Assembly: GCA_021798115.1 (NCBI GenBank)
Contig: JAJZYM010000001.1
Coordinates: 232,421-296,420 of the forward strand
From: Pseudomonadota bacterium
GTDB lineage: Bacteria > Pseudomonadota > Gammaproteobacteria > JAKAQQ01
Length of the DNA stretch: 64,000 bases
Direction: 5' to 3'
Part shown: positions 1-64,000 of the stretch, piece after piece
How positions within the stretch are numbered: the first letter of the stretch is position 1
Layout: every line of letters begins with the position of its first letter
The notes under the pieces: model-generated
What the model was told of the DNA's origin: nothing
Seen by the model: the letters and a program-made list of their open reading frames with translations, nothing else
The model's database searches: none
Translations under genes and position numbers: made by a program

Positions 1-1034
1 CAGAGCCGGGCGAGTTCACCCGACGGGCGTTTATCAACGGCAAGCTGGATCTTGCACAGGCCGAAGCCGTCGCCGATCTCATCGAAGCGCGTGACCGCGC
101 CGCGGCCCGGGCGGCCCTTCGGTCACTCGAGGGGGATTTCTCTCGTTGCGTGCGCGATCTTGACGCGCTTCTGCGTGAAGGACGCGTCTACGCCGAAGCG
201 GAGCTGGATTTTTCGGACCAGGACGTCGATGAGGGTCTCGCCACGGAACTGGAGCGGACCCTGACCGCAGCGCAGGCTCAGCTTGAGCATTTGTGTCGCA
301 ACGGACGCCGGGGGGAAAGCCTGAGAACCGAACCACGCGTCCTTCTTCTCGGGCGGCCGAACGTGGGGAAATCGAGCCTTTTTAACCGTCTTGTGGGTCG
401 GGAACAAGCCATCGTCACCCCCGTAGCGGGCACGACGCGCGACCTTCTTGAAGCGGAGGTTCTCTGGGGGGAGTTTCGCGTTTGCCTCTGCGATGGCGCG
501 GGACTTCGCACGACCAATGAGCCGATTGAGCGCGAGGGGGTGGCCCGTGTCTGGCGTGAGGTCGATCGTGCCGATCTCCTTGTCTACGTTCTTGATGCCA
601 GCGTCGGCTGGACCGAAGAGGACCGTGAGCAATACGAGCGGCTCGAGCGTACGCGCCGGCTCGCGGTCGCGAACAAATCCGATCTCGGAGGAACGATCGG
701 CGAAGGGGGGGATGGCTCTGTCCTTGCCGTTTCAGCGCTCCGTGGAGAAGGCCTCGAGACGTTGGTGGTTACGCTGCGTGCCCGCTTGGCTCGTGATCCG
801 TTGGTGGCCGGGGAGGAGGGAGTCTATCTCGCCCGACGGCGTCATCTGACTGCGCTTGACGAAGCTGCCGAACATCTCGCGAAAGCCTGTGCTCTGCTCA
901 AAAAGGAGGGGGAGGCGGATCTCCTCGCCGAGGAGATCCGATGGGCGCAGAAAGCCTTGGGTCAGATTCTCGGGGACGACGCCGATCATCGGCTCCTCGA
1001 CGACGTCTTCCGCCGTTTTTGTATCGGCAAATAA
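1..1034 (+). CDS. mnmE: tRNA uridine-5-carboxymethylaminomethyl(34) synthesis GTPase MnmE (5' truncated by window edge)
   Basis: Together with MnmG this GTPase builds the cmnm5 group on wobble uridine 34 of certain tRNAs, in the cytoplasm. The frame is open from base 3, and its first residues (EPGEFTRRAFINGKLDLAQ) match the helical domain just after the N-terminal tetrahydrofolate-binding domain, so roughly the first 100 residues lie outside the window. The inserted G domain is clear: GRPNVGKS starts at base 351, the switch region contains TTRDLLEAE, and NKSD gives guanine specificity. The protein ends in CIGK, the C-terminal motif whose cysteine is characteristic of the family. mnmG follows 71 bases downstream, as expected for functional partners. 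No frameshift is seen. Confidence 0.97.
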   Translation, partial: EPGEFTRRAFINGKLDLAQAEAVADLIEARDRAAARAALRSLEGDFSRCVRDLDALLREGRVYAEAELDFSDQDVDEGLATELERTLTAAQAQLEHLCRNGRRGESLRTEPRVLLLGRPNVGKSSLFNRLVGREQAIVTPVAGTTRDLLEAEVLWGEFRVCLCDGAGLRTTNEPIEREGVARVWREVDRADLLVYVLDASVGWTEEDREQYERLERTRRLAVANKSDLGGTIGEGGDGSVLAVSALRGEGLETLVVTLRARLARDPLVAGEEGVYLARRRHLTALDEAAEHLAKACALLKKEGEADLLAEEIRWAQKALGQILGDDADHRLLDDVFRRFCIGK

Positions 1035-1105
1035 GCGCACTCAACCGTCCGGGGGAGAGGGAGGCCGTACAATGATTTGTCATGAGGCACGCGGGGTAGA
1101 TCGAG

Positions 1106-2950
1106 TTGCCGGAGGAAGCTGACGTCATCATCGTGGGAGGCGGCCACGCGGGGACGGAAGCCGCTTCGGCTGCCGCTCGCCTGGGCTTGCGGACCGTGCT
1201 CGTCACGCAAAGTCTCGACACCCTCGGTCAAATGAGTTGCAACCCTGCGGTCGGGGGAATCGGCAAGGGTCATTTGGTGCGCGAGATCGACGCGCTCGGT
1301 GGGGTGATGGGCTGGGCGGCCGACCGTGCCTGTATCCACGGGCGGGTTCTCAACACCCGCAAGGGCCCAGCCGTCCAGGCGACACGCCTTCAATGTGATC
1401 GGGTCCTCTACCGGATTCTTGTGCGCGCTCGGCTGGAATCTCATTCTGAGCTGCGTCTCGTCCAGCAGGGCGTAACCGATCTTCTCCTGGAAGGCGAACG
1501 CTGTACGGGTGTGGTCACCGGCCTTGGTGTTCGGATGAGAGCGCGCGCGGTGGTGCTGACCACCGGAACGTTCCTTTTGGGCCGACTTCACGTCGGTCCG
1601 TGGCAGGGCGAAGGCGGACGGGCCGGCGATCCCCCGGCGGAGCCCCTTGCACGGCGCCTGCGGGAATTGCCTCTGCGGGTGGGTCGGCTGAAGACAGGCA
1701 CCCCGCCACGTTTGGACGGGCGGACCATCGATTTTTCGGGCCTCGAGGTCCAACCTGGCGATGAGCCACCGCCGTGGTTCTCGTTCGACGGACCGCCGGG
1801 CAAGCGCCCACACCAGGTGGCTTGCCATCTGACCCGAACCCGGACCGAGACGCACGAGATCATCCGTGCCGCCTTGGATCAATCCCCGGTCTACGCGGGT
1901 CGGATTGAGGGGGCCGGCCCACGATACTGTCCGTCGATCGAAGACAAAGTCGTGCGTTTCGCCGATAAGACAAGCCACCAGATTTTTCTTGAGCCCGAAG
2001 GGCTTGAAACCACAGAGGTCTATCCCAACGGCGTTTCAACCAGTCTCCCCTACGATGTCCAGATGGCGTTCCTGCGTACCATTCCCGGCCTCGAAAAGGT
2101 CGTTATCACCCGACCGGGCTACGCGGTCGAATACGATTACATGGACCCCCGCGATCTGCATCCTTGGCTGGAGAGTCGGGTGGTCGGCGGATTGTTTCTG
2201 GCCGGCCAGATCAACGGCACGACGGGATACGAAGAGGCCGCCGCTCAAGGGCTTCTTGCGGGATTGAACGCGGGACGAATGGCCCGCGGACTCTCCCCGT
2301 GGTGGCCTGAGCGCGAGCGGGCGTACCTCGGCGTGCTGGTCGACGATCTTCTTACGCAGGGCGCTCCCGAGCCCTACCGTATGTTCACTAGCCGGGCCGA
2401 GTACCGCTTGTGGCTTCGCGAGGACAACGCCGACGAACGGCTCACGCCTCAAGGCCGCGAGCTGGGACTCGTTGATGACGAACGCTGGCGAGCCTTTGTC
2501 CGCAAACAGGAGCGGATCACCGACGCCCTTGAGACTCTCGCGCGTGTAGCGGCACCCTCGGGTGGTCCTCGCGCGCCCGCCGAGGTTCTCGCTTCCCCTG
2601 AACGCGAGTATGAAACCCTTCGTCGACATTGTCCTGATCTGCCGAACCTTGAGGGTGAAGAAGCGCGCGGCGTCGCCGTTCGCCTGCGTTATCGGGGGTA
2701 TCTCGAACGGCAGCGAGCCGAAATTGAGCGCTGCCGTGAATTTGCCTCCGAAGCTCTTCCGCCGGATCTCGATTACGCTGCGCTGCCCGGGCTGACGAAC
2801 GAGGCACGGATCCGGCTTCTCGAGCGCCGTCCGCGGACGGTGGGTGAGGCATCCCGGCTGCCCGGCATCACACCGGCGGTCATCACGATTCTCGTCGCGG
2901 CCAGCCGTCGCCGCGCATCTCGAGGCGAACGCGTCTCGGTGCGGCCGTGA
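1106..2950 (+). CDS. mnmG: tRNA uridine-5-carboxymethylaminomethyl(34) synthesis enzyme MnmG (GidA)
   Basis: FAD-dependent partner of MnmE in modifying tRNA uridine 34. The 614-residue product has the family's usual length. A dinucleotide-binding [10 protein letters not shown] motif sits at about residues 11-20, and the family signature [15 protein letters not shown] at about residues 42-56 carries the first conserved cysteine. The second cysteine is in CPSIEDK near residue 275. The C-terminal helical domain ends with the typical LPGITPAVI stretch. TTG at 1106 is the most plausible start, because the ATG at 1082 runs into a stop at once. The stop overlaps the GTG of the next gene by four bases. 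In many proteobacteria rsmG comes next; here an 9-kb block intervenes. Confidence 0.97.
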
Positions 2951-3954
2951 CGGCGTTCCCGCCTGTGGACGATGTCCATCTCCCAACGGGGAAGGGGCCA
3001 ACTGCGCCTCGGATGGACCCCTTTGGAGTGGGGATTGTGGACGCGCATCACGTCAGACCGGGTGTTCTTGCGTGTCATGTTCTGCGCTCCGGGCATGATC
3101 TTGGCCTTATCGACGTAGGTCCGAACCCTTCGGTGCCACACGTTCTCGCCGGACTGGCCGGTCTTGGTCTTGAGCCCACTCGGGTGACACACCTTTTTGT
3201 GACCCATGTTCATCTCGATCACGCCGGGGGTGTCGGTCGGCTCCTCTCCGAGCTTCCGCGCGCGCGGGTTTACGTCCACCCTGCGGGTGCCCGGCATTTG
3301 GCACACCCGCAACGGCTCGAGCAGGCGACGAGGGAGGTTTACGGAGACGCTCGCTACGAGCGCTATTTCGGCGCTCTTGTTCCCGTGCCGGAGGAACGAA
3401 TGACGAGTGTCGCGGACGCGGAAGCCATCGTCTTTGGAGAGACACGCCTGCGTGTTCTGCACACTCTGGGGCACGCGCGGCACCACTACTGCCTGCATGA
3501 CGAGGAGAGCGGTCTCGTTTTTGCCGGGGACAACTTCGGGATCGCCTATCGGGCTCTCGTAACCGAGCAGGGTTCGTTTGCCTTCCCCTCGACGACACCG
3601 ACTCAGTTTGACCCTGATGAGGCGCGTTTAAGCCTGGAACGGCTTCTCGCCTTGAATCCGCGGGCGCTCTATGTCGCGCATTACAGCCGCATCGACGAGC
3701 CCGAGCGTGTGGGCCGGGAATTGGCGGCCGACCTGGCCGCCTACGTCCGCATCGCGCACGAGCACGCTTCGGAACGATCCGGTTCGGCCCGGACGGGACG
3801 CCTGCGGAACGCTCTCGCGAGCTACACGCTCGAGCGACTGCGTGCGCACCGGTGCGCGCTTTCCGAAGAGACCATCGGCGAGTTGCTTTCCACGGACCTT
3901 GAGCTCAATGCGCTCGGGCTGGACCACTGGCTCACACGGCTCGGTTCGAAATGA
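2947..3954 (+). CDS. Metallo-beta-lactamase-fold hydrolase
   Basis: Predicted binuclear metallohydrolase. The first metal motif HVHLDH starts at base 3204. Later ligands are placed as in the glyoxalase II-like branch: GHARHH near 3470, the aspartate of AGDNFG near 3530, and AHYSR near 3678. The C-terminal hundred residues are helical, which resembles hydrolases with a winged or helical C-terminal domain. The substrate cannot be read from sequence; a thioester such as an acyl-CoA would fit the neighbours. GTG at 2947 overlaps the mnmG stop, but ATG 3013 would give a start more typical of the family ([17 protein letters not shown]). It overlaps the acrylyl-CoA reductase-like gene by four bases (ATGA), so the two are probably co-translated. 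Confidence 0.85.
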
Positions 3955-4976
3955 ATCTTTCGCTGCCTCCGGGGCGTGCTCTTAGGCTGAGTCTGGAGGA
4001 GGGATCCGCGCGGGTGCAGGTGGTGACGCAAAGACCCCCCCATCCCGGCGAGGGGGAACTTCTCGTCCGTGTTCTCTATTCGGCCATCAATTACAAAGAC
4101 GCTCTCGCGGTGAGTGGGCAGGGTCGGATTCTGCGTCGGAGTTCCCTCATCGGAGGCATCGACGCGGTGGGTATCGTCGTAGCAAGTCGTGCTCCCGGCT
4201 GGACGCCGGGAACCGTCGTCGTGGCCGCAGGGGGAGGCCTTGGGGAGGAGCGGGACGGTGGTTACGCCGACTATCTCTCCGCACCGGCCACCATTCTGAC
4301 TCGTGTTCCGGAGGGTTTGAACCCGTTCGAGGCTGCCGCTCTGGGAAGCGCGGGACTCACCGCCGCTCTGGTTCTCGAGCGACTGGAGCAAGCCGGTCTC
4401 AGACCCGAGCAGGGCACGGTGCTCGTGACCGGAGCGAGCGGCGGCGTCGGCAGTTTCGCCATCGATATCTTGACCCGAGCTGGTTACAGCGTGGTCGCCA
4501 TGAGCGGGCGGGAGGAACTGCGTGAGTATCTCGAGGCTCTTGGGGCCGTTGAGGTCATTGCACCGCCTCAATCCGGTGCGGCTCCGGCCGGTTTGGCTTC
4601 GGCCCGCTGGTCGGCGGCCGTCGACAATGTGGGTGGACAGACCTTGGCCTGGATCCTCGAGCGCATCCGACGCGGGGGCAAGGTGGCCGCCGTCGGGATG
4701 GCGGCGGGCAGCACCGTCACTCTGAGCGTCTTCCCCTTCATCCTGCGTCAGGTGGATCTCTTGGGCGTGAATTCGACCGAGGTTGATCGCGAGCGACGAG
4801 CCTCCCTCTGGGCGCGTTTGGCGGGTCCGTGGCGTTCCAGACATCTTGATCGGATCGCGGCTCGGACTGTCGGTTTTGATGAGATTCCCGGAGCCGTTGA
4901 CGACGTTCTCGAGCGCCGTCACCACGGACGGATTGTTGTTCGCCTGGGAGGCGGTGCCGCAGAGTCCGCGTGTTAG
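3951..4976 (+). CDS. acuI: Acrylyl-CoA reductase-like MDR oxidoreductase (AcuI/YhdH family)
   Basis: Medium-chain dehydrogenase/reductase of 341 residues, the usual size for the AcuI/YhdH group, which reduces acryloyl-CoA to propionyl-CoA with NADPH. The N-terminal GroES-like half has the family sequence SAINYKDALAVSG with a following GGIDAVG. The Rossmann half has GASGGVGSFA as its nucleotide-binding loop. No structural zinc cysteines are seen, as expected for this zinc-free branch. Propionyl-CoA made here would feed the 2-methylcitrate genes that start 39 bases downstream. This pairing supports the AcuI assignment, but a general quinone oxidoreductase-like role cannot be excluded. The start ATG overlaps the preceding stop. 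Confidence 0.82.
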   Translation: MNLSLPPGRALRLSLEEGSARVQVVTQRPPHPGEGELLVRVLYSAINYKDALAVSGQGRILRRSSLIGGIDAVGIVVASRAPGWTPGTVVVAAGGGLGEERDGGYADYLSAPATILTRVPEGLNPFEAAALGSAGLTAALVLERLEQAGLRPEQGTVLVTGASGGVGSFAIDILTRAGYSVVAMSGREELREYLEALGAVEVIAPPQSGAAPAGLASARWSAAVDNVGGQTLAWILERIRRGGKVAAVGMAAGSTVTLSVFPFILRQVDLLGVNSTEVDRERRASLWARLAGPWRSRHLDRIAARTVGFDEIPGAVDDVLERRHHGRIVVRLGGGAAESAC

Positions 4977-5015
4977 AATCGGTGACATTCACCGAATCCT
5001 CGTGATCGTCCGTCC

Positions 5016-5921
5016 ATGACGAAGATCCCTTCGCTCCACGACGCGCTTGCCCGCGAGCGCCCCTTGCAGGTCGTGGGCGTTGTCAACGCTTACTGTGCGC
5101 TCCTCGCTCGCCGTGCAGGCTTCCGGTCCCTCTATCTCTCGGGGGCCGGGGTGGCGAACGCCGATCTTGGTGTGCCGGATCTCGCGATCACCACTCTTCA
5201 TGACGTTGCGTCCCAAACCGATCGGATCACATCCGCCGTCGATCTGCCGCTGCTTGTGGACGCCGACACCGGCTTTGGGTCCGCGTTCAACATCGCCCGC
5301 ACGGTACGCACGCTTGAGCGGGCGGGGGCCGCAGGGCTTCATCTCGAGGATCAGGTTGCGGCCAAACGCTGCGGCCACCGGCCCGGCAAACGGCTGGTGC
5401 CGGCCTCGGAAATGGTCGACCGCCTCAAGGCGGCTCTCGACGCGCGCGAGAACCGTGCTTTCGTCATCATGGCCCGCACTGATGCGGCGGCGGTCGAGGG
5501 ACTCGAGACCGCGATCGATCGTGCCCATCTCTACGTCGAGGCGGGGGCCGACATGATCTTCGCTGAGGCGCTTACGGACGAGGCGTCGTATGCCCGCTTC
5601 ACCAACGCCGTTTCCGTCCCTGTTCTCGCGAACATGACCGAGTTCGGGCGAACGCCCCTCCTTGACCTTGCAACACTCGGACGCCTCGGCGTGGCTCTTG
5701 CCCTCTATCCGCTCACGGCGTTTCGCGCCATGAGTGCCGCGGCACAGCACACCTATGAGGTGCTTCGCCGGGACGGGCACCAGCGTGCTCTTCTCAAGGC
5801 CATGCAGACGCGGGAAGAGCTCTACGAAATCCTGAACTACCACGCCTACGAGCACCGTCTTGACCGCCTTTTTGGGGCCGGGGACGACGGTGGCAGGCCA
5901 AACGAGGAGACCATATCGTGA
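5016..5921 (+). CDS. prpB: Methylisocitrate lyase PrpB
   Basis: Cleaves 2-methylisocitrate to pyruvate and succinate, the last step of the 2-methylcitrate cycle. The 301-residue length is typical. Family motifs include VDADTGFGSAFN (magnesium-binding aspartates) and LEDQVAAKRCGHRPGK, in which KRCGH carries the catalytic cysteine. PrpB and isocitrate lyase are related, but this short form followed by prpC and prpD is clearly the methylisocitrate enzyme. It begins 39 bases after the acuI-like gene, and its stop overlaps the GTG of prpC by four bases. Confidence 0.95.
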   Translation: MTKIPSLHDALARERPLQVVGVVNAYCALLARRAGFRSLYLSGAGVANADLGVPDLAITTLHDVASQTDRITSAVDLPLLVDADTGFGSAFNIARTVRTLERAGAAGLHLEDQVAAKRCGHRPGKRLVPASEMVDRLKAALDARENRAFVIMARTDAAAVEGLETAIDRAHLYVEAGADMIFAEALTDEASYARFTNAVSVPVLANMTEFGRTPLLDLATLGRLGVALALYPLTAFRAMSAAAQHTYEVLRRDGHQRALLKAMQTREELYEILNYHAYEHRLDRLFGAGDDGGRPNEETIS

Positions 5922-7042
5922 GCAAAACCTCCACCAAGACCGGCGGTCTCGCCGGCGTGACCGCCGGTGAGACCGCCATTTCGACCGTCGGCAAGGAAGG
6001 GGTCGGACTGACCTACCGGGGTTACGCGATCGAGGAACTTGCGGCTCGTGCATCGTTTGAAGACGTGCTCCATCTCCTTCTTGAAGGGCGACTGCCTTCC
6101 CGCAAGGAGCGCGTGGACTACGAGCGGAGACTTGCCGAGGCGGCGTCGTTGCCTGCTTCCCTCGCTTCCGTTCTCGAAAAGATCCCCGCGTCAACCCATC
6201 CGATGGACGTCTTGCGCACCGGCCTCTCCATGCTCGGGTGTCTCGAACCTGAAAAAGATTTTTCCCAGCTGAACGCTTGCGCCATCAGATCCGTGGCTCT
6301 TGCGCCGGCTATCCTTCTTTACTGGTTTCGTTTTTGCCGCGACGGGAAACGGCTTGATACAACGAAGGGCGCGGGTCGGGTAGCGCGACATTTTCTGACC
6401 CTTCTTCACGACCGCGCCCCCACCGCCGAACATGAGCGCGCCCTCGACGTATCGCTCATTCTCTACGCCGAACACGAATTCAACGCTTCGACTTTCGCCG
6501 CGCGTGTGTGCGCCGGCACGCTTTCCGATTACCACTCGTGTATCACCGCTGCGGTCGGGACGCTCCGTGGGCCCCTCCACGGCGGGGCCAATGAGGCGGC
6601 GATGGAGCTCATCGAACGTTTTGCGACGCCCGAAGAGGCCACACGCGGCGTCCGTTCAGCCTTGGCTCGCAAGGAGAAGATCATGGGCTTCGGGCACCGC
6701 GTCTACCGCGATCATGACCCCCGGCACGCGGTGATCAAAGAATGGTCACGCCGTCTTGCCGCCGAGGCGGGTGACCGACGTCTTTTCCCCGTCTCGGAGG
6801 CGATCGAGCAGGTCATGTGGGACGAGAAACGGCTCTTCCCTAATCTTGATTTCTACAGCGCGACGGCCTATCACTTCCTCGGCATTCCCACCCCGCTGTT
6901 TACCCCGATCTTTGTCTGCTCACGTTTGAGTGGCTGGTCGGCCCACGTCTCAGAACAGCGGGCCAACAACCGTCTCATCAGGCCCGATGCCGCCTATGTG
7001 GGACCGGATCCCCGCCCGTTTCCTGAGGAAACGGAGCGGTGA
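5918..7042 (+). CDS. prpC: 2-methylcitrate synthase PrpC
   Basis: Condenses propionyl-CoA with oxaloacetate to give 2-methylcitrate. It is a short-form citrate synthase fold of 374 residues. The N-terminus has the diagnostic GGLAGVTAGETAIS and LTYRGYAIEELA sequences of methylcitrate synthases. The catalytic triad is visible: His in LHGGANEAAME, His in MGFGHRVYRDHDPR, and Asp in NLDFYSATAYHFLG. GTG at 5918 overlaps the prpB stop and is the only start that gives the family N-terminus. The stop overlaps the prpD start the same way (GTGA), so prpBCD is a tightly coupled unit. Confidence 0.96.
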   Translation: MSKTSTKTGGLAGVTAGETAISTVGKEGVGLTYRGYAIEELAARASFEDVLHLLLEGRLPSRKERVDYERRLAEAASLPASLASVLEKIPASTHPMDVLRTGLSMLGCLEPEKDFSQLNACAIRSVALAPAILLYWFRFCRDGKRLDTTKGAGRVARHFLTLLHDRAPTAEHERALDVSLILYAEHEFNASTFAARVCAGTLSDYHSCITAAVGTLRGPLHGGANEAAMELIERFATPEEATRGVRSALARKEKIMGFGHRVYRDHDPRHAVIKEWSRRLAAEAGDRRLFPVSEAIEQVMWDEKRLFPNLDFYSATAYHFLGIPTPLFTPIFVCSRLSGWSAHVSEQRANNRLIRPDAAYVGPDPRPFPEETER

Positions 7043-8454
7043 ACGTCACGCCCACCTACGACCCACTTCTCGTCGAACTCGCCCGCTACGCGCACGGTCC
7101 GGAGGCAGGGAGTGAAGAGGCCTTCCGCAACGCACGGATCTCCCTGGGAGACGCTCTGGGGTGCGCCTGGCGGGCGCTGGCTCTCCCCGCCTGTCGGCGC
7201 GTTCTGCCCCCGCTCGGCCCTGTCGGTGCCCCGGCGGACGGACTCCCCGTTCCAGGCCTCCGCGTTTCGCTTGACCCGGTACAGGCGGCGTTCGCCCTCG
7301 GGACGATGGTTCGCTGGCTCGACTACAACGACACCTGGCTGGCCCGCGAATGGGGGCACCCTTCCGACAACCTTGGCGCACTTTGGGTCGCAGCCCTCTT
7401 ATCCACCCGCGAAAAACGTTCGGCCGTGCCGATGCGCACGCTGCTCGCCGCGCTCATCAAAGCCTACGAAATCCAGGGTGTTCTCGCCTTGGGTACGGCG
7501 CTCAATCTTTACGGATTCGATCATGTTTTCTACGTCCGCTTGGCGAGTACGGCCGTCTGTTCGGTGCTGTTGGGTGCGGACGAGGAGACGACGTTGCGCG
7601 CACTTTCGAATGCGGTTGTCGACGGCGCTGCGTTGCGCACCTACCGCCATGCCCCCAATACCGGATCGCGCAAATCCTGGGCCGCGGGCGACGCCACAGC
7701 GCGCGGGCTCTGGCACGTTCTTCTGGCTCGAAGGGGAGAAATGGGATATCCCGGAGCACTGAGCACCTCGACCTGGGGTTTTGAGGATGCCGTTCTCCGC
7801 GGTGAGCGTCTCGCTCTTCCCCGGGCGCTAGATTCGTATGTCATGGAAAATATCCTCTACAAAGTTTCCTATCCGGCCGAGTTCCACGCGCAGACGGCTG
7901 TGGAGGCGGCGGTGGCCCTTCACGCCGAGATCGGTGGTCGGACGGAAGAGATCGAAAGCATCGAGCTTGAGACTCAGGAGGCTGGTTTGCGCATCATTCA
8001 CAAGACCGGTCCTTTGCGTAACCCCGCCGATCGTGACCATTGTCTCGAATACATGGTGGCCGTCGCTCTTCTGCGGGGCACCCTCACGGTCGAGGATTAC
8101 GAAGACGAACAGGCCCGAGACCCCCGGATCGACACGCTTCGTGCACGGATGACCGTCCGTGAGAATCCGGCTTTCACCCGCGACTATCACGACCCCGACA
8201 AGCGGACCATTCCCAATGCGGTTCATCTCGTCATGCGCGACGGTCGTCGACACGAACGGCTCATCGCGGCTCCTCTTGGCCATCGCTCGCGCCGCGCGGA
8301 AGCCCGTCCTCTTCTGACCGAAAAGTTCCGGCACAACGCCGCCATGGCTTTGCCTCCCGAGCGAGTCGAGCGGCTTGCGGCCCTCTGCTTTGGTCCAGGA
8401 AATGAGCTCGATACGATGACGGTGGAAGACTTCGCCGCTCTTCTCACCGCCTAA
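7039..8454 (+). CDS. prpD: 2-methylcitrate dehydratase PrpD
   Basis: Dehydrates 2-methylcitrate to 2-methyl-cis-aconitate. The product belongs to the MmgE/PrpD fold and is 471 residues, close to the usual 480. Supporting segments are FALGTMVRWLDYNDTW and the EWGHPSDNLGALW region near residues 90-120, plus ILYKVSYPAEFHAQTAVEAA in the middle. No acnD or prpF is present, so this is the prpBCD arrangement rather than the iron-sulfur AcnD version. The hydration step after it would need an aconitase encoded elsewhere. GTG at 7039 overlaps prpC by four bases. Confidence 0.95.
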   Translation: MNVTPTYDPLLVELARYAHGPEAGSEEAFRNARISLGDALGCAWRALALPACRRVLPPLGPVGAPADGLPVPGLRVSLDPVQAAFALGTMVRWLDYNDTWLAREWGHPSDNLGALWVAALLSTREKRSAVPMRTLLAALIKAYEIQGVLALGTALNLYGFDHVFYVRLASTAVCSVLLGADEETTLRALSNAVVDGAALRTYRHAPNTGSRKSWAAGDATARGLWHVLLARRGEMGYPGALSTSTWGFEDAVLRGERLALPRALDSYVMENILYKVSYPAEFHAQTAVEAAVALHAEIGGRTEEIESIELETQEAGLRIIHKTGPLRNPADRDHCLEYMVAVALLRGTLTVEDYEDEQARDPRIDTLRARMTVRENPAFTRDYHDPDKRTIPNAVHLVMRDGRRHERLIAAPLGHRSRRAEARPLLTEKFRHNAAMALPPERVERLAALCFGPGNELDTMTVEDFAALLTA

Positions 8455-8462
8455 AGGGGCCG

Positions 8463-9548
8463 GTGCCGACATTGCGCGGACGGACATCCCCCGACGAGGC
8501 GTTGCGCCGCCTCGAAAATGTCGGGCTGATCCCGCCCGCCGTGTTCACGGATGTTCTCGACCTGCTGCGCGAACATGCTGCGGAGGGGCCCGTTTATCGC
8601 TGGGAGATAAGAGGACAGTCACGTCTGGCTGTTTTCGATCCTCTTCTCGCGGGCGAGACAGCTCGTCCGCGCGTTCATGCCCTGGCTCTTCCGCGGCCGC
8701 GCGGGGCGCGCGAACGGCGCTGGGCTTCGTCTTTTGTGGCCGAGTCGGTTCACGGCGGTGGCCTCCGGACCACACGATTGTCCGAGGCGGCGGAAAGCGC
8801 CTGGAATAGCCCCCGTCAAAGCCACGCACGGGAAAGGCTTCTGAATGATCTTCTTGCCCGCTACAGTCCAGGAACCCTCCGCCCGCTTGGGCGCGATCTT
8901 CGAGACCACGCTCACCGCCTCACCGTCTTCTGGACGGAGGGGCACGAGAACGAGGAGTCGGTGCGGCTGCTTGGCCGGGCGGTCGCGGGAGACGAGGCGG
9001 CCGCCCGGCTTTACCGTCAGCGGCTGGCCGGTTTTTCAGGCGCCGCTCACGACAGCGTCCTGTCTCGTCTTGGTGAGACGGATCCAGAGACGCTCGATGA
9101 CGCCGCTCTCTTTTCTGAGATCACCGCCCGTGTGTTCGGGGATCTCTTCGGCGCGATGGGTCGGGTCTTGTGCGCTGTCCGCCCCGACGGCAGCGCGCCG
9201 TTGCTCGAACACGTCCTCTCGAACGATCCGCCGTGGTGGATCCATGTGCGTGAGACGACGCACGACTATCGCCTTGGTGTCCACCGCTTGCCCCCAAGGG
9301 CCCGAATCTTCATCGCCGTGCCGCTTTTGACCGTCGAGAGGGCGGAATCTTCGATCTCCACTCACATGCGTGCCCTTGCTCTCGGTGCCAACCTCTGCCC
9401 CTCGCTGCTGCTCTTGCTCCAGCATGCCCGTGACCTTGATGATCGTTTGGCAGCGGTTGGTCGCCTCGAGCCGGTTCTGTCCGTACACTTCATCGAAGCC
9501 GACGGCACCAGTGTTTCGGACCCGATGGGCGTTCATGTCGGGCGATAA
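8463..9548 (+). CDS. Conserved-looking protein of unknown function downstream of prpD
   Basis: I do not recognise this 361-residue protein. It starts with GTG 8 bases after prpD and runs in the same direction, so it is probably co-transcribed with the methylcitrate genes. The composition is that of a soluble, arginine-rich, mostly helical cytoplasmic protein with no signal peptide; one hydrophobic stretch (ALGANLCPSLLLLLQHA) near residue 310 looks like a buried helix rather than a membrane span. Codon use matches its neighbours. There are no recognisable catalytic or nucleotide-binding motifs and no cysteine pairs. Its position suggests a role in propionate use or its regulation, but this is only inference. 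Confidence 0.7.
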   Translation: MPTLRGRTSPDEALRRLENVGLIPPAVFTDVLDLLREHAAEGPVYRWEIRGQSRLAVFDPLLAGETARPRVHALALPRPRGARERRWASSFVAESVHGGGLRTTRLSEAAESAWNSPRQSHARERLLNDLLARYSPGTLRPLGRDLRDHAHRLTVFWTEGHENEESVRLLGRAVAGDEAAARLYRQRLAGFSGAAHDSVLSRLGETDPETLDDAALFSEITARVFGDLFGAMGRVLCAVRPDGSAPLLEHVLSNDPPWWIHVRETTHDYRLGVHRLPPRARIFIAVPLLTVERAESSISTHMRALALGANLCPSLLLLLQHARDLDDRLAAVGRLEPVLSVHFIEADGTSVSDPMGVHVGR

Positions 9549-9606
9549 GCCCGCTCCCGTCCAAGCGTCACGATCGAGGCGGCCAGGAGGACATGCCGGG
9601 CTTTGC

Positions 9607-9612
9607 TAGAAT
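9607..9612 (+). promoter_or_regulatory. Possible -10 box upstream of the DUF3617-like gene
   Basis: TAGAAT matches a sigma-70 -10 element at five of six positions and lies 48 bases before the proposed start. No convincing -35 is visible, so this is weak. Confidence 0.3.
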
Positions 9613-9614
9613 GA

Positions 9615-9631
9615 GCCCGGCGCCTCCGGGC
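9615..9631 (+). terminator. Short hairpin between the methylcitrate cluster and the DUF3617-like gene
   Basis: GCCCGG and CCGGGC pair around a 5-base loop and are followed by GCTCTTT. The T tract is poor, so it is either a weak terminator for the upstream operon or a 5'-leader hairpin of the next gene. Confidence 0.3.
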
Positions 9632-9660
9632 GCTCTTTGAAACCTCCTGGAGATGCACGT

Positions 9661-10092
9661 ATGACTCGTGGCCAACATTCGCGTACGGTCCTGGCCTTGC
9701 TGGGAGTTTTCCTGCTCCCGGCGCTTCACGCCGCCCCCATGCTTCGGCCCGGACTCTGGCGCTACGACATTCATATCCGCAACGGCGGCCACAATACCAG
9801 CCATACGCTGGAGCATTGCTACAAGAAGGCCCGACTTCTGAAACCCGACACACCCAAGGAGTGTGAGACTCCGGCGCTCCATATCCAGGGCGCGACGGCA
9901 CGGTGGGTGGTGGCATGCACGCTGGCAAACGGCATGGTTCATATCCGTGCGCGGGGGATCATTACCTATCTCGACGGAGGGAACGCCTTTCAGGAATCCT
10001 CGGTGAGCCACATCACAATGCCCACAACAGGAACCCGTGTCTTCCAAGTGCGCATGACCGGGAGGCGGCTGGGGGCGTGTCCGAAAGGGTGA
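9661..10092 (+). CDS. Secreted DUF3617-like periplasmic protein
   Basis: A 143-residue protein with an N-terminal signal peptide (LALLGVFLLPALHAAP, cleavage likely after HA). The mature part opens with MLRPGLWRYDIHI, which resembles the start of DUF3617 proteins (a small periplasmic family of unknown role), and it has four spaced cysteines that could form disulfides, as in that family. ATG 9661 is chosen because it follows CTGGAG at a good distance and begins the signal peptide; the upstream in-frame ATG at 9637 would bury it. It stands between the methylcitrate unit and an Omp85-like gene in the same direction. Confidence 0.7.
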   Translation: MTRGQHSRTVLALLGVFLLPALHAAPMLRPGLWRYDIHIRNGGHNTSHTLEHCYKKARLLKPDTPKECETPALHIQGATARWVVACTLANGMVHIRARGIITYLDGGNAFQESSVSHITMPTTGTRVFQVRMTGRRLGACPKG

Positions 10093-10197
10093 AATGAGGA
10101 CGATTGCGCTTGGGCACGGCGTGGCTCGTGGCGCGTGCCAGACCGTTTCGTGGTCCCTGCCAGATAGTGGCCGCCGCGGTCACGGCACAGGCACAGC

Positions 10198-11919
10198 ATG
10201 ACGCGCCCGCGGCGATCGGCGGATTCCCTTTGGTGTTGGTGGCTTGCCGTCGTCCCGGTTCTGGCCGTCGCCCGGGCCGGCCCGCGCCCTGTTCCTGTGG
10301 GGATGGTGAGTTGCGCACGGTTTCTTCCCCCAAAGGTTTCGGTCAGCGCCGGGCCGTGGGCTTATGCGCATCTCTGGTCACTCCTCCAGAAGCAGGGCTA
10401 CGTGTTGCGTGCGGTCCGGATCAAGCGCATCAATGTCTTCGATCTTGCGCGTCCCGGCGAGAATCTCTGGTACACCCGCCTCGTCGACTTTCTGCACATT
10501 CAGACACGTGCCTCAACCGTCCGGGCGCTTCTTTTCCTCCATGCGGGACAACCGGTGCGTGCCCGGACGGTCTACGAAAACGAACGTTTCCTGCGTTCGT
10601 TGGGCTTCCTGCGCAACGCTGTCGTGGTGCCGGTGGATTGTCGCCACCGTAAAGTTACGGCCCGGGTGATCACCTACGACGCATGGACACTCAAGCTTGA
10701 TGTCAAATTTGGCCGCGTCGGAGGAAGCAACGAAACCCGCTACAAGTTGGTCGACACCAATTTTTTGGGATTCGGGAAAACGATTGGGATCGGTCGGGCC
10801 ACGACGCTCGAACGGTCTGAGACAATTTACGAATACAAGGATCCCGCTCTCTTGGGCAGCCGATGGCAAGGGCAGTTTTTTTACGATCAACTTTCAGACG
10901 GGGCTCGCAGGATCGTCGATGTGGGTCGACCGTTTCTGCGCGATACCACCCCTGTTGCGTGGAACTTTGCCGAGTTGGACCAGCAAGAAGATCTGCAGAT
11001 CTATGACCACGGTGCACTGACCGATCTTGTGCCCTGGGACGAGAAATCACTGACGGCCAGTTACGGACGGCTTTATGCGGCACGGGGGAGTACCTTTGAT
11101 CGGCTGTTTCTTGTTGCGCGTGTGGAGGACGACACGTACGGCATTCCCACCGCCGTCGATCAGGCCGCGCTTGATGCCACGATCCCGAGACCCGATCGGC
11201 GGGAGCACGGTCTTGGCCTCGGTTGGCAGAGTTATCAGGACCGCTTCGCGAGTTTCGAGAACATCCGCTACATCGGTCGTGTAGAAGACTACGATCTTGG
11301 CTGGAACATGTCCGCCCGGCTGCTTTTCGACCCGACATTTCTGGGCAGCTCCGCCACCGGCTGGGCCGGGCGCTTCGCCGCGAGCGATGGATGGCGGGTG
11401 GGCTCGCACGGACTTTTGCTCGGCCACCTCGCACTGCTCGGGCAGAGCATCGACGGTCGCCTTGAGAACGGTGTCCTGCGTACGGGTCTCACGCTCTACG
11501 AACAAACCTGGCCGTTTCAGACCCTTGTTCTGCATGGAGCGTACGCCGGCGAAGTCCATCCGTTTCCTGAAAATTTTCTCTATCTCGGAGGCGCAAACGG
11601 GTTGCGCGGTTATCCCAATTTCTTCCGGATTGGCACACAGCGTTGGATCACGACCGTCGAAGACCGGATCGTGACGCCCATCGTCCTGTTGCACACGTTC
11701 GAGATCGGCTTCGTGGCGTACGCCGATGCCGGCGCCGTCCGTCGTCTCTCGCCGGGAGGCTGGAGCCGGATCTTCGCGGACGTTGGGGGGGGATTGCGTC
11801 TCGGCAATTTGCGAGGCGCCTACGGACAAGTGCTTTACTTCACGCTGGCCTGGCCCCTCGTGCGGACACCCAACGTTCCGAGCCATCAGTTCGTCGTGGG
11901 CGACCAGGTGCGGTTTTGA
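10198..11919 (+). CDS. Omp85/BamA-superfamily outer membrane protein with apparently one POTRA domain
   Basis: A 573-residue outer-membrane barrel. After an arginine-rich N-terminus and hydrophobic segment (signal peptide-like, residues about 10-27), residues about 70-165 look like a single POTRA domain (LRSLGFLRNAVVVPV is a typical POTRA core). The rest is beta-rich with alternating aromatic residues. The hallmark Omp85 motif is LGGANGLRGYP near residue 465, equivalent to the (V/L)RGY/F loop of BamA and TamA. The protein ends in phenylalanine, as outer-membrane barrels do. BamA has five POTRA domains and TamA three, so this is neither. The stop overlaps the ATG of rsmG by one base (TGATG). 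Substrate and partners are unknown. Confidence 0.78.
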   Translation: MTRPRRSADSLWCWWLAVVPVLAVARAGPRPVPVGMVSCARFLPPKVSVSAGPWAYAHLWSLLQKQGYVLRAVRIKRINVFDLARPGENLWYTRLVDFLHIQTRASTVRALLFLHAGQPVRARTVYENERFLRSLGFLRNAVVVPVDCRHRKVTARVITYDAWTLKLDVKFGRVGGSNETRYKLVDTNFLGFGKTIGIGRATTLERSETIYEYKDPALLGSRWQGQFFYDQLSDGARRIVDVGRPFLRDTTPVAWNFAELDQQEDLQIYDHGALTDLVPWDEKSLTASYGRLYAARGSTFDRLFLVARVEDDTYGIPTAVDQAALDATIPRPDRREHGLGLGWQSYQDRFASFENIRYIGRVEDYDLGWNMSARLLFDPTFLGSSATGWAGRFAASDGWRVGSHGLLLGHLALLGQSIDGRLENGVLRTGLTLYEQTWPFQTLVLHGAYAGEVHPFPENFLYLGGANGLRGYPNFFRIGTQRWITTVEDRIVTPIVLLHTFEIGFVAYADAGAVRRLSPGGWSRIFADVGGGLRLGNLRGAYGQVLYFTLAWPLVRTPNVPSHQFVVGDQVRF

Positions 11920-12605
11920 TGACCGTGGCAAGTGCGGACAAGGAACTCGGGCCCACTCAGCATTCTCTTCTTCGCCCGTGGCTGACGGGCCTCGACGGGC
12001 AAGACGCCGCCGTCTTTCTCGACGCTCTCGCCCGCTACCTCGAACTCCTCCACCGGTGGAGCCGGGCGTACGATCTCGTGGGCCCGAACGAGTTCGGCCG
12101 TCTGGTGGCCCGTCACGTTCTTCCGTCCCTCGCTCTTGCCACGCACCTGAATCCACGGGCTTCACTGCTCGACGTCGGTTCCGGGGCGGGGTTCCCGGGG
12201 CTTGTGATCGCACTGCGCGATCCCACCCGACGGGTTGTTCTCGTTGAGAGCAACGGGAAAAAGGCTCGTTTCCTCGATCACGTGGCGCACCGCCTGAATC
12301 TCGAGCATCTGCGGGTCGTCCACGACGACGTCCGTCGCTTCCAGGAGGGCCCGTTCGACGTGGTCACGGCACGGGCCTGGGGATCGGCCCGGGATCTCCT
12401 GGCTGCCAGCGGCCATCTGGCTCACGAGGCGACGGTCTGGTATCTCCTCAAAGGCCGGCGGGGGCGCACGGAGGTCGACGCTTTGTCGCCTGCGTGGCGG
12501 CCGGTCTTTGCCCCCCTCTTCCCCGCCGCTTTCGGGCGGAGAGAAGATTTTCTGCTGACGGTGGTACGATCGAACCCCTCTCCTTCCACCGGGCGATCCA
12601 CGTGA
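11919..12605 (+). CDS. rsmG: 16S rRNA (guanine(527)-N7)-methyltransferase RsmG
   Basis: SAM-dependent methylation of G527 in 16S rRNA. The 228-residue product is a little longer than most. The SAM-binding motif [17 protein letters not shown] and the following [13 protein letters not shown] are diagnostic. ATG 11919 gives a family-like N-terminus with the [16 protein letters not shown] segment; an upstream extension in the same frame is antisense-free read-through of the barrel gene and is rejected. The 3' end overlaps the GTG of parA by four bases. rsmG-parA-parB-atp is a common origin-proximal order. Confidence 0.95.
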
Positions 12606-13435
12606 GCACCATCGTTGCTGTCGCCAACCAGAAAGGGGGTGTCGGAAAAACGACGACCGCCGTCAACCTCGCGGCCGCCCTGGCGAGTCACCGTCTGCCG
12701 GTTCTTCTCGTCGATCTCGACCCCCAGGCCAACGCCACGGCAGGGGTCGGAGTCGACAGGCGACGCCTCAATGCGTCCGTCTACGACGTCCTCGTCGGTG
12801 GTCGGTCGGTCGCCGGTCTCCTCCACGAAGTGGAGACGGGTCCCCTGCGTTTCCGCCTTTTGCCCGCGCATCCCGATCTGACGGCCGCTGAAGTCGTCAT
12901 GACGCGCGAGGGGGGGGCCGAGCGGCGGCTCGCCGAGGCGTTGGCACCCCTGCGCGAAGGGTTCACGTGGATCCTGATCGATTGCCCCCCGAGCCTGAAC
13001 GTTCTGACCCTCAACGCGCTCGTCGCGGCCGACAGCGTTCTCATCCCGGTCCAATGTGAATACTACGCCCTTGAAGGTTTGAGCGCTCTTTGCGCCACGA
13101 TCGAACGGGTGCGCGCGAGTGTCAACCCTCGGCTCGTCATCGAAGGGCTTTTGCGCACCATGTACGACCCACGAAGCAATCTCAACCAGGAGGTTGCGCG
13201 TCAGCTGCTCGACCATTTCGGTAGCCAGGTTTTCCGGACCATCATTCCGCGCAACATCCGCCTCGCCGAGGCCCCGAGCCACGGACGGAGCGCACTCGCG
13301 CACGATCAAGGCGCCAAGGGGGCGTGGGCCTACTTCCTACTCGCGCGCGAGATCCTGGTCCGCCGGGGCATGATGACGTCCGACCCCTCCGACCCGTCCG
13401 GCCTGGAGGAGCGGCCATTTGCCCCCGGGGGTTGA
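12602..13435 (+). CDS. parA: Chromosome partitioning ATPase ParA (Soj family)
   Basis: Dynamic ATPase that segregates the origin region with ParB and parS sites. The deviant Walker A motif KGGVGKTT is at residues 11-18, followed by [14 protein letters not shown]. The catalytic-site stretch [15 protein letters not shown] is also present. The 277-residue length is typical of chromosomal ParA/Soj proteins without an N-terminal regulatory domain. GTG 12602 is chosen because it overlaps the rsmG stop and gives the standard [12 protein letters not shown] start. parB follows, with its reading frame opening before parA ends but its proper start 43 bases downstream. Confidence 0.96.
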
Positions 13436-13478
13436 TAGAATCGCGGCAACAGCGGGTGATCCGAGGGAGGTGCGCAAG

Positions 13479-14348
13479 ATGGCGAAGAAACCGGCTTTGG
13501 GACGCGGGCTTGAGGAACTTCTCGGACGCACGACCGTCGTCGGCGGTGAGACGGAAGGCGAGGGGGATGTGCGATCCATCCCCATCGAGTGGCTCACCCC
13601 CGGCCCGTATCAGCCGCGGCGCAGCATGGATCCCGATGCGCTCGAGGATCTGGCGGACTCCGTGCGTCGTCACGGCATTGTGCAACCGGTGCTCGTTCGC
13701 CGGTTGGCCGCCGACCGCTATGAGATCGTTGCCGGCGAGCGGCGTTGGCGTGCCGCGCAGAAGGCGGGGCTTCGGGAGATCCCCGCGATGGTTCGCTCGC
13801 TCGACGATCGCACGGTTTTGCAGATGGCGCTCATCGAGAATGTCCAACGGGCCGATCTGAGCCCGCTCGAGGAGGCACAGGCACTCGATCGTCTGTGCCG
13901 GGAGTTCGGCATGACGCACGAGGAGGCGGGGCGTGCGGTCGGCCGTTCACGAGCGACGGTATCGAATCTCCTCCGCCTTCTCGATCTTGACGAGGAGGTG
14001 CAGCGTGAGGTTTTGGACCGCCGCCTCGACATGGGCCACGCGCGGGCGCTTCTTGCTCTTCCCGCGGAAGAACAACGGGGCCTGGCCCGCCGCGCGGTCC
14101 GGGAGAAACTCTCGGTTCGTCGTCTTGAAGCTCTTGTGCGCGCGGCCCAGAAGGGATCCGTCAAGCGCACACGGTCGAAGGCCACGGCCGATCCCGATCT
14201 GGCGCGTGTGGCCCGTCTCCTGGGCGAGCGGCTGGCCGCTCGAGTCGAGATTGTCCCTCGCTCCGGAGGGGGGGGGCATCTCAAGATCCACTATGAGAGC
14301 CTGGCGGCTTTCGACGAGCTCATGGAGCGACTCTCCGTCGAACTCTAG
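13479..14348 (+). CDS. parB: Chromosome partitioning protein ParB
   Basis: CTPase and parS-binding partner of ParA. The 289-residue protein starts with the typical AKKPALGRGLEELLG sequence. The catalytic box YEIVAGERRWRAAQKAG (GERRxRA) follows near residues 87-103. A helix-turn-helix region (HEEAGRAVGRSRATVSNLL) lies near residues 147-165. ATG 13479 has a good ribosome binding site (GGGAGG, 8 bases upstream). An in-frame ATG at 13419 would add 20 unlikely residues overlapping parA. The C-terminus is the short dimerisation domain. Confidence 0.96.
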   Translation: MAKKPALGRGLEELLGRTTVVGGETEGEGDVRSIPIEWLTPGPYQPRRSMDPDALEDLADSVRRHGIVQPVLVRRLAADRYEIVAGERRWRAAQKAGLREIPAMVRSLDDRTVLQMALIENVQRADLSPLEEAQALDRLCREFGMTHEEAGRAVGRSRATVSNLLRLLDLDEEVQREVLDRRLDMGHARALLALPAEEQRGLARRAVREKLSVRRLEALVRAAQKGSVKRTRSKATADPDLARVARLLGERLAARVEIVPRSGGGGHLKIHYESLAAFDELMERLSVEL

Positions 14349-14385
14349 AGCCTCTTCGCCGCCGCCACGAGAAGAATCGCCATAG

Positions 14386-15651
<1,266 letters not shown>

Positions 15652-15701
15652 AGCGCGAAAGACGCGCACCACCGTTTTCGTTCCGCCACCGTCGAGGGTA
15701 A

Positions 15702-16001
<300 letters not shown>

Positions 16002-16046
16002 TCTCGCGGGACTCAGCACGGCGGTGCCGCACCCAGGAGGAAACGT

Positions 16047-16520
16047 ATGAATCTTGACCTCACCTTTCTCGGTGAAGTCGTCGGCTTCGTCCTCTTCGTC
16101 GGCTTTACCCTGCGTTACGTTTGGCCTCCCATTCTTGCCGCCATCGAGCGACGGGAACGTGAGATTGCTGCGGGTCTCGAGGCCGCCGAACGGGGTCGGC
16201 AGGCGCTCGCGGACGCGGAGGCGCGTACGGCCGAGATGATGCACGAGGCCCGCGAGCGCGCGGCACGACTGCTCGACGACGCGACGCGTCAGGTGGCCCG
16301 CCTTCTCGAAGAAGGGCGACGTGACGCCGAACGCCAACGCGCCGAAGCCTTGGCGGCGACCGAAGCTCAGATCGAGCAGGCCGTTATTCGCGCTCGTGAT
16401 GAGCTGCGGGCCGACCTGGGCCGTCTTGTGGTGATCACGGCCGGGCGCCTTCTCGAGCGCGAGGTCCGCGCTGAGGATCACGAACGCCTCCTGGCCGAGG
16501 CGGCTCGGGAGCTGGGATGA
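16047..16520 (+). CDS. atpF: F0F1 ATP synthase subunit b (AtpF)
   Basis: Peripheral-stalk subunit of 157 residues. One N-terminal membrane helix ([19 protein letters not shown]) is followed by a long charged coiled coil (repeats such as [18 protein letters not shown]). The last helix contacts delta. ATG 16047 has a strong ribosome binding site (AGGAGG, 6-7 bases upstream). The stop overlaps atpH by four bases (ATGA). Confidence 0.96.
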
Positions 16521-17047
16521 TGGACCGACAGAGTTTGGCCCGCCCCTACGCCCGCGCGTTCCACGATTACGCCCGCACGCACGGTGCGTTGGACCTTTGG
16601 GAGAGGTTCCTCGAGGTGGGCGCCGCACTGGCCGCCGACGCACGAGTGCGCGGAATGTTGGCTGATCCTCGCCGTACTCCGTCGGAAAAACTCACGCTTC
16701 TGGCCCGCCTTCTGGACTTCGGGGACGAGGCCCGACGTCGTGCCTGCGGGCTGCTTCTCGAACATCGGCGTTTTGCTCTCCTGCCCGCAATCGCCATGGA
16801 GTTTCGTGCGCTACGGGCCCGCGACGAAGGTTGGGTCGATGTCGAGGTCACAACCGCGCGCGCGGTCCGGGAAAACGCTCTGGAACCGCTGGCACGTGCT
16901 CTTGAGGCCCGATGGGGGCGGCGCCCGCGCGTTCGTGTTCGGACCGAGCCCAACCTTCTGGCGGGTGCTGAGATTCGCGTCGGGGATACGGTTCTCGATG
17001 CCTCCCTCCGCGGTCGACTCGCCCGGTTGGCCGCGGCTGTTTCGTGA
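16517..17047 (+). CDS. atpH: F0F1 ATP synthase subunit delta (AtpH)
   Basis: Links the peripheral stalk to the top of F1. The 176-residue product has the typical start [13 protein letters not shown], and the C-terminal half ends in a short beta segment ([20 protein letters not shown]) that is the family signature. Two consecutive ATG codons lie at the start (16517 and 16520); the first overlaps the atpF stop. Position between atpF and atpA is canonical. Confidence 0.95.
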
Positions 17048-17096
17048 ATCGGGTATTTCAATCACCGTCTCGAACGGGGCGGCAAGGTGGAGTGAC

Positions 17097-18650
17097 ATGA
17101 TCGAAAACGACCATCTGAGCGCAGCGGAGATCAGCGATCTCCTGCGGCAACGGCTCGAGGCCGTCGACTGGCGTCCCGAGGAGCACGACGTGGGCACCGT
17201 GGTGACGGTGACCGACGGCATCGTCCGCATTTACGGGATCGCGGGCGTGCAGTACGGGGAGATGATCGAGTTCCCGGGGCCGGTTTACGGCCTCGCGCTC
17301 AATCTCGAACGGGATGTTGTGGGCGCTGTGATTCTCGGCGACTACCGGCACTTGCGCGAGGGTGACCGTGTGCGAACAACGGGACGAATCCTCGAGGTCC
17401 CGGTGGGCGAAAGTCTGCTTGGTCGGGTGGTGGATCCTCTCGGCCGGCCCCTCGACGGGCGTGGTCCCGTGGCGGCCAAGGAACACGCACCGATCGAGAA
17501 AGTTGCCCCGGGCGTGATCACACGGCAGTCCGTCGGCCAACCGCTGGCCACCGGGCTCAAGGCGATTGACAGCATGGTCCCGATCGGTCGTGGGCAGCGG
17601 GAGCTCATCATTGGCGATCGCCAGACGGGCAAGACCGCCATTGCCATCGATACGATCATCAACCAGAAAGGAACCGGTGTCCGCTGCATTTATGTGGCCG
17701 TTGGCCAGAAAGCGTCGAGTGTCGCCGCCGTCGTCCGCAAGCTCGAGGAGCACGGCGCCCTCGAGCACACGATTGTGGTCGCGGCGAACGCCGCTGAAGC
17801 GGCGGCCCTGCAGTACATCGCACCGTACAGCGGTTGCACCATGGGCGAATATTTCCGCGACCGTGGCGAAGACGCGCTCATCGTCTACGACGATCTCACC
17901 AAGCACGCTTGGGCCTATCGTCAGATCTCTCTTCTGCTCCGCCGCCCCCCTGGCCGCGAGGCGTACCCCGGCGATGTTTTCTACCTCCACTCGCGACTTC
18001 TCGAGCGGGCGGCTCGCGTCAATGCGGAGTACGTGGCCGAGAAAACCGGGGGGCGGGTGCGCGGACGGACGGGATCCCTCACGGCACTGCCGGTCATCGA
18101 GACCCAAGCCGGGGACGTGTCGGCCTTCATCCCGACCAATGTCATCTCGATCACGGACGGACAAATCTATCTCGAGACCGATCTTTTTAATGCGGGGGTA
18201 CGCCCGGCGATCAACGCGGGGCTTTCGGTTTCGCGGGTAGGAGGCGCGGCCCAGACCAAGATCATCAAGAAACTCGGCGGTGGTGTCCGTCTTGCTCTTG
18301 CCCAGTACCGCGAGCTTGCCGCCTTTGCTCAGTTCGCCTCCGAGCTCGATGAGGCAACGCGTCGGCAGCTTGAGCGCGGGCGTCGTGTCACCGAGCTCAT
18401 GAAACAAAAACAGTACACCCCCCTCAGCACCGCGGACATGGCCGTGGGTCTTTTCGCTGCCAACGAAGGGTTTCTCGACACCCTCGCGGTCGAGGAGGTC
18501 GGGGCGTACGAGCGTGAACTGTTGGGCTATTTCCGAGCGACCGCCCGACCTCTTTACGAGCGTATCAACACTAACGGAGACTACGACGAGACGACCGCGC
18601 GGGAGCTGCGTGCCGTTGTCGAGGGCTTCGTTCGCGAGACACGGGGTTAA
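17097..18650 (+). CDS. atpA: F0F1 ATP synthase subunit alpha (AtpA)
   Basis: Non-catalytic nucleotide-binding subunit of F1, 517 residues. The Walker A motif GDRQTGKT is near residues 173-180; the signature [17 protein letters not shown] is in the C-terminal third. ATG 17097 follows GGTGGAG and begins the normal [16 protein letters not shown] sequence. The same frame is open upstream through atpH, but that extension is out of frame with atpH and is not part of the protein. Confidence 0.98.
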
Positions 18651-18653
18651 TCC

Positions 18654-20943
<2,290 letters not shown>

Positions 20944-20949
20944 ACTCAC

Positions 20950-21372
20950 ATGATGCGCATCCGCGTTCAAATCGTTGATCCCGAGGCCCCACTCTACAGC
21001 GGAGAGGCCGACGCCGTTTTCGCGCCGGCCGAGCTCGGCGAGGTCGGGATCATGCCCCGTCATGCGCCGCTTCTGACCCGCCTTCGCGCGGGAGAAGTGC
21101 GCGTTCGTCACGACGTCGGGGAGGAAAGCTTTTTCGTCACGGGTGGAATTCTCGAAGTGCAGCCTTTTGCTGTGACCGTGCTTGCGGACCGCGCCGTTCG
21201 TTCCGCCGAGCTCGACGAAGAAGAAGCGCGACGGGCGCGTCAACGGGCCGAGGAACGGCTCGCGCAAAAGGCGGCCGAACTCGATATTGCGCACGCGGAG
21301 GCGGAGCTTGCCGAGGCAGTGGCGCGTCTTCGGGCCATCGAACGGTTGCGCAAGATCGGCGTCCTCAAGTGA
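20950..21372 (+). CDS. atpC: F0F1 ATP synthase subunit epsilon (AtpC)
   Basis: Inhibitory central-stalk subunit, 140 residues. The N-terminal beta sandwich contains the conserved ELGEVGIMPRHAPLLT stretch, and the C-terminal half is the two-helix inhibitory domain. Two ATGs are adjacent (20950 and 20953). The stop overlaps the GTG of glmU by four bases, so glmU is probably translated from the atp transcript. Confidence 0.96.
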   Translation: MMRIRVQIVDPEAPLYSGEADAVFAPAELGEVGIMPRHAPLLTRLRAGEVRVRHDVGEESFFVTGGILEVQPFAVTVLADRAVRSAELDEEEARRARQRAEERLAQKAAELDIAHAEAELAEAVARLRAIERLRKIGVLK

Positions 21373-22754
21373 GTAAAGCGTCCGCTCGTGCGACACCTCC
21401 TCTTGCGGTGATCGTGCTGGCCGCGGGCCGCGGAACACGGATGCGCTCGGAACGTCCCAAGGTACTTCAGACACTGGCCGGGCGTCCACTTCTCGATTGG
21501 GTTCTCGAGACCGCCCTCTCGCTGAAGCCGGAGCGAATCCTTCTTGTCCACCCTCCGGTTGCCGATTGGATCCCGGCGGGCGTTCCTCGGCTCACGGGCG
21601 TTGTGCAGCCAAGTCCACTCGGGTCCGGTGATGCGGTTCGTTGCGCTCTTCAGCATGTCGATCCCGGCGATCGCATTCTCGTTCTTTATGGCGACGTGCC
21701 TCTGGTTTCCCTCGACGACATCGCGGGTCTCCTCGATGTCGTGCAGGATGACGGGCTCGCCCTTCTTACGGCCCGACCCCGGGATCCCGGCGGATACGGG
21801 CGCGTGTTGCGCGACGCACGGGGTCGGATCTGCGCGGTTCGTGAAGAACGCGATCTCGATCCGGCAGACACCCTCAAGTTAAAGGAGATTAACACGGGGA
21901 TTATGACGGCCCGCGCCGCCCGCTTGGAACACTGGCTCCGCGATCTTCGGAACGACAACGTTCAGGGCGAATATTACCTTACGGATGTTGTGGCCCGGGC
22001 GGTGGCCGAAGGCTCTCCGGTTCTTGATCGTGAGGCCCGCGACGGCGACGGGGCACTCGGGGCCAACGACGCTCGAGACCTGGCTCGCCTCGAAGCGGTG
22101 GTTCGCCGACGCAAGGCCGAGGCCCTTCTTGACGCGGGTGCCCACGTTCTCGACCCCCTGCGGCTCGACGTACGCGGGACGGTGGTTGTGGGGCGCGACG
22201 TCGTCCTCGACGTCGATGTGATCCTCGAGGGACGGGTCGAACTCGCCGACGGTGTTCGCGTCGGTGCGTTTTCCTATCTCCGCGATGTGACGGTGGAATC
22301 CGGTGCGGAGATACGACCGTTTTCGCATCTTGAGGACGCGCGTGTGGGCGCCGGCTGCCGCGTAGGGCCGTACGCCCGGCTCCGGGACGGGGTTGTGCTT
22401 GCCGGGTGTGTGCGCATTGGTAATTTTGTTGAACTCAAGAAATGCTCGATTGGCGATGGAAGCAAAATCCCGCACTTGAGCTACGTCGGAGATGCCCGCA
22501 TCGGCCGAGACGTGAACTTCGGGGCCGGTGTCGTTACCGTCAACTACGACGGCACGAACAAGAATATGACCGTCGTTGAGGATGGGGCCTTCGTCGGCTG
22601 TGGCAGCGAACTCGTGGCACCGGTGGTTGTGGGGGCAGGCTCCTACGTTGGCGCCGGCTCGACGGTGACCGAGGACACTCCCCCGGGCGAGCTCACTCTC
22701 GCCCGAGCCCGACAGGTGACGGTCCGGGGCTGGCGTCCCCCGGGCAAACGCTGA
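21369..22754 (+). CDS. glmU: Bifunctional UDP-N-acetylglucosamine pyrophosphorylase / glucosamine-1-phosphate acetyltransferase GlmU
   Basis: Makes UDP-GlcNAc for peptidoglycan and LPS. The N-terminal uridylyltransferase half starts with LAAGRGTRMRSERPKVLQ and contains YGDVPLV. The C-terminal half is a left-handed beta-helix built from hexapeptide repeats, with VGDARIGRDVNFGAG and VNYDGTNK at the acetyltransferase site. The length, 461 residues, is normal. Start GTG overlaps atpC. glmS follows seven bases after the stop, the order seen in many gammaproteobacteria. Confidence 0.97.
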   Translation: MSKASARATPPLAVIVLAAGRGTRMRSERPKVLQTLAGRPLLDWVLETALSLKPERILLVHPPVADWIPAGVPRLTGVVQPSPLGSGDAVRCALQHVDPGDRILVLYGDVPLVSLDDIAGLLDVVQDDGLALLTARPRDPGGYGRVLRDARGRICAVREERDLDPADTLKLKEINTGIMTARAARLEHWLRDLRNDNVQGEYYLTDVVARAVAEGSPVLDREARDGDGALGANDARDLARLEAVVRRRKAEALLDAGAHVLDPLRLDVRGTVVVGRDVVLDVDVILEGRVELADGVRVGAFSYLRDVTVESGAEIRPFSHLEDARVGAGCRVGPYARLRDGVVLAGCVRIGNFVELKKCSIGDGSKIPHLSYVGDARIGRDVNFGAGVVTVNYDGTNKNMTVVEDGAFVGCGSELVAPVVVGAGSYVGAGSTVTEDTPPGELTLARARQVTVRGWRPPGKR

Positions 22755-22761
22755 CCGTGCC

Positions 22762-24612
22762 GTGTGCGGGATCGTCGCGTTCCTGACCGTCCCCGGGGGG
22801 AACGTCGTTCCGCGCCTCCTCGCGGGGCTGGACCGTCTCGAATACCGGGGCTATGATTCCGCTGGGCTCGCCGTCGTCACTTCAGAGGGCGCCCTTGCGG
22901 CGCGACGAACGGTCGGGAAAGTTGCCCGTCTGCGTGAGGAAATCGCGCGCGATCCGGTGCACGGCGCCGTCGGGATCGCACACACCCGCTGGGCGACGCA
23001 CGGGCGCCCGAGCGTTCCCAACGCCCATCCCCATCTCGGCGGTGACACCCTCGCGCTTGTTCACAACGGCATCATCGAGAATCAGGCACTCTTGCGCGCG
23101 GAACTCGAGAGTGCAGGGTACGTCTTTCGCTCCGAAACGGATAGCGAGGTGATCGCTCACTTGATTCACCGGGCGCGGCGCCAAGGCGCCAGCTTGCCTG
23201 AAGCGGTCGCGGAAGCGCGGTCCCGGCTTGAGGGAACCTACGCCATCGCCGTGATCGACCGTGACGAACCCGCGACGGTTGTCGCGGCCCGTGAGGGCAG
23301 CCCGCTCGTTGTGGGCTTCCCTGATCCCGACGGGGAGCTCCTGGGGGCGCTTGCTTCCGATCCCGCGGCGTTGGCCGGTTTCGCGTCTCGGGTCCTCTAT
23401 CTCGAGGACGGCGACATCGCGGTTGTGCGCGGTGCCAACATCGACATTGTCGACCGCAAAGGGAACGCAACGGAAAGGGCCGTATACGACAATCCCTGTC
23501 ACCCGGGGGCACTCGACCGCGGTGGCTTCCGCCATTACATGCTCAAAGAAATCCATGAACAACCGTTGGCCGTCGGGCGAACACTCGAATCGCGTCTCGT
23601 GCGCGGACACGTGCCCGACGAAATCTTTGGCCCGCAGGCGGCTGGAGTGCTTTCGGCCACGCGATCGGTTCATCTCGTGGCTTGCGGAACGAGTTACCAC
23701 GCGTCTCTCCTAGGACGCCGTGTGCTTGGTCGGCTTGCCGGCGTCGAAACGCTCGCGGAGGTCGCCAGCGAATACCGTTACCAACCGCCGCCGGTGCGTC
23801 CGGGGTCGCTCATCGTGGCCGTTTCGCAGTCCGGCGAGACGGCCGATACGTTGGCCGCGGTGCGTCAGGCACGGACTCTCGGCTACGAAAGCATACTCGG
23901 CATTTGCAACGTGGCGGGCTCCAGCCTCCTTCGCGAGACCCCGCTGGCCTTTCTGACACAGGCGGGTCCCGAGATTGGGGTGGCATCGACCAAAGCGTTC
24001 AGCACGCAAACGGTGGGTCTTTACCTTCTGGCGCTCGCTTTGGCACGTCACCGCGCGGCGTCCTCTCAGTCACTTGCCGAAGAGACGCAGGCCCTGCATC
24101 AACTTCCGGATGCGCTTCGCACCGTACTCGGCCTTGATCATGCCGTCAAGGCTGTGGCCGAGGAGATCGCTGAAGATGCACACGCTCTCTATATCGGACG
24201 TGGAAATCATTACCCGGTCGCTCTTGAGGGTGCCCTCAAGCTCAAGGAAATCTCTTACATTCACGCCGAAGCCTACCCAGCGGGCGAACTCAAGCACGGC
24301 CCTCTGGCGCTTGTCGACCACTGCATGCCGGTCGTTGCACTGGCTCCGCGCGACGAGCTGTTCGAGAAAATGATGTCCAATCTCGCCGAGATCTCCGCCC
24401 GAGGAGGGCGTCTTTATATCTTCACCGACGCGGTCGACTTGCCCAGTTTCCCGGGTGCACGGGTCGTGCTTGTTCCGGGGCCTTGGTCCCCGCTCGTTTC
24501 GCCACTTGTCTACACCGTAGCCCTGCAACTTCTCGCTTACCACGCGGCCGTTGCCAAAGGGACCGATGTTGATCAACCGCGCAATCTTGCCAAGTCGGTG
24601 ACGGTCGAATAG
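22762..24612 (+). CDS. glmS: Glutamine-fructose-6-phosphate aminotransferase (isomerizing) GlmS
   Basis: Makes glucosamine-6-phosphate, the first step toward UDP-GlcNAc. The N-terminal amidotransferase domain begins CGIVAF, in which the cysteine becomes the N-terminal nucleophile after methionine removal; this fixes the GTG start at 22762. Further markers are RLEYRGYDSAG and HTRWATHGRPS. Two SIS sugar-isomerase domains follow (SQSGETADTLAAVR; IGVASTKAFSTQT), and the protein ends KSVTVE as usual. It has 616 residues, the family's normal length. Confidence 0.98.
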   Translation: MCGIVAFLTVPGGNVVPRLLAGLDRLEYRGYDSAGLAVVTSEGALAARRTVGKVARLREEIARDPVHGAVGIAHTRWATHGRPSVPNAHPHLGGDTLALVHNGIIENQALLRAELESAGYVFRSETDSEVIAHLIHRARRQGASLPEAVAEARSRLEGTYAIAVIDRDEPATVVAAREGSPLVVGFPDPDGELLGALASDPAALAGFASRVLYLEDGDIAVVRGANIDIVDRKGNATERAVYDNPCHPGALDRGGFRHYMLKEIHEQPLAVGRTLESRLVRGHVPDEIFGPQAAGVLSATRSVHLVACGTSYHASLLGRRVLGRLAGVETLAEVASEYRYQPPPVRPGSLIVAVSQSGETADTLAAVRQARTLGYESILGICNVAGSSLLRETPLAFLTQAGPEIGVASTKAFSTQTVGLYLLALALARHRAASSQSLAEETQALHQLPDALRTVLGLDHAVKAVAEEIAEDAHALYIGRGNHYPVALEGALKLKEISYIHAEAYPAGELKHGPLALVDHCMPVVALAPRDELFEKMMSNLAEISARGGRLYIFTDAVDLPSFPGARVVLVPGPWSPLVSPLVYTVALQLLAYHAAVAKGTDVDQPRNLAKSVTVE

Positions 24613-24726
24613 CCGCACCGAGTCAGGGGGATGGACACCCGCCGTCCCCTCTATACTTGAACCGATGCGGACGCGACAAAGCGCTACGGTTTCGATGGTC
24701 TGCGTGTTGATTCCAAGGAGTCTGTG

Positions 24727-27195
24727 ATGCCTCATTTTGCGACGTTCTGGCCCATCCTCTGGTGGGTCCTTTTCCTCCTGCCTCTCTTCGTCGATTTCTA
24801 CCGACGGACCCATCTTCCGTGGGTGAGCGTTCGCCTTCTTCTCCTCCTTGTCCTGGCCAGCCTCGTCCCGACGATGCCCGCCGGAATCCTTTGGGCTCTG
24901 TGGGTCGTGGTGGGACTGGCCCTTCTTCTTCTCCATACGCCTCTGCTGCGACGCCTCGTGCTCACGGGTCCAATCTTCGCTCTCTACCGGCGGGTTCTGC
25001 CGGCGATGTCCGCAACGGAACGCGAGGCCTTGAACGCGGGGGATGTCGGTTGGGAGGGTGAACTTTTCACAGGCCGTCCACGCTGGGAGAAACTCCACGC
25101 GCTCCCGTCCGCCCGCCTGAGCCCCGAGGAGCAAGCCTTTCTTGACGGACCCGTCGAAGAGCTCTGCGCCCGTCTTGACGACTGGAAAATCACGCACGAA
25201 TGGGGGGATCTTCCGCCCGAGATCTGGACGTTTCTCAAAGAGAAGCGGTTCTTCGCGATGATTATTCCCAAAATCTACGGGGGGCTGGAATTTTCGAATT
25301 ACGCGCATTCCGAGGTTCTCTTGCGAGTCGCCTCACGCAGCATGACCGCGGCCTCGGTCATTGCCGTTCCCAATTCGCTCGGACCGGCGGAACTCCTGCT
25401 CCACTACGGGACCGAGGACCAGAAAAGCCACTATCTGCCGCGCCTCGCCCGCGGCGAGGAGGTGCCGTGCTTTGCCCTGACCGCGCCTGCGGCAGGTTCC
25501 GACGCGGCCTCGATGCTGGATCGGGCCGTGGTGGTCCGAGAGCGCCGCGACGGGCACGAGGGTCTCGCTCTCCGTCTCGATTTCGACAAGCGTTATATCA
25601 CGCTCGCGCCCGTGGCGACCGTGATTGGCCTGGCCGTTCGTGTGTTCGACCCCGAGCGTCTCCTCGGCGGCGATGCCGATCGCGGGATCACCTGTCTTCT
25701 GCTCCCGCGGACGGCGCCCGGGCTCGAGATCGGACGCCGACACTTCCCACTGAACACACCGTTTGCGAACGGCCCGGTACGCGGGCACGGCCTCGTCGTT
25801 CCGCTCGACGCGGTCATTGGTGGGGAGAAAATGATCGGTCAGGGCTGGCGCATGCTCATGGAGAACTTGGCCGCGGGGCGGTCGATCTCACTTCCTTCGA
25901 ACGCCACCGGCGCGGCCAAACTCGCGGTGCGGACAAGCGGAGCTTATGCTCGCGTGCGCCGTCAATTCCACGTTCCGATCGCCCGTTTCGAGGGCGTGGC
26001 TCAAGTCCTCGCGCGGATGGGTGGCACTCTCTACGCTATGGATGCCGTTCGTACGGTGACTCTGGCCGCTTCCGACGCGGGAGGGCGCTCCGCCGTCACG
26101 TCAGCGATCGTCAAGGCGCAAGTCACCGAGATGGGTCGTCGGATCGCGCTGGACGCGATGGATGTCCACGGCGGCAAGGGCATCATGCTCGGGCCGCGCA
26201 ATTACTTGGGGCGAGGGTTCGAGGCCGTTCCTATTGCCATCACCGTCGAAGGGGCGAACCTCCTCACGCGTAACCTCATCATCTTTGGCCAAGGTGCGGT
26301 TCGGGCGCATCCTTACGTGTTCCGCGAGATGGAGGCCGCGCGCGATCCCGATCCCGTGGCCGGACGACGCGCCTTCGATCGTCTCATTGTCGCCCACAGC
26401 GGCTTCTTCCTCAGCAACGCGGTCCGGGCGTTTGTGATGGGCCTTCACGCCGCCCGCTTCGCCCCCAGCCCCGTCCGCGGCTCTCTCCGACGCTACTACC
26501 AGCATCTCAACCGCTACAGTGCGGCCTTCGCGCTCCTGGCCGACGGGAGCATGTTCACGCTCGGCGGGGATCTCAAGCGACGCGAAGCTCTTTCGGCGCG
26601 TCTCGCCGACATGCTGAGTTCTCTTTACATCGCCTCGTGTGTGCTCAAACATTACGAGGACCACGGCCGGCCGGCGGAAGAGGAGGACGCCGTGAGTTGG
26701 GCGGTTCGTGATCTCGTTTACGCTTTCCAGGAACAGGCGCACGGTCTTCTGCGTAATTTCCCCAACCGGGTCATGGCGGCGATTCTCCGCGTGGCTGTCT
26801 TCCCGACAGGGCGGAGCTACTCGGCACCCTCCGACGCGCTCGGGTTCCGCATCGCCGCCCGTCTGTGCGAGGATTCGCTCTTTCGGCAAACCTTGGTCCA
26901 CGGCTCCTACGCCACCGAGCCTGAAGCCGGACATGTCGCTCTTCTTGAAACCGCACTTCGCCTTGCTCCGGAGGTCGAGGAGATCGAGCGGCGCTTGCGG
27001 ACGACGCTTGGGGAGGTCCCTCCCGGGGTCCTGGGCGAGCGGGCCCGCCTGAACGTGGCGGTCGAGAGGGGTCTTCTCGACAGTCGCGAGCGTGACCTCC
27101 TCGCCCGTTACTACGATCTGGTCGACGAGATCGTGGCGGTAGACGATTTCGATCGCCGTGAGCTTGGCACACATCCACTGCCTTCCAGCGGCTGA
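24727..27195 (+). CDS. fadE: Acyl-CoA dehydrogenase FadE
   Basis: Large membrane-associated acyl-CoA dehydrogenase for the first step of beta-oxidation. The 822-residue length and layout match E. coli FadE: two or three N-terminal hydrophobic segments (residues about 8-18, 35-70, 77-90), a central flavoprotein dehydrogenase domain, and the C-terminal extension of this family. Identifying stretches are CFALTAPAAGSDAASM, HGGKGIMLGPRNYLGRGF and ITVEGANLLTRN. ATG 24727 has AAGGAG six bases upstream; a GTG directly before it is also possible. Odd-chain fatty acids oxidised here would yield propionyl-CoA for prpC. The 3' end overlaps the convergent acyltransferase gene by 85 bases. Confidence 0.95.
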   Translation: MPHFATFWPILWWVLFLLPLFVDFYRRTHLPWVSVRLLLLLVLASLVPTMPAGILWALWVVVGLALLLLHTPLLRRLVLTGPIFALYRRVLPAMSATEREALNAGDVGWEGELFTGRPRWEKLHALPSARLSPEEQAFLDGPVEELCARLDDWKITHEWGDLPPEIWTFLKEKRFFAMIIPKIYGGLEFSNYAHSEVLLRVASRSMTAASVIAVPNSLGPAELLLHYGTEDQKSHYLPRLARGEEVPCFALTAPAAGSDAASMLDRAVVVRERRDGHEGLALRLDFDKRYITLAPVATVIGLAVRVFDPERLLGGDADRGITCLLLPRTAPGLEIGRRHFPLNTPFANGPVRGHGLVVPLDAVIGGEKMIGQGWRMLMENLAAGRSISLPSNATGAAKLAVRTSGAYARVRRQFHVPIARFEGVAQVLARMGGTLYAMDAVRTVTLAASDAGGRSAVTSAIVKAQVTEMGRRIALDAMDVHGGKGIMLGPRNYLGRGFEAVPIAITVEGANLLTRNLIIFGQGAVRAHPYVFREMEAARDPDPVAGRRAFDRLIVAHSGFFLSNAVRAFVMGLHAARFAPSPVRGSLRRYYQHLNRYSAAFALLADGSMFTLGGDLKRREALSARLADMLSSLYIASCVLKHYEDHGRPAEEEDAVSWAVRDLVYAFQEQAHGLLRNFPNRVMAAILRVAVFPTGRSYSAPSDALGFRIAARLCEDSLFRQTLVHGSYATEPEAGHVALLETALRLAPEVEEIERRLRTTLGEVPPGVLGERARLNVAVERGLLDSRERDLLARYYDLVDEIVAVDDFDRRELGTHPLPSSG

Positions 27196-27722
27196 TCCGG
27201 ATGGGGCACAAAGAGCGACGAGGGGGCGCGGGGGGTGGCGAAAACGAGATGCAAGGGGGCGTGATTGAGGAGCCCCCCTTCGGTTCCTGTGAGGGTGACG
27301 TGTTGCCAGAGTCGAGCATGATGAGCCAGCCACCTGGCTCCGGTCCCCCACGGCCGTGGGGGACCGCCGCGGCGGACGGCCCCCTCCGGGAAAAGGCAGA
27401 CCGCCCCACCGACGTCAAGGTGCCGTCCAAGGGTGCGGAGCGCAAACGGTTCGGTGGGTGAGAGGCTCACGAAAGCGTGGCCGAAGAGCGTGGCGTAAAC
27501 CCTAAGAAGCGGGTTCCAAGGAGCCTTATGAGCGTAGTCGGGATCGACACCGAAGAGGAGCGGACGGCGCACGGCAAGGCCTAGTAGCGGCCCGTCGATG
27601 AAGCCGGGATGATCGGCTGTCAGGAGGAGACCGGATTCTTCGCTGGGGGCTCCTTGGACAATGAGGGGGCGGTGGATGGTCAGGAGTTTGAGAAGACGGA
27701 GGCGCAGGAAAGGTTTGGGCAC
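27111..27722 (-). CDS. PlsC-like lysophospholipid acyltransferase
   Basis: A 203-residue member of the 1-acylglycerol-3-phosphate O-acyltransferase superfamily. The catalytic HX4D motif is in ADHPGFIDGPLLG near residue 37, and the substrate-binding FPEG motif is in CLFPEGAVRR near residue 113. It lacks an obvious N-terminal membrane span. Length and order resemble the acyltransferase half of Aas-type proteins more than full PlsC. Start is GTG with AGGA nine bases upstream. The last 28 codons are antisense to the end of fadE, and this tail looks random (serine and arginine rich), as if the stop had been lost and the frame ran into fadE. Confidence 0.78.
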   Translation of the reverse strand: MPKPFLRLRLLKLLTIHRPLIVQGAPSEESGLLLTADHPGFIDGPLLGLAVRRPLLFGVDPDYAHKAPWNPLLRVYATLFGHAFVSLSPTEPFALRTLGRHLDVGGAVCLFPEGAVRRGGPPRPWGTGARWLAHHARLWQHVTLTGTEGGLLNHAPLHLVFATPRAPSSLFVPHPDQPLEGSGCVPSSRRSKSSTATISSTRS

Positions 27723-27734
27723 GATGGATTCCTG

Positions 27735-27762
27735 AAAAAAGGGGGCCTGTGAAAAGGCCCCC
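27735..27762 (-). terminator. Strong Rho-independent terminator of the 81-aa gene
   Basis: On the minus strand a perfect 7-bp GC stem (GGGGGCC / GGCCCCC, loop 8) is followed at once by six T residues. It lies nine bases after the stop of the gene at 27771-28016. This is the best intrinsic terminator in the window. Confidence 0.88.
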
Positions 27763-27770
27763 GAGGGAGA

Positions 27771-28016
27771 TTAGACGATCCCGTGGCGTTGACGGAGGGC
27801 TTGTTCAGCCTCGTCCAGCTGGCGCCGGGTGAGATCGCCCCGCAGCCGCCTGCGGCCTGCGGTGATCATCCGCTCAAGACGCGGGCGGTTGCGTCGCGCG
27901 ATCGCGGCGAATCGCGCGTGGAGCTCTTCGTTTTCCTCGTCGCGGACAGCCGCCTCCTCGTCGGCCGTGAGTCCGTCGAGTATTGTCAACGCCCCGTTTT
28001 CGACGTCGTTTCCCAT
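27771..28016 (-). CDS. Small charged protein of unknown function (81 aa)
   Basis: Not recognised. ATG 28016 is preceded by GAGG at nine bases and the gene ends just before a strong terminator, so it looks like a real monocistronic gene. The product is almost entirely helical and charged: an acidic N-terminal half (TADEEAAVRDEENEELHARF) and a basic C-terminal half rich in arginine. There is no membrane span or signal. The frame stays open far upstream, but this is a GC-rich region and nothing supports a longer protein. Function could be nucleic-acid or protein binding; this is only a guess from composition. Confidence 0.68.
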   Translation of the reverse strand: MGNDVENGALTILDGLTADEEAAVRDEENEELHARFAAIARRNRPRLERMITAGRRRLRGDLTRRQLDEAEQALRQRHGIV

Positions 28017-28052
28017 GAGAAGCACCTCGTGATGGACGGGCGACCGCACCCG

Positions 28053-28074
28053 CCCGCGGCGAAGACACCGCGGG
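28053..28074. repeat. Perfect inverted repeat, 7-bp arms
   Basis: CCCGCGG at 28053-28059 pairs with CCGCGGG at 28068-28074 across an 8-base loop. It lies about 37-58 bases upstream of the 81-aa gene's start codon, within its likely leader or promoter. Confidence 0.7.
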
Positions 28075-28080
28075 TGGTGC

Positions 28081-28100
28081 GGCACCCGCGCACGGGTGCC
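28081..28100. repeat. Perfect inverted repeat, 8-bp arms with tetraloop
   Basis: GGCACCCG and CGGGTGCC are separated by four bases. It directly follows the previous hairpin, making a tandem pair. No T tract follows on either strand, so it is not a simple terminator. Confidence 0.7.
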
Positions 28101-28268
28101 CAACGACGGTCCCAGGCCCCGTAGGAGTCCAAGGACCCCGAGGGGCTCCCTGCGCCGTTTCCTTGCGGAAGCGGCGCCGTCCACCAGCGGCGGACGCCGG
28201 GCCCGCGGGCGGTTTCGCACGTTCGGGGAGAACGGGCGGACCAGAGCCGCGGAGCACACAGTCTTCTT

Positions 28269-28298
28269 CCGCCCGCGGGGGTGCCAACCCGCGGGCGG
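28269..28298. repeat. Perfect inverted repeat, 10-bp arms
   Basis: CCGCCCGCGG at 28269-28278 pairs exactly with CCGCGGGCGG at 28289-28298, loop 10 bases. It ends about 60 bases upstream of the cysQ start. Confidence 0.72.
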
Positions 28299-28358
28299 AG
28301 CGGGCCCCCACCCGCCCGAGCGCGCGCCTGCCGCGCGTGCTACTCTCCCTGTCCGACG

Positions 28359-29216
28359 ATGGACGAAACGCTCCTTGATCTCCTTCCTCCGGTCCTGACC
28401 GCTGTCCGTGCGGCCGGTCGGGCGATCCTTGATGTGTACGGGGGACCGTTCGAAGTCACGAGCAAAGGAGACCGTTCCCCGCTCACGGAAGCGGATCTTC
28501 GCGCCCACGGGATCCTCCACGCATCCCTTTCGTCACTCGTTCCGTCTTGGCCGGTCCTGTCCGAGGAGGGGAGTGCTCCCGTCTGGGATGTCCGGAAAAC
28601 CTGGTCTCGCTACTGGCTCGTCGATCCGCTTGATGGTACGCGCGAGTTTGTGAAGAGGAACGGTCAATTCACGGTCAACGTGGCCCTGATTGAAGGGCAG
28701 AGAGCGCGGTTGGGGGTGATCCACGCCCCGGCGCTGGGCGAGGCTTACTTTGGCATCGCGAATCTTGGGGCTTTCGCCTCGAGAGGGGATGAGCCGTGGG
28801 AACGTTTGCGCGGAGGGCACGCCCGAAAAGACGGTGAGCTTCGTGTCCTCGCCTCACGATCCCACGACGATCCCCGCCTGGAGGGGTGGCTCTCTCTCCT
28901 GGGCCCTCACCGCAGAGTCGGCCTCGGCAGCTCCCTCAAGTTCTGCCGTCTGGCGGCCGGTGAGGCAGATCTCTATGTTCGGCTCGGGCCGACCAGCGAG
29001 TGGGATACGGCCGCGGGTCAATGCATCCTTGAGGCGGCGGGAGGTTGGGTTTGCGATCTGGCAGGCCGTGCGTTGGCCTACAACACACGCGAGGGATTAC
29101 GCAATCCTTTTTTCGTTGCCGGACGGGGCCCCGAAGAGCGCACGTTGGTACGCCCCCGGTTTCTCCGTGATGAGAACGAGGCTGCGGCTAGTGGTGACCG
29201 AGGAGACGGTGCTTGA
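28359..29216 (+). CDS. cysQ: 3'(2'),5'-bisphosphate nucleotidase CysQ
   Basis: Removes 3'-phosphoadenosine 5'-phosphate, the by-product of sulfate assimilation. It belongs to the inositol-phosphatase superfamily: the metal-binding motif DPLDGTREFVKRNGQFTVN is at about residues 90-108 and the second motif WDTAAGQCILEAAGG is near residues 213-227. The 285-residue length is slightly above normal. ATG 28359 is chosen because residues before it in the open frame are low-complexity Arg/Pro/Ala. The last 29 bases overlap the convergent gene. Confidence 0.94.
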   Translation: MDETLLDLLPPVLTAVRAAGRAILDVYGGPFEVTSKGDRSPLTEADLRAHGILHASLSSLVPSWPVLSEEGSAPVWDVRKTWSRYWLVDPLDGTREFVKRNGQFTVNVALIEGQRARLGVIHAPALGEAYFGIANLGAFASRGDEPWERLRGGHARKDGELRVLASRSHDDPRLEGWLSLLGPHRRVGLGSSLKFCRLAAGEADLYVRLGPTSEWDTAAGQCILEAAGGWVCDLAGRALAYNTREGLRNPFFVAGRGPEERTLVRPRFLRDENEAAASGDRGDGA

Positions 29217-29763
29217 GGCTGTGGGTGGGGGGGTGGGGGCCAAGCCAGATTCGCAGCAACGCTTCGTGGAAGCGGCGCCCCGGGAAAACGCCAAGACTCT
29301 TGCTGTCGAGACGGACGGTGGTGCCTTTGCCCGGAACGTAGTCGAGCAACACCATGTCATGGTTATGGACACGAGTCCAGAGCGCGATGAATCGATGAAT
29401 TTCGGGGGCGAGCGCGCGACGGACGGTCGGAGAATTGTTTCGGCGGAAACCCGATTTCCAGGCAGAGACGAGGTCTCCGTGACCTACGCCACGTAGAAAA
29501 TCCATCACGATCCTGTCCGGGCCGTGCTCGGCCAAAGCCACGTGGGCGCTGTGGGTGGGTGTGGGAAGGTATAGGGCGCCGACGTAGACACGGAAGAAGA
29601 TCGCGTAGTACCGAACCCCCGCCCCGTTGAGTGCCAGGGTGTGCCCGCCGACCGTGACCGTCCGCGGGAGTGTTCGGGAGGCGATGGTAATCGTCGCGGG
29701 AGACGCCCGGAGTGCCGGAGCGAGAAGAGCGGCGAAGAGGGGAATGATCAGATAACGTCGCAC
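29188..29763 (-). CDS. Chalcone isomerase-like periplasmic protein
   Basis: A 191-residue secreted protein. A signal peptide (RRYLIIPLFAALLAPALRASPA) is followed by a domain that resembles bacterial chalcone-isomerase-like proteins: TVGGHTLALNGAGVRYYAIFF and VYVGALYLPTP are the typical opening strands, and later GPDRIVMDFLRGVGHGDLV. The physiological role of this bacterial family is not established. GTG 29763 is chosen because it begins the signal peptide and has GGGAG ten bases upstream; the longer frame starting at 29838 is less likely. It is convergent with cysQ. Confidence 0.8.
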   Translation of the reverse strand: MRRYLIIPLFAALLAPALRASPATITIASRTLPRTVTVGGHTLALNGAGVRYYAIFFRVYVGALYLPTPTHSAHVALAEHGPDRIVMDFLRGVGHGDLVSAWKSGFRRNNSPTVRRALAPEIHRFIALWTRVHNHDMVLLDYVPGKGTTVRLDSKSLGVFPGRRFHEALLRIWLGPHPPTHSLKHRLLGHH

Positions 29764-29845
29764 GGGCGGAAACTCCCTGATGCCTGAGGGTACCCGTATC
29801 CTGCCACGAAGAGTGGGTTCTTGTCCACTTTTCTCCATTGCTCAA

Positions 29846-30220
29846 TCAATCTCCATCGGGAGCGTAGAGCGCGCCCGAGGTCGGGGTTTCCCCGACCTCG
29901 ACGGCGACGAGCTCGGGCAGGACGGGCTTGAGTGTTCGGTACAGCCAGACGGCCAGAATCTCGGACGTCGGATTCTCGAGGCCGGGGACATCGTTGAGAC
30001 AACGGTGGTCGAGCTGCTCACGAACGGGGGCGAAGGCCGCCGTCACCTCGGCAAAATCACGCACCCACCCCTCGGGGGTCTGCAGTGGTCCGCGCAGACG
30101 CAGCTCGATGCGGTAACTATGTCCGTGTAGACGGGCGCATTTGTGCCCGGGGGGGGTGTGGGGAAGACGGTGCGCGCATTCGAGATGGAACGTCTTGTGG
30201 ATCAGGCAGGTCTCGGACAC
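29846..30220 (-). CDS. queD: 6-carboxy-5,6,7,8-tetrahydropterin synthase QueD
   Basis: Converts 7,8-dihydroneopterin triphosphate to 6-carboxytetrahydropterin in queuosine synthesis. The 124-residue product has the zinc histidines in FHLECAHRLPHTPPGHK and LHGHSY and the catalytic cysteine in GHKCARLHGHSY. The C-terminal PTSEILAVWLYRTLK region is also typical. GTG 30220 gives the right N-terminal length; the frame is open further upstream inside the preceding barrel gene. It lies 13 bases after that gene, so they may be co-transcribed. Its substrate is the product of FolE, encoded at 48.6 kb. Confidence 0.93.
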   Translation of the reverse strand: MSETCLIHKTFHLECAHRLPHTPPGHKCARLHGHSYRIELRLRGPLQTPEGWVRDFAEVTAAFAPVREQLDHRCLNDVPGLENPTSEILAVWLYRTLKPVLPELVAVEVGETPTSGALYAPDGD

Positions 30221-30233
30221 GGCCTGCCGGAGC

Positions 30234-30899
30234 TCAGAATCCGTAGCGGAAAGAGAGCGTCGCCCCGTGCCAACGTCCGCCGTCGACGAAAAGAGCAATA
30301 CGGCCACCTTCCGAGGTGACGTAGGAGATCCCGCCGTAGGGTCCCGCGAGGGTCTCCCCGTTGACCGGAAGCGTCTCCGCGTGCGGTGAGGCCAGAAGTT
30401 CGTTCCCCTCGAGGTGGCGGACATAACCGCCGCCCGAAAGTCTCAGGTGACCGTAGCTCAACCAGAGCCCAAGGCGGGCTCCGGCGTCGTACCAGTGGAG
30501 GCGGTTGTGGCCCCCGGGCACGCTGGACGAGGCGTCATGGTAGGTGTCCCCTCCGCTCAGCGTGACCCCAAGGTAGCTCGTGAGGGGAAGCGTCCCGGTG
30601 GCGGTGACCCCGACGTCGTAGCCGCTGACATTGAGCCCCGACAACGTGGGGTTGTCATCCTGGGTCACGCCGATATAGCCGCCGTGCAAACCCACGAGAA
30701 CGTAGCGGCCGAGGTGATCTCGCAAATCAAGATTGATCTCGCTGAGATGCGTGCCGTAGGTGACCCCACCGACATCAAGGGGGAAGTGGACGTTCTCGTA
30801 GGTGATGGCCGCCGCGAGCGGATGCGCCGAGAGGGGCAAAAAGAGGGGCAGACAAACGGCAAGCACGGCGAGGGACGTTGCGGCGCGGGGGGTCGGCAC
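30234..30899 (-). CDS. Outer membrane beta-barrel protein of unknown function
   Basis: A 221-residue secreted protein with a signal peptide (LAVLAVCLPLFLPLSAHPLAAA). The mature part alternates hydrophobic and polar residues with frequent glycine and aromatics (GRYVLVGLHGGYIGV; RLHWYDAGARLGLWLSYG) and ends in SFRYGF, with a terminal phenylalanine as in outer-membrane barrels. Eight to ten strands would fit the length. GTG 30899 has GGGAGG eight bases upstream and opens the signal peptide. A -10-like TACAAT on the minus strand lies at 30929-30934. queD follows closely. I cannot assign a ligand. Confidence 0.75.
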   Translation of the reverse strand: MPTPRAATSLAVLAVCLPLFLPLSAHPLAAAITYENVHFPLDVGGVTYGTHLSEINLDLRDHLGRYVLVGLHGGYIGVTQDDNPTLSGLNVSGYDVGVTATGTLPLTSYLGVTLSGGDTYHDASSSVPGGHNRLHWYDAGARLGLWLSYGHLRLSGGGYVRHLEGNELLASPHAETLPVNGETLAGPYGGISYVTSEGGRIALFVDGGRWHGATLSFRYGF

Positions 30900-30928
30900 G
30901 GGGGGATCCTCCCTCGGAGTTTGCAAGG

Positions 30929-30934
30929 ATTGTA
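30929..30934 (-). promoter_or_regulatory. Possible -10 box of the barrel/queD unit
   Basis: Minus-strand TACAAT lies 30 bases upstream of the barrel gene start, between it and the end of the HNH gene. No good -35 is seen. Confidence 0.35.
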
Positions 30935-30951
30935 GCCGAAGCCTCGGGGTC

Positions 30952-31554
30952 TCAGGCGTACCCGCCAGCGGCAAGGCGGCGGTGAAGAGGGCTCTCGCGC
31001 GGGAAACGGGCGCGCAGGAAATCCATCTGGTCTGCCACGATCCTCTTGCCCTTGAGGTAGATGAACTCCGCGTGCGTGGGGGCGAAAGGAACCGCGAGGA
31101 GTGCCATGCCGGCCTCCTCGGGGGTACGCCCCGCTTTGCGGTTGTTGCAGCGTTTGCAGGCGGTCACCGAGTTCGTCCAGCTGTCTTCCCCACCCCGAGA
31201 CAGCGGTCGAACATGATCGCGGGAGAGGCGCGAGGGTGGGAAGCGGCCCCCGCAGTAAAGGCAGATCCACGCGTCGCGGTGGAAGAGAGCCGCGTTGCTG
31301 AGCGGCGGAATGTAGGGACGGTACAGCCACGATCGGTGCGCGTCGTCGATTCGGGTGGCGAGGATGGCGTGCACGTCGAGGCGGCTTTGCCGGCCGCTCA
31401 GGGCGTTGATCCCACCCCGCAGACGGTAAAGGATGGTCCCGCTGGCGTAACAGACCTCGCCGAGGACGAGAAGACGCGCGGCCTCGGGATATTCCACCCA
31501 ACCGATAGGTTGTCCGTTCGGATCGGTGCGCAGGATCTGCCGGTGTCTGCTCAT
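30952..31554 (-). CDS. HNH endonuclease domain protein
   Basis: A 200-residue protein with a zinc-binding HNH nuclease domain in its second half: CLYCGGRF, then SRDHVRPLSRGGEDSWTN (DH and the asparagine of the HNH core), then CKRCNNRKAG. The first half (WVEYPEAARLLVLGEVCYAS and similar) resembles the N-terminus common in stand-alone bacterial HNH proteins linked to no fixed system. No methyltransferase or specificity gene is adjacent, so it is not obviously part of a restriction system. ATG 31554 is preferred, but ATG 31566 in the same frame is possible. It is divergent from pntAA. Confidence 0.85.
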   Translation of the reverse strand: MSRHRQILRTDPNGQPIGWVEYPEAARLLVLGEVCYASGTILYRLRGGINALSGRQSRLDVHAILATRIDDAHRSWLYRPYIPPLSNAALFHRDAWICLYCGGRFPPSRLSRDHVRPLSRGGEDSWTNSVTACKRCNNRKAGRTPEEAGMALLAVPFAPTHAEFIYLKGKRIVADQMDFLRARFPRESPLHRRLAAGGYA

Positions 31555-31611
31555 GGCTTTAAGCATACAGGACCGATGGGTTGGTGCGATCTTGGCGAAT
31601 CGCGAGGCCAC

Positions 31612-31617
31612 TATAAT
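31612..31617 (+). promoter_or_regulatory. Consensus -10 box upstream of pntAA
   Basis: A perfect TATAAT sits 47 bases before the pntAA start. The best -35 candidate, CTTGGC at 31591-31596, is at a 15-base spacing, which is short. The promoter region is shared with the divergent HNH gene. Confidence 0.55.
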
Positions 31618-31663
31618 CTTGGGGAAGCCGCAGTCCGGTCGGGGCCATTCTCAAGGTCGCTTC

Positions 31664-32788
31664 ATGATCCGTCTCCATGTCCCCTGCGGACGGCGCCCCG
31701 GCGAGAAACGTGTCCCCCTTGTGCCCGAACAGATCGCCCGTTTTGCCGAGTTGGGCTTTGCGGTCGCGATCGAAAGGGGTGCGGGCGTGGGGGCTTTCTA
31801 CGACGATGGCGATTACGCGTCCGCGGGGGCCGAGCTCGTCGGGCCCGAAAACCGGGTGCGGGCCGATGTCGTCCTCACCCTCGAGGGTCTGCCCGGCGAG
31901 GGCGAATGGAAGAGGGGGGCGCTCCTCGTGGGGCTCCTTCTCGAAGAGGCGGATCGCGAGCGTCTCGCGGCGCTCGCCGGCCGAGGCGTGGACACCTATG
32001 CTCTCGAATACCTGCCGCGTGTCTCCCGAGCCCAAACCATGGACGTCCTCTCCTCGCAGGCGACCTGCGCCGGCTACCACGGCGCGGTCTTGGCGGCCTC
32101 GGCCCATCGGGCCTTTTTCCCGATGATGACGACCGCGTTCGGGACCCTGAAACCGGCGCGTGTTCTGGTCCTCGGGGCGGGCGTTTCCGGCCTGAGCGCC
32201 CTCGCCGCCATCCGCCGCCTCGGCGCGGAAGCCTGGGGCTACGACGTCCGCCTGGTGGCGCGCGAGCAGGTTGAATCTCTCGGGGCCCGTTTTCTCGATC
32301 TCGGGATCGATGCGTCGACGCCCGAAGGCTATGCGCGGCCGCTCACCGCGGAAGAACTTCGCCGCCAGGACGAGGGGCTTCTCGAACGGCTCCCGCAGAT
32401 GGACGTCGTGATCACGACGGCACTTCTTTCCGGCCGCCGGGCCCCGGTGCTTCTCGAGGAACACCACGTGGACGCGCTTCCGTCCGGAGCCCTCGTCGTC
32501 GATCTTGCCGTCGATGGAGGTGGAAACTGCCGCCTGTCGCGGCCGGACGAAACCGTCGTACGGGGAGCGAGGCGCATTCTCGCGCCGCGTCGGCCGGCCG
32601 CGGGGCTTGCGCGTCACGCGAGCACCATGCTCGGCCGCAACTTTCACGCGTTTCTCGGACTTCTCGTCCGGGATGGCGAGTTGCGGAACGCGTCCGAAGA
32701 TTCCCTCCTTCGGGCCACCGCCCTGACTCTCGGCGGAACCATCGTCCACCCCGCCTTCGCGTCCTCCGCGCCGGAGACTCCTGCGTGA
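31664..32788 (+). CDS. pntAA: NAD(P) transhydrogenase subunit alpha part 1 (PntAA)
   Basis: NAD(H)-binding domain I of the proton-translocating transhydrogenase that makes NADPH at the expense of proton-motive force. The 374 residues include CGRRPGEKRVPLVPEQIA at the start, SSQATCAGYHGAVLAA in the middle and the Rossmann loop VLGAGVSGLSALAAIRRLGA. The alpha subunit is split here into a soluble part and a small membrane part, as in many proteobacteria. ATG 31664 gives the standard N-terminus. The stop overlaps pntAB by four bases. Confidence 0.95.
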   Translation: MIRLHVPCGRRPGEKRVPLVPEQIARFAELGFAVAIERGAGVGAFYDDGDYASAGAELVGPENRVRADVVLTLEGLPGEGEWKRGALLVGLLLEEADRERLAALAGRGVDTYALEYLPRVSRAQTMDVLSSQATCAGYHGAVLAASAHRAFFPMMTTAFGTLKPARVLVLGAGVSGLSALAAIRRLGAEAWGYDVRLVAREQVESLGARFLDLGIDASTPEGYARPLTAEELRRQDEGLLERLPQMDVVITTALLSGRRAPVLLEEHHVDALPSGALVVDLAVDGGGNCRLSRPDETVVRGARRILAPRRPAAGLARHASTMLGRNFHAFLGLLVRDGELRNASEDSLLRATALTLGGTIVHPAFASSAPETPA

Positions 32789-33078
32789 ACGATCTCGTCG
32801 TCCTCTATCTCGGGCTGCTTGCCGTCCTGGCCGGCTACGAACTGATCGCCCGTGTGCCGGCGCTCCTGCACACGCCCCTCATGTCGGCGACAAACTTCAT
32901 TCACGGGATCGTCGTAATCGGAGCTCTTGCCGCGCTCTTCACCGCACACGGAACACTCGCCGTTGCGGTGTCCTGGTGCGCGCTCGTGGCCGCCGCCGCC
33001 AACGTGGTGGGCGGGTTTGTCACGACCGAGCGCATGCTGCGCATGTTCCGAACGAGCCGGGAAGAAACGCCGCGGTGA
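32785..33078 (+). CDS. pntAB: NAD(P) transhydrogenase subunit alpha part 2 (PntAB)
   Basis: Small membrane subunit (97 residues) that forms the first part of the proton channel. The characteristic LLHTPLMSATNFIHGIVVIG sequence, from about residue 27, is followed by two further hydrophobic helices and a short charged tail (TERMLRMFRTS). GTG start overlaps pntAA and its own stop overlaps pntB, both by four bases, so all three subunits are coupled. Confidence 0.96.
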   Translation: MNDLVVLYLGLLAVLAGYELIARVPALLHTPLMSATNFIHGIVVIGALAALFTAHGTLAVAVSWCALVAAAANVVGGFVTTERMLRMFRTSREETPR

Positions 33079-34469
33079 GCTCAAGCGGCTTTCTCCTGGC
33101 GGGTGCGGACTTCCTGGCCGCCCTTCTTCTCCTCGTCGGCCTCAAGGCCATGAGCCATCCGCGTACGGCACGCCCGGGCGTTCTGGCCGCCGGGGCCGGC
33201 ATGCTTCTGGCCGTTCTTGCCAATCTCGTTCTCGATGCCTTTGGGCGTGGGAGCCTGACGCTCGCCTTTCTGGCCCTTGTCGCTCTTTTTGTGGGTGGCG
33301 CGCTTTCGGCGGTGCTCAGCCGCCGTGTGCCGATGACAGCGATGCCCGAGATGGTGGCCCTTTTCAACGGCCTCGGAGGAGCGGCGGCGGCGCTTCTGGT
33401 GTTTTCCCGTGTGCTCTCCGGGGGGACCCCCGGCCCCCTCGCCTTTGGGCTGGCCGTCTTTGCCGCTCCCGTCGGCAGCGCGTCCTTCGGCGGGAGCCTG
33501 GTGGCCGTGGCGAAACTCCAGGATTGGCGCCTTCCGACGGGCCGCCTGCCCGGGCGCCGGATCTTCACGGGGGCGCTGATGGTCCTCTCGTTCGCACTCT
33601 TCGCTCTGGCGCTTTTCGCCCGCGTCCCCGAGGTGAGGATCCTGAGCGCCGGGGGCGCCCTTGCGCTGGGCTTTCTCGGTGGGGTGGCGCTCACCCTGCC
33701 GATCGGTGGTGCGGACATGCCGGTCGTCATCGCGTTCTACAACGGGCTCACGGGTCTTGCGGTGGGCTTCGACGGCGTCCTTCTGCACAGCCCAGCGATG
33801 GTGGTCGCCGGTGTCGTCGTTGGGGCTTCGGGCACGATGCTCACGCGGCTTATGGCGCGTGCGATGAACCGCTCCTTGGCCGCGGTGCTCTTTCGCAGGT
33901 TCGGCTCGCCGGTTTCCTCTTCCGGGCCTGCGGAGAGTGAGCCCCTCGCGACCGATCCGGCAGATGCCGCCGTGGTTCTTGCCTACGCGCGTGAGGTTGT
34001 GATCGTTCCGGGCTACGGGATGGCTGTCGCCCAGGCCCAACACCGACTCCAGGATCTCGCCCGTCTTCTCGAAAAGCGTGACGTCCGTGTCCTCTTCGCC
34101 ATCCATCCGGTTGCCGGGCGGATGCCCGGGCACATGAACGTGCTGTTGGCCGAGGCGGGAGTCCCGTACGATCGCCTCCTCGATCTTGAGGAGGCGAACG
34201 CCGCCCTCGCCGTGGCCGACGCGGTTCTCGTCGTGGGGGCCAACGACGTGGTCAACCCCGATGCCCGCACCAACCCCGCAAGTCCTCTCTACGGCATGCC
34301 CGTTCTCGAAGTGACACGCGCTCCGCGCGTTCTCGTCATCAAGCGCGGGCGAGGACGGGGTTTCTCGGGCGTCGAAAACCCTCTCTTTACGGCTGACAAT
34401 GTCCGCCTCGTCTATGGTGACGCGAGCGACGTCCTCGGGCGGATCATCGCGTCGGTTCGGGAACTCTAG
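33075..34469 (+). CDS. pntB: NAD(P) transhydrogenase subunit beta (PntB)
   Basis: Membrane and NADP(H)-binding subunit, 464 residues. The first 270 residues hold about eight to nine membrane helices, including GGADMPVVIAFYNGLTGLAVG, the conserved transport helix. The C-terminal domain III has VIVPGYGMAVAQAQH and VLLAEAGVPYD, and VGANDVVNPDA is the NADP-binding site. GTG 33075 overlaps the preceding stop; the longer open frame upstream is a shadow of pntAB. Confidence 0.95.
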   Translation: MSSSGFLLAGADFLAALLLLVGLKAMSHPRTARPGVLAAGAGMLLAVLANLVLDAFGRGSLTLAFLALVALFVGGALSAVLSRRVPMTAMPEMVALFNGLGGAAAALLVFSRVLSGGTPGPLAFGLAVFAAPVGSASFGGSLVAVAKLQDWRLPTGRLPGRRIFTGALMVLSFALFALALFARVPEVRILSAGGALALGFLGGVALTLPIGGADMPVVIAFYNGLTGLAVGFDGVLLHSPAMVVAGVVVGASGTMLTRLMARAMNRSLAAVLFRRFGSPVSSSGPAESEPLATDPADAAVVLAYAREVVIVPGYGMAVAQAQHRLQDLARLLEKRDVRVLFAIHPVAGRMPGHMNVLLAEAGVPYDRLLDLEEANAALAVADAVLVVGANDVVNPDARTNPASPLYGMPVLEVTRAPRVLVIKRGRGRGFSGVENPLFTADNVRLVYGDASDVLGRIIASVREL

Positions 34470-34544
34470 GCTTCCCTGATCTTCGGGGCGAGACTAGAGA
34501 CCGCCGCCAGAATCCCCGGATGTGGGACGGATGGCACCGCCCTT

Positions 34545-34960
34545 GTGTACCGACAGCGTCAAATCTTCATTGAGCAAACAGGACCGCCTCGCGCCGCGCC
34601 ACACCTCGGCCGAGTTCGTCGCCTTTCTCACCGACGTGGTGCTCAACCCACCGCGTGGCCAAAAATTCACGTGATCGCGGACAATCTCTCCTCGCACAAG
34701 GCGGGCCCGGTCTGGGCGTTCCTCGCCGAGCATCCGAACGTGCACCCCCGACCTATTCCGCCAGGCTCAATCAGGTGGAACTGTGGTTCGGCAGGATCGA
34801 GCGCGACGTGATCACGCACGGCGTGTTCACCTCGGTCGCCGATCTGAAGAGAAAACTCATGCGCGATATCCGCTACTACAGCAAGGCCCCGCGCGCCGTG
34901 AAGTGGAAGTCCTCCGACACCAGCAAACGCCTCGGTACACCTTCAGTTGTTACAGGCCAC
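34545..34960 (+). pseudogene. IS630-family transposase remnant
   Basis: The C-terminal part of a DDE transposase survives in three frames. Frame 1 from about 34600 reads HTSAEFVAFLTDVVLNPPRG; a frameshift near 34663 leads to IHVIADNLSSHKAGPVWAF (second catalytic aspartate), and another near 34748 leads to TYSARLNQVELWFGRIERDV (catalytic glutamate) and a C-terminal helix. The N-terminal half is missing. Bases 34470-34544 and 34961-35045 hold nothing I can identify, and no terminal inverted repeats were found. The fragment is thus an inactive relic between pntB and the tRNA. Confidence 0.85.
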
Positions 34961-35045
34961 GAGCCACAGTGTTTGGTCGCCATCCATTGAAAGGAAAATT
35001 CCTCTTCAACTATCAAGGACTTATCTATCGGGACCTATCTATCAT

Positions 35046-35134
35046 TGGCGGAGAGGGTGGGATTCGAACCCACGTGACATTGCTGTCCATCCGATTTCGA
35101 GTCGGCGCCGTTATGACCGCTTCGGTACCTCTCC
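35046..35134 (-). tRNA. tRNA-Ser (anticodon CGA)
   Basis: Reading the minus strand, GGAGAGG at the 5' end pairs with CCTCTCC near the 3' end, followed by discriminator G and an encoded CCA. The D arm, a CTCGAAA anticodon loop (CGA at 35099-35097), a long variable arm typical of class II tRNAs, and a GGTTCGAATCC T arm are all present. It decodes UCG. The trb operon ends 39 bases upstream of its 5' end. Confidence 0.97.
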
Positions 35135-35148
35135 GCGTCCGGCGTAGG

Positions 35149-35154
35149 ATTTTA
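35149..35154 (-). promoter_or_regulatory. Possible -10 box of tRNA-Ser
   Basis: Minus-strand TAAAAT lies 15 bases before the tRNA 5' end, a good distance. Any -35 would overlap the end of trbI; none is clear. Confidence 0.4.
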
Positions 35155-35172
35155 CCATCCGGCTCTTTCTCT

Positions 35173-36351
35173 TTAGGGAATCGGACCCTGTTCGGGGGAC
35201 GGGAAGCGGATGGTTCGGGCGACCAGAACGTTGAAACGTGTTCCGCGCCGGATGATGATGGTGGGAGGCAGATCCTGGTCCCGCGCGAGAAGATCCTGAA
35301 CCGTCTGATCGAGGGCTTCGCCCGCCGCCGTGCCTGCGATCAACGGGGCCCCCGACGGGAGGACGAGCACCCGGTTGGTGTTGCCGGGTAACGCAGCCCC
35401 GAGTCCGGCCACGAGAAAAGAGGACCCGAACATCCGCCAAAAATGCGTGCGGACGAGATCGTGAAGCCCGGCGCCGCCACGTTGCCCCGCGGCTTCCATG
35501 CCCGGAAGTCGGATGCTGGCCCCGTCGGGGATCTCGATCCGGTCGAAACTCACAAAGATGCGCCTCTCGCCCGGACGCACGCTCTCCCCGTAACGGCCGA
35601 GGAGGAGTGATCCTGCGGGAATGAGGAGGGTGCGCTCATGGATGCTCCCGTAAACCGCGCGGCTCGTCCGCGCTTCGACAAGACCCGAGAGATCGCTCAC
35701 AAGCCGGGTCAGGAGGACGGCGGGGATCACGGTCCCGGGGAGGAGTACGTGCCCCCGTGGTGCGGGATGCAGCTGGACGCCACGGGCACGGGGGCTCTGA
35801 GCGGGCCCGTGCGCCGTCGTAAGGCGGGCGATGGGCTCATCGGTGTTGAGTGGCCAGAGTCCGACCGGTTGCGGCAGCGGCAAGGACGGGGCTCCGACGA
35901 CTCCGTTCTCTCCGTGTGCCCGGAGTCTGTTTCCTGACAAGAACAGGGCGCCGTGGGTGTTGTTCGGAGTTCCAATGTCGAAGGCGAGGATGGGGGCCGC
36001 GCGCGCTTGGGCCCGTACGCCGGGGAACGCTTGCGGAGGCCGCAGGCGATGTCGCCTCGGAGGCGGTTTCGCGGCCGCGGGTGGAGGTCGGGCGTGCCGC
36101 GGAGATGACGTCACAGGCGGGGAGCGGGGCGAAGACGTACGTTTGAGATGACGAAGAAACCTCTTCACCGAGGGACGAGCAAGCCCACGGAGGGAGACTC
36201 CAATCCGCGTGGGCAGTCTTCTGCCCGTTGCGGTGTCGAGCCCACCCTCGACGATCGTGGCCACGATGAGAGCCAGGAGAATGACAGCCAGCGCCCACCA
36301 GTGAAGGCGTCGGCTGAGCGGCGGTGGTGGGGAGTGATCCGGGGCCTTCAT
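35173..36351 (-). CDS. trbI: Conjugal transfer protein TrbI (VirB10 family)
   Basis: Core-complex protein spanning inner and outer membranes in a type IV secretion system. The 392 residues comprise a short cytoplasmic N-terminus, one membrane helix (LHWWALAVILLALIVATIVEG, about residues 16-36 in part), a proline-rich periplasmic linker, and the C-terminal VirB10 domain with LLPGTVIPAVLLTRLVSDL, IPAGSLLLGRYGE and FDRIEIPDGASIRL. It is the last gene of the minus-strand trb operon; ATG 36351 overlaps the trbG stop by four bases. Confidence 0.92.
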   Translation of the reverse strand: MKAPDHSPPPPLSRRLHWWALAVILLALIVATIVEGGLDTATGRRLPTRIGVSLRGLARPSVKRFLRHLKRTSSPRSPPVTSSPRHARPPPAAAKPPPRRHRLRPPQAFPGVRAQARAAPILAFDIGTPNNTHGALFLSGNRLRAHGENGVVGAPSLPLPQPVGLWPLNTDEPIARLTTAHGPAQSPRARGVQLHPAPRGHVLLPGTVIPAVLLTRLVSDLSGLVEARTSRAVYGSIHERTLLIPAGSLLLGRYGESVRPGERRIFVSFDRIEIPDGASIRLPGMEAAGQRGGAGLHDLVRTHFWRMFGSSFLVAGLGAALPGNTNRVLVLPSGAPLIAGTAAGEALDQTVQDLLARDQDLPPTIIIRRGTRFNVLVARTIRFPSPEQGPIP

Positions 36352-37097
36352 TGCAAGCGAAGGATTTTCACCCGGCGGTGACCGAGGACGAGGACGGCTT
36401 GTCGGAAGAGTCCGGGATAGATGATCGAGCGGCCCACCACGGTGTAGTCGACGAGTTGCGCATGCCCGTGCTGGAGAAGGAAGAGAGCAGGCAGACTGGC
36501 CGCATGCCGGCGGAAGATAAAGTAGGTTCTGTGTCCGATGGCGTAGACCTCCTGCGGGCGCCAGCGGGCGTGCCCGCGGATCAGAAAGCGCGTGTCGATC
36601 CGGGGGGACGGAGGTGGCAGGGAAGGATGAACGGGCGGTGACGTGGGACGCTCGAAAACCACGAGGGGCCGCGGTGTCCGCCAGCGCACTTCTTGGTCCC
36701 AGGGCGACCCGCGGGAGACGCTGGCCAGGAAAAGTTCGTAGCGGTGTTTGTTGGTGATCAGTGTGGCGGATGTCTCAAGGCCTGCGCGCACGGGCTTGAC
36801 GAAAATGTCCTCTGCGTCGCGTGCGACAATCCAGCGGACGGTGTCCCCGAGGGCAAAGACGAGCGGGTGTTCCCCGGGGCGGAGGGCGATGTCGGTAATA
36901 GCACCGGCGAGGGTGCGAACCGTGTAGATGCGCCCGGGACGGTAGCGGTAAACGAGCACACGCGCACCGGTCGTGGGGGCGCCGGGGAGCGCTCGCCCGT
37001 GGGCGCATGCGGGAGCGTTACCCAACACAAGGAAAAGGGTCAACAAGCCCGTAAGGACAAACTCAGAGTGTTTTCTCAAGCGTAAAGTTCGTGACAT
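36348..37097 (-). CDS. trbG: Conjugal transfer protein TrbG (VirB9 family)
   Basis: Outer-membrane-proximal core-complex protein, 249 residues. A signal peptide (VLTGLLTLFLVLGNAPACAHG) leads to a VirB9 N-terminal domain (IYTVRTLAGAITDIALRPGE, FALGDTVRWIV) and a C-terminal domain (RFLIRGHARWRPQEVYAIG, TYFIF). ATG 37097 lies 35 bases inside the end of trbF; no better in-frame start precedes the signal peptide. It matches the family in domain order but is shorter than the usual TrbG. Confidence 0.9.
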   Translation of the reverse strand: MSRTLRLRKHSEFVLTGLLTLFLVLGNAPACAHGRALPGAPTTGARVLVYRYRPGRIYTVRTLAGAITDIALRPGEHPLVFALGDTVRWIVARDAEDIFVKPVRAGLETSATLITNKHRYELFLASVSRGSPWDQEVRWRTPRPLVVFERPTSPPVHPSLPPPSPRIDTRFLIRGHARWRPQEVYAIGHRTYFIFRRHAASLPALFLLQHGHAQLVDYTVVGRSIIYPGLFRQAVLVLGHRRVKILRLQ

Positions 37098-37737
37098 ACA
37101 AACCGAGAGGATCGAGCAGCAGCGTGCGTCGATGACGCGGGCGGGCCAGCGTGTAGTTGAGTGTCAGGAGCCAGCTCGCACGCCGTTCACGATTCCCGCC
37201 GTCCGGGCGGGTGACCGTTTTGAGTCGGAGGATCGCCACCCCCTGAGGTAGGAGGCTGACCGCCCGCAGGCGGACCGTGCGGACAAGTGAGGGATCCTGC
37301 CGCAGGCGCGTGAGTGGTGCGCTGCGTGTGGCCCAAGCCTGGAATTCCCCGACCGCCGCTCCCCGCACGAGACGGTAATCGCGCGTGAGGTTCCGGGTCG
37401 TTAGGCCGGCATCGAGTGTCAGGAGGCGGATCGCCCAGCGAGCAAGAAAGTAGCGCAGGACGACCGCGTGGACGCGGCGTGCCGGCCGGGTCAGAACGAG
37501 GCTTGTCCGTCCGGACGGGTGGGCGACGACGACGTAGGGGCGATAGCGTACGGTCGGCGGACGCGCCAGCGCCGCCCAGGCGAGAAGAACGAGCGCAAGC
37601 GCCTGGACGAGCGTGAGAACAAAAAGCCTGTTGCGGGTGATCAGAACCGCACCGTAGCGTTCGAAGTGGCGAGCGCTCACTTCCGGGCCGAGACGGGCGT
37701 GCGGAGGAACCGCCGGGGGAGGAAGAGAGGCGTTCAC
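37063..37737 (-). CDS. trbF: Conjugal transfer protein TrbF (VirB8 family)
   Basis: Inner-membrane assembly factor of the secretion channel, 224 residues. A cytoplasmic N-terminus carries SARHFERYGAVLITRNR, followed by one membrane helix (LFVLTLVQALALVLLAWAAL is the core) and a periplasmic domain of the VirB8 fold (VLRYFLARWAIRLLTLDAGL; LRLKTVTRPDG; LTLNYTLARPR). GTG 37737 overlaps the stop of the 57-aa gene by four bases; longer versions would read into low-complexity Pro-rich sequence. Confidence 0.88.
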   Translation of the reverse strand: MNASLPPPAVPPHARLGPEVSARHFERYGAVLITRNRLFVLTLVQALALVLLAWAALARPPTVRYRPYVVVAHPSGRTSLVLTRPARRVHAVVLRYFLARWAIRLLTLDAGLTTRNLTRDYRLVRGAAVGEFQAWATRSAPLTRLRQDPSLVRTVRLRAVSLLPQGVAILRLKTVTRPDGGNRERRASWLLTLNYTLARPRHRRTLLLDPLGLYVTNFTLEKTL

Positions 37738-37907
37738 AGGTGGAAGAGTGCGACAAGCAGGAGGCGGATGAGGTAGCTCACGGTGGCCGCACCTCCCAGA
37801 AGGACGACAAAGGGCTGGTCTTTCCATCGGCGCTGAAGTTCGGCCCCGAAAAGGTGCGCAAGGTACGCCAGAGAGGTGTCCCGACGCGGGAGGGCGGAAG
37901 TGCGCAC
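37734..37907 (-). CDS. Small single-span membrane protein inside the trb operon (57 aa)
   Basis: Not recognised. It fills the space between trbL and trbF exactly: its GTG begins four bases after the trbL stop and its stop overlaps the trbF start. The product has a basic, helical N-terminal half (LAHLFGAELQRRWKDQPFVV) and one hydrophobic helix (VLLGGAATVSYLIRLLLVAL) at the C-terminus. It has no lipobox cysteine, so it is not a VirB7- or TrbK-type lipoprotein. A structural accessory role in the channel is inferred from position only. Confidence 0.62.
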   Translation of the reverse strand: MRTSALPRRDTSLAYLAHLFGAELQRRWKDQPFVVLLGGAATVSYLIRLLLVALFHL

Positions 37908-37911
37908 CGTG

Positions 37912-38988
37912 CTAGCCCGCGATCCAATCGGTGGCTCGGCCTGCAAGGCGCATCCCTCCGCTCCAGACGCCTTGACCGCTCGAACCTCTTCCGGACAAAA
38001 GATGCTGCACGATCGACGGAATCTGCCGCAGCAGCAACAGAATGAATCCCACAGCGAGAAGCACCGCGCAGTCGTAGAGAAGGAGCGAGACGGGCGCAAC
38101 GAGCGCTTTGACAGGACCGTGACCGTGGAGGAGGGTTGTCTGCCCTATGACCACGGTTTCGTGGAGCGCGAAAGTCAGCACGGGCACGATGAGCGCGACG
38201 ATGACCGCGGCAACAATCTTGTAGAACCCGACGCCGAGAAGAAAGCGGAACCAACCGTGCGCCAGCTCGGAGAGATAAGGAACGAGGAGACAGATAATCA
38301 AAAGCGGACCGAGCGCGACGGCGACGGCAGTGAGCGCTTCCGCCATGAAATAGATCCCGAGAAACCCGAGCCAGGCGGCAAGAAGCGCGACGAGCGCCAG
38401 GCCCAAAAGGATCGAGCCGAGGAGCACAATCCACAGCACCGCCGCCGTTCGCCGAAGATCCCATCCCAAAGCGGGAAGATGGCGGAGGGGAAGCGCACGC
38501 CAGAGTTCCCCGACGGCGTGGAGAAATGCTCGGGAGGCAACCCTGACAGGAGCGAGTGCAAGTCCGGATCCGTGCGTGTGCGCTGCGAGAAGCGTGTTGG
38601 CCACTGTGTCGAAACCACCGTCGAAGGCGTGAAGGAGCGGCCCGTAATCGTGAAGCACCCAGGCCACGAGACCCCAAAGCAGGATAAAACGGACCGCCGA
38701 GGCCACCGTGCTCTCGAGGCTCGCGGGATGCAGCGTGATGGCAAGCCCGCCGAGCGCGAGCATGAGCGATGTCAGGAGATAAAAGAGCGGGTGGGGTCCG
38801 GCCAGGACGAGCCGTCTCATCTTGCGTGCGAGACGGAACCCGCTTGCGCCGGTGGCGTGGATGAGGTGAGCCAGAAGCTGAGGGAGAGAAACGGCGAGAC
38901 GGAGCCCGTCTCCGGAAGACGTGGAGACCGCGGCGGTGATGTGTGGGCGTAGGTCGACACCAAGGACGCTGACCAGAAGGGCGCTCAT
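37912..38988 (-). CDS. trbL: Conjugal transfer protein TrbL (VirB6 family)
   Basis: Polytopic inner-membrane channel component, 358 residues. At least six hydrophobic segments are visible, among them PLFYLLTSLMLALGGLAITL, AAVLWIVLLGSILLGLALVAL, LTAVAVALGPLLIICLLVP (with the typical GPLLI sequence of TrbL/VirB6), and GFYKIVAAVIVALIVPVLTF. The C-terminal tail is Gly/Ser-rich and hydrophilic. ATG 38988 overlaps the trbJ stop by four bases. Confidence 0.9.
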   Translation of the reverse strand: MSALLVSVLGVDLRPHITAAVSTSSGDGLRLAVSLPQLLAHLIHATGASGFRLARKMRRLVLAGPHPLFYLLTSLMLALGGLAITLHPASLESTVASAVRFILLWGLVAWVLHDYGPLLHAFDGGFDTVANTLLAAHTHGSGLALAPVRVASRAFLHAVGELWRALPLRHLPALGWDLRRTAAVLWIVLLGSILLGLALVALLAAWLGFLGIYFMAEALTAVAVALGPLLIICLLVPYLSELAHGWFRFLLGVGFYKIVAAVIVALIVPVLTFALHETVVIGQTTLLHGHGPVKALVAPVSLLLYDCAVLLAVGFILLLLRQIPSIVQHLLSGRGSSGQGVWSGGMRLAGRATDWIAG

Positions 38989-39803
38989 CGATGAGTGTCG
39001 GATGGTGTTGCTGAGAACCAGAGGCGCTGGGCAAGGGGGCTGTTTGCGGTGGTGGCCAGGAGTCGGCTGAGAAGCGCTCGGTCGCGGCGCTTGAGACGGC
39101 GGTAGCGGGAGAGAATTGCCCGGTCGAGAGCCGCGCGGTGGCTTCGCCCCCGAGCGCGTCGCTCGGCATGATGGGCGAGAAGCGCAAGCTCGGCGGCGTC
39201 CGATGCGGTGAGTGTTCCCATGTGGTCGTTGAGGAGTTCGAGTTCCTGCTTGAGAGACCCCGGGGCGTCGAGACGGGCCTCGAGTAAGCGCAGGCGGCGG
39301 TAATCGGAGGCCACCGAGGCCAAGAGGCGCCGATCGAGGAGGACGCTGTGCTCGGCAGCGTGCTCTCGTTTTCGCAATCCGCGGTTGAGATTTTTTTCGT
39401 ATCCGCTCCAGCTTATCCGTGCGCTCGCAAGCCGGCGGTTAACGGCGAGCAGACGGTGGTAAGCGGCGTCGACCGACCCACGTGTCCGGCGGAGGGCGGT
39501 GAGAAAGTGCTGATAGGATCGGATTTGGTCATCGAGAGCACGCCCGCCGGCCAGATCGACGAGTGTGCGACCGGGGTACGAGCGCCACTCAGCCAGTTGA
39601 GCCCGGAATTCCTCTTCGAGCGTGAGTACCGTTTCCGCTTCGGCCTCAACCTGTTGGATTGAGTTGAGTGCGGTAGTTGTGTTGCGCATGAAGTTCATCG
39701 GGTCGAAGACGGTGCTTCCTGTGGCCAGAGCGTGGGCGCAGGGCGCTTCCACGAGAAACAGGAGCGTGAGGACGAGCGGCAGGGCCGCTGGCTTAGGAAT
39801 CAT
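38985..39803 (-). CDS. trbJ: Conjugal transfer protein TrbJ (VirB5-like)
   Basis: Secreted minor pilus or adhesin-like component. The 272-residue product has a signal peptide (LPLVLTLLFLVEAPCAHALA) and the TrbJ opening VFDPMNFMRNTTTALNSIQQ. The rest is a long helical, charged, coiled-coil-like protein. ATG 39803 overlaps the end of trbE by 11 bases. TrbK, the small entry-exclusion lipoprotein often found next to trbJ, is absent. Confidence 0.87.
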   Translation of the reverse strand: MIPKPAALPLVLTLLFLVEAPCAHALATGSTVFDPMNFMRNTTTALNSIQQVEAEAETVLTLEEEFRAQLAEWRSYPGRTLVDLAGGRALDDQIRSYQHFLTALRRTRGSVDAAYHRLLAVNRRLASARISWSGYEKNLNRGLRKREHAAEHSVLLDRRLLASVASDYRRLRLLEARLDAPGSLKQELELLNDHMGTLTASDAAELALLAHHAERRARGRSHRAALDRAILSRYRRLKRRDRALLSRLLATTANSPLAQRLWFSATPSDTHR

Positions 39804-42249
39804 GGTTCATGCTCTCGAGGTACCGGGCCGCCCAGGCCTCTCCACCCCGACGGGCCTCCTCGAAACGTCTGAGTGCGCGGGCGTCAGAGCGGAGATGGGC
39901 GAGAAGCGCGGGAGGGAAGCGGACGTCCAGGACATGCCCTCCGCGCGGTGTGCGGACGAAATAGTGGCGGTGAGGGGTGGCCTGTGCGATCCGGTCGAGA
40001 TCGCTCGCCCCGAGTCCGAGAAGTTCCCTGTAGAGATGCTGCTGAGCATGAGCGTGGGGGTTGGGGAGAAGAATGCGGGTCGGAGCGTTCTCGAGGAGCA
40101 CCGACGCGGCGGGGCTTCGGGCGATCTCGGACAGCGACTGGGTCGCCAGGATCAGGCAGGCGTTGCGCTTGGCGAGCGTGCGCAGCCAAGTCTCGAGGTG
40201 TGGAGCGAACTGGGGATCGGTGAGCGCCGCCCAGGCTTCCTCGATGTAGATCAGAGTGGGTTGCCCGTCAAGATCGAGGCGGATCCGCTCAAAGAGGTAG
40301 TCGAGAAGGAAACGAGCAGGCCCCGGGCGACCAAGCAACGTGCCGAGGTCGACAGCGGTAAAGGTCCCGAAAACGAGCCGATCCTCGACATGATCGAAGA
40401 GCCCTCCCGAGGCTCCGCGCTCGAGCCAGGGGGTGAGTCGGGCGGCCAGTTCACGCGGCAAGAGTTGGGTCAGGGTGAGAAGGCGACGCCGGTCCCCAGG
40501 AAGATCGGCCAGGGCTTCAAGCGCTTCGGCGAGACACCGTTCGGCTTCGGGTTCCCGGGTGGGGTCCTCGGCTCCAAGAAGTCCCAGGATCCAACGCAGG
40601 AGCCAGGCTCGACTTCCTTCACGCGCGAGCAGCTGGAGCGGATTGAGCGTCGGAGCCTCATTCTCGTTCTCAAGATCGAGGTAGCTTCCCCCCTGAAGCA
40701 CCGTGGGGATGAGGCACGAGTGATCGCGGTCGAAAATATATGTTCGGCCGCGATACTTCTGCCACGAAGCGATGAGAAAGTTCACAAAGACACTTTTCCC
40801 GCTACGGCTTGGCCCGAGGACGAGCGTGTGGCCCAGATCGTCGACATGAAGGTTGAAAGACGTGAGCCCTCCGCGTGCGGTGCGGAACGTGGCGAGGGCG
40901 GGGATGGGGCGCCCAACCTGTCGGGTGAGGTAGGCGTTCATGGGCTGCCCGGCATCTTCTCCGGACGTCGGGGCGAGATCGGCGAGGTTGGACGTTCCGA
41001 CGAGCGACCAACGAACCGGTTCCCACCACTGTCCTGGAAGTGTTCCCGCCCAGGCGCCGAGCGCGTGGAGCCTTTCACGAATGCAGAGCATCCCTGCCCG
41101 GTGAAGGGCGGCGACGGCACCCTGGGCCGTCGCTTCGGCTTCGTCAGGGTCGCGTCCGTAGCAGACCACGGTGACGTTGACGTATCCGAAATGCTGGTGG
41201 GCGAGGCTGGCTTGGGCACGGACGGCCTCCTGGACGGAGGCTTCGTGCTGCGGACGGTCGCTGGCTCCGCGTTCCCGGGTCAGCGCTTCGCGAAGGTAGC
41301 TGCGCCAGCTTCGCGCCAAGAGCAGATGATGCCGTTGCACCTTGGAGATCCAAGCCTCGGCTTGTGCGTTGGGGATACGGCGGAACGCCAGCGAGAGGCG
41401 TAGCGTCCCGTTCAGGGTGAGGAGCTCATCGAGGCAGCCGGGGCGTGTCGCCGATTCTCCTCCCCGAGGCCACCCGCGCAGTGAGAGGACGACCCCGTAC
41501 CGTTGCTCAAGAGGGCCGCTCCAAACCAGTGTGCCCCGAGCGATATCGAGAAACGAATCGGCCAAGGTGTCGTCGAGGTAGGCGCCTTCGGCGAGAGTGA
41601 CTTGGGGGCACATCTCGAGGCCAAGGCGGTCGTGAAGGAATCCTGCGAGATCGGCTCCCGTGAGAGGGCGCCAGTGAAGCTCCGGACAAAGGTCGTTGAG
41701 CACGGCGATCTCGGCGTCGTGGCGGGCCATCTGCTCGAGCAGCGCCGATTCTTCGAAACGGGCCAGCGACCGGTGACTGAGTGGGGCGAGAAATCGCCGT
41801 CTCAGACGTGCTGGTCGACCGTGCGTTTGCTCCTCCCCCCCGCCCGGGGCGCCGAACGGGGCGTCGGGCGGGGTGATCAGGCTGAGATGGTGCACGTTTT
41901 GGTACGGGGTGGGGGAACGCAACGATTCTGTGTGCAGTTCCTCGAGACGGGCACTCACCGAATCGCCACATTCGTTCGCGTGACCGCCCGGAATCGTGGC
42001 CGGGTGGCGATCGACGCTCCACCAGAGCGAGGTGTTTTCGCCGAGAAGTTCGAGCGCCCGGTCCAGACGTTCTGTGTGGCGGTCGCGGGCGTCTTCTTTC
42101 CCCGTCCGGAAATCGATCCCCTCGAAGGCGAGCACGCTGAGGAGAGAGCCGTCCTTGAGGAGGATGTGCCGTGTATCGAGCAGGAGCATCCAGGGAACGA
42201 GCTCGCCGAGCGGACGGCCCTCACGCGGCGGTCGGGCGAGTCTCAGCAC
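39793..42249 (-). CDS. trbE: Conjugal transfer ATPase TrbE (VirB4 family)
   Basis: Cytoplasmic/inner-membrane ATPase that drives pilus assembly and transfer. The 818-residue length is typical. The N-terminus LGELVPWMLLLDTRHILLKD matches the TrbE start, with the KDGS motif next. Walker A is GPSRSGKSVF near residue 467, Walker B is TLIYIEEAW near residue 673, and LILATQSLSEIA follows. GTG 42249 is chosen because it sits four bases before the trbD stop and gives this N-terminus; the frame is open 54 codons further upstream but reads as antisense to family length. Confidence 0.95.
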   Translation of the reverse strand: MLRLARPPREGRPLGELVPWMLLLDTRHILLKDGSLLSVLAFEGIDFRTGKEDARDRHTERLDRALELLGENTSLWWSVDRHPATIPGGHANECGDSVSARLEELHTESLRSPTPYQNVHHLSLITPPDAPFGAPGGGEEQTHGRPARLRRRFLAPLSHRSLARFEESALLEQMARHDAEIAVLNDLCPELHWRPLTGADLAGFLHDRLGLEMCPQVTLAEGAYLDDTLADSFLDIARGTLVWSGPLEQRYGVVLSLRGWPRGGESATRPGCLDELLTLNGTLRLSLAFRRIPNAQAEAWISKVQRHHLLLARSWRSYLREALTRERGASDRPQHEASVQEAVRAQASLAHQHFGYVNVTVVCYGRDPDEAEATAQGAVAALHRAGMLCIRERLHALGAWAGTLPGQWWEPVRWSLVGTSNLADLAPTSGEDAGQPMNAYLTRQVGRPIPALATFRTARGGLTSFNLHVDDLGHTLVLGPSRSGKSVFVNFLIASWQKYRGRTYIFDRDHSCLIPTVLQGGSYLDLENENEAPTLNPLQLLAREGSRAWLLRWILGLLGAEDPTREPEAERCLAEALEALADLPGDRRRLLTLTQLLPRELAARLTPWLERGASGGLFDHVEDRLVFGTFTAVDLGTLLGRPGPARFLLDYLFERIRLDLDGQPTLIYIEEAWAALTDPQFAPHLETWLRTLAKRNACLILATQSLSEIARSPAASVLLENAPTRILLPNPHAHAQQHLYRELLGLGASDLDRIAQATPHRHYFVRTPRGGHVLDVRFPPALLAHLRSDARALRRFEEARRGGEAWAARYLESMNHDS

Positions 42250-42563
42250 AATGTCGACACCGGGGCGAACCCCTCCGGGCGGAAGCCGCAGCGACGAAGC
42301 CCCGCCCACGGTATGTAACGGTCGGCTTGCCGGACGTAGCGGAGGTACACGTTGCGCATCTGGGGATCGTGGCGCGCAATCCGCATGAGAAGCAGGTGGT
42401 TCACAATCCACAACGGTGACAGGAGATACCAGTGCATCCCGAGGGTCAAGCCGGTCGCCAGCACGAGGTGCGCGAGTGCGAGATCGCGTTCTGCTCCCAG
42501 GAAGAGTAGGGGTTCGCTGAGAACGGAGTACAGAGGACTACGGCGTGCGGATGCTGTGCTCAC
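42243..42563 (-). CDS. trbD: Conjugal transfer protein TrbD (VirB3 family)
   Basis: Small inner-membrane component, 106 residues. The motif RRSPLYSVLSEPLLFLGAER opens the protein, as in TrbD, followed by two hydrophobic segments (LALAHLVLATGLTLG; WYLLSPLWIVNHLLLM) and a charged tail with MRNVYLRYVRQADRY. GTG 42563 follows the trbC stop by four bases; the longer frame to 42656 lies inside trbC and is rejected. Confidence 0.9.
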   Translation of the reverse strand: MSTASARRSPLYSVLSEPLLFLGAERDLALAHLVLATGLTLGMHWYLLSPLWIVNHLLLMRIARHDPQMRNVYLRYVRQADRYIPWAGLRRCGFRPEGFAPVSTLC

Positions 42564-42567
42564 AGAA

Positions 42568-42870
42568 TCAAAATCGGAAGAGGGCCAGCCAGCTGCTGAC
42601 CGCAAAGACCAGGCTGAGGCCAAAAGCGACACGAATGAAGAGTGCAAAAAAGCCACGGACTTCCCCGAAGGCGATCAGGAAACCGAGGACAATCAGCAGA
42701 ATTGTGGCGATGAGACGAGCCGTAGGTCCCTGGAGATCAGCCACGATTGTTTCGAGCACGCCGTCCCAGGGGAGCCCTCCTCCCGCAAAGCTTCCTTGGG
42801 CGTGGGCGCGGGAGACAACCAAGGGGAGCATCCCGGATGCGAATAGAACGAACAAGCGGCGAGCGGTCAT
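42568..42870 (-). CDS. trbC: Conjugal transfer pilin TrbC (VirB2 family)
   Basis: Major pilin precursor, 100 residues. A signal peptide ends in SRAHAQG (cleavage after AHA), followed by a soluble stretch and two hydrophobic helices (LIATILLIVLGFLIAFG; LFIRVAFGLSLVFAVSSWL), the layout of TrbC/VirB2 pilins. ATG 42870 has AAAGGAG nine bases upstream. It could be cyclised as in RP4, but no maturation peptidase (TraF) is encoded here. Confidence 0.9.
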   Translation of the reverse strand: MTARRLFVLFASGMLPLVVSRAHAQGSFAGGGLPWDGVLETIVADLQGPTARLIATILLIVLGFLIAFGEVRGFFALFIRVAFGLSLVFAVSSWLALFRF

Positions 42871-43940
42871 AGAGGAGTCTCCTTTGCAGGGGGATCGGGG
42901 TGTCGTGTCGGTCGTGCCTCGTGCAAGGGCCACAGGGGAACCAAACGGTACGCACCGTCGTCGGTCAGCGCGACACGTACGAGTTCGCTCACTCGTCTCT
43001 CGCCACCTAGACGTTGAAGATGGACGACGTGACCGAATGCGGCCGCAACAGCGCGGCGGATGGCCACGTGGGGCCAGCCGGTTCCGGCGGTCAGCACGAG
43101 GGTCTCCAGGCGGTGAAGAGCCTCACCGGCGCTGTTGGCGTGGACCGTGAGCATGGTTCCACGATGCCCCGTGTTCGCCGCTTGAACGAGGTCAAACGCT
43201 TCGGCGCCCCGGGTCTCGCCGAGGATGAGCCGGTCGGGACGCAGGCGAAGCGCCTGGCGGACGAGAAGCCGGAGATCCACGCCGAGAGTGTCATGTGCCA
43301 GAAGACGAATCCAGTTGGCACGGTCGAGTTCGAGCTCGGCCGTGTCTTCCAGGAGCACGAGACGCTCGTGTTCCGGTACGGCGGCGACGAGTGCGTTGAG
43401 CAGGCTCGTTTTCCCGCTAGAGGTTCCTCCCGCGATCAGAAGGTTTTCTCCACAAGAGACGAGGCCGGTGAGAACCTCTTCGAGAGAACACCCGGGAGTG
43501 GCGACGGGCGGGCGCCGGGGATCCGCCGCGGGTCCGCCAAAGCAAAAATCCTCGAGCCGGGTCTTGCGGCGCGGGCGGCGACGGAACGCGAGGGCATCGC
43601 CACGCGCGGCAATGGGGTGGAGGACACCGGAGACTCGCCAATCATCGTGGTGGACGTCGAGCAAAGCTTCTGGCCCGTCTTCACGAACATCGCGTCCGTT
43701 GAGGCGCGCCAGAAGGATGAGACTGCTGCGTACCCCTTGGGCGGTAAGCGTTCCGTCCCAGCGGCTCATTCTTCCCGAGCGCTCGATATAAATCTCTTCG
43801 GGGGTATTGACGACCACCTCGTCGACGGTCTCGTCGCGCAAGGCCGGGAGGATCGGGCGGAGCAGGACCTTGAGGGTCTCGCGCGCGTTCTCTTCGGGCG
43901 AGGCCGGATGGGTTGCGAAGGGTGTGCGGAAGCGAGCCAT
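42867..43940 (-). CDS. trbB: Conjugal transfer ATPase TrbB (VirB11 family)
   Basis: Hexameric secretion ATPase, 357 residues. Walker A is GGTSSGKTSLLNAL near residue 170; the His box and Walker B region read ILGETRGAEAFDLVQAANTG and HRGTMLTVHANSAGEAL, which are characteristic of VirB11. The N-terminal domain with VDEVVVNTPEEIYIERSGRM is also typical. It is the first of the trb genes proper and lies 65 bases after the 133-aa membrane protein. Confidence 0.95.
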   Translation of the reverse strand: MARFRTPFATHPASPEENARETLKVLLRPILPALRDETVDEVVVNTPEEIYIERSGRMSRWDGTLTAQGVRSSLILLARLNGRDVREDGPEALLDVHHDDWRVSGVLHPIAARGDALAFRRRPRRKTRLEDFCFGGPAADPRRPPVATPGCSLEEVLTGLVSCGENLLIAGGTSSGKTSLLNALVAAVPEHERLVLLEDTAELELDRANWIRLLAHDTLGVDLRLLVRQALRLRPDRLILGETRGAEAFDLVQAANTGHRGTMLTVHANSAGEALHRLETLVLTAGTGWPHVAIRRAVAAAFGHVVHLQRLGGERRVSELVRVALTDDGAYRLVPLWPLHEARPTRHPDPPAKETPL

Positions 43941-44005
43941 GGCGACTATTGCACACGCTTGGAGGTGTTCCCGCGACAGGAAACCACGGCCGTTTCGGGC
44001 GCGGT

Positions 44006-44407
44006 TCAGGGGCCGCCGTCACGGACGCGGTGCAGCAGGATGGCAATGAGGGCAACGAAGGGGTATTCCCCGTGTACTCCGTACGACAGCGGTGCAAGGA
44101 GAGCGATCGCGGCGGTTGTCGCCGCGAGGGCTGCGGCCCGAGCACCGTTCGGGAAACGGCGGCAAGGAGGCGCGATAAACGCGTCGGCAAGCACGGTGAC
44201 GAAAAGTGTCAGAATGATGAATAGAGAGTGGTGTAGACACCCCAGGCGGTGGTCCACCATGGTGGTGACCGGCCACGACCAGTGAACATGCGTCTTCTCG
44301 GGTCTGTGAAGCGTCCCGAGAAGAACATCGGCGCCGCCGAGCAACGCCGCCACCAGGAGAGCCGCGGCCCAGAGGCGTATTGCGGAGAGGGCGACGAAAG
44401 GCTTCAC
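44006..44407 (-). CDS. Membrane protein between coupling protein and trbB (133 aa)
   Basis: Not recognised. The product has three to four hydrophobic segments (LWAAALLVAALLGGADVLLG; SLFIILTLFVTVLADAFIAP; ARAAALAATTAAIALLAPL; YPFVALIAILL) joined by histidine-rich loops (RPEKTHVHWSW; DHRLGCLHHS). ATG 44407 overlaps the stop of the coupling-protein gene by four bases, so it is translated with it. Small membrane proteins of similar size sit next to TraD-type coupling proteins in some integrative elements, which may be the best analogy. Confidence 0.7.
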   Translation of the reverse strand: MKPFVALSAIRLWAAALLVAALLGGADVLLGTLHRPEKTHVHWSWPVTTMVDHRLGCLHHSLFIILTLFVTVLADAFIAPPCRRFPNGARAAALAATTAAIALLAPLSYGVHGEYPFVALIAILLHRVRDGGP

Positions 44408-46140
44408 GTGGGTGGGGTGCTCAAGGTCCGTGCCTTGACAAGCCGCCCTCCCGCGAGGCTGGCGATGAAGTGCCCTGTTGGCAGTGTTCCCAAGAGATCG
44501 GGAGGGATCCGCTCGCGTCTCTCAGCGCCGACGGAGCGTGAGTGAGATCCGCTTCGGTGCCCGTGCCCCTGACTGTCGCGTCCGCGTGAGATCGTACGGG
44601 CTACACGAGCCACCGGGACGTCCTCGCGGCCGAATTGTTCGCTGCAGAAGCGCTGGGTGAAACCGTCGCGTACGCGAAACACCACGAGCTGTGTGGTGTT
44701 GCCCACGACGACCCGTGCCGGGGCTTCTCCTCCCAAGCGCGCGGCGAGGTCGGAGAGGGTTTGCAGGCAGAGAGTGAGATGGAATCCACCGCCGCGCCCT
44801 TTGTTGAGAAGCTGGATGAGCGCGGTTCCAGCGGTTTCGCCGGCTTCATCGACATAGACTTGAACGGGATCCGCGTCTTGTCCGTGTGCGTAACGGCGGG
44901 CCGCAAGCGCCGCGAGTTCGCCGAGGAAGAGAGATCCGACGGCTTGTCCCACGAACGGATCCGCAAGCGTGTCGAGCCCGATGTACGCTACAGTCCCGGG
45001 CCGGCATAGGAGATCGATGTTCCAGATCGGGCGTGGATCCGAGCCCTCTTCGGGCGAGAGGAGTCCTCGAAGTTCTCCACTTGTGAGACCTCCAAGAAGA
45101 GGAAGAAGAGTGGCCACCATCTTCCCGTAGTGTCCCAGGTCGTGTTCAGCGACGGCAAGAATTTTGTCGATGGTGGGCTCGGTACACCGATCGCGGCGGT
45201 AGGCGGCGACCAGGGAGGCAAACCAGGCTTCCTGATTCTCTTGAGATGAACGAGCTCGGCCGCGACTTACGTGAAGCTGAGGGAACGGCCCGCGTTGCCG
45301 CACCCGCTCCTCGAGCATGGATGCGGCGAGGGTACGACCGCGCTCGAGAACATGACGGTGGAGGGTGGCCAGTGTGATCGGTTCACCCTGGAGGCGTAGT
45401 CCTTCACCGATGGCCTCGAGGACCATCCATGAGAAAGCTACAAACGGCGAGGATCCGTCGCTGGCCGGGAGAAGACGGACGATCCGGCTGGCAAGCTCCG
45501 AGGTCCGATTCGCCTCGGACAACGCGTCGAAACGGCACGAGTGGGCGGGATGGCCAAGATGAAAATAGACATAGGGACGCCCGTGGCGTTGGGCCCCCCC
45601 GCGCATCTTTCGTTCAAGCTCGCGGTCGCCTTTGGGGTCGAGGACCAGCACGCACTGTCCACAAGCAATGTCCTGCTCAATGAGGGAACCGATCCAAAAC
45701 GTTTTCCCGCTGCCCGGGGCTCCTAAGACGAGGGTATTGCCGCTCCGTTGTGCATATGTCAAGCTGAGAGACCGCTCTCGCCCCAGGCCGTGGAGCCTGG
45801 GATCGCCGCGGTCGTCGGTGGCGCGAAGGGGATTTACAGGAGGCCCCCGTAGACGTTCGTAAAGACGCGCGCTCGTTCCCTCTGTCCAGGCAAATCCCCG
45901 CCCGACCACGTAGGTGCCGGGGCGGGCGCGGCAGAATTCGGGGTCTCCTCGTCCCCGGCAGGGAACGACACGGCGAAGGACCAGAGTCAAGGCGACGAGA
46001 AGCGCAACGCTCCCTTCGATCCGGGCCACGTCGGTTGTTTGGGGGCCTTGTCCCCAGGCCGCAAGAAGACACACAAGAGCGAGTGTGCACCAGAGGAGAA
46101 GACGTAGGCCAAGACGTGTGGAAGAGGAGTGCGTAGTCAA
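44404..46140 (-). CDS. Type IV coupling protein (VirD4/TraD superfamily)
   Basis: Hexameric DNA-pump ATPase that links substrate to the secretion channel. The 578 residues start with two membrane helices (LGLRLLLWCTLALVCLLAAW and IEGSVALLVALTLVL). Walker A is GAPGSGKTFW near residue 142, followed by VLVLDPKGDRELERKM; Walker B is VQVYVDEAGE near residue 426, then LLNKGRGGGFHLTL and LCLQTLSDL. The sequence style (HGLGRERSLSLTYAQRSGNT, EANRTSELASRIVRLLP) resembles TraD of SXT/R391-type elements more than TraG of RP4. Start is TTG 46140 with only a weak ribosome binding site. It heads the secretion operon. Confidence 0.9.
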   Translation of the reverse strand: MTTHSSSTRLGLRLLLWCTLALVCLLAAWGQGPQTTDVARIEGSVALLVALTLVLRRVVPCRGRGDPEFCRARPGTYVVGRGFAWTEGTSARLYERLRGPPVNPLRATDDRGDPRLHGLGRERSLSLTYAQRSGNTLVLGAPGSGKTFWIGSLIEQDIACGQCVLVLDPKGDRELERKMRGGAQRHGRPYVYFHLGHPAHSCRFDALSEANRTSELASRIVRLLPASDGSSPFVAFSWMVLEAIGEGLRLQGEPITLATLHRHVLERGRTLAASMLEERVRQRGPFPQLHVSRGRARSSQENQEAWFASLVAAYRRDRCTEPTIDKILAVAEHDLGHYGKMVATLLPLLGGLTSGELRGLLSPEEGSDPRPIWNIDLLCRPGTVAYIGLDTLADPFVGQAVGSLFLGELAALAARRYAHGQDADPVQVYVDEAGETAGTALIQLLNKGRGGGFHLTLCLQTLSDLAARLGGEAPARVVVGNTTQLVVFRVRDGFTQRFCSEQFGREDVPVARVARTISRGRDSQGHGHRSGSHSRSVGAERRERIPPDLLGTLPTGHFIASLAGGRLVKARTLSTPPT

Positions 46141-46266
46141 AGTCGGACGCTTCTGGGAACCGCGTCCAGTCTTGTGCTGATCGCACCGCGCTGTCGCGCT
46201 GAGCCGCGGCCGTTGCGGCCCGTTCCGGCTTCCCCCGATTTTCGGTCCCGCCGATGCGGGCAGGGG

Positions 46267-47193
46267 TCATGGGAGTGCGAGGGGCTTGCGCGGGCCGGCA
46301 GCAACCATGAGAAGCGGCACATCGAGTCGCTCGATCAGCCGCCCGGGCAGATGTTCGCGCCCCCATGCCGCGAGCCCATGACGCCCGTGACTCGCGAGGA
46401 CGACAAGGTCAATGCCAAGCCGATGGGTCAGCGACGCCAGAACGCCCGCCGGATTGCCCGTCTCAATGACGGGACGCACATGCACGGAATCCGTGGTTGC
46501 CTCCCGGGCACAACGTTCGAGATAAGCCGTGCGTAGCCGTTCCCCGCGACGACGCAGAAAGCGATCCGCGTGCGGGGCGAAACGCGCGCGCAGGGCACCC
46601 AGGCCGTCAGTGTCTTGGTGTCCTGGAAGGACGTGGACGAGGTCTACGCTTCCCTCGTCCTCGCCCGCGAGCCACAGGGCACGTTGAAGGGCGGTTTCGT
46701 GACTCCTGTCGCCATCCAGTGGGACGAGAAGATGGTGCGGCCCTGGTGCCGGGGGGCGAGAGCGAGGCGTGAGCTGAAGCACGTCGCATCGGGCCCGTGC
46801 CAGAACTCTCTGGGCGACACTACCACGGAGCCAGCGGCGGGGGTCGACGCGGCCGTGTGTGGCGAGGAGTACCACATCGCACTCCTGCTCATCGGCTGTG
46901 AGGGCGAGGGCGTTCGCTACGTCCTCGGGATACGACCGCCGCAGCATGCAGGCCGTGGCGTGGCCGATGCGGCGTAGCCTTTCCGCGCGGTCTTCGAGAT
47001 AACGTGCCGCCGTTTCGGCGTCATGCAAATGAGGGGCTCCATGGACCCGCTCGGGCCCGCCCTCCTCCACAATGTGGGCGAGCGTGATGATGCAACGACC
47101 GGGCGCGGCCCAGCGAACGACGAGTTCGAGAAGATGCTCGGACCAGGGCGTGCCGTCGAGAGCAAGAAGAAGGCGACGGTAGGGGAGTGTCAT
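46267..47193 (-). CDS. Tandem universal stress protein (two UspA domains)
   Basis: A 308-residue protein made of two Usp domains. The first starts RRLLLALDGTPWSEHLLELV and ends with the nucleotide-binding THGRVDPRRWLRGSVAQRV (G-2-G-9-G-S like). The second starts HHLLVPLDGDRSHETALQRA and ends VLASHGRHGLAAWGREH, LPGRLIERLDVPLLMV. ATG 47193 overlaps the stop of the metal transporter gene by four bases, suggesting joint expression, for example under metal or acid stress. Bases 46141-46266 between it and the secretion operon contain two short hairpins without T tracts and no gene. Confidence 0.9.
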   Translation of the reverse strand: MTLPYRRLLLALDGTPWSEHLLELVVRWAAPGRCIITLAHIVEEGGPERVHGAPHLHDAETAARYLEDRAERLRRIGHATACMLRRSYPEDVANALALTADEQECDVVLLATHGRVDPRRWLRGSVAQRVLARARCDVLQLTPRSRPPAPGPHHLLVPLDGDRSHETALQRALWLAGEDEGSVDLVHVLPGHQDTDGLGALRARFAPHADRFLRRRGERLRTAYLERCAREATTDSVHVRPVIETGNPAGVLASLTHRLGIDLVVLASHGRHGLAAWGREHLPGRLIERLDVPLLMVAAGPRKPLALP

Positions 47194-48488
47194 ATCTTGA
47201 GGCCCAGAGTCTGGAGGATCAGCACGACATTGAGGCCGGTGATGGCCCAGGCGAGACCGTAGGCCACGACGACCGTCGTCCGACGATTACGTAACGAGCC
47301 CATGAGTTTCCGGTCGGATGTGAAGCGCGCCAGAGGGAGAAGAGCCAAGGGAAGACCGAAACTGATGATCACCTGGGTCAAGATGAGGACCGCGGTCGGC
47401 GAAAACCCCGAGGCAATCACAAGAAACGCCGGAATCATGGTGAGGCCCCTCCGAAGCCAAAGTGGAAACCGGCGACCGAGAAAGCCTTGCATGATGACCT
47501 GACCGGCCACCGTGCCGACGGTGGATGAGGCAACGCCCGAGGCCAGAAGGGCGAGAGCGTAGAGAAGGGCTGCCCCTGTGCCAAGAAGTGGGACGAGTGT
47601 TCGGTAGGCCTGGTTCAATCCGGCGACGTTGACGATTCCGTCGTGATGAAAGGTGGCGGCGGCCATGATCAGCATGGCAAGATTGGTCAGCGTGGCCACA
47701 GCCATGGCGATGCCGATATCAAGGGTTTCAAAACGAAGTATGCGCCGTTTGGTTCGGGCGTCGCGGACCGGCAGGCGGTCCTGTGTCAAGGCCGAATGGA
47801 GAAAGATGACATGGGGCATCACGGTGGCTCCGACGATGCCCACCGCGAGATAGAGGGCCCCGTGGGGAAGCGAGGGAAGGAAAAGGCCTTGGGCCACGTG
47901 GGACCAATGTGGGCCGCCGAGAGGGATCTCGACGAGATACGCGAGTGTGACCAGCGAGACAACCGCGGCCATGACGGCTTCCAAAGGCCGGAAGCCGTGC
48001 CGTTCGAGGGTCAGAACGATGACAACCGTGATTGCGGTGAGCGCGCCTCCCACCGGCAGACTGACCGAAAGCAGTATGTGAAAGGCAATGCTTGCCCCGA
48101 CGAACTCGGCCACGTCCGTTGCCGCCGCAACGATCTCCATCGAAACCCAAAGGATGGCGATCGTTTTCGGCCCGTAATGCTCGCGGCAAAGCTCGGCGAG
48201 ATTGCGTCCGGAGGCGAGCCCAAGCTTGGCGGCAAGATACTGCATGACGGCCGCCGTGAGGCTGGCGCCGGCAACCACCCACAAAAGCGCGTATCCGAAC
48301 GCCGATCCGCCCTGAAGATTGGTTGCGAAGTTCCCCGGGTCAATGTAGGCGATGGCGGCGATAAACGCCGGCCCGAGAAACGGGAGGAAGCGCGCAGGGC
48401 CACGGCGGAGACTTCGGCCCTCAAGGATGTCCAGGGCGTCGTCCTTCGTCCTTCGGCTCGAACTGCGTAAACGTTCCGCGAGATCCAT
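47190..48488 (-). CDS. mntH: NRAMP-family divalent metal transporter (MntH-like)
   Basis: Proton-coupled Mn2+/Fe2+ importer of the inner membrane, 432 residues and about eleven helices. The metal-binding motif of helix 1 is IAYIDPGNFATN (DPGN) and that of helix 6 is VGATVMPHVIFLHSAL (MPH). ATG 48488 follows GGGAG at seven bases; an upstream in-frame start would add 41 unlikely residues. A perfect AT-rich palindrome at 48560-48575 lies in the divergent promoter region shared with folE and may be a metal-responsive operator. Confidence 0.93.
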   Translation of the reverse strand: MDLAERLRSSSRRTKDDALDILEGRSLRRGPARFLPFLGPAFIAAIAYIDPGNFATNLQGGSAFGYALLWVVAGASLTAAVMQYLAAKLGLASGRNLAELCREHYGPKTIAILWVSMEIVAAATDVAEFVGASIAFHILLSVSLPVGGALTAITVVIVLTLERHGFRPLEAVMAAVVSLVTLAYLVEIPLGGPHWSHVAQGLFLPSLPHGALYLAVGIVGATVMPHVIFLHSALTQDRLPVRDARTKRRILRFETLDIGIAMAVATLTNLAMLIMAAATFHHDGIVNVAGLNQAYRTLVPLLGTGAALLYALALLASGVASSTVGTVAGQVIMQGFLGRRFPLWLRRGLTMIPAFLVIASGFSPTAVLILTQVIISFGLPLALLPLARFTSDRKLMGSLRNRRTTVVVAYGLAWAITGLNVVLILQTLGLKI

Positions 48489-48559
48489 TCGAGACTCCCG
48501 CCGCGTGACGGCACGATCATAACTCCGAGCAGGCGTTGGGGAGGCCGTCTCTAGGGTGG

Positions 48560-48575
48560 TTCTATTAAAATAGAA
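48560..48575. promoter_or_regulatory. AT-rich palindrome between divergent mntH and folE
   Basis: TTCTATT, two A residues, then AATAGAA: perfect 7-bp arms in a region that is otherwise GC-rich. It is 72 bases from the mntH start and 26 from the folE start. It could be an operator for a metal or redox regulator and also overlaps AT-rich -10-like sequence. It does not match the E. coli MntR or Fur consensus by eye. Confidence 0.5.
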
Positions 48576-48600
48576 ATCTTGAAAAGTCGCGGGTCCGTTC

Positions 48601-49188
48601 TTGTCCGACACCTCTCTCCCCCCCGATCCACGTTTCGTGGAGTTGGTCGCCTGTTACCGCAGGATGCTTGCGTTGCTCGGCGAGGACGAGCAACGCGAAG
48701 GGTTACGACGCACGCCCGGCCGTGCCGCCGAAGCCCTGCGTTTTCTCACGCGCGGTTATGGGACGCGGCTTGAGGATGTGGTCAACGGTGCGCTTTTTGA
48801 AACCGATCTCGACGAAATGGTCGTGGTCCGAGGCGTCGAGTTCTACTCGTTGTGCGAGCATCATCTCCTGCCTTTCTTTGGGTATTGTCATGTCGGTTAT
48901 CTTCCACGTGGGCGTGTCCTTGGGCTGTCCAAAGTCGCCCGTCTAGTCGACGTTTTTGCGCGACGTCTTCAGGTTCAGGAACAGATGACTGTACAAATTG
49001 CACGCGCCGTCTCTGAAGTGACCGGCGCCCTCGGTGTTGGTGTGGTCGTCGAGGCCCGACACCTGTGCATGATGATGCGCGGTGTCGAGAAGCAGCACAG
49101 TTCGACCACGACATCATCGATGCTTGGCGAGTTTCGGCTTAATGCCGCAACCCGGGCGGAGTTTTTGAGCTCCGTGGGTCGAAGTTGA
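48601..49188 (+). CDS. folE: GTP cyclohydrolase I FolE
   Basis: Makes 7,8-dihydroneopterin triphosphate for folate and for queuosine (via QueD at 30 kb). The 195-residue product has the zinc ligands in [12 protein letters not shown] (Cys and His) and [16 protein letters not shown] (second Cys), so it is the zinc-dependent IA type. The N-terminal [20 protein letters not shown] helix is also typical. TTG 48601 is the likely start; no in-frame ATG gives a full domain. It is divergent from mntH, with a palindrome between. Confidence 0.95.
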
Positions 49189-49255
49189 TGATGCTTGGGA
49201 TCTGTCTGGAAACGGATCGATCACCTCCGTACACGGATTCACGACGCGACGATCG

Positions 49256-50098
49256 GTGACATCGCCGATTTTTGGCTCGCGTCGACGGGCATTGACCGTG
49301 CTGGTTTGCGGCCCTCATCCTGGTGGGCGGTGGCTGGTGGGTCTGGTATCGGCTCGTCGGGCGCTATTACGTGACGACGGAAGACGCCTACGTGCACGGA
49401 GACCGGATTCCGATCGCGTGCCAGTGCGCCGGGACGGTCGTGTTGTACAACGTGGCCGACACCGAGACCGTTCGTCGTGGCGCGGTCCTTTTGCGTCTCA
49501 ACGATACGCGCGCGCGGCTTGCGCTTTCTGCCACGGACGCCGGTCTTGAGGAGGCCGTGCAGTCGCGCCCGGGTGTGGTGTGCGCAGGTCCGCCAGGACG
49601 AGGCGGCCTTGAAGGCGGCGTGGAGCCGGGCGCGCCTGGCTGAGACCAACGGCCACCTGGCGCGTGTTCTCCTGAAGTCTCACGTGATCACAAGGCAGGA
49701 GGCACAAACCCTCCAGAGCCGGGCGGTGGTTGCGCGCGCCGTGTGGAACTGGATCAGGCACGTCTCACGGCCGCCCGCATGCGGGCGGCCCGTGACCCTC
49801 TTGTCGACGTGCCCCTCGTCGTCGGGTCACGACCGGCGCTGCACGACCACCGACTCACAGCCGCGCTCGGCCCACAGAATATCTGACGAGTCGCACCCTG
49901 GTGCAGTCCAAGGCTCTCTTGGGGTCCTCGCAGGGGGCGGTCATGCCTTTGGCACACACCGTTCTCCGCCACGCTTTCATGATGGCGACCGACGACTATT
50001 TCTGGCTTTCAGGTTGGCTCTTCCTTCTGTCCGTTCCGTTGGTCTGGATGGCCCGTGGGCCCTTCCGTCCGAGCGGAGTGCCCCTCACGGTTGAGTGA
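49256..50098 (+). pseudogene. Collapsed emrA-emrB efflux pair (HlyD-family adaptor fused to MFS remnant)
   Basis: The N-terminal part of an EmrA-type adaptor is spread over at least three frames: RRRALTVLV from about 49280, then VGGGWWVWYRLVGRYYVTTE and DAYVHGDRIPI (HlyD barrel region) from about 49325, then VRQDEAALKAAWSRARLAE and LLKSHVITRQEAQTLQSR from about 49590, with a further shift near 49745. The sequence then jumps to the last 65 residues of a DHA2-type MFS transporter (FWLSGWLFLLSVPLVWMARG) at 49901-50098. The rest of emrA and nearly all of emrB have been deleted. It is not functional. Confidence 0.82.
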
Positions 50099-50101
50099 TC
50101 C

Positions 50102-51412
50102 TCAGACTTCGTCACTCTCCGGATTCACACGGTGGATCCCAAGACTACGGAGCTTGCGGTAAAGATGCGTGCGCTCCATGCCGCTGGCCTCCGCAAGCCG
50201 CCCGATGCGCCCTTCGCAGCGTCGCAAGAGTTCTTCCAGATAGGCCCGCTCGAACCGCTCGCGTGCGTCGCGCAGAGGCAAGCCCAACCAGTCCTCGCCA
50301 AGGACACTGCGGTGCGGGCGGGCGATGTCGTTCCGACGGGCGAGAACCTGCTGCACAGCATCAGGGCTGATTTCTTCAGTCTCGGCTTCATGGAGCACGG
50401 TTTCGACAACATGCGACAGCTGCCGGAGGTTGCCGGGCCAGTCTTGTTGACGCAGAAAATGCAGTGCGCCCATGGAAAAGCGCCGGTACGGCAGCGCCTG
50501 GGTCGTGGTGAATCGCTCGGCGAGTGTGGTGACCAGTTCGGGGATGTCGGGGCGGTAATCGCGAACCGCGGGCACGGTTAGGACCCGGCGGCCCACACGT
50601 TCCAGAAGTTCCGCAGCCACTTCGTGGCGTTCCATGCGGAGTCCAAGCTCTGAGGTGGCGGTGGAGATCAGGAATCGCCGACTTTGTTCTTCGGGACTGA
50701 GTGCGATGAGCCACGCGAGCAGACGATCTTGTGCCGCGGTCGTCAACCCCTCCAGATCTTGGAGATAGAGGGTTCCGTCCGTTGCCGCACGGGCCCGGTC
50801 GACAAAAACCGTGGGAGATTCGATATCGGTCGGGGGGCAGGGGATGAACGGGCCGTGGCGCTGAGTTCTCTCGTGCAAGGCCCGGGCAATTTCCTCTCGT
50901 CCGCTCCCGGGCTCTCCGATGAGGAGCGTTTCGAGAGGAAGGCGGGCGAGAGTCGAGACGGCCTGCCGGAGCGCATGCAGCGTGTCGCTGCGGCCCCAGG
51001 CGGGATCAAGGAGAATCGGCGGTGGCGCTGGGACGGGAGATACGCGGACCTGCATTTCGAGGGCGCGGGTGACCGCCGAAAGGAGGCGGCGTAAGGAAAT
51101 GGGTTTTTCGAGAACATCCACCGCGCCCCACCTCGACGCTTCGAGAGCCGCATCGATGGTGGCGTGGCCCGAGATCATGATGACGGGCGTCTTGTCGTGT
51201 CCGGACCATTCCCGCAGCAGGGTAATGCCGTCGGAATCGGGCAACCAGATATCAAGCAAAATCAGGTCGTAGGATCCCAAGCTACGGGCCTGGCGAGCCT
51301 CTTCAGCGGTGCCGGCGGTGTCCACCCGGTAACCCTCTTCGCTCAGAATCTCGTGGAGCAGAACGAGAATGTCGTGTTCGTCATCCACGACAAGAATGCG
51401 GGTTGTTGTCAC
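50102..51412 (-). CDS. ntrX: NtrX-like response regulator with degenerate AAA+ domain
   Basis: Partner of the histidine kinase next to it. The 436 residues comprise a receiver domain (RILVVDDEHDILVLL; phosphorylated Asp in LILLDIWLPD; Lys in VLEKPIS), a shortened AAA+ domain, and a Fis-type helix-turn-helix (IGRLAEASGMERTHLYRKLR). The AAA+ domain is unusual: Walker A reads GEPGSGREE with arginine for lysine, the GAFTGA sigma-54 loop is absent, and Walker B is GTLYLQDLEG. It therefore probably does not activate sigma-54 polymerase in the usual way. GTG 51412 overlaps the kinase stop by four bases. Bases 50099-50101 separate it from the convergent pseudogene. Confidence 0.85.
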   Translation of the reverse strand: MTTTRILVVDDEHDILVLLHEILSEEGYRVDTAGTAEEARQARSLGSYDLILLDIWLPDSDGITLLREWSGHDKTPVIMISGHATIDAALEASRWGAVDVLEKPISLRRLLSAVTRALEMQVRVSPVPAPPPILLDPAWGRSDTLHALRQAVSTLARLPLETLLIGEPGSGREEIARALHERTQRHGPFIPCPPTDIESPTVFVDRARAATDGTLYLQDLEGLTTAAQDRLLAWLIALSPEEQSRRFLISTATSELGLRMERHEVAAELLERVGRRVLTVPAVRDYRPDIPELVTTLAERFTTTQALPYRRFSMGALHFLRQQDWPGNLRQLSHVVETVLHEAETEEISPDAVQQVLARRNDIARPHRSVLGEDWLGLPLRDARERFERAYLEELLRRCEGRIGRLAEASGMERTHLYRKLRSLGIHRVNPESDEV

Positions 51413-53643
51413 AGTGGTTCGGCCTCACTCGGGTGGTAGCGATGCGCGGCGGCCCGAAGCCGCTCCGCTCGTGTGCGCTCGTTGACCGGCAGCACGACGG
51501 CAATGCGCGCGCCACCTTCTGCCCGGTTGCTCAGAAGGGTATGCCCACCGTGCTCCTCGATGATTTTCTTGGTGATGGCGAGCCCGAGCCCTGTCCCTCG
51601 AGGTTTGCTCGTGGTGTAGGGCTCAAAAGCGTGTTCAAGCATGACCGGACTGAAGCCCGGCCCGTTGTCCTCGACGAGGAGTTCGGCATCGCCCTGCACG
51701 AGATCGTAACGGACGCGGAGCAGGACCTGCCCCTTCGTTTGGCCGTAAAGTGCTTCAAGAGCGTTGCGTAGGAGATTGTGAAGAACCTGACGAATCCGTT
51801 CTTCGTCGGCTTCGATCAGTGGCGCCGGCTCGGCAAGATCGGTGACGATCTCGATGTGCGGGTAGCGGCCTCGGTAGAGGTCCGCGACTTCGGCAGTGAG
51901 AGCGCTGAGATCGAAACGGGTGAATCTGAGGTCGGGAGCACGTGCGTAATCGCCGAAAGCCCGCACCATGTTCTGCAGGGCTTCGACTTGCCGGACGATG
52001 GTCTCGACGGCGTGCTGTAACCAGGCTCGGTCGCTCTCGCTCAGGCGGTCGAAGAAGCGATGGCCGATCCGTTCGGCGGTGAGCTGAATGGGGGTCAGGG
52101 GGTTACGGATTTCGTGCGCCATACGTCGCGCGACCTCCCCCCACGCCGCATCGTGCTGGGCCTCCAAGAGATCGGTGAGGTCTTCGAACACCACGGCACC
52201 GCCGCGCCCAATGCCCGGAAGCTCCGGGAGCGCGGTCACACGGGCCACCACGACGCGTCGTCGCCGTCCTCCGCCCAGCACAATCTCCCGGCGGATTTCT
52301 TCCTGACTCGCGGGAAGGAGCTCGTCGACGGTGGCAAAAAAGTCTTCGAGAGCAGGATGGGCGGCACGCAGCGCACCCACATCCCGGCCGACGTCCTGTT
52401 CACGATTGAGCCCAAGAAGACGTCGTGCGGCTTCGTTGGCGAGTTCGAGCACACGCCGCTCGTCGAAGACCAAGACCCCCGCCGAGAGGTGTGCCAGCAC
52501 CGTTTCGAGAAGAGCTCGCTCGTGCTCCTCGCGCTGGCGGTGCTCTTCCGCGGTTCGTTGCGCTGTCTCGAGGCGTCCGATCATGCGGTTGAACGGGCGC
52601 TTGAGAGGGCCAAAATCGTCGCCGGTCGTTTCGAGACGGACATCCAGTCGCCCTTCGGCCACCGCGCCGATCGCGCCGACCAGCTCGTCGACCGGGGCGA
52701 CGATGCGTCGGGCGAAGTAAAGCGCGGCAGTGACCAGAGCGAGAACCCCCAGGAGGGTCACGAGAATGAGAGTCAGGATGAGACTCCAAGTGAGCGGTCG
52801 GCGGAGAAGTGTGAGTTCTTCGTAGCGCGCGTAGGCCTTCTCGACCTGGCGTGCGGTTCGTGTTTCGTGTCCCGAGACAGGGAATACGGCTTCAAGAACG
52901 AGCGGCCTCGCAAAAGGATCGGAGGTCGGCACGGGCACAACGGCGCGAACGGTGTAGTGGTGGCCTTGGCCTGGAGACAGAACCACGTTGGTGGAGGCGT
53001 GGGTGGCCTCTTCCAGCGCGGCACGGGAGGGCGTGGGTGGTAAGAGCAAGAAAGGAAACGCCGAGTCCATCGCAACGATGCGTCCGTTGCTGTCGAGCAG
53101 AACGACGTCCAGGGCGTGCGATTGGGAACGGAGGCGTCCCAAGAGAAATGGCCATGCGGACGGTGCCGTGAGGGCAAGATTTCGGGCCAGCCGGCGTGTG
53201 ATGTGAAGATCTTTTTTCAGGGTGTCGTCGATAGCGCCTCGGCTGAGCGCGACGGCTGTGTGGACGACGCGAGTGACCGGGGGGGCGTACCAAGACCGAA
53301 TGCTGTTGCGGATGAACACCACGGCGAATGCGCAGATGAGCACGACCGGAATCAGGGCAAGGCCGACGAACGTCCGCACCATGCGTCGTATGAGGTTCCA
53401 TCCGGGTTCCCGTCTCGGATAGATCCGTCCGAGATGGATGATCTGCACGGCGATCAGACTCAACAGCCCCGTGGTACCGAACACGACGAGCACAAGAAGA
53501 GGAATGTCGAGCTCGCCGAAGAGACCGGGATTTTCGGTGGTTGAAGCCAGGAGGACGAACGTGCAAAAGACGGCCAGAAGCGTCGCCGCCGTGAGGAGCG
53601 GCAACAAGCGCGGTTTCAAGGAACGAGTCGGGTGCTTGCCCAC
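51409..53643 (-). CDS. ntrY: NtrY-like sensor histidine kinase
   Basis: Membrane sensor kinase of 744 residues with GTG 53643 as start. Three or four N-terminal membrane helices (LLPLLTAATLLAVFCTFVLL; LLVLVVFGTTGLLSLIAV; TFVGLALIPVVLICAFAVVF) flank a periplasmic region, and a further helix (LILTLILVTLLGVLALVTAA) leads to HAMP, PAS-like, HisKA and HATPase domains. The phosphorylated His is in MAHEIRNPLTPIQLT; the ATPase motifs are NLLRNALEAL, EDNGPGFSP and GTGLGLAI. The start is uncertain because the frame is open to 53685, inside DUF4390. DUF4390-ntrY-ntrX downstream of rsmB is a recurrent gammaproteobacterial order. Confidence 0.9.
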   Translation of the reverse strand: MGKHPTRSLKPRLLPLLTAATLLAVFCTFVLLASTTENPGLFGELDIPLLVLVVFGTTGLLSLIAVQIIHLGRIYPRREPGWNLIRRMVRTFVGLALIPVVLICAFAVVFIRNSIRSWYAPPVTRVVHTAVALSRGAIDDTLKKDLHITRRLARNLALTAPSAWPFLLGRLRSQSHALDVVLLDSNGRIVAMDSAFPFLLLPPTPSRAALEEATHASTNVVLSPGQGHHYTVRAVVPVPTSDPFARPLVLEAVFPVSGHETRTARQVEKAYARYEELTLLRRPLTWSLILTLILVTLLGVLALVTAALYFARRIVAPVDELVGAIGAVAEGRLDVRLETTGDDFGPLKRPFNRMIGRLETAQRTAEEHRQREEHERALLETVLAHLSAGVLVFDERRVLELANEAARRLLGLNREQDVGRDVGALRAAHPALEDFFATVDELLPASQEEIRREIVLGGGRRRRVVVARVTALPELPGIGRGGAVVFEDLTDLLEAQHDAAWGEVARRMAHEIRNPLTPIQLTAERIGHRFFDRLSESDRAWLQHAVETIVRQVEALQNMVRAFGDYARAPDLRFTRFDLSALTAEVADLYRGRYPHIEIVTDLAEPAPLIEADEERIRQVLHNLLRNALEALYGQTKGQVLLRVRYDLVQGDAELLVEDNGPGFSPVMLEHAFEPYTTSKPRGTGLGLAITKKIIEEHGGHTLLSNRAEGGARIAVVLPVNERTRAERLRAAAHRYHPSEAEPL

Positions 53644-54179
53644 GGGCTCGAGCTTTCCCAGTTTGTCCACAAACCCGCCAGCCACCGAAGGGCGTGGGGG
53701 ATGTCGTCCACGTGAAGGGTAACGCGGGCACGGAGACGGTAGTGCCCTCCCGCCCGCAGCAGGCTGCCGTCCACGAGAGGAATCTCGTGGGGGTGCTCCA
53801 GCGCCATGATCACGCGTGCGAAGGTTGGATAACTGGTTTGGACACCGGTCTCGAGATCGCGGACGACGTAACGCCCGAGAACGGTGTGGTACGCGATGCG
53901 GTACCGCTGGTCGATCCGGGCCAGCGTGTCCCCCCAGAAGAGGAAGGTGTGGCCGTCGACGATGTGGATCTTGAGGCTGAGCGTGATCGGAATGCCGTGA
54001 AGCAGGGCGTGACGTACGGTCCGGTTCGGCGCAATCTGCAGGCGCCCGTGGAGGTAGTAGACGCTGTGTCGGCGGACCACCACGAGTCGCTCAACACGCA
54101 GCCCTGCATGAGCCGTCCCCGCCAGGCCCGCGGCGGCGAGGAGAGCAAGAACGGCAAGGCGGGAGCGGTGTGGATGCAA
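53616..54179 (-). CDS. DUF4390 periplasmic protein
   Basis: A 187-residue secreted protein with signal peptide (LAVLALLAAAGLAGTAHA). The mature part has VYYLHGRLQIAPNRTVRHAL and GIPITLSLKIHIVDG, LLRAGGHYRLRARVTLHVDD, and an end WESSSPWASTRLVP that matches the DUF4390 pattern. Function is unknown, but the family is consistently linked to ntrY. Its 3' end overlaps the kinase start region by about 28 bases, and it follows rsmB by 11 bases. Confidence 0.88.
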   Translation of the reverse strand: MHPHRSRLAVLALLAAAGLAGTAHAGLRVERLVVVRRHSVYYLHGRLQIAPNRTVRHALLHGIPITLSLKIHIVDGHTFLFWGDTLARIDQRYRIAYHTVLGRYVVRDLETGVQTSYPTFARVIMALEHPHEIPLVDGSLLRAGGHYRLRARVTLHVDDIPHALRWLAGLWTNWESSSPWASTRLVP

Positions 54180-54190
54180 GGGTGTGGACG

Positions 54191-55642
54191 TCAGGAGCTA
54201 TGACTTATAGGGTCGGGTGTGTTCTGTGGCCGTCGATCTTGGGAGTATCGGTCAGGGGCGTGCGGGTTGCAACCCTGTTCGGGTCCGCCCGGGTTGTTGT
54301 GGATGCGGTCTGTGGATGCGGTCTTGAGAAAAACCGCGTAGAAGAAGCCGTCCATGCCCTCCTCACCCGTAAGATTGTGTATCCCGGTGGGCTCGTGACG
54401 GCCCCAAGGGACCGCGGGGTCGAGCAACATGCCCTCTTTCATGTGGTTGTTGAGGAAGGTGCGCACGACCTCGTCCGTCTCTTCACGGAAAACGGAGCAG
54501 GAGGTAAAAAGCAGACGGCCTCCGGGCCGGAGATGTCCCCAAAGATTCTCAAGGAGCTGGAAGGCGAGTGTAGCGCGTGCGCGTATGTCTTCCGGGTGCC
54601 TGTGAATCTTGACGTCGGGATGGCGGCGAACGGTTCCGGAGGCCGTGCAGGGGGTGTCGAGCAGGATGCGGTCGAATTGTTCCTGGGGGGGCAGAGCTTC
54701 GGGTTGAGAAGCGTCGGCGTGGCGAAGTTCGACGCCCGTGTGCCCGAGACGCTCGAGTTCTCGTCGTGTGTATTCGAGGCGGCGCGCGCTGATGTCAAAC
54801 CCAACCAAACGGCAATGCTCGGGAGCGGTTTCTCTGATCTGGGCCAATTTGTTGCCCGGCGCGCAACAAGCGTCAAGGATGTGGTTCCCGGGTTCGGGGG
54901 CCAGGAGCGGCACGGCGAGTTGGGCGGCCTCGTCCTGCACACTCGCCCACCCACGGGTATAGACATCCAAGGAGGCGGTGGGTCGTGGGGTTGCGAGGAT
55001 GAGCCCGTAAGATGCTCGGTGCGTGGGTCGAGAGTCCACTCCCTGTGCCTCGAGCGCCGCCCGGCAATCGGCAACATGGGCGCGGCGGATGTTGACGCGC
55101 AAGGTCATGGGTGCTCTCTCGAGCCCGGCCTCAAGGAGCCGTGGCCAATCGTCGGGCCAGTCCTGCTGAAGCCGCGTGATCCACCATGCCGGATGGGCGT
55201 AGCGGAGCTCTAAGTCGTTGCGGGCGCGATCGTCAAGATCACGGCGTTCGCGCGTGACGCGACGGAGAACCGCATTGAGGAGCGGGGCAGCGCGTCCGAG
55301 ACCCAGAAGACGGCTTGCCTCGACCGTGGCCGCAACCGCTGCATGATCGGGGATGTGGGTGTGCAAGATTTGGGCCAAGCCGACAAGGCCGAGGCTGCGC
55401 AGACGAGGATCGTCCTCTTCCGAGGCTCCGGAACGAGCAATGGCCCACAGACGGTCGAGCGCAGGGTGGTAACGGATGGTGGTTGACACGAGATCGTAGA
55501 CAAAGGCCTTTTCTTGGGCTCCGACACCCGCAAGTGCAGCCTCGAGATGACGTCCATGGTGGACAACCAAGTGCACGATGCGAGCGGCCTGAGCCCGACT
55601 CTCGGCGCCGGATGAAGGGGAACGTTGCGCATCGCTGTTCAC
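54191..55642 (-). CDS. rsmB: 16S rRNA (cytosine(967)-C5)-methyltransferase RsmB
   Basis: Methylates C967 of 16S rRNA. The 483 residues have the NusB-like N-terminal domain (AARIVHLVVHHGRHLEAAL) and a methyltransferase domain. The SAM motif reads DACCAPGNK, whereas DxCAAPGGK is usual. The catalytic cysteines are in DTPCTASGTVRRHPD and TSCSVF. After the normal end (DGFFYAVFLK) there is a tail of about 43 low-complexity residues rich in Asn, Pro and Asp, so the original stop may have been lost. GTG 55642 overlaps the fmt stop by four bases. Confidence 0.93.
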   Translation of the reverse strand: MNSDAQRSPSSGAESRAQAARIVHLVVHHGRHLEAALAGVGAQEKAFVYDLVSTTIRYHPALDRLWAIARSGASEEDDPRLRSLGLVGLAQILHTHIPDHAAVAATVEASRLLGLGRAAPLLNAVLRRVTRERRDLDDRARNDLELRYAHPAWWITRLQQDWPDDWPRLLEAGLERAPMTLRVNIRRAHVADCRAALEAQGVDSRPTHRASYGLILATPRPTASLDVYTRGWASVQDEAAQLAVPLLAPEPGNHILDACCAPGNKLAQIRETAPEHCRLVGFDISARRLEYTRRELERLGHTGVELRHADASQPEALPPQEQFDRILLDTPCTASGTVRRHPDVKIHRHPEDIRARATLAFQLLENLWGHLRPGGRLLFTSCSVFREETDEVVRTFLNNHMKEGMLLDPAVPWGRHEPTGIHNLTGEEGMDGFFYAVFLKTASTDRIHNNPGGPEQGCNPHAPDRYSQDRRPQNTPDPISHSS

Positions 55643-56583
55643 AGCAAACGGCGCCCGAGAAGGGGGGTGCGCCAGCCTCTGAGAAAATCGCCGGCTTTCA
55701 AGCATGGCTTCCCGCTGCGCTGCAGTTGTGTGATGCGTAGCCGTCCCGAGCCGCAGGCGACATCAATGCCTTCCTCGCTTGCCGCGATGATCATCCCGGG
55801 CGGAGATGCAGAGTCTTCGACGAACGCGATGGCCTCGTGCACGACCAGACGGTTGGCGGGATGCGTCAGGTCCAGAAAGGCATAGGTCCTGGGCCAGGGA
55901 GTGAACGCGCGCACGCGTCGTTCGAGTTCTTCCGCCCCCAGTGTCCAGTCGAGATGACCGTCTTCTTTGCGCAGACGCGGAGCATACGTGGCATCGTCTT
56001 CGTTTTGATCGTCCGGCACGAGCGTAGGGTTGGTTGCAAGGGTGTCGAGAACCTCGAGGAGGCAGCGTGTGCCGAGCCGGGCGAGTCGCTCACCGAGCGC
56101 TCCGGCCGTATCGGAAGCGAGGATGGGCTCCGGGCAGCGGCGGTACACGGGACCGTCGTCGAGACGTGCGCTCATGCGCATGATGCTCACACCGGTTTGT
56201 GCGTCGCCGGCGAGAATGGCGTGCGCGATGGGCGAGGCGCCGCGCCAGCGTGGCAGTAAAGACGCGTGGACGTTGAGCGCCCCCAAGGGGAAGAGTGCAA
56301 GCCACGAGGCGGGGAGAAGACGGCCGTAGGCCGCAATCACGGCCGCGTCGGCACCGGTTGCCTGGATCATTTTCAGAAGGTGCGGGGCGCGAAGGCTGCG
56401 GGGCACCAAAACGGGCAGTTTCAATCTCTCGGCTGCGAGAGCCACGTCGGTGGGGCGCAGCCGACGTCCGCGGCCCACCGCCTCTGGAGCCTGGGTCAGT
56501 ACAAGACAGACCTCGTGGCGCGAGACCAACCCTTCAAGGACCGTGGTCGCGAAAGAGGGGCTGCCCGCGAAGACGAGCCGCAC
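55639..56583 (-). CDS. fmt: Methionyl-tRNA formyltransferase Fmt
   Basis: Formylates initiator Met-tRNA. The 314-residue length is normal. Markers are MRLVFAGSPSFATTVLEGL at the start, VIAAYGRLLPASWL, and the active-site block NVHASLLPRWRGASPIAHAI followed by MRMSARLDDGP. The start is GTG 56583, nine bases after def. def-fmt-rsmB on one transcript is the standard order. Confidence 0.97.
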   Translation of the reverse strand: MRLVFAGSPSFATTVLEGLVSRHEVCLVLTQAPEAVGRGRRLRPTDVALAAERLKLPVLVPRSLRAPHLLKMIQATGADAAVIAAYGRLLPASWLALFPLGALNVHASLLPRWRGASPIAHAILAGDAQTGVSIMRMSARLDDGPVYRRCPEPILASDTAGALGERLARLGTRCLLEVLDTLATNPTLVPDDQNEDDATYAPRLRKEDGHLDWTLGAEELERRVRAFTPWPRTYAFLDLTHPANRLVVHEAIAFVEDSASPPGMIIAASEEGIDVACGSGRLRITQLQRSGKPCLKAGDFLRGWRTPLLGRRLL

Positions 56584-56592
56584 CGGGCGTGG

Positions 56593-57114
56593 TCAGCCCT
56601 GGACGGCGGTTCGTTCCGCCCCCCGTCGGGAGGCAAGATAGCGTTTGCGCAAGCGCTCACGCTTCAGAGACGAGAGGTGATCGATGAAAAGGCGACCTTC
56701 CAAGTGATCGATTTCATGCTGGAGACAGACTGCAAACAGCCCTTCGGCCTCCACCGTGAACGGTTCCCCCCGGACATCACGAGCGGCGACCTTGACACGG
56801 GCTGAGCGTTCCACCCGCTCGCGAACGTCGGGGATGGAAAGGCATCCTTCTTCGCTTGTAAGGCGTCCCTCGCGGGCGACGATGACCGGGTTGACGAAGA
56901 TGCGGCTCCCGCGACGGTCTTCCGAGACGTCGAGAACGAGCAAGCTTTCCCGGGCGCCGATTTGAGTGGCGGCCAGTCCAATTCCACCCTGGTCATGCAT
57001 TGTTTCGATCATATCTTCTGCCAGGCGCGCCAAGGCGGCGTCGAAGCGCGTAACCTCCACCGCGTGGAGGCGCAGGCGGGGATCGGGATAGAGGAGCACA
57101 GTACGGACGGCCAT
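56593..57114 (-). CDS. def: Peptide deformylase Def
   Basis: Removes the formyl group from nascent proteins; a Fe/Zn metalloenzyme of 173 residues. All three family motifs are present: GIGLAATQIGARE, EEGCLSIPDV (metal cysteine) and QHEIDHLEG (metal histidines and catalytic glutamate). ATG 57114 is preceded by GAGGAGG, an excellent ribosome binding site. The gene is divergent from the LysM lipoprotein gene. Confidence 0.98.
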   Translation of the reverse strand: MAVRTVLLYPDPRLRLHAVEVTRFDAALARLAEDMIETMHDQGGIGLAATQIGARESLLVLDVSEDRRGSRIFVNPVIVAREGRLTSEEGCLSIPDVRERVERSARVKVAARDVRGEPFTVEAEGLFAVCLQHEIDHLEGRLFIDHLSSLKRERLRKRYLASRRGAERTAVQG

Positions 57115-57143
57115 CGGAAACCTCCTCAGTCAGGGCGGGGTCC

Positions 57144-57170
57144 TTGCACTTGCTCCCCGCACTGTATAGC
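57144..57170 (+). promoter_or_regulatory. Possible promoter of the LysM gene
   Basis: TTGCAC at 57144-57149 and TATAGC at 57165-57170 resemble -35 and -10 boxes, but the 15-base spacing is short. They lie in the divergent region between def and the LysM gene. Confidence 0.3.
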
Positions 57171-57213
57171 ATGGGGTCGGTTCGTTTCCCCACCGAGCAA
57201 GGGGGAGTTACCC

Positions 57214-58545
57214 ATGGGCAGAGGCCACCACTCAGGATTGGGACCCACAAGGGAGGGGGGAACCTACTCCTTTGATCATTTTAAACCATGGAGCGACCAC
57301 GGATTCAGGGCGCGGTTTGGGCAGCGGATGGTGGGTATTTCGCTGGTTCTTGCGCTTGCCGCCTGCGCCGGGGGTCCTTCAGGCCCTCGTCTGCCATCGC
57401 GGGTGTCCCGACCGGCCGCGCAAACCCTACAGCCTGCTCCTGCGCAGCGGCGACCGCTACCTGCGCACCACGTTCGGCTCTCCCCGTCGCTCTTGGTTCA
57501 GCGCGCCCCTTACCGTTATGTCATCCGCCCGGGCGACACCCTTTGGGCTCTCTCGGTGCGATTCCTGCACGACCCTTGGCTCTGGCCGGACCTTTGGTAT
57601 GAAAATCCATACATCCACAATCCGGACCTCATTTATCCGGGTGAGGTGATCACTCTTCAAAACAGTGTGTCCGGACGGCCCATCCTCATGTTGCGCACGC
57701 GTCACGGGCAGCTTGTGGCGACGACGTCCTCTCGCGTTGCCCAAGAAGCCTTCGTTCGTCGCGGGGAAGTTGTACTGCGTCCCCATGTCGAAGTGCGTCC
57801 CCTGCGACGCCCCCTTGAGGAAATTCCCTACCGTGTGCTGGCCCCTTTCTTGACGCACCCGGTCGTTGTTCCGCGGAGGGATGCGGCCCGATTGCCCTAT
57901 GTGCTTCGCGGCATCAGCGAGCGCCCTTATCTCGGGTCCGGGGACAGGGCCTTTGTCCGGGGGCTTGACAATCCGGCCTTGCGCCGCTACAGCGTTGTTC
58001 GGATTGTGCGCACGCTCTGGAGCTACAACGGAGATCGACGTCTGGGCCTCGAAGTGATTTATCTTGGCCAAGCGCGTGTGCTGCGCTACGGTGATCCTGC
58101 GGTCGTACGCATCACCCACGCACGCAGCAACATTCAAGCGGGCGATCGCTTGATTCCGCTGTCGCAGGAGGGCTTGCGCGAACGTATGAGGGTTCACCCC
58201 CCGCGGCGGCCGGTTCACGCCCGTATCGTTGCGGTCTTTGGCAACGCGCCGAACATTGGGGCTTATCAGATCGTCGTGATCGATCGGGGTCACGACGCCG
58301 CGCTCCGGGAGGGCGATGTCGTGTCCGTCTACAGCCGCTCGCGTCGTATCGATGATCCTTACGCTTACGGCAATCTCAGCGGGATCGCGCGGCTTCCGGG
58401 TCTCAAAATCGGTGATGCCCTCGTTTTCCATGTCGAGCGACGCATGAGCCTTGCGCTCGTCACCCTGGCGCGGCGGTCGCTGCGTGTGGGGGATCGGGTC
58501 TGCGGTGGCGCGCCGTCGCGTCCTGGGAGCGCCGCACTCCGATGA
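57214..58545 (+). CDS. LysM-domain lipoprotein-like cell-wall protein
   Basis: A 443-residue envelope protein. The hydrophobic segment VGISLVLALAACAGG contains a lipobox, so the mature protein is probably lipid-anchored. A LysM domain follows: YVIRPGDTLWALSVRFLHDP and DLIYPGEVITL, near residues 105-150. The remaining 290 residues have three beta-rich segments, as in proteins that sit between def and dprA or smg in many gammaproteobacteria. ATG 57214 has GGGGGAG six bases upstream but puts about 38 residues before the hydrophobic core; ATG 57328, in frame, would give a normal lipoprotein signal. The stop overlaps smg by four bases. Confidence 0.88.
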   Translation: MGRGHHSGLGPTREGGTYSFDHFKPWSDHGFRARFGQRMVGISLVLALAACAGGPSGPRLPSRVSRPAAQTLQPAPAQRRPLPAHHVRLSPSLLVQRAPYRYVIRPGDTLWALSVRFLHDPWLWPDLWYENPYIHNPDLIYPGEVITLQNSVSGRPILMLRTRHGQLVATTSSRVAQEAFVRRGEVVLRPHVEVRPLRRPLEEIPYRVLAPFLTHPVVVPRRDAARLPYVLRGISERPYLGSGDRAFVRGLDNPALRRYSVVRIVRTLWSYNGDRRLGLEVIYLGQARVLRYGDPAVVRITHARSNIQAGDRLIPLSQEGLRERMRVHPPRRPVHARIVAVFGNAPNIGAYQIVVIDRGHDAALREGDVVSVYSRSRRIDDPYAYGNLSGIARLPGLKIGDALVFHVERRMSLALVTLARRSLRVGDRVCGGAPSRPGSAALR

Positions 58546-59036
58546 TGCAGTGGACTGTACCCGAGGCCGTCGTGTATCTCATGAAGATCCGTCTGCGTGA
58601 GGAAGATCCTGTCAAGGCTTTCGATCTCGGGCCTTGTCAACGCCAGGAGTTTGTGACCGGAGGCGGGGGAGCCCTGCCGTTCTGGTCCGATGCCCCCGAG
58701 GAGATCCGGATCTGGCTCGAGGGGGGGATGGGCAAGGAAAATTGGTGTGCCACCCCCGATCCGGCTTCTCGGCGCGTCTACGCTTGCTGGGAAGAGCGTG
58801 TCCTCAGTACCGAGAGCCGCGCGTTTCTTGATGAGCTCTCTGCGCTTGATATTCTTGACGCCCCGCAGCGGGAGCGCGTCATTGAGCGTGTTCTGGCTCT
58901 GGATCTTCCGGATCTTGAGCCTGAAGATTTGGGCTGGATCGTGCTCGGTGTGCTCAACGCTACGCCCGATCCCGAGGAGGCAGAGGGTGTTCCGAAGGGC
59001 CATCCGTCATTTTGGGATTCGGACGAGCGTCATTGA
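58542..59036 (+). CDS. smg: Smg family protein (DUF494)
   Basis: A 164-residue protein. The C-terminal half is Smg-like: RVYACWEERVLSTESRAFL, ILDAPQRERVIERVLAL and LEPEDLGWIVLGVL. The N-terminal half (EAVVYLMKIRLREEDPVKAF) is divergent from the usual acidic DUF494 start. The function of Smg is not established. ATG 58542 overlaps the LysM gene's stop. dprA is usually found next to smg but is not here; topA follows after 59 bases. Confidence 0.82.
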   Translation: MMQWTVPEAVVYLMKIRLREEDPVKAFDLGPCQRQEFVTGGGGALPFWSDAPEEIRIWLEGGMGKENWCATPDPASRRVYACWEERVLSTESRAFLDELSALDILDAPQRERVIERVLALDLPDLEPEDLGWIVLGVLNATPDPEEAEGVPKGHPSFWDSDERH

Positions 59037-59095
59037 TCTGTTGCGGGGCCCGCAATCAGGAGCGAACCGGGTCTTCCCTTTCTTGAGGAAAAGAC

Positions 59096-61645
59096 GTGCG
59101 CCAAGTTGTCGTCGTTGAGTCGCCGGCCAAAAGCAGGACCATCCAAAAATATCTGGGGCCGTCTTATGTGGTTCTGGCGTCTTATGGTCACGTACGGGAT
59201 CTGGTTCCGAAAGAGGGAGCGGTCGAACCAGAGAAAGATTTTTTTACGCACTACGCGCCGATCGAGCGCAACGTCCGTCATGTGGAGGCCGTCGCCCGTG
59301 CTCTCGAGGATGCTGATGGACTTCTCTTGGCAACCGACCCGGATCGGGAGGGCGAGGCGATCTCTTGGCATCTCTGTCAGCTACTTGAGGAACAGGGGGC
59401 GCTCGCGGGCAAGCGCGTCGAGCGCATTGTTTTTCACGAGATCACGGAATCGGCGGTGGCCGAAGCCCTGAGCCATCCTCGGCCCATTGCCCTTGATCTT
59501 GTCAATGCTCAACAGGCCCGCCGTGTCCTCGATTATTTGGTGGGATTCAATCTCTCTCCGCTTCTGTGGCGCAAGATTCGCCGAGGTCTCTCGGCCGGCA
59601 GGGTTCAGAGCGCTGCGCTGCGCCTGATCGTCGAACGGGAAGAGGAAATCGAGAAATTCGTGCGTCGCGAATATTGGACGCTGGAGGCCGGCCTTGTCAA
59701 GGACGGGCAGGAGTTCCGTGCCCGGTTGACCCACGTCGATGGCGAACGTCTTGGGGCCCACGACATTGGGGACGCCGAGCAGGCCGCCGCGCTTCGCGCC
59801 CGGCTTCTTGAAGCCGCCCGAGCCGGAACGCTGCGTGTCGATGGGCGCGACATCAATCAGCGACGCCGCCAACCGCCCCCGCCCTTCACCACGTCGACCC
59901 TTCAACAGGATGCCTCGCGGCGACTCGGCTTCTCCGCCCGCAAAACGATGCAAACGGCGCAACAGCTCTACGAGGGAATCGATCTTGGCTCCGGTGCCGT
60001 GGGACTGATCACCTATATGCGCACCGATTCCGTCCAGCTTGCCGAGCAGGCGCTCCACGATTTACGCGCGATGATCCACAAGGTCTACGGCCCCCAGGCC
60101 GTACCTGAAGAGCCGCGCCGCTACCGCACCAAAAGCAAGAACGCGCAGGAAGCACACGAAGCCATCCGGCCGACCGACCCCTCACGTCACCCGGAAACTT
60201 TACGCGGCCGTCTCGGGGTGGATCAGTGGCGTCTCTACGATCTGGTCTGGCGGAGGGCTTTGGCCTCGCAGATGCGGCCGGCCCTCTACGATATCGTCGG
60301 GGTCGATTTGGTGGCATCTGCGACCGGCCGGTTCCGGGCGAACGGCTCGACTCTGCGCGAGCCCGGCTTTACGGCCGTTTACCGTGAAGCGCGTGAGGAC
60401 GGGGAAGACGTCTCCGAGCGGACGGCCCTCCCCCCCCTGGAGGCGGGGGAGGAAGTCCCGCTCCGCGATCTCCTCACGCTCCAGCATTTCACGGAACCTC
60501 CTCCGCGCTACAGCGAGGCCTCTCTCGTCAAGGCCTTGGAGGAGTACGGGATCGGTCGTCCGTCGACCTACGCCTCGATCATCGAAACCCTGCGCCACCG
60601 GGAATACACGATGACGGTGCAGAAACGGTTCCGCCCCACCGATGTTGGGCGTGTTGTTGTGCGCTTTCTGTCGGAATATTTCGGTCGTTACGTCGATTAC
60701 GGATTTACGGCGCGTATGGAGGATGAGCTCGATGAGATCGCGCGGGGGGAACGGGGCTGGGTGCAGGTTTTACGTGAGTTTTGGGCGCCGTTTCACGACG
60801 AGCTGGAGCGGGTGGCGAAGACGGTGACCCGCGCGCAGGCGGTTCCGGCCCGTAGTCTCGGCATGGATCCCGTGAGCGGTCAACCTATCAGTGTACGACT
60901 TGGCCCGTTCGGCCCGTTCGTCCAGCTTGGCGAGAAGACCGACACGGCGAAGCCGCGGTACGCCAGAATCCCTCCGGGTTTTTCTCTCGAAACTCTGACA
61001 CTGGAGCAAGCCCTTTCGCTGCTCGCTCTGCCGCGTGCTCTCGGGATGGACAACGAAGGGGGCTCGATCAGTGCCGGAATCGGCCGATTCGGCCCCTATG
61101 TCCGCCGCGGTGACCGCTACGTCACGTTACGTGAGCACGATCCTCTTCGCATCACGCTGGATGAGGCTTTGGCGGTGCTCCGCGCCGACGATGAGGCACG
61201 CGCTCGACGGATCATCGCCGACTATCCCGAGCAAGGGGTGCGTGTTTTGAAAGGACGCTTTGGCCCTTATGTCACGGACGGCGAACGGCGGGCCCGGGTT
61301 CCGGCGGACCGTGCACCCGAAGAACTGACCGCCGCGGATTGTGCGCGTCTTCTGGACGATGCCCCTATCCGTCGTGCCGCGCGCGCGCGGGCCGTTCCCA
61401 AATCTTCGACAGCCGGGACACGCCGGTCGACGGCACGTGCGCATCCCGGGAGCAAGAGGCAAGCCGCACCGTCACCGACGAGTGAGGTTGCCGCAGCCAA
61501 GGTTTCCACCTCTCGCAAGCCGCGTGGGAGCGCACGCAAAACGGCCGAAGGAGACAAGAGAGCCCTTCCCAAAAGCACGGTCCGTAAAAAACGTGCCCCC
61601 AAAAATGCCGGTCCGCGGTCTCGGAAGAGCCGCCGTCCTGTGTGA
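59096..61645 (+). CDS. topA: DNA topoisomerase I TopA
   Basis: Type IA topoisomerase that relaxes negative supercoils. The 849 residues start with the TOPRIM domain (VVVESPAKSRTIQKYLG; LLATDPDREGEAISWHL). The active-site region is GLITYMRTDSVQLAEQAL, with the catalytic tyrosine. Instead of the zinc ribbons of E. coli TopA there are cysteine-free beta repeats (ISVRLGPFGPFVQLGEK; AGIGRFGPYVRRGDRY; VLKGRFGPYVTDGERR) and a Lys/Arg/Ala/Ser-rich tail of about 90 residues. GTG 59096 has GAGGAAAA upstream. Confidence 0.96.
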   Translation: MRQVVVVESPAKSRTIQKYLGPSYVVLASYGHVRDLVPKEGAVEPEKDFFTHYAPIERNVRHVEAVARALEDADGLLLATDPDREGEAISWHLCQLLEEQGALAGKRVERIVFHEITESAVAEALSHPRPIALDLVNAQQARRVLDYLVGFNLSPLLWRKIRRGLSAGRVQSAALRLIVEREEEIEKFVRREYWTLEAGLVKDGQEFRARLTHVDGERLGAHDIGDAEQAAALRARLLEAARAGTLRVDGRDINQRRRQPPPPFTTSTLQQDASRRLGFSARKTMQTAQQLYEGIDLGSGAVGLITYMRTDSVQLAEQALHDLRAMIHKVYGPQAVPEEPRRYRTKSKNAQEAHEAIRPTDPSRHPETLRGRLGVDQWRLYDLVWRRALASQMRPALYDIVGVDLVASATGRFRANGSTLREPGFTAVYREAREDGEDVSERTALPPLEAGEEVPLRDLLTLQHFTEPPPRYSEASLVKALEEYGIGRPSTYASIIETLRHREYTMTVQKRFRPTDVGRVVVRFLSEYFGRYVDYGFTARMEDELDEIARGERGWVQVLREFWAPFHDELERVAKTVTRAQAVPARSLGMDPVSGQPISVRLGPFGPFVQLGEKTDTAKPRYARIPPGFSLETLTLEQALSLLALPRALGMDNEGGSISAGIGRFGPYVRRGDRYVTLREHDPLRITLDEALAVLRADDEARARRIIADYPEQGVRVLKGRFGPYVTDGERRARVPADRAPEELTAADCARLLDDAPIRRAARARAVPKSSTAGTRRSTARAHPGSKRQAAPSPTSEVAAAKVSTSRKPRGSARKTAEGDKRALPKSTVRKKRAPKNAGPRSRKSRRPV

Positions 61646-62220
61646 TGCCGGTACGTTTTGCCGATCCAGACGCCATCGCCGAAGCTGCGTACAAGCTTGC
61701 CTCCGGTGAGATCGTGGCCTGTCCGACCGAGGGGGTTTACGGTCTGGCCTGTGATCCTCTGTCCAACGCAGCGCTTGCGAAGCTGCTGAACCTCAAAAAA
61801 CGTCCCTCGGGCAAAGGCTTCATCCTCGTTGCCGACCGCTTTGAGTCCCTTCGCCCGTTTGTGATCCTCGAGGACAGGCATCTGGTCGTCAGCTTGCCGC
61901 TCCTCCCGGCACCGTGCACTTGGATCTTCCCGGCCGCGCGGGCATGTCCCCCCCCACTGCTCGGCGACCATGAAACCGTGGCTGTGCGCGTCAGTGCCCA
62001 CCCTGTTCTTGCGGGTCTCTCCGCAGCCTTTGGCGGCGCTATCGTTTCGACCAGCGCCAATCCAAGCGGTGCGCGCCCGGCGCGTACCGCCTCCGAGGTC
62101 CAGGCTTATTTCCCGGACGGCCTCGCGCTCGTCCTCGACGGCCCGCTGGGCGGTTTGGCGGGCCCGACCGAGATCCGTGACGCCCGCGACGGCCGTATCG
62201 TGCGTGCGGTGCCACGGTGA
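61645..62220 (+). CDS. tsaC: L-threonylcarbamoyladenylate synthase TsaC (Sua5/YrdC family)
   Basis: Makes the threonylcarbamoyl-AMP donor for t6A37 modification of tRNAs reading ANN codons. The 191-residue single-domain form has IVACPTEGVYGLACDP, KKRPSGKGFILVAD and the STSANPSG motif near residue 133. ATG 61645 overlaps the topA stop by one base (TGATG); the preceding GTG at 61642 is an alternative. topA-tsaC-hemF is a common arrangement. No C-terminal Sua5 domain is present. Confidence 0.94.
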   Translation: MPVRFADPDAIAEAAYKLASGEIVACPTEGVYGLACDPLSNAALAKLLNLKKRPSGKGFILVADRFESLRPFVILEDRHLVVSLPLLPAPCTWIFPAARACPPPLLGDHETVAVRVSAHPVLAGLSAAFGGAIVSTSANPSGARPARTASEVQAYFPDGLALVLDGPLGGLAGPTEIRDARDGRIVRAVPR

Positions 62221-63185
62221 GCGCGATCAGCCGTCACGAACGTGTCGATCCCCTCTTCCGCGAGTTCCAGGAAGAGGTCGTGGCGATGTTGGCACGGCAC
62301 GAGGGATCGATCGAGAGATTTCGCGACGACCGCTGGGAATACAAGGCTGGGGGAGGAGGGCAAAGTCGGGTCCTTGACGGGGGGAACAGCCTCGAACGGG
62401 CGGCCGTTCATTTCTCCCACATCACAGGGGCGTCTCTTCCGTCCGCGGCGACGCAACACCGACCCCGGCTTGCGGGAGCACCCTTTCGGGCTCTCGGGGT
62501 GTCGGTCATCGTCCACCCACGCAACCCTTATGCCCCGACTTCGCATTGCAACGTACGCTACCTCGAGGTCGCCCCCGAGGAAGGTTCCGAGGTGTGTTGG
62601 TTTGGGGGAGGCTTCGATCTCACCCCCTTCTATGGCTTTCAAGAAGATTGCCGCTTGTGGCATCAAGAGGCTTGTGACGCGTGTTTGCCGTTTGGAGGGA
62701 TCGAACTCTACCGACGTTACAAGGACTGGTGCGACCGCTATTTCTATCTTGCGCATCGCGGAGAGCCGCGTGGAATCGGGGGGCTCTTTTTTGATGACTG
62801 TGTGCTGGGGACGTTCGAGTGCACTTTCGAGTTCGTCGCCGCGGTGGCGCGGTGTTATCTCCGCGCGTACGACGCCATTCTCACGCGTCGCCTCCCGCTC
62901 GTTTGGGGACCACGTGAACGGGCGTTTCAGCTTTACCGCCGTGGTCGTTACGTTGAGTTCAATCTTCTTTACGATCGTGGAACCCGCTTTGGCCTTGAAT
63001 CGGGGGGACGGACGGAATCCATCCTTGCCTCGCTCCCTCCCCTAGCACGTTGGACATACGCTTCCTGTCCGGATGAGCGTGCGGAAAAGAACCTCAAGGA
63101 GCAGTACCTTCAGGTGCAGGATTGGCTGGTATCCGGCGGGGGGCAATCGGGAACGCCACCTGTAGGCGGGGTGCCGGGCCATTAA
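62217..63185 (+). CDS. hemF: Oxygen-dependent coproporphyrinogen-III oxidase HemF
   Basis: Aerobic heme-biosynthesis step converting coproporphyrinogen III to protoporphyrinogen IX. The 322 residues are slightly longer than usual because of a C-terminal Gly/Pro tail. Diagnostic sequences are NPYAPTSHCNVRYLEV (conserved His), CWFGGGFDLTPFYGF, RGIGGLFFDD and YVEFNLLYDRGTRFGL. GTG 62217 overlaps the tsaC stop by four bases. Its presence points to an organism that can live with oxygen. Confidence 0.97.
   Translation: MSAISRHERVDPLFREFQEEVVAMLARHEGSIERFRDDRWEYKAGGGGQSRVLDGGNSLERAAVHFSHITGASLPSAATQHRPRLAGAPFRALGVSVIVHPRNPYAPTSHCNVRYLEVAPEEGSEVCWFGGGFDLTPFYGFQEDCRLWHQEACDACLPFGGIELYRRYKDWCDRYFYLAHRGEPRGIGGLFFDDCVLGTFECTFEFVAAVARCYLRAYDAILTRRLPLVWGPRERAFQLYRRGRYVEFNLLYDRGTRFGLESGGRTESILASLPPLARWTYASCPDERAEKNLKEQYLQVQDWLVSGGGQSGTPPVGGVPGH

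Positions 63186-64000
<815 letters not shown>

Follow-up and report, generated by a model that had tools for sequence, protein, structure and literature searches.

Selection has kept a complete type IV secretion system (T4SS) channel with its coupling protein, and no relaxase beside them, at a single chromosomal site in two species of one genus (g1). As read from the genome sequences, it is no recent leftover of a mobile element. A MOBF relaxase is encoded at a separate locus of the same genome, together with a coupling protein of its own. We infer, tentatively and with a little less than even confidence, that the two loci make up a conjugation machine that is fixed in the chromosome, split between two places, and probably exports cellular DNA.

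The trb block and its conservation in the genus

The window, by which we mean the whole 64,000-nucleotide stretch analyzed here, carries traD-orfX-trbBCDEJLFGI as one co-directional minus-strand block at 35173-46140, intact between tRNA-Ser and uspA-mntH (Table 1). As originally predicted, the coupling protein and trbB-C-D-E-J-L-F-G-I are all present with open frames that overlap or nearly abut. Profile matches and Walker motifs support these assignments, with Walker A intact in TraD, TrbE, and TrbB, and Walker B also in TraD, which has two N-terminal membrane segments. Homologs of VirB2-B6 and VirB8-B11 lie in this one cluster, as in an MPF_T (trb/VirB) T4SS, those assigned as TrbJ and TrbL being weak matches that rest additionally on position and conservation. 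For TrbL, the ORF at 37778-39187 was rejected as being in the wrong frame (conservation there falls on the third codon positions) in favor of 37912-38988. The small gene orfX, an extra ORF missing from the earlier list, overlaps the end of traD by 4 bases. It occupies the place held by a DUF4400 gene in MOBH/trb plasmids, an equation supported by position; by sequence, orfX matched no family, and its identification as DUF4400 on that ground was rejected.

Table 1. Genes of the trb block and its immediate flanks, with positions in the window.
Feature	Position	Strand	Evidence and remarks
tRNA-Ser(CGA)	35046..35134	-	ARAGORN; flank of block, same place in sister species (L013:811-901)
TrbI/VirB10, outer-membrane core	35173..36351	-	PF03743 E=2e-43; dN/dS 0.22 vs G002
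TrbG/VirB9	36348..37097	-	PF03524 CagX E=6e-43; dN/dS 0.24 vs G002
TrbF/VirB8	37063..37827	-	PF04335 E=2e-25; dN/dS 0.12 vs G002; start codon uncertain, sister-species ORF is 224 aa
TrbL/VirB6, multi-spanning inner-membrane protein	37912..38988	-	TIGR02783 E=1e-7 (sub-cut-off); dN/dS 0.10 and 82% aa identity vs G002; six hydrophobic segments
TrbJ/VirB5-like	38985..39803	-	weak TrbJ match and position; dN/dS 0.21 vs G002
TrbE/VirB4 ATPase	39793..42411	-	PRK13873 E=3e-108; dN/dS 0.18 vs G002; Walker A GPSRSGKS intact
TrbD/VirB3	42243..42656	-	PF05101 E=1e-7; dN/dS 0.13 vs G002
TrbC/VirB2 pilin	42568..42933	-	PF04956 E=6e-17; dN/dS 0.07 vs G002
TrbB/VirB11 ATPase	42867..43940	-	TIGR02782 E=9e-56; dN/dS 0.11 vs G002; Walker A GGTSSGKT intact
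orfX, small membrane protein	44006..44407	-	hydrophobic segments; dN/dS 0.70 vs G002 counterpart; position only
TraD, SXT/MOBH-type coupling protein	44404..46140	-	TIGR03743 414 bits, cut-off 366; dN/dS 0.19 vs G002
Usp, housekeeping flank outside the machine	46267..47193	-	PF00582; dN/dS 0.21 vs G002

The block is set among housekeeping genes, as had been noted: tRNA-Ser(CGA) with pntB beyond it on one side, and uspA-mntH-folE (Usp, NRAMP/MntH, and FolE) on the other. An apparent IS remnant lies nearby. No relaxase was found inside the window, and contig C36 gave no match to the integrase family PF00589. Direct and inverted repeats in 33500-50500 were scattered, chance-type pairs, none of which bracket the block. 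The expected lack of a relaxase and of a PF00589 integrase in the window stood, and the flanking integrase and direct repeats that would have marked an ordinary integrative and conjugative element (ICE) were looked for and not seen: the element has neither relaxase, nor integrase of this family, nor flanking att direct repeats. With a VirB4 and a coupling protein in a neighborhood without a relaxase, the block is of the kind described as a MOB-less T4SS. An IncP/Tn4371-type ICE is ruled out by the SXT-type coupling protein and by the lack of an integrase and att repeat. The coupling protein is not IncP TraG, because its score of 414 bits to SXT_TraD (TIGR03743) exceeds the cut-off of 366.

The sister species G002 (JAKAQQ01, isolate YF2.bin84 MAG) has the arrangement tRNA-Ser-trbI..B-orfX-traD-uspA-mntH at the same site, with 65-84% amino acid identity. 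Between the window genome and G002, dN/dS (Nei-Gojobori) ranged from 0.07 to 0.24 across all trb genes and was 0.19 for traD, far from a value near 1; the neighboring uspA and mntH gave 0.21 and 0.10, and dS was near 1 throughout. These values rule out recent decay of the block. Much weaker constraint was found for orfX (dN/dS of 0.70). In G001, a closer species than G002, there was no match to trbE, traD, or uspA and no close match to mntH. Because this draft is 94% complete, the absence can be a gap or a deletion.

Plasmid relatives and distribution across the family

The closest arrangement was found on plasmids. On pTK9001 of Thioalkalivibrio sp. K90mix, typed MOBH and MPF_T, the order is mobH, traD, DUF4400, trbB, C, C, D, E, J, L, F, G, I, and a plasmid of Azonexus hydrophilus NCP973 has nearly the same. 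The window block shares the coupling-protein family and the order traD, small gene, trbBCDEJLFGI, but mobH, which stands directly before traD on these plasmids, is missing and a Usp gene stands in its place. The pil/TcpQ genes that follow trbI on the plasmids, and the lytic transglycosylase of pTK9001, are also lacking; furthermore, the window block is chromosomal and its TrbE is only ~34-35% identical to theirs. Within the family, one contig of G004 is plasmid-like: it combines a Rep3 initiator and ParA/ParB with a divergent MobH-like relaxase, whose gene immediately precedes traD and trb. The block is best explained as what is left of a conjugative element of the MOBH/MPF_T type that lost its own relaxase and became fixed in the chromosome with its envelope channel and coupling protein. 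This agrees with the first of the two original predictions, an element that lost its mobility module while its apparatus stayed under selection: mobH is what the MOBH-plasmid order lacks here, and traD and the trb genes are constrained.

Our family sample was small, at nine genomes, mostly drafts, with completeness from 65% upward; searched for VirB4, all but one of the nine gave a trbE match. Genera g2 and g3 carry trbBCDEJLFGI at a chromosomal place other than the window site, and share the trbI side, by a peptidase-S9 gene; genes for DUF6776, bactofilin, and Fe-S biogenesis stand upstream of the g3 cluster. G005 (g2) shares the mntH-folE-ntrX-ntrY backbone with the window, yet no trb genes lie beside it. 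The trb flanking stretches examined in g2 and g3 contained no relaxase, MOBH, or TraD match, and the sole TrwB match was a 42-aa piece in G005. In the TrbE tree, the chromosomal copies of the family form one clade (98/97) with the order g1 | (g2,g3); next to it stands the G004 plasmid copy, followed by pTK9001, the Azonexus plasmid, and the outgroups. Because the g1 site differs from that of g2 and g3, and only g1 has TraD beside trb, g1 could have acquired its cluster separately, from a related plasmid; relocation is also possible. The same site in two species, a family clade, and congruent trees are what stable chromosomal inheritance predicts.

An unlinked MOBF relaxase and coupling protein

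The original prediction implied that the channel had no DNA-processing partner at all, and this was not supported. In the window genome, MOBH relaxases gave no match either by PF07514 or by the MobH-like protein of G004, and MOBP and MOBQ relaxases gave none, so that the absence of a relaxase held for these three classes. It failed for MOBF: contig C1 encodes TrwC, which runs together with the coupling protein TrwB. The assignment of TrwC to MOBF draws on its HUH histidines, its N-terminal tyrosine, and a score of 174.9 bits against the curated NCBIfam MobF cut-off of 100, and its relaxase domain aligns to solved TraI/TrwC relaxases. TrwC (PF08751) is present in seven of the nine family genomes, including the window genome, and Tyr16 and the H135/H146/H148 motif are invariant in the seven sequences. 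TrwB and TrwC are under purifying selection (dN/dS of 0.15-0.27), and in their trees genera and species branch in the order seen for TrbE. The trwBC locus adjoins tRNA-Thr in the g1 species, and the g2 and g3 modules have other, shared chromosomal neighbors. Contig positions in G004 and G005 place the trb and trwBC loci at least ~30 kb apart. A comparison of the intergenic regions at trwB for an oriT brought out no conserved repeat.

G001 keeps TrwBC, though no trbE or traD was matched there. Between G000 and G001, TrwBC looks vertically inherited at the sequence level, because its dS of 0.16-0.19 lies near the values for other genes (0.10-0.18). One neighboring FUR gene (dS of 1.07) suggested a recent exchange of TrwBC between the two, which was ruled out by the dS of 0.10-0.18 at other shared loci.

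Proposed function, alternatives, and known systems

Conjugation with a MOBF relaxase starts from a nick at oriT, after which the relaxase remains attached to the strand. The coupling protein brings the relaxase to the channel, and the ATPases VirB11 and VirB4 power both assembly and transfer. By the mechanism that we propose, TrwC would nick a chromosomal oriT near its own locus, and TrwB would pass the TrwC-linked strand to the Trb channel, in which TrbB and TrbE would serve as motors, TrbC as pilin, and TrbF, TrbG, and TrbI as the conduit. Because departure would be from a chromosomal oriT, the exported DNA would be chromosomal, reaching neighboring cells or the medium as from an Hfr strain or the gonococcal island. 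TraD in g1 would be a second coupling protein, retained for other substrates or for MOBH plasmids. It is their co-inheritance that leads us to link the trb and trwBC loci in function, and Trb and TrwBC may instead work separately. Counting against our reading are the retention of TrwBC without trbE or traD matches in G001, the negative oriT comparison, the separate site and TraD of the g1 cluster, and the missing lytic transglycosylase. The co-inherited relaxase module favors DNA transfer, while the data do not decide among effector delivery, DNA release, and uptake. Inheritance of both parts apparently extends through the whole family, which suggests that a conjugation machine has been put to the cell's own use.

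The strongest rival, still a live one although we consider it unlikely, is that the Trb channel delivers proteins, with TraD recruiting effectors in the relaxase's place as in Cag, VirB/VirD4, or X-T4SS, and that TrwBC is an unrelated mobilization module. The coupling protein is indeed retained without its cognate MOBH relaxase and conserved in both g1 species, and many of the MOB-less chromosomal T4SSs already described have been argued to be protein secretors (Guglielmini et al. 2011, PMC3158045). However, no toxin, effector, or immunity gene was recognized in the immediate flanks of the block, trb occurs without TraD in g2 and g3, and a relaxase module is co-inherited. Distinctly less probable, though also live, is a resident helper whose channel would serve mobilizable or MOBH plasmids that bring their own relaxase, with the population gaining from plasmid exchange. 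The plasmid-like contig of G004 and a TraD of the type that serves MOBH relaxases fit such a role; the lack of MOBP, MOBQ, and MOBH matches in the window genome does not, and host selection for aiding plasmids is hard to sustain over the time span of a genus.

We give little credence to a channel that runs inward for DNA uptake, as in Helicobacter ComB or archaeal Ced, since the window block keeps a coupling protein, which ComB is not known to have, and a co-inherited relaxase suits export better. On the side of uptake, TrbI also matches the ComB10 model, with a score far below its cut-off, and chromosomally fixed conjugation machinery used for import has precedents (PMC9905601). Least probable of all is that the block, as the relic of an old conjugative element or as an ordinary ICE, is still drifting to loss: the lost relaxase, the weakly constrained orfX, the missing block in G001, and the nearby IS remnant are set against trb genes that are all open and constrained in two species, and against the negative results for an integrase and for bracketing repeats.

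We return to the proposed chromosomal machine for DNA export, and to how it compares with known systems. Like the MOB-less chromosomal T4SSs (PMC3158045), the block combines a VirB4 and a coupling protein with MPF genes, and neither a relaxase nor an integrase lies nearby; in contrast to them, the window genome has a distant relaxase with its own coupling protein, apparently co-inherited family-wide. As in archaeal Ced/Ted (PMC9905601) and the T4SS of Patescibacteria (PMC12102498), conjugation-type machinery is chromosomal and held by a lineage. However, Ced imports DNA and has no relaxase homolog, and the Patescibacteria systems are mostly relaxase-free, whereas the window genome has a conserved HUH relaxase. 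The gonococcal genetic island (PMC4207684, PMC8716806) has a chromosomal T4SS with a relaxase, and its export of chromosomal single-stranded DNA is what we propose for trb/TrwBC. In the gonococcal system, the relaxase TraI lies inside one genomic island, whereas the window genome splits the MPF_T channel and the MOBF module over separate loci. The literature searched offered no precise precedent for a relaxase module apart from trb, which does not prove that there is none. The novelty lies in the separation of two conserved parts, a relaxase module and a channel that lacks one, and it would be more than a variant only if DNA transfer were shown.

A relaxase-less cluster should not be called an effector system before the rest of the genome has been searched. 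Bacterial conjugation systems are usually seen as a property of plasmids and ICEs, a view stated explicitly in contrast to archaeal Ced (PMC9905601). A bolder claim, possible but to our minds doubtful, is that the whole family has built every part needed for conjugation (MOBF relaxase, coupling protein, and MPF_T channel) into its core chromosome, at two unlinked loci and by vertical descent, as a bacterial counterpart of Ced. A family with a chromosomal, unlinked, and co-inherited channel, coupling protein, and relaxase would depart from that view for bacteria, and would allow a direct test of whether conjugation evolves in cells as a means of exchanging their own genes. If the claim is true, these small-genome bacteria gain a host-controlled route for exchanging cellular DNA.

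Surroundings of the relaxase module and a trb set on a plasmid-like contig

In the two other genera of the family, the DNA immediately upstream of trwB encodes a response regulator consisting of a single domain, together with a PAS histidine kinase; this arrangement suggests that the separate chromosomal trwB/trwC module is under two-component control there. In a single genome (G005), a tyrosine recombinase gene is also found ~1.3 kb from trwC; no counterpart adjoining trwC is present among the genes listed there in G003, G004 and G007.

The family relative G004 additionally carries traD and trb on a plasmid-like contig, C30. Judged by its gene content, this contig appears to be a divergent MOBH/MPF_T plasmid; its MobH-like relaxase scores under both the Pfam and the NCBIfam cut-offs.

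Features and their positions
Feature	Location
Response regulator and PAS histidine kinase genes	L064:12097-13999; L065:12407-14245; L067:11955-13804; L066:7670-9519
Tyrosine recombinase gene near trwC, G005	L065:6991-7908
C30: tyrosine recombinase, actin-like protein, AAA ATPase, ParA/ParB, Rep3 initiator, MobH-like relaxase, then traD and trb	L014:2291-18304 and L015
IS630-like remnant	window 34520-34990
Putative decayed emrAB region	window 49190-50100
ORF within it	window 49477-50094
orfX	window 44006-44407

Flanks and orfX of the window's trb block

Adjoining tRNA-Ser is a remnant that, by eye, resembles an IS630-type transposase; the ORF tested within it had no Pfam match. Nor did the ORF from the region taken as decayed emrAB in the original prediction. 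G005 lacks a large gene between folE and ntrX. Within the operon, orfX evolves far faster than every neighbor (dN/dS of 0.70 against its counterpart in the sister species).

trb clusters outside the family

Neither MOBH nor TraD matches were detected in the fetched stretches around the nearest extra-family trb clusters (L122/G273, L123/G363 and L124/G269), and an RNase III gene adjoins the start of the G269 cluster. Chromosomal trb genes without a relaxase may be present in further lineages.
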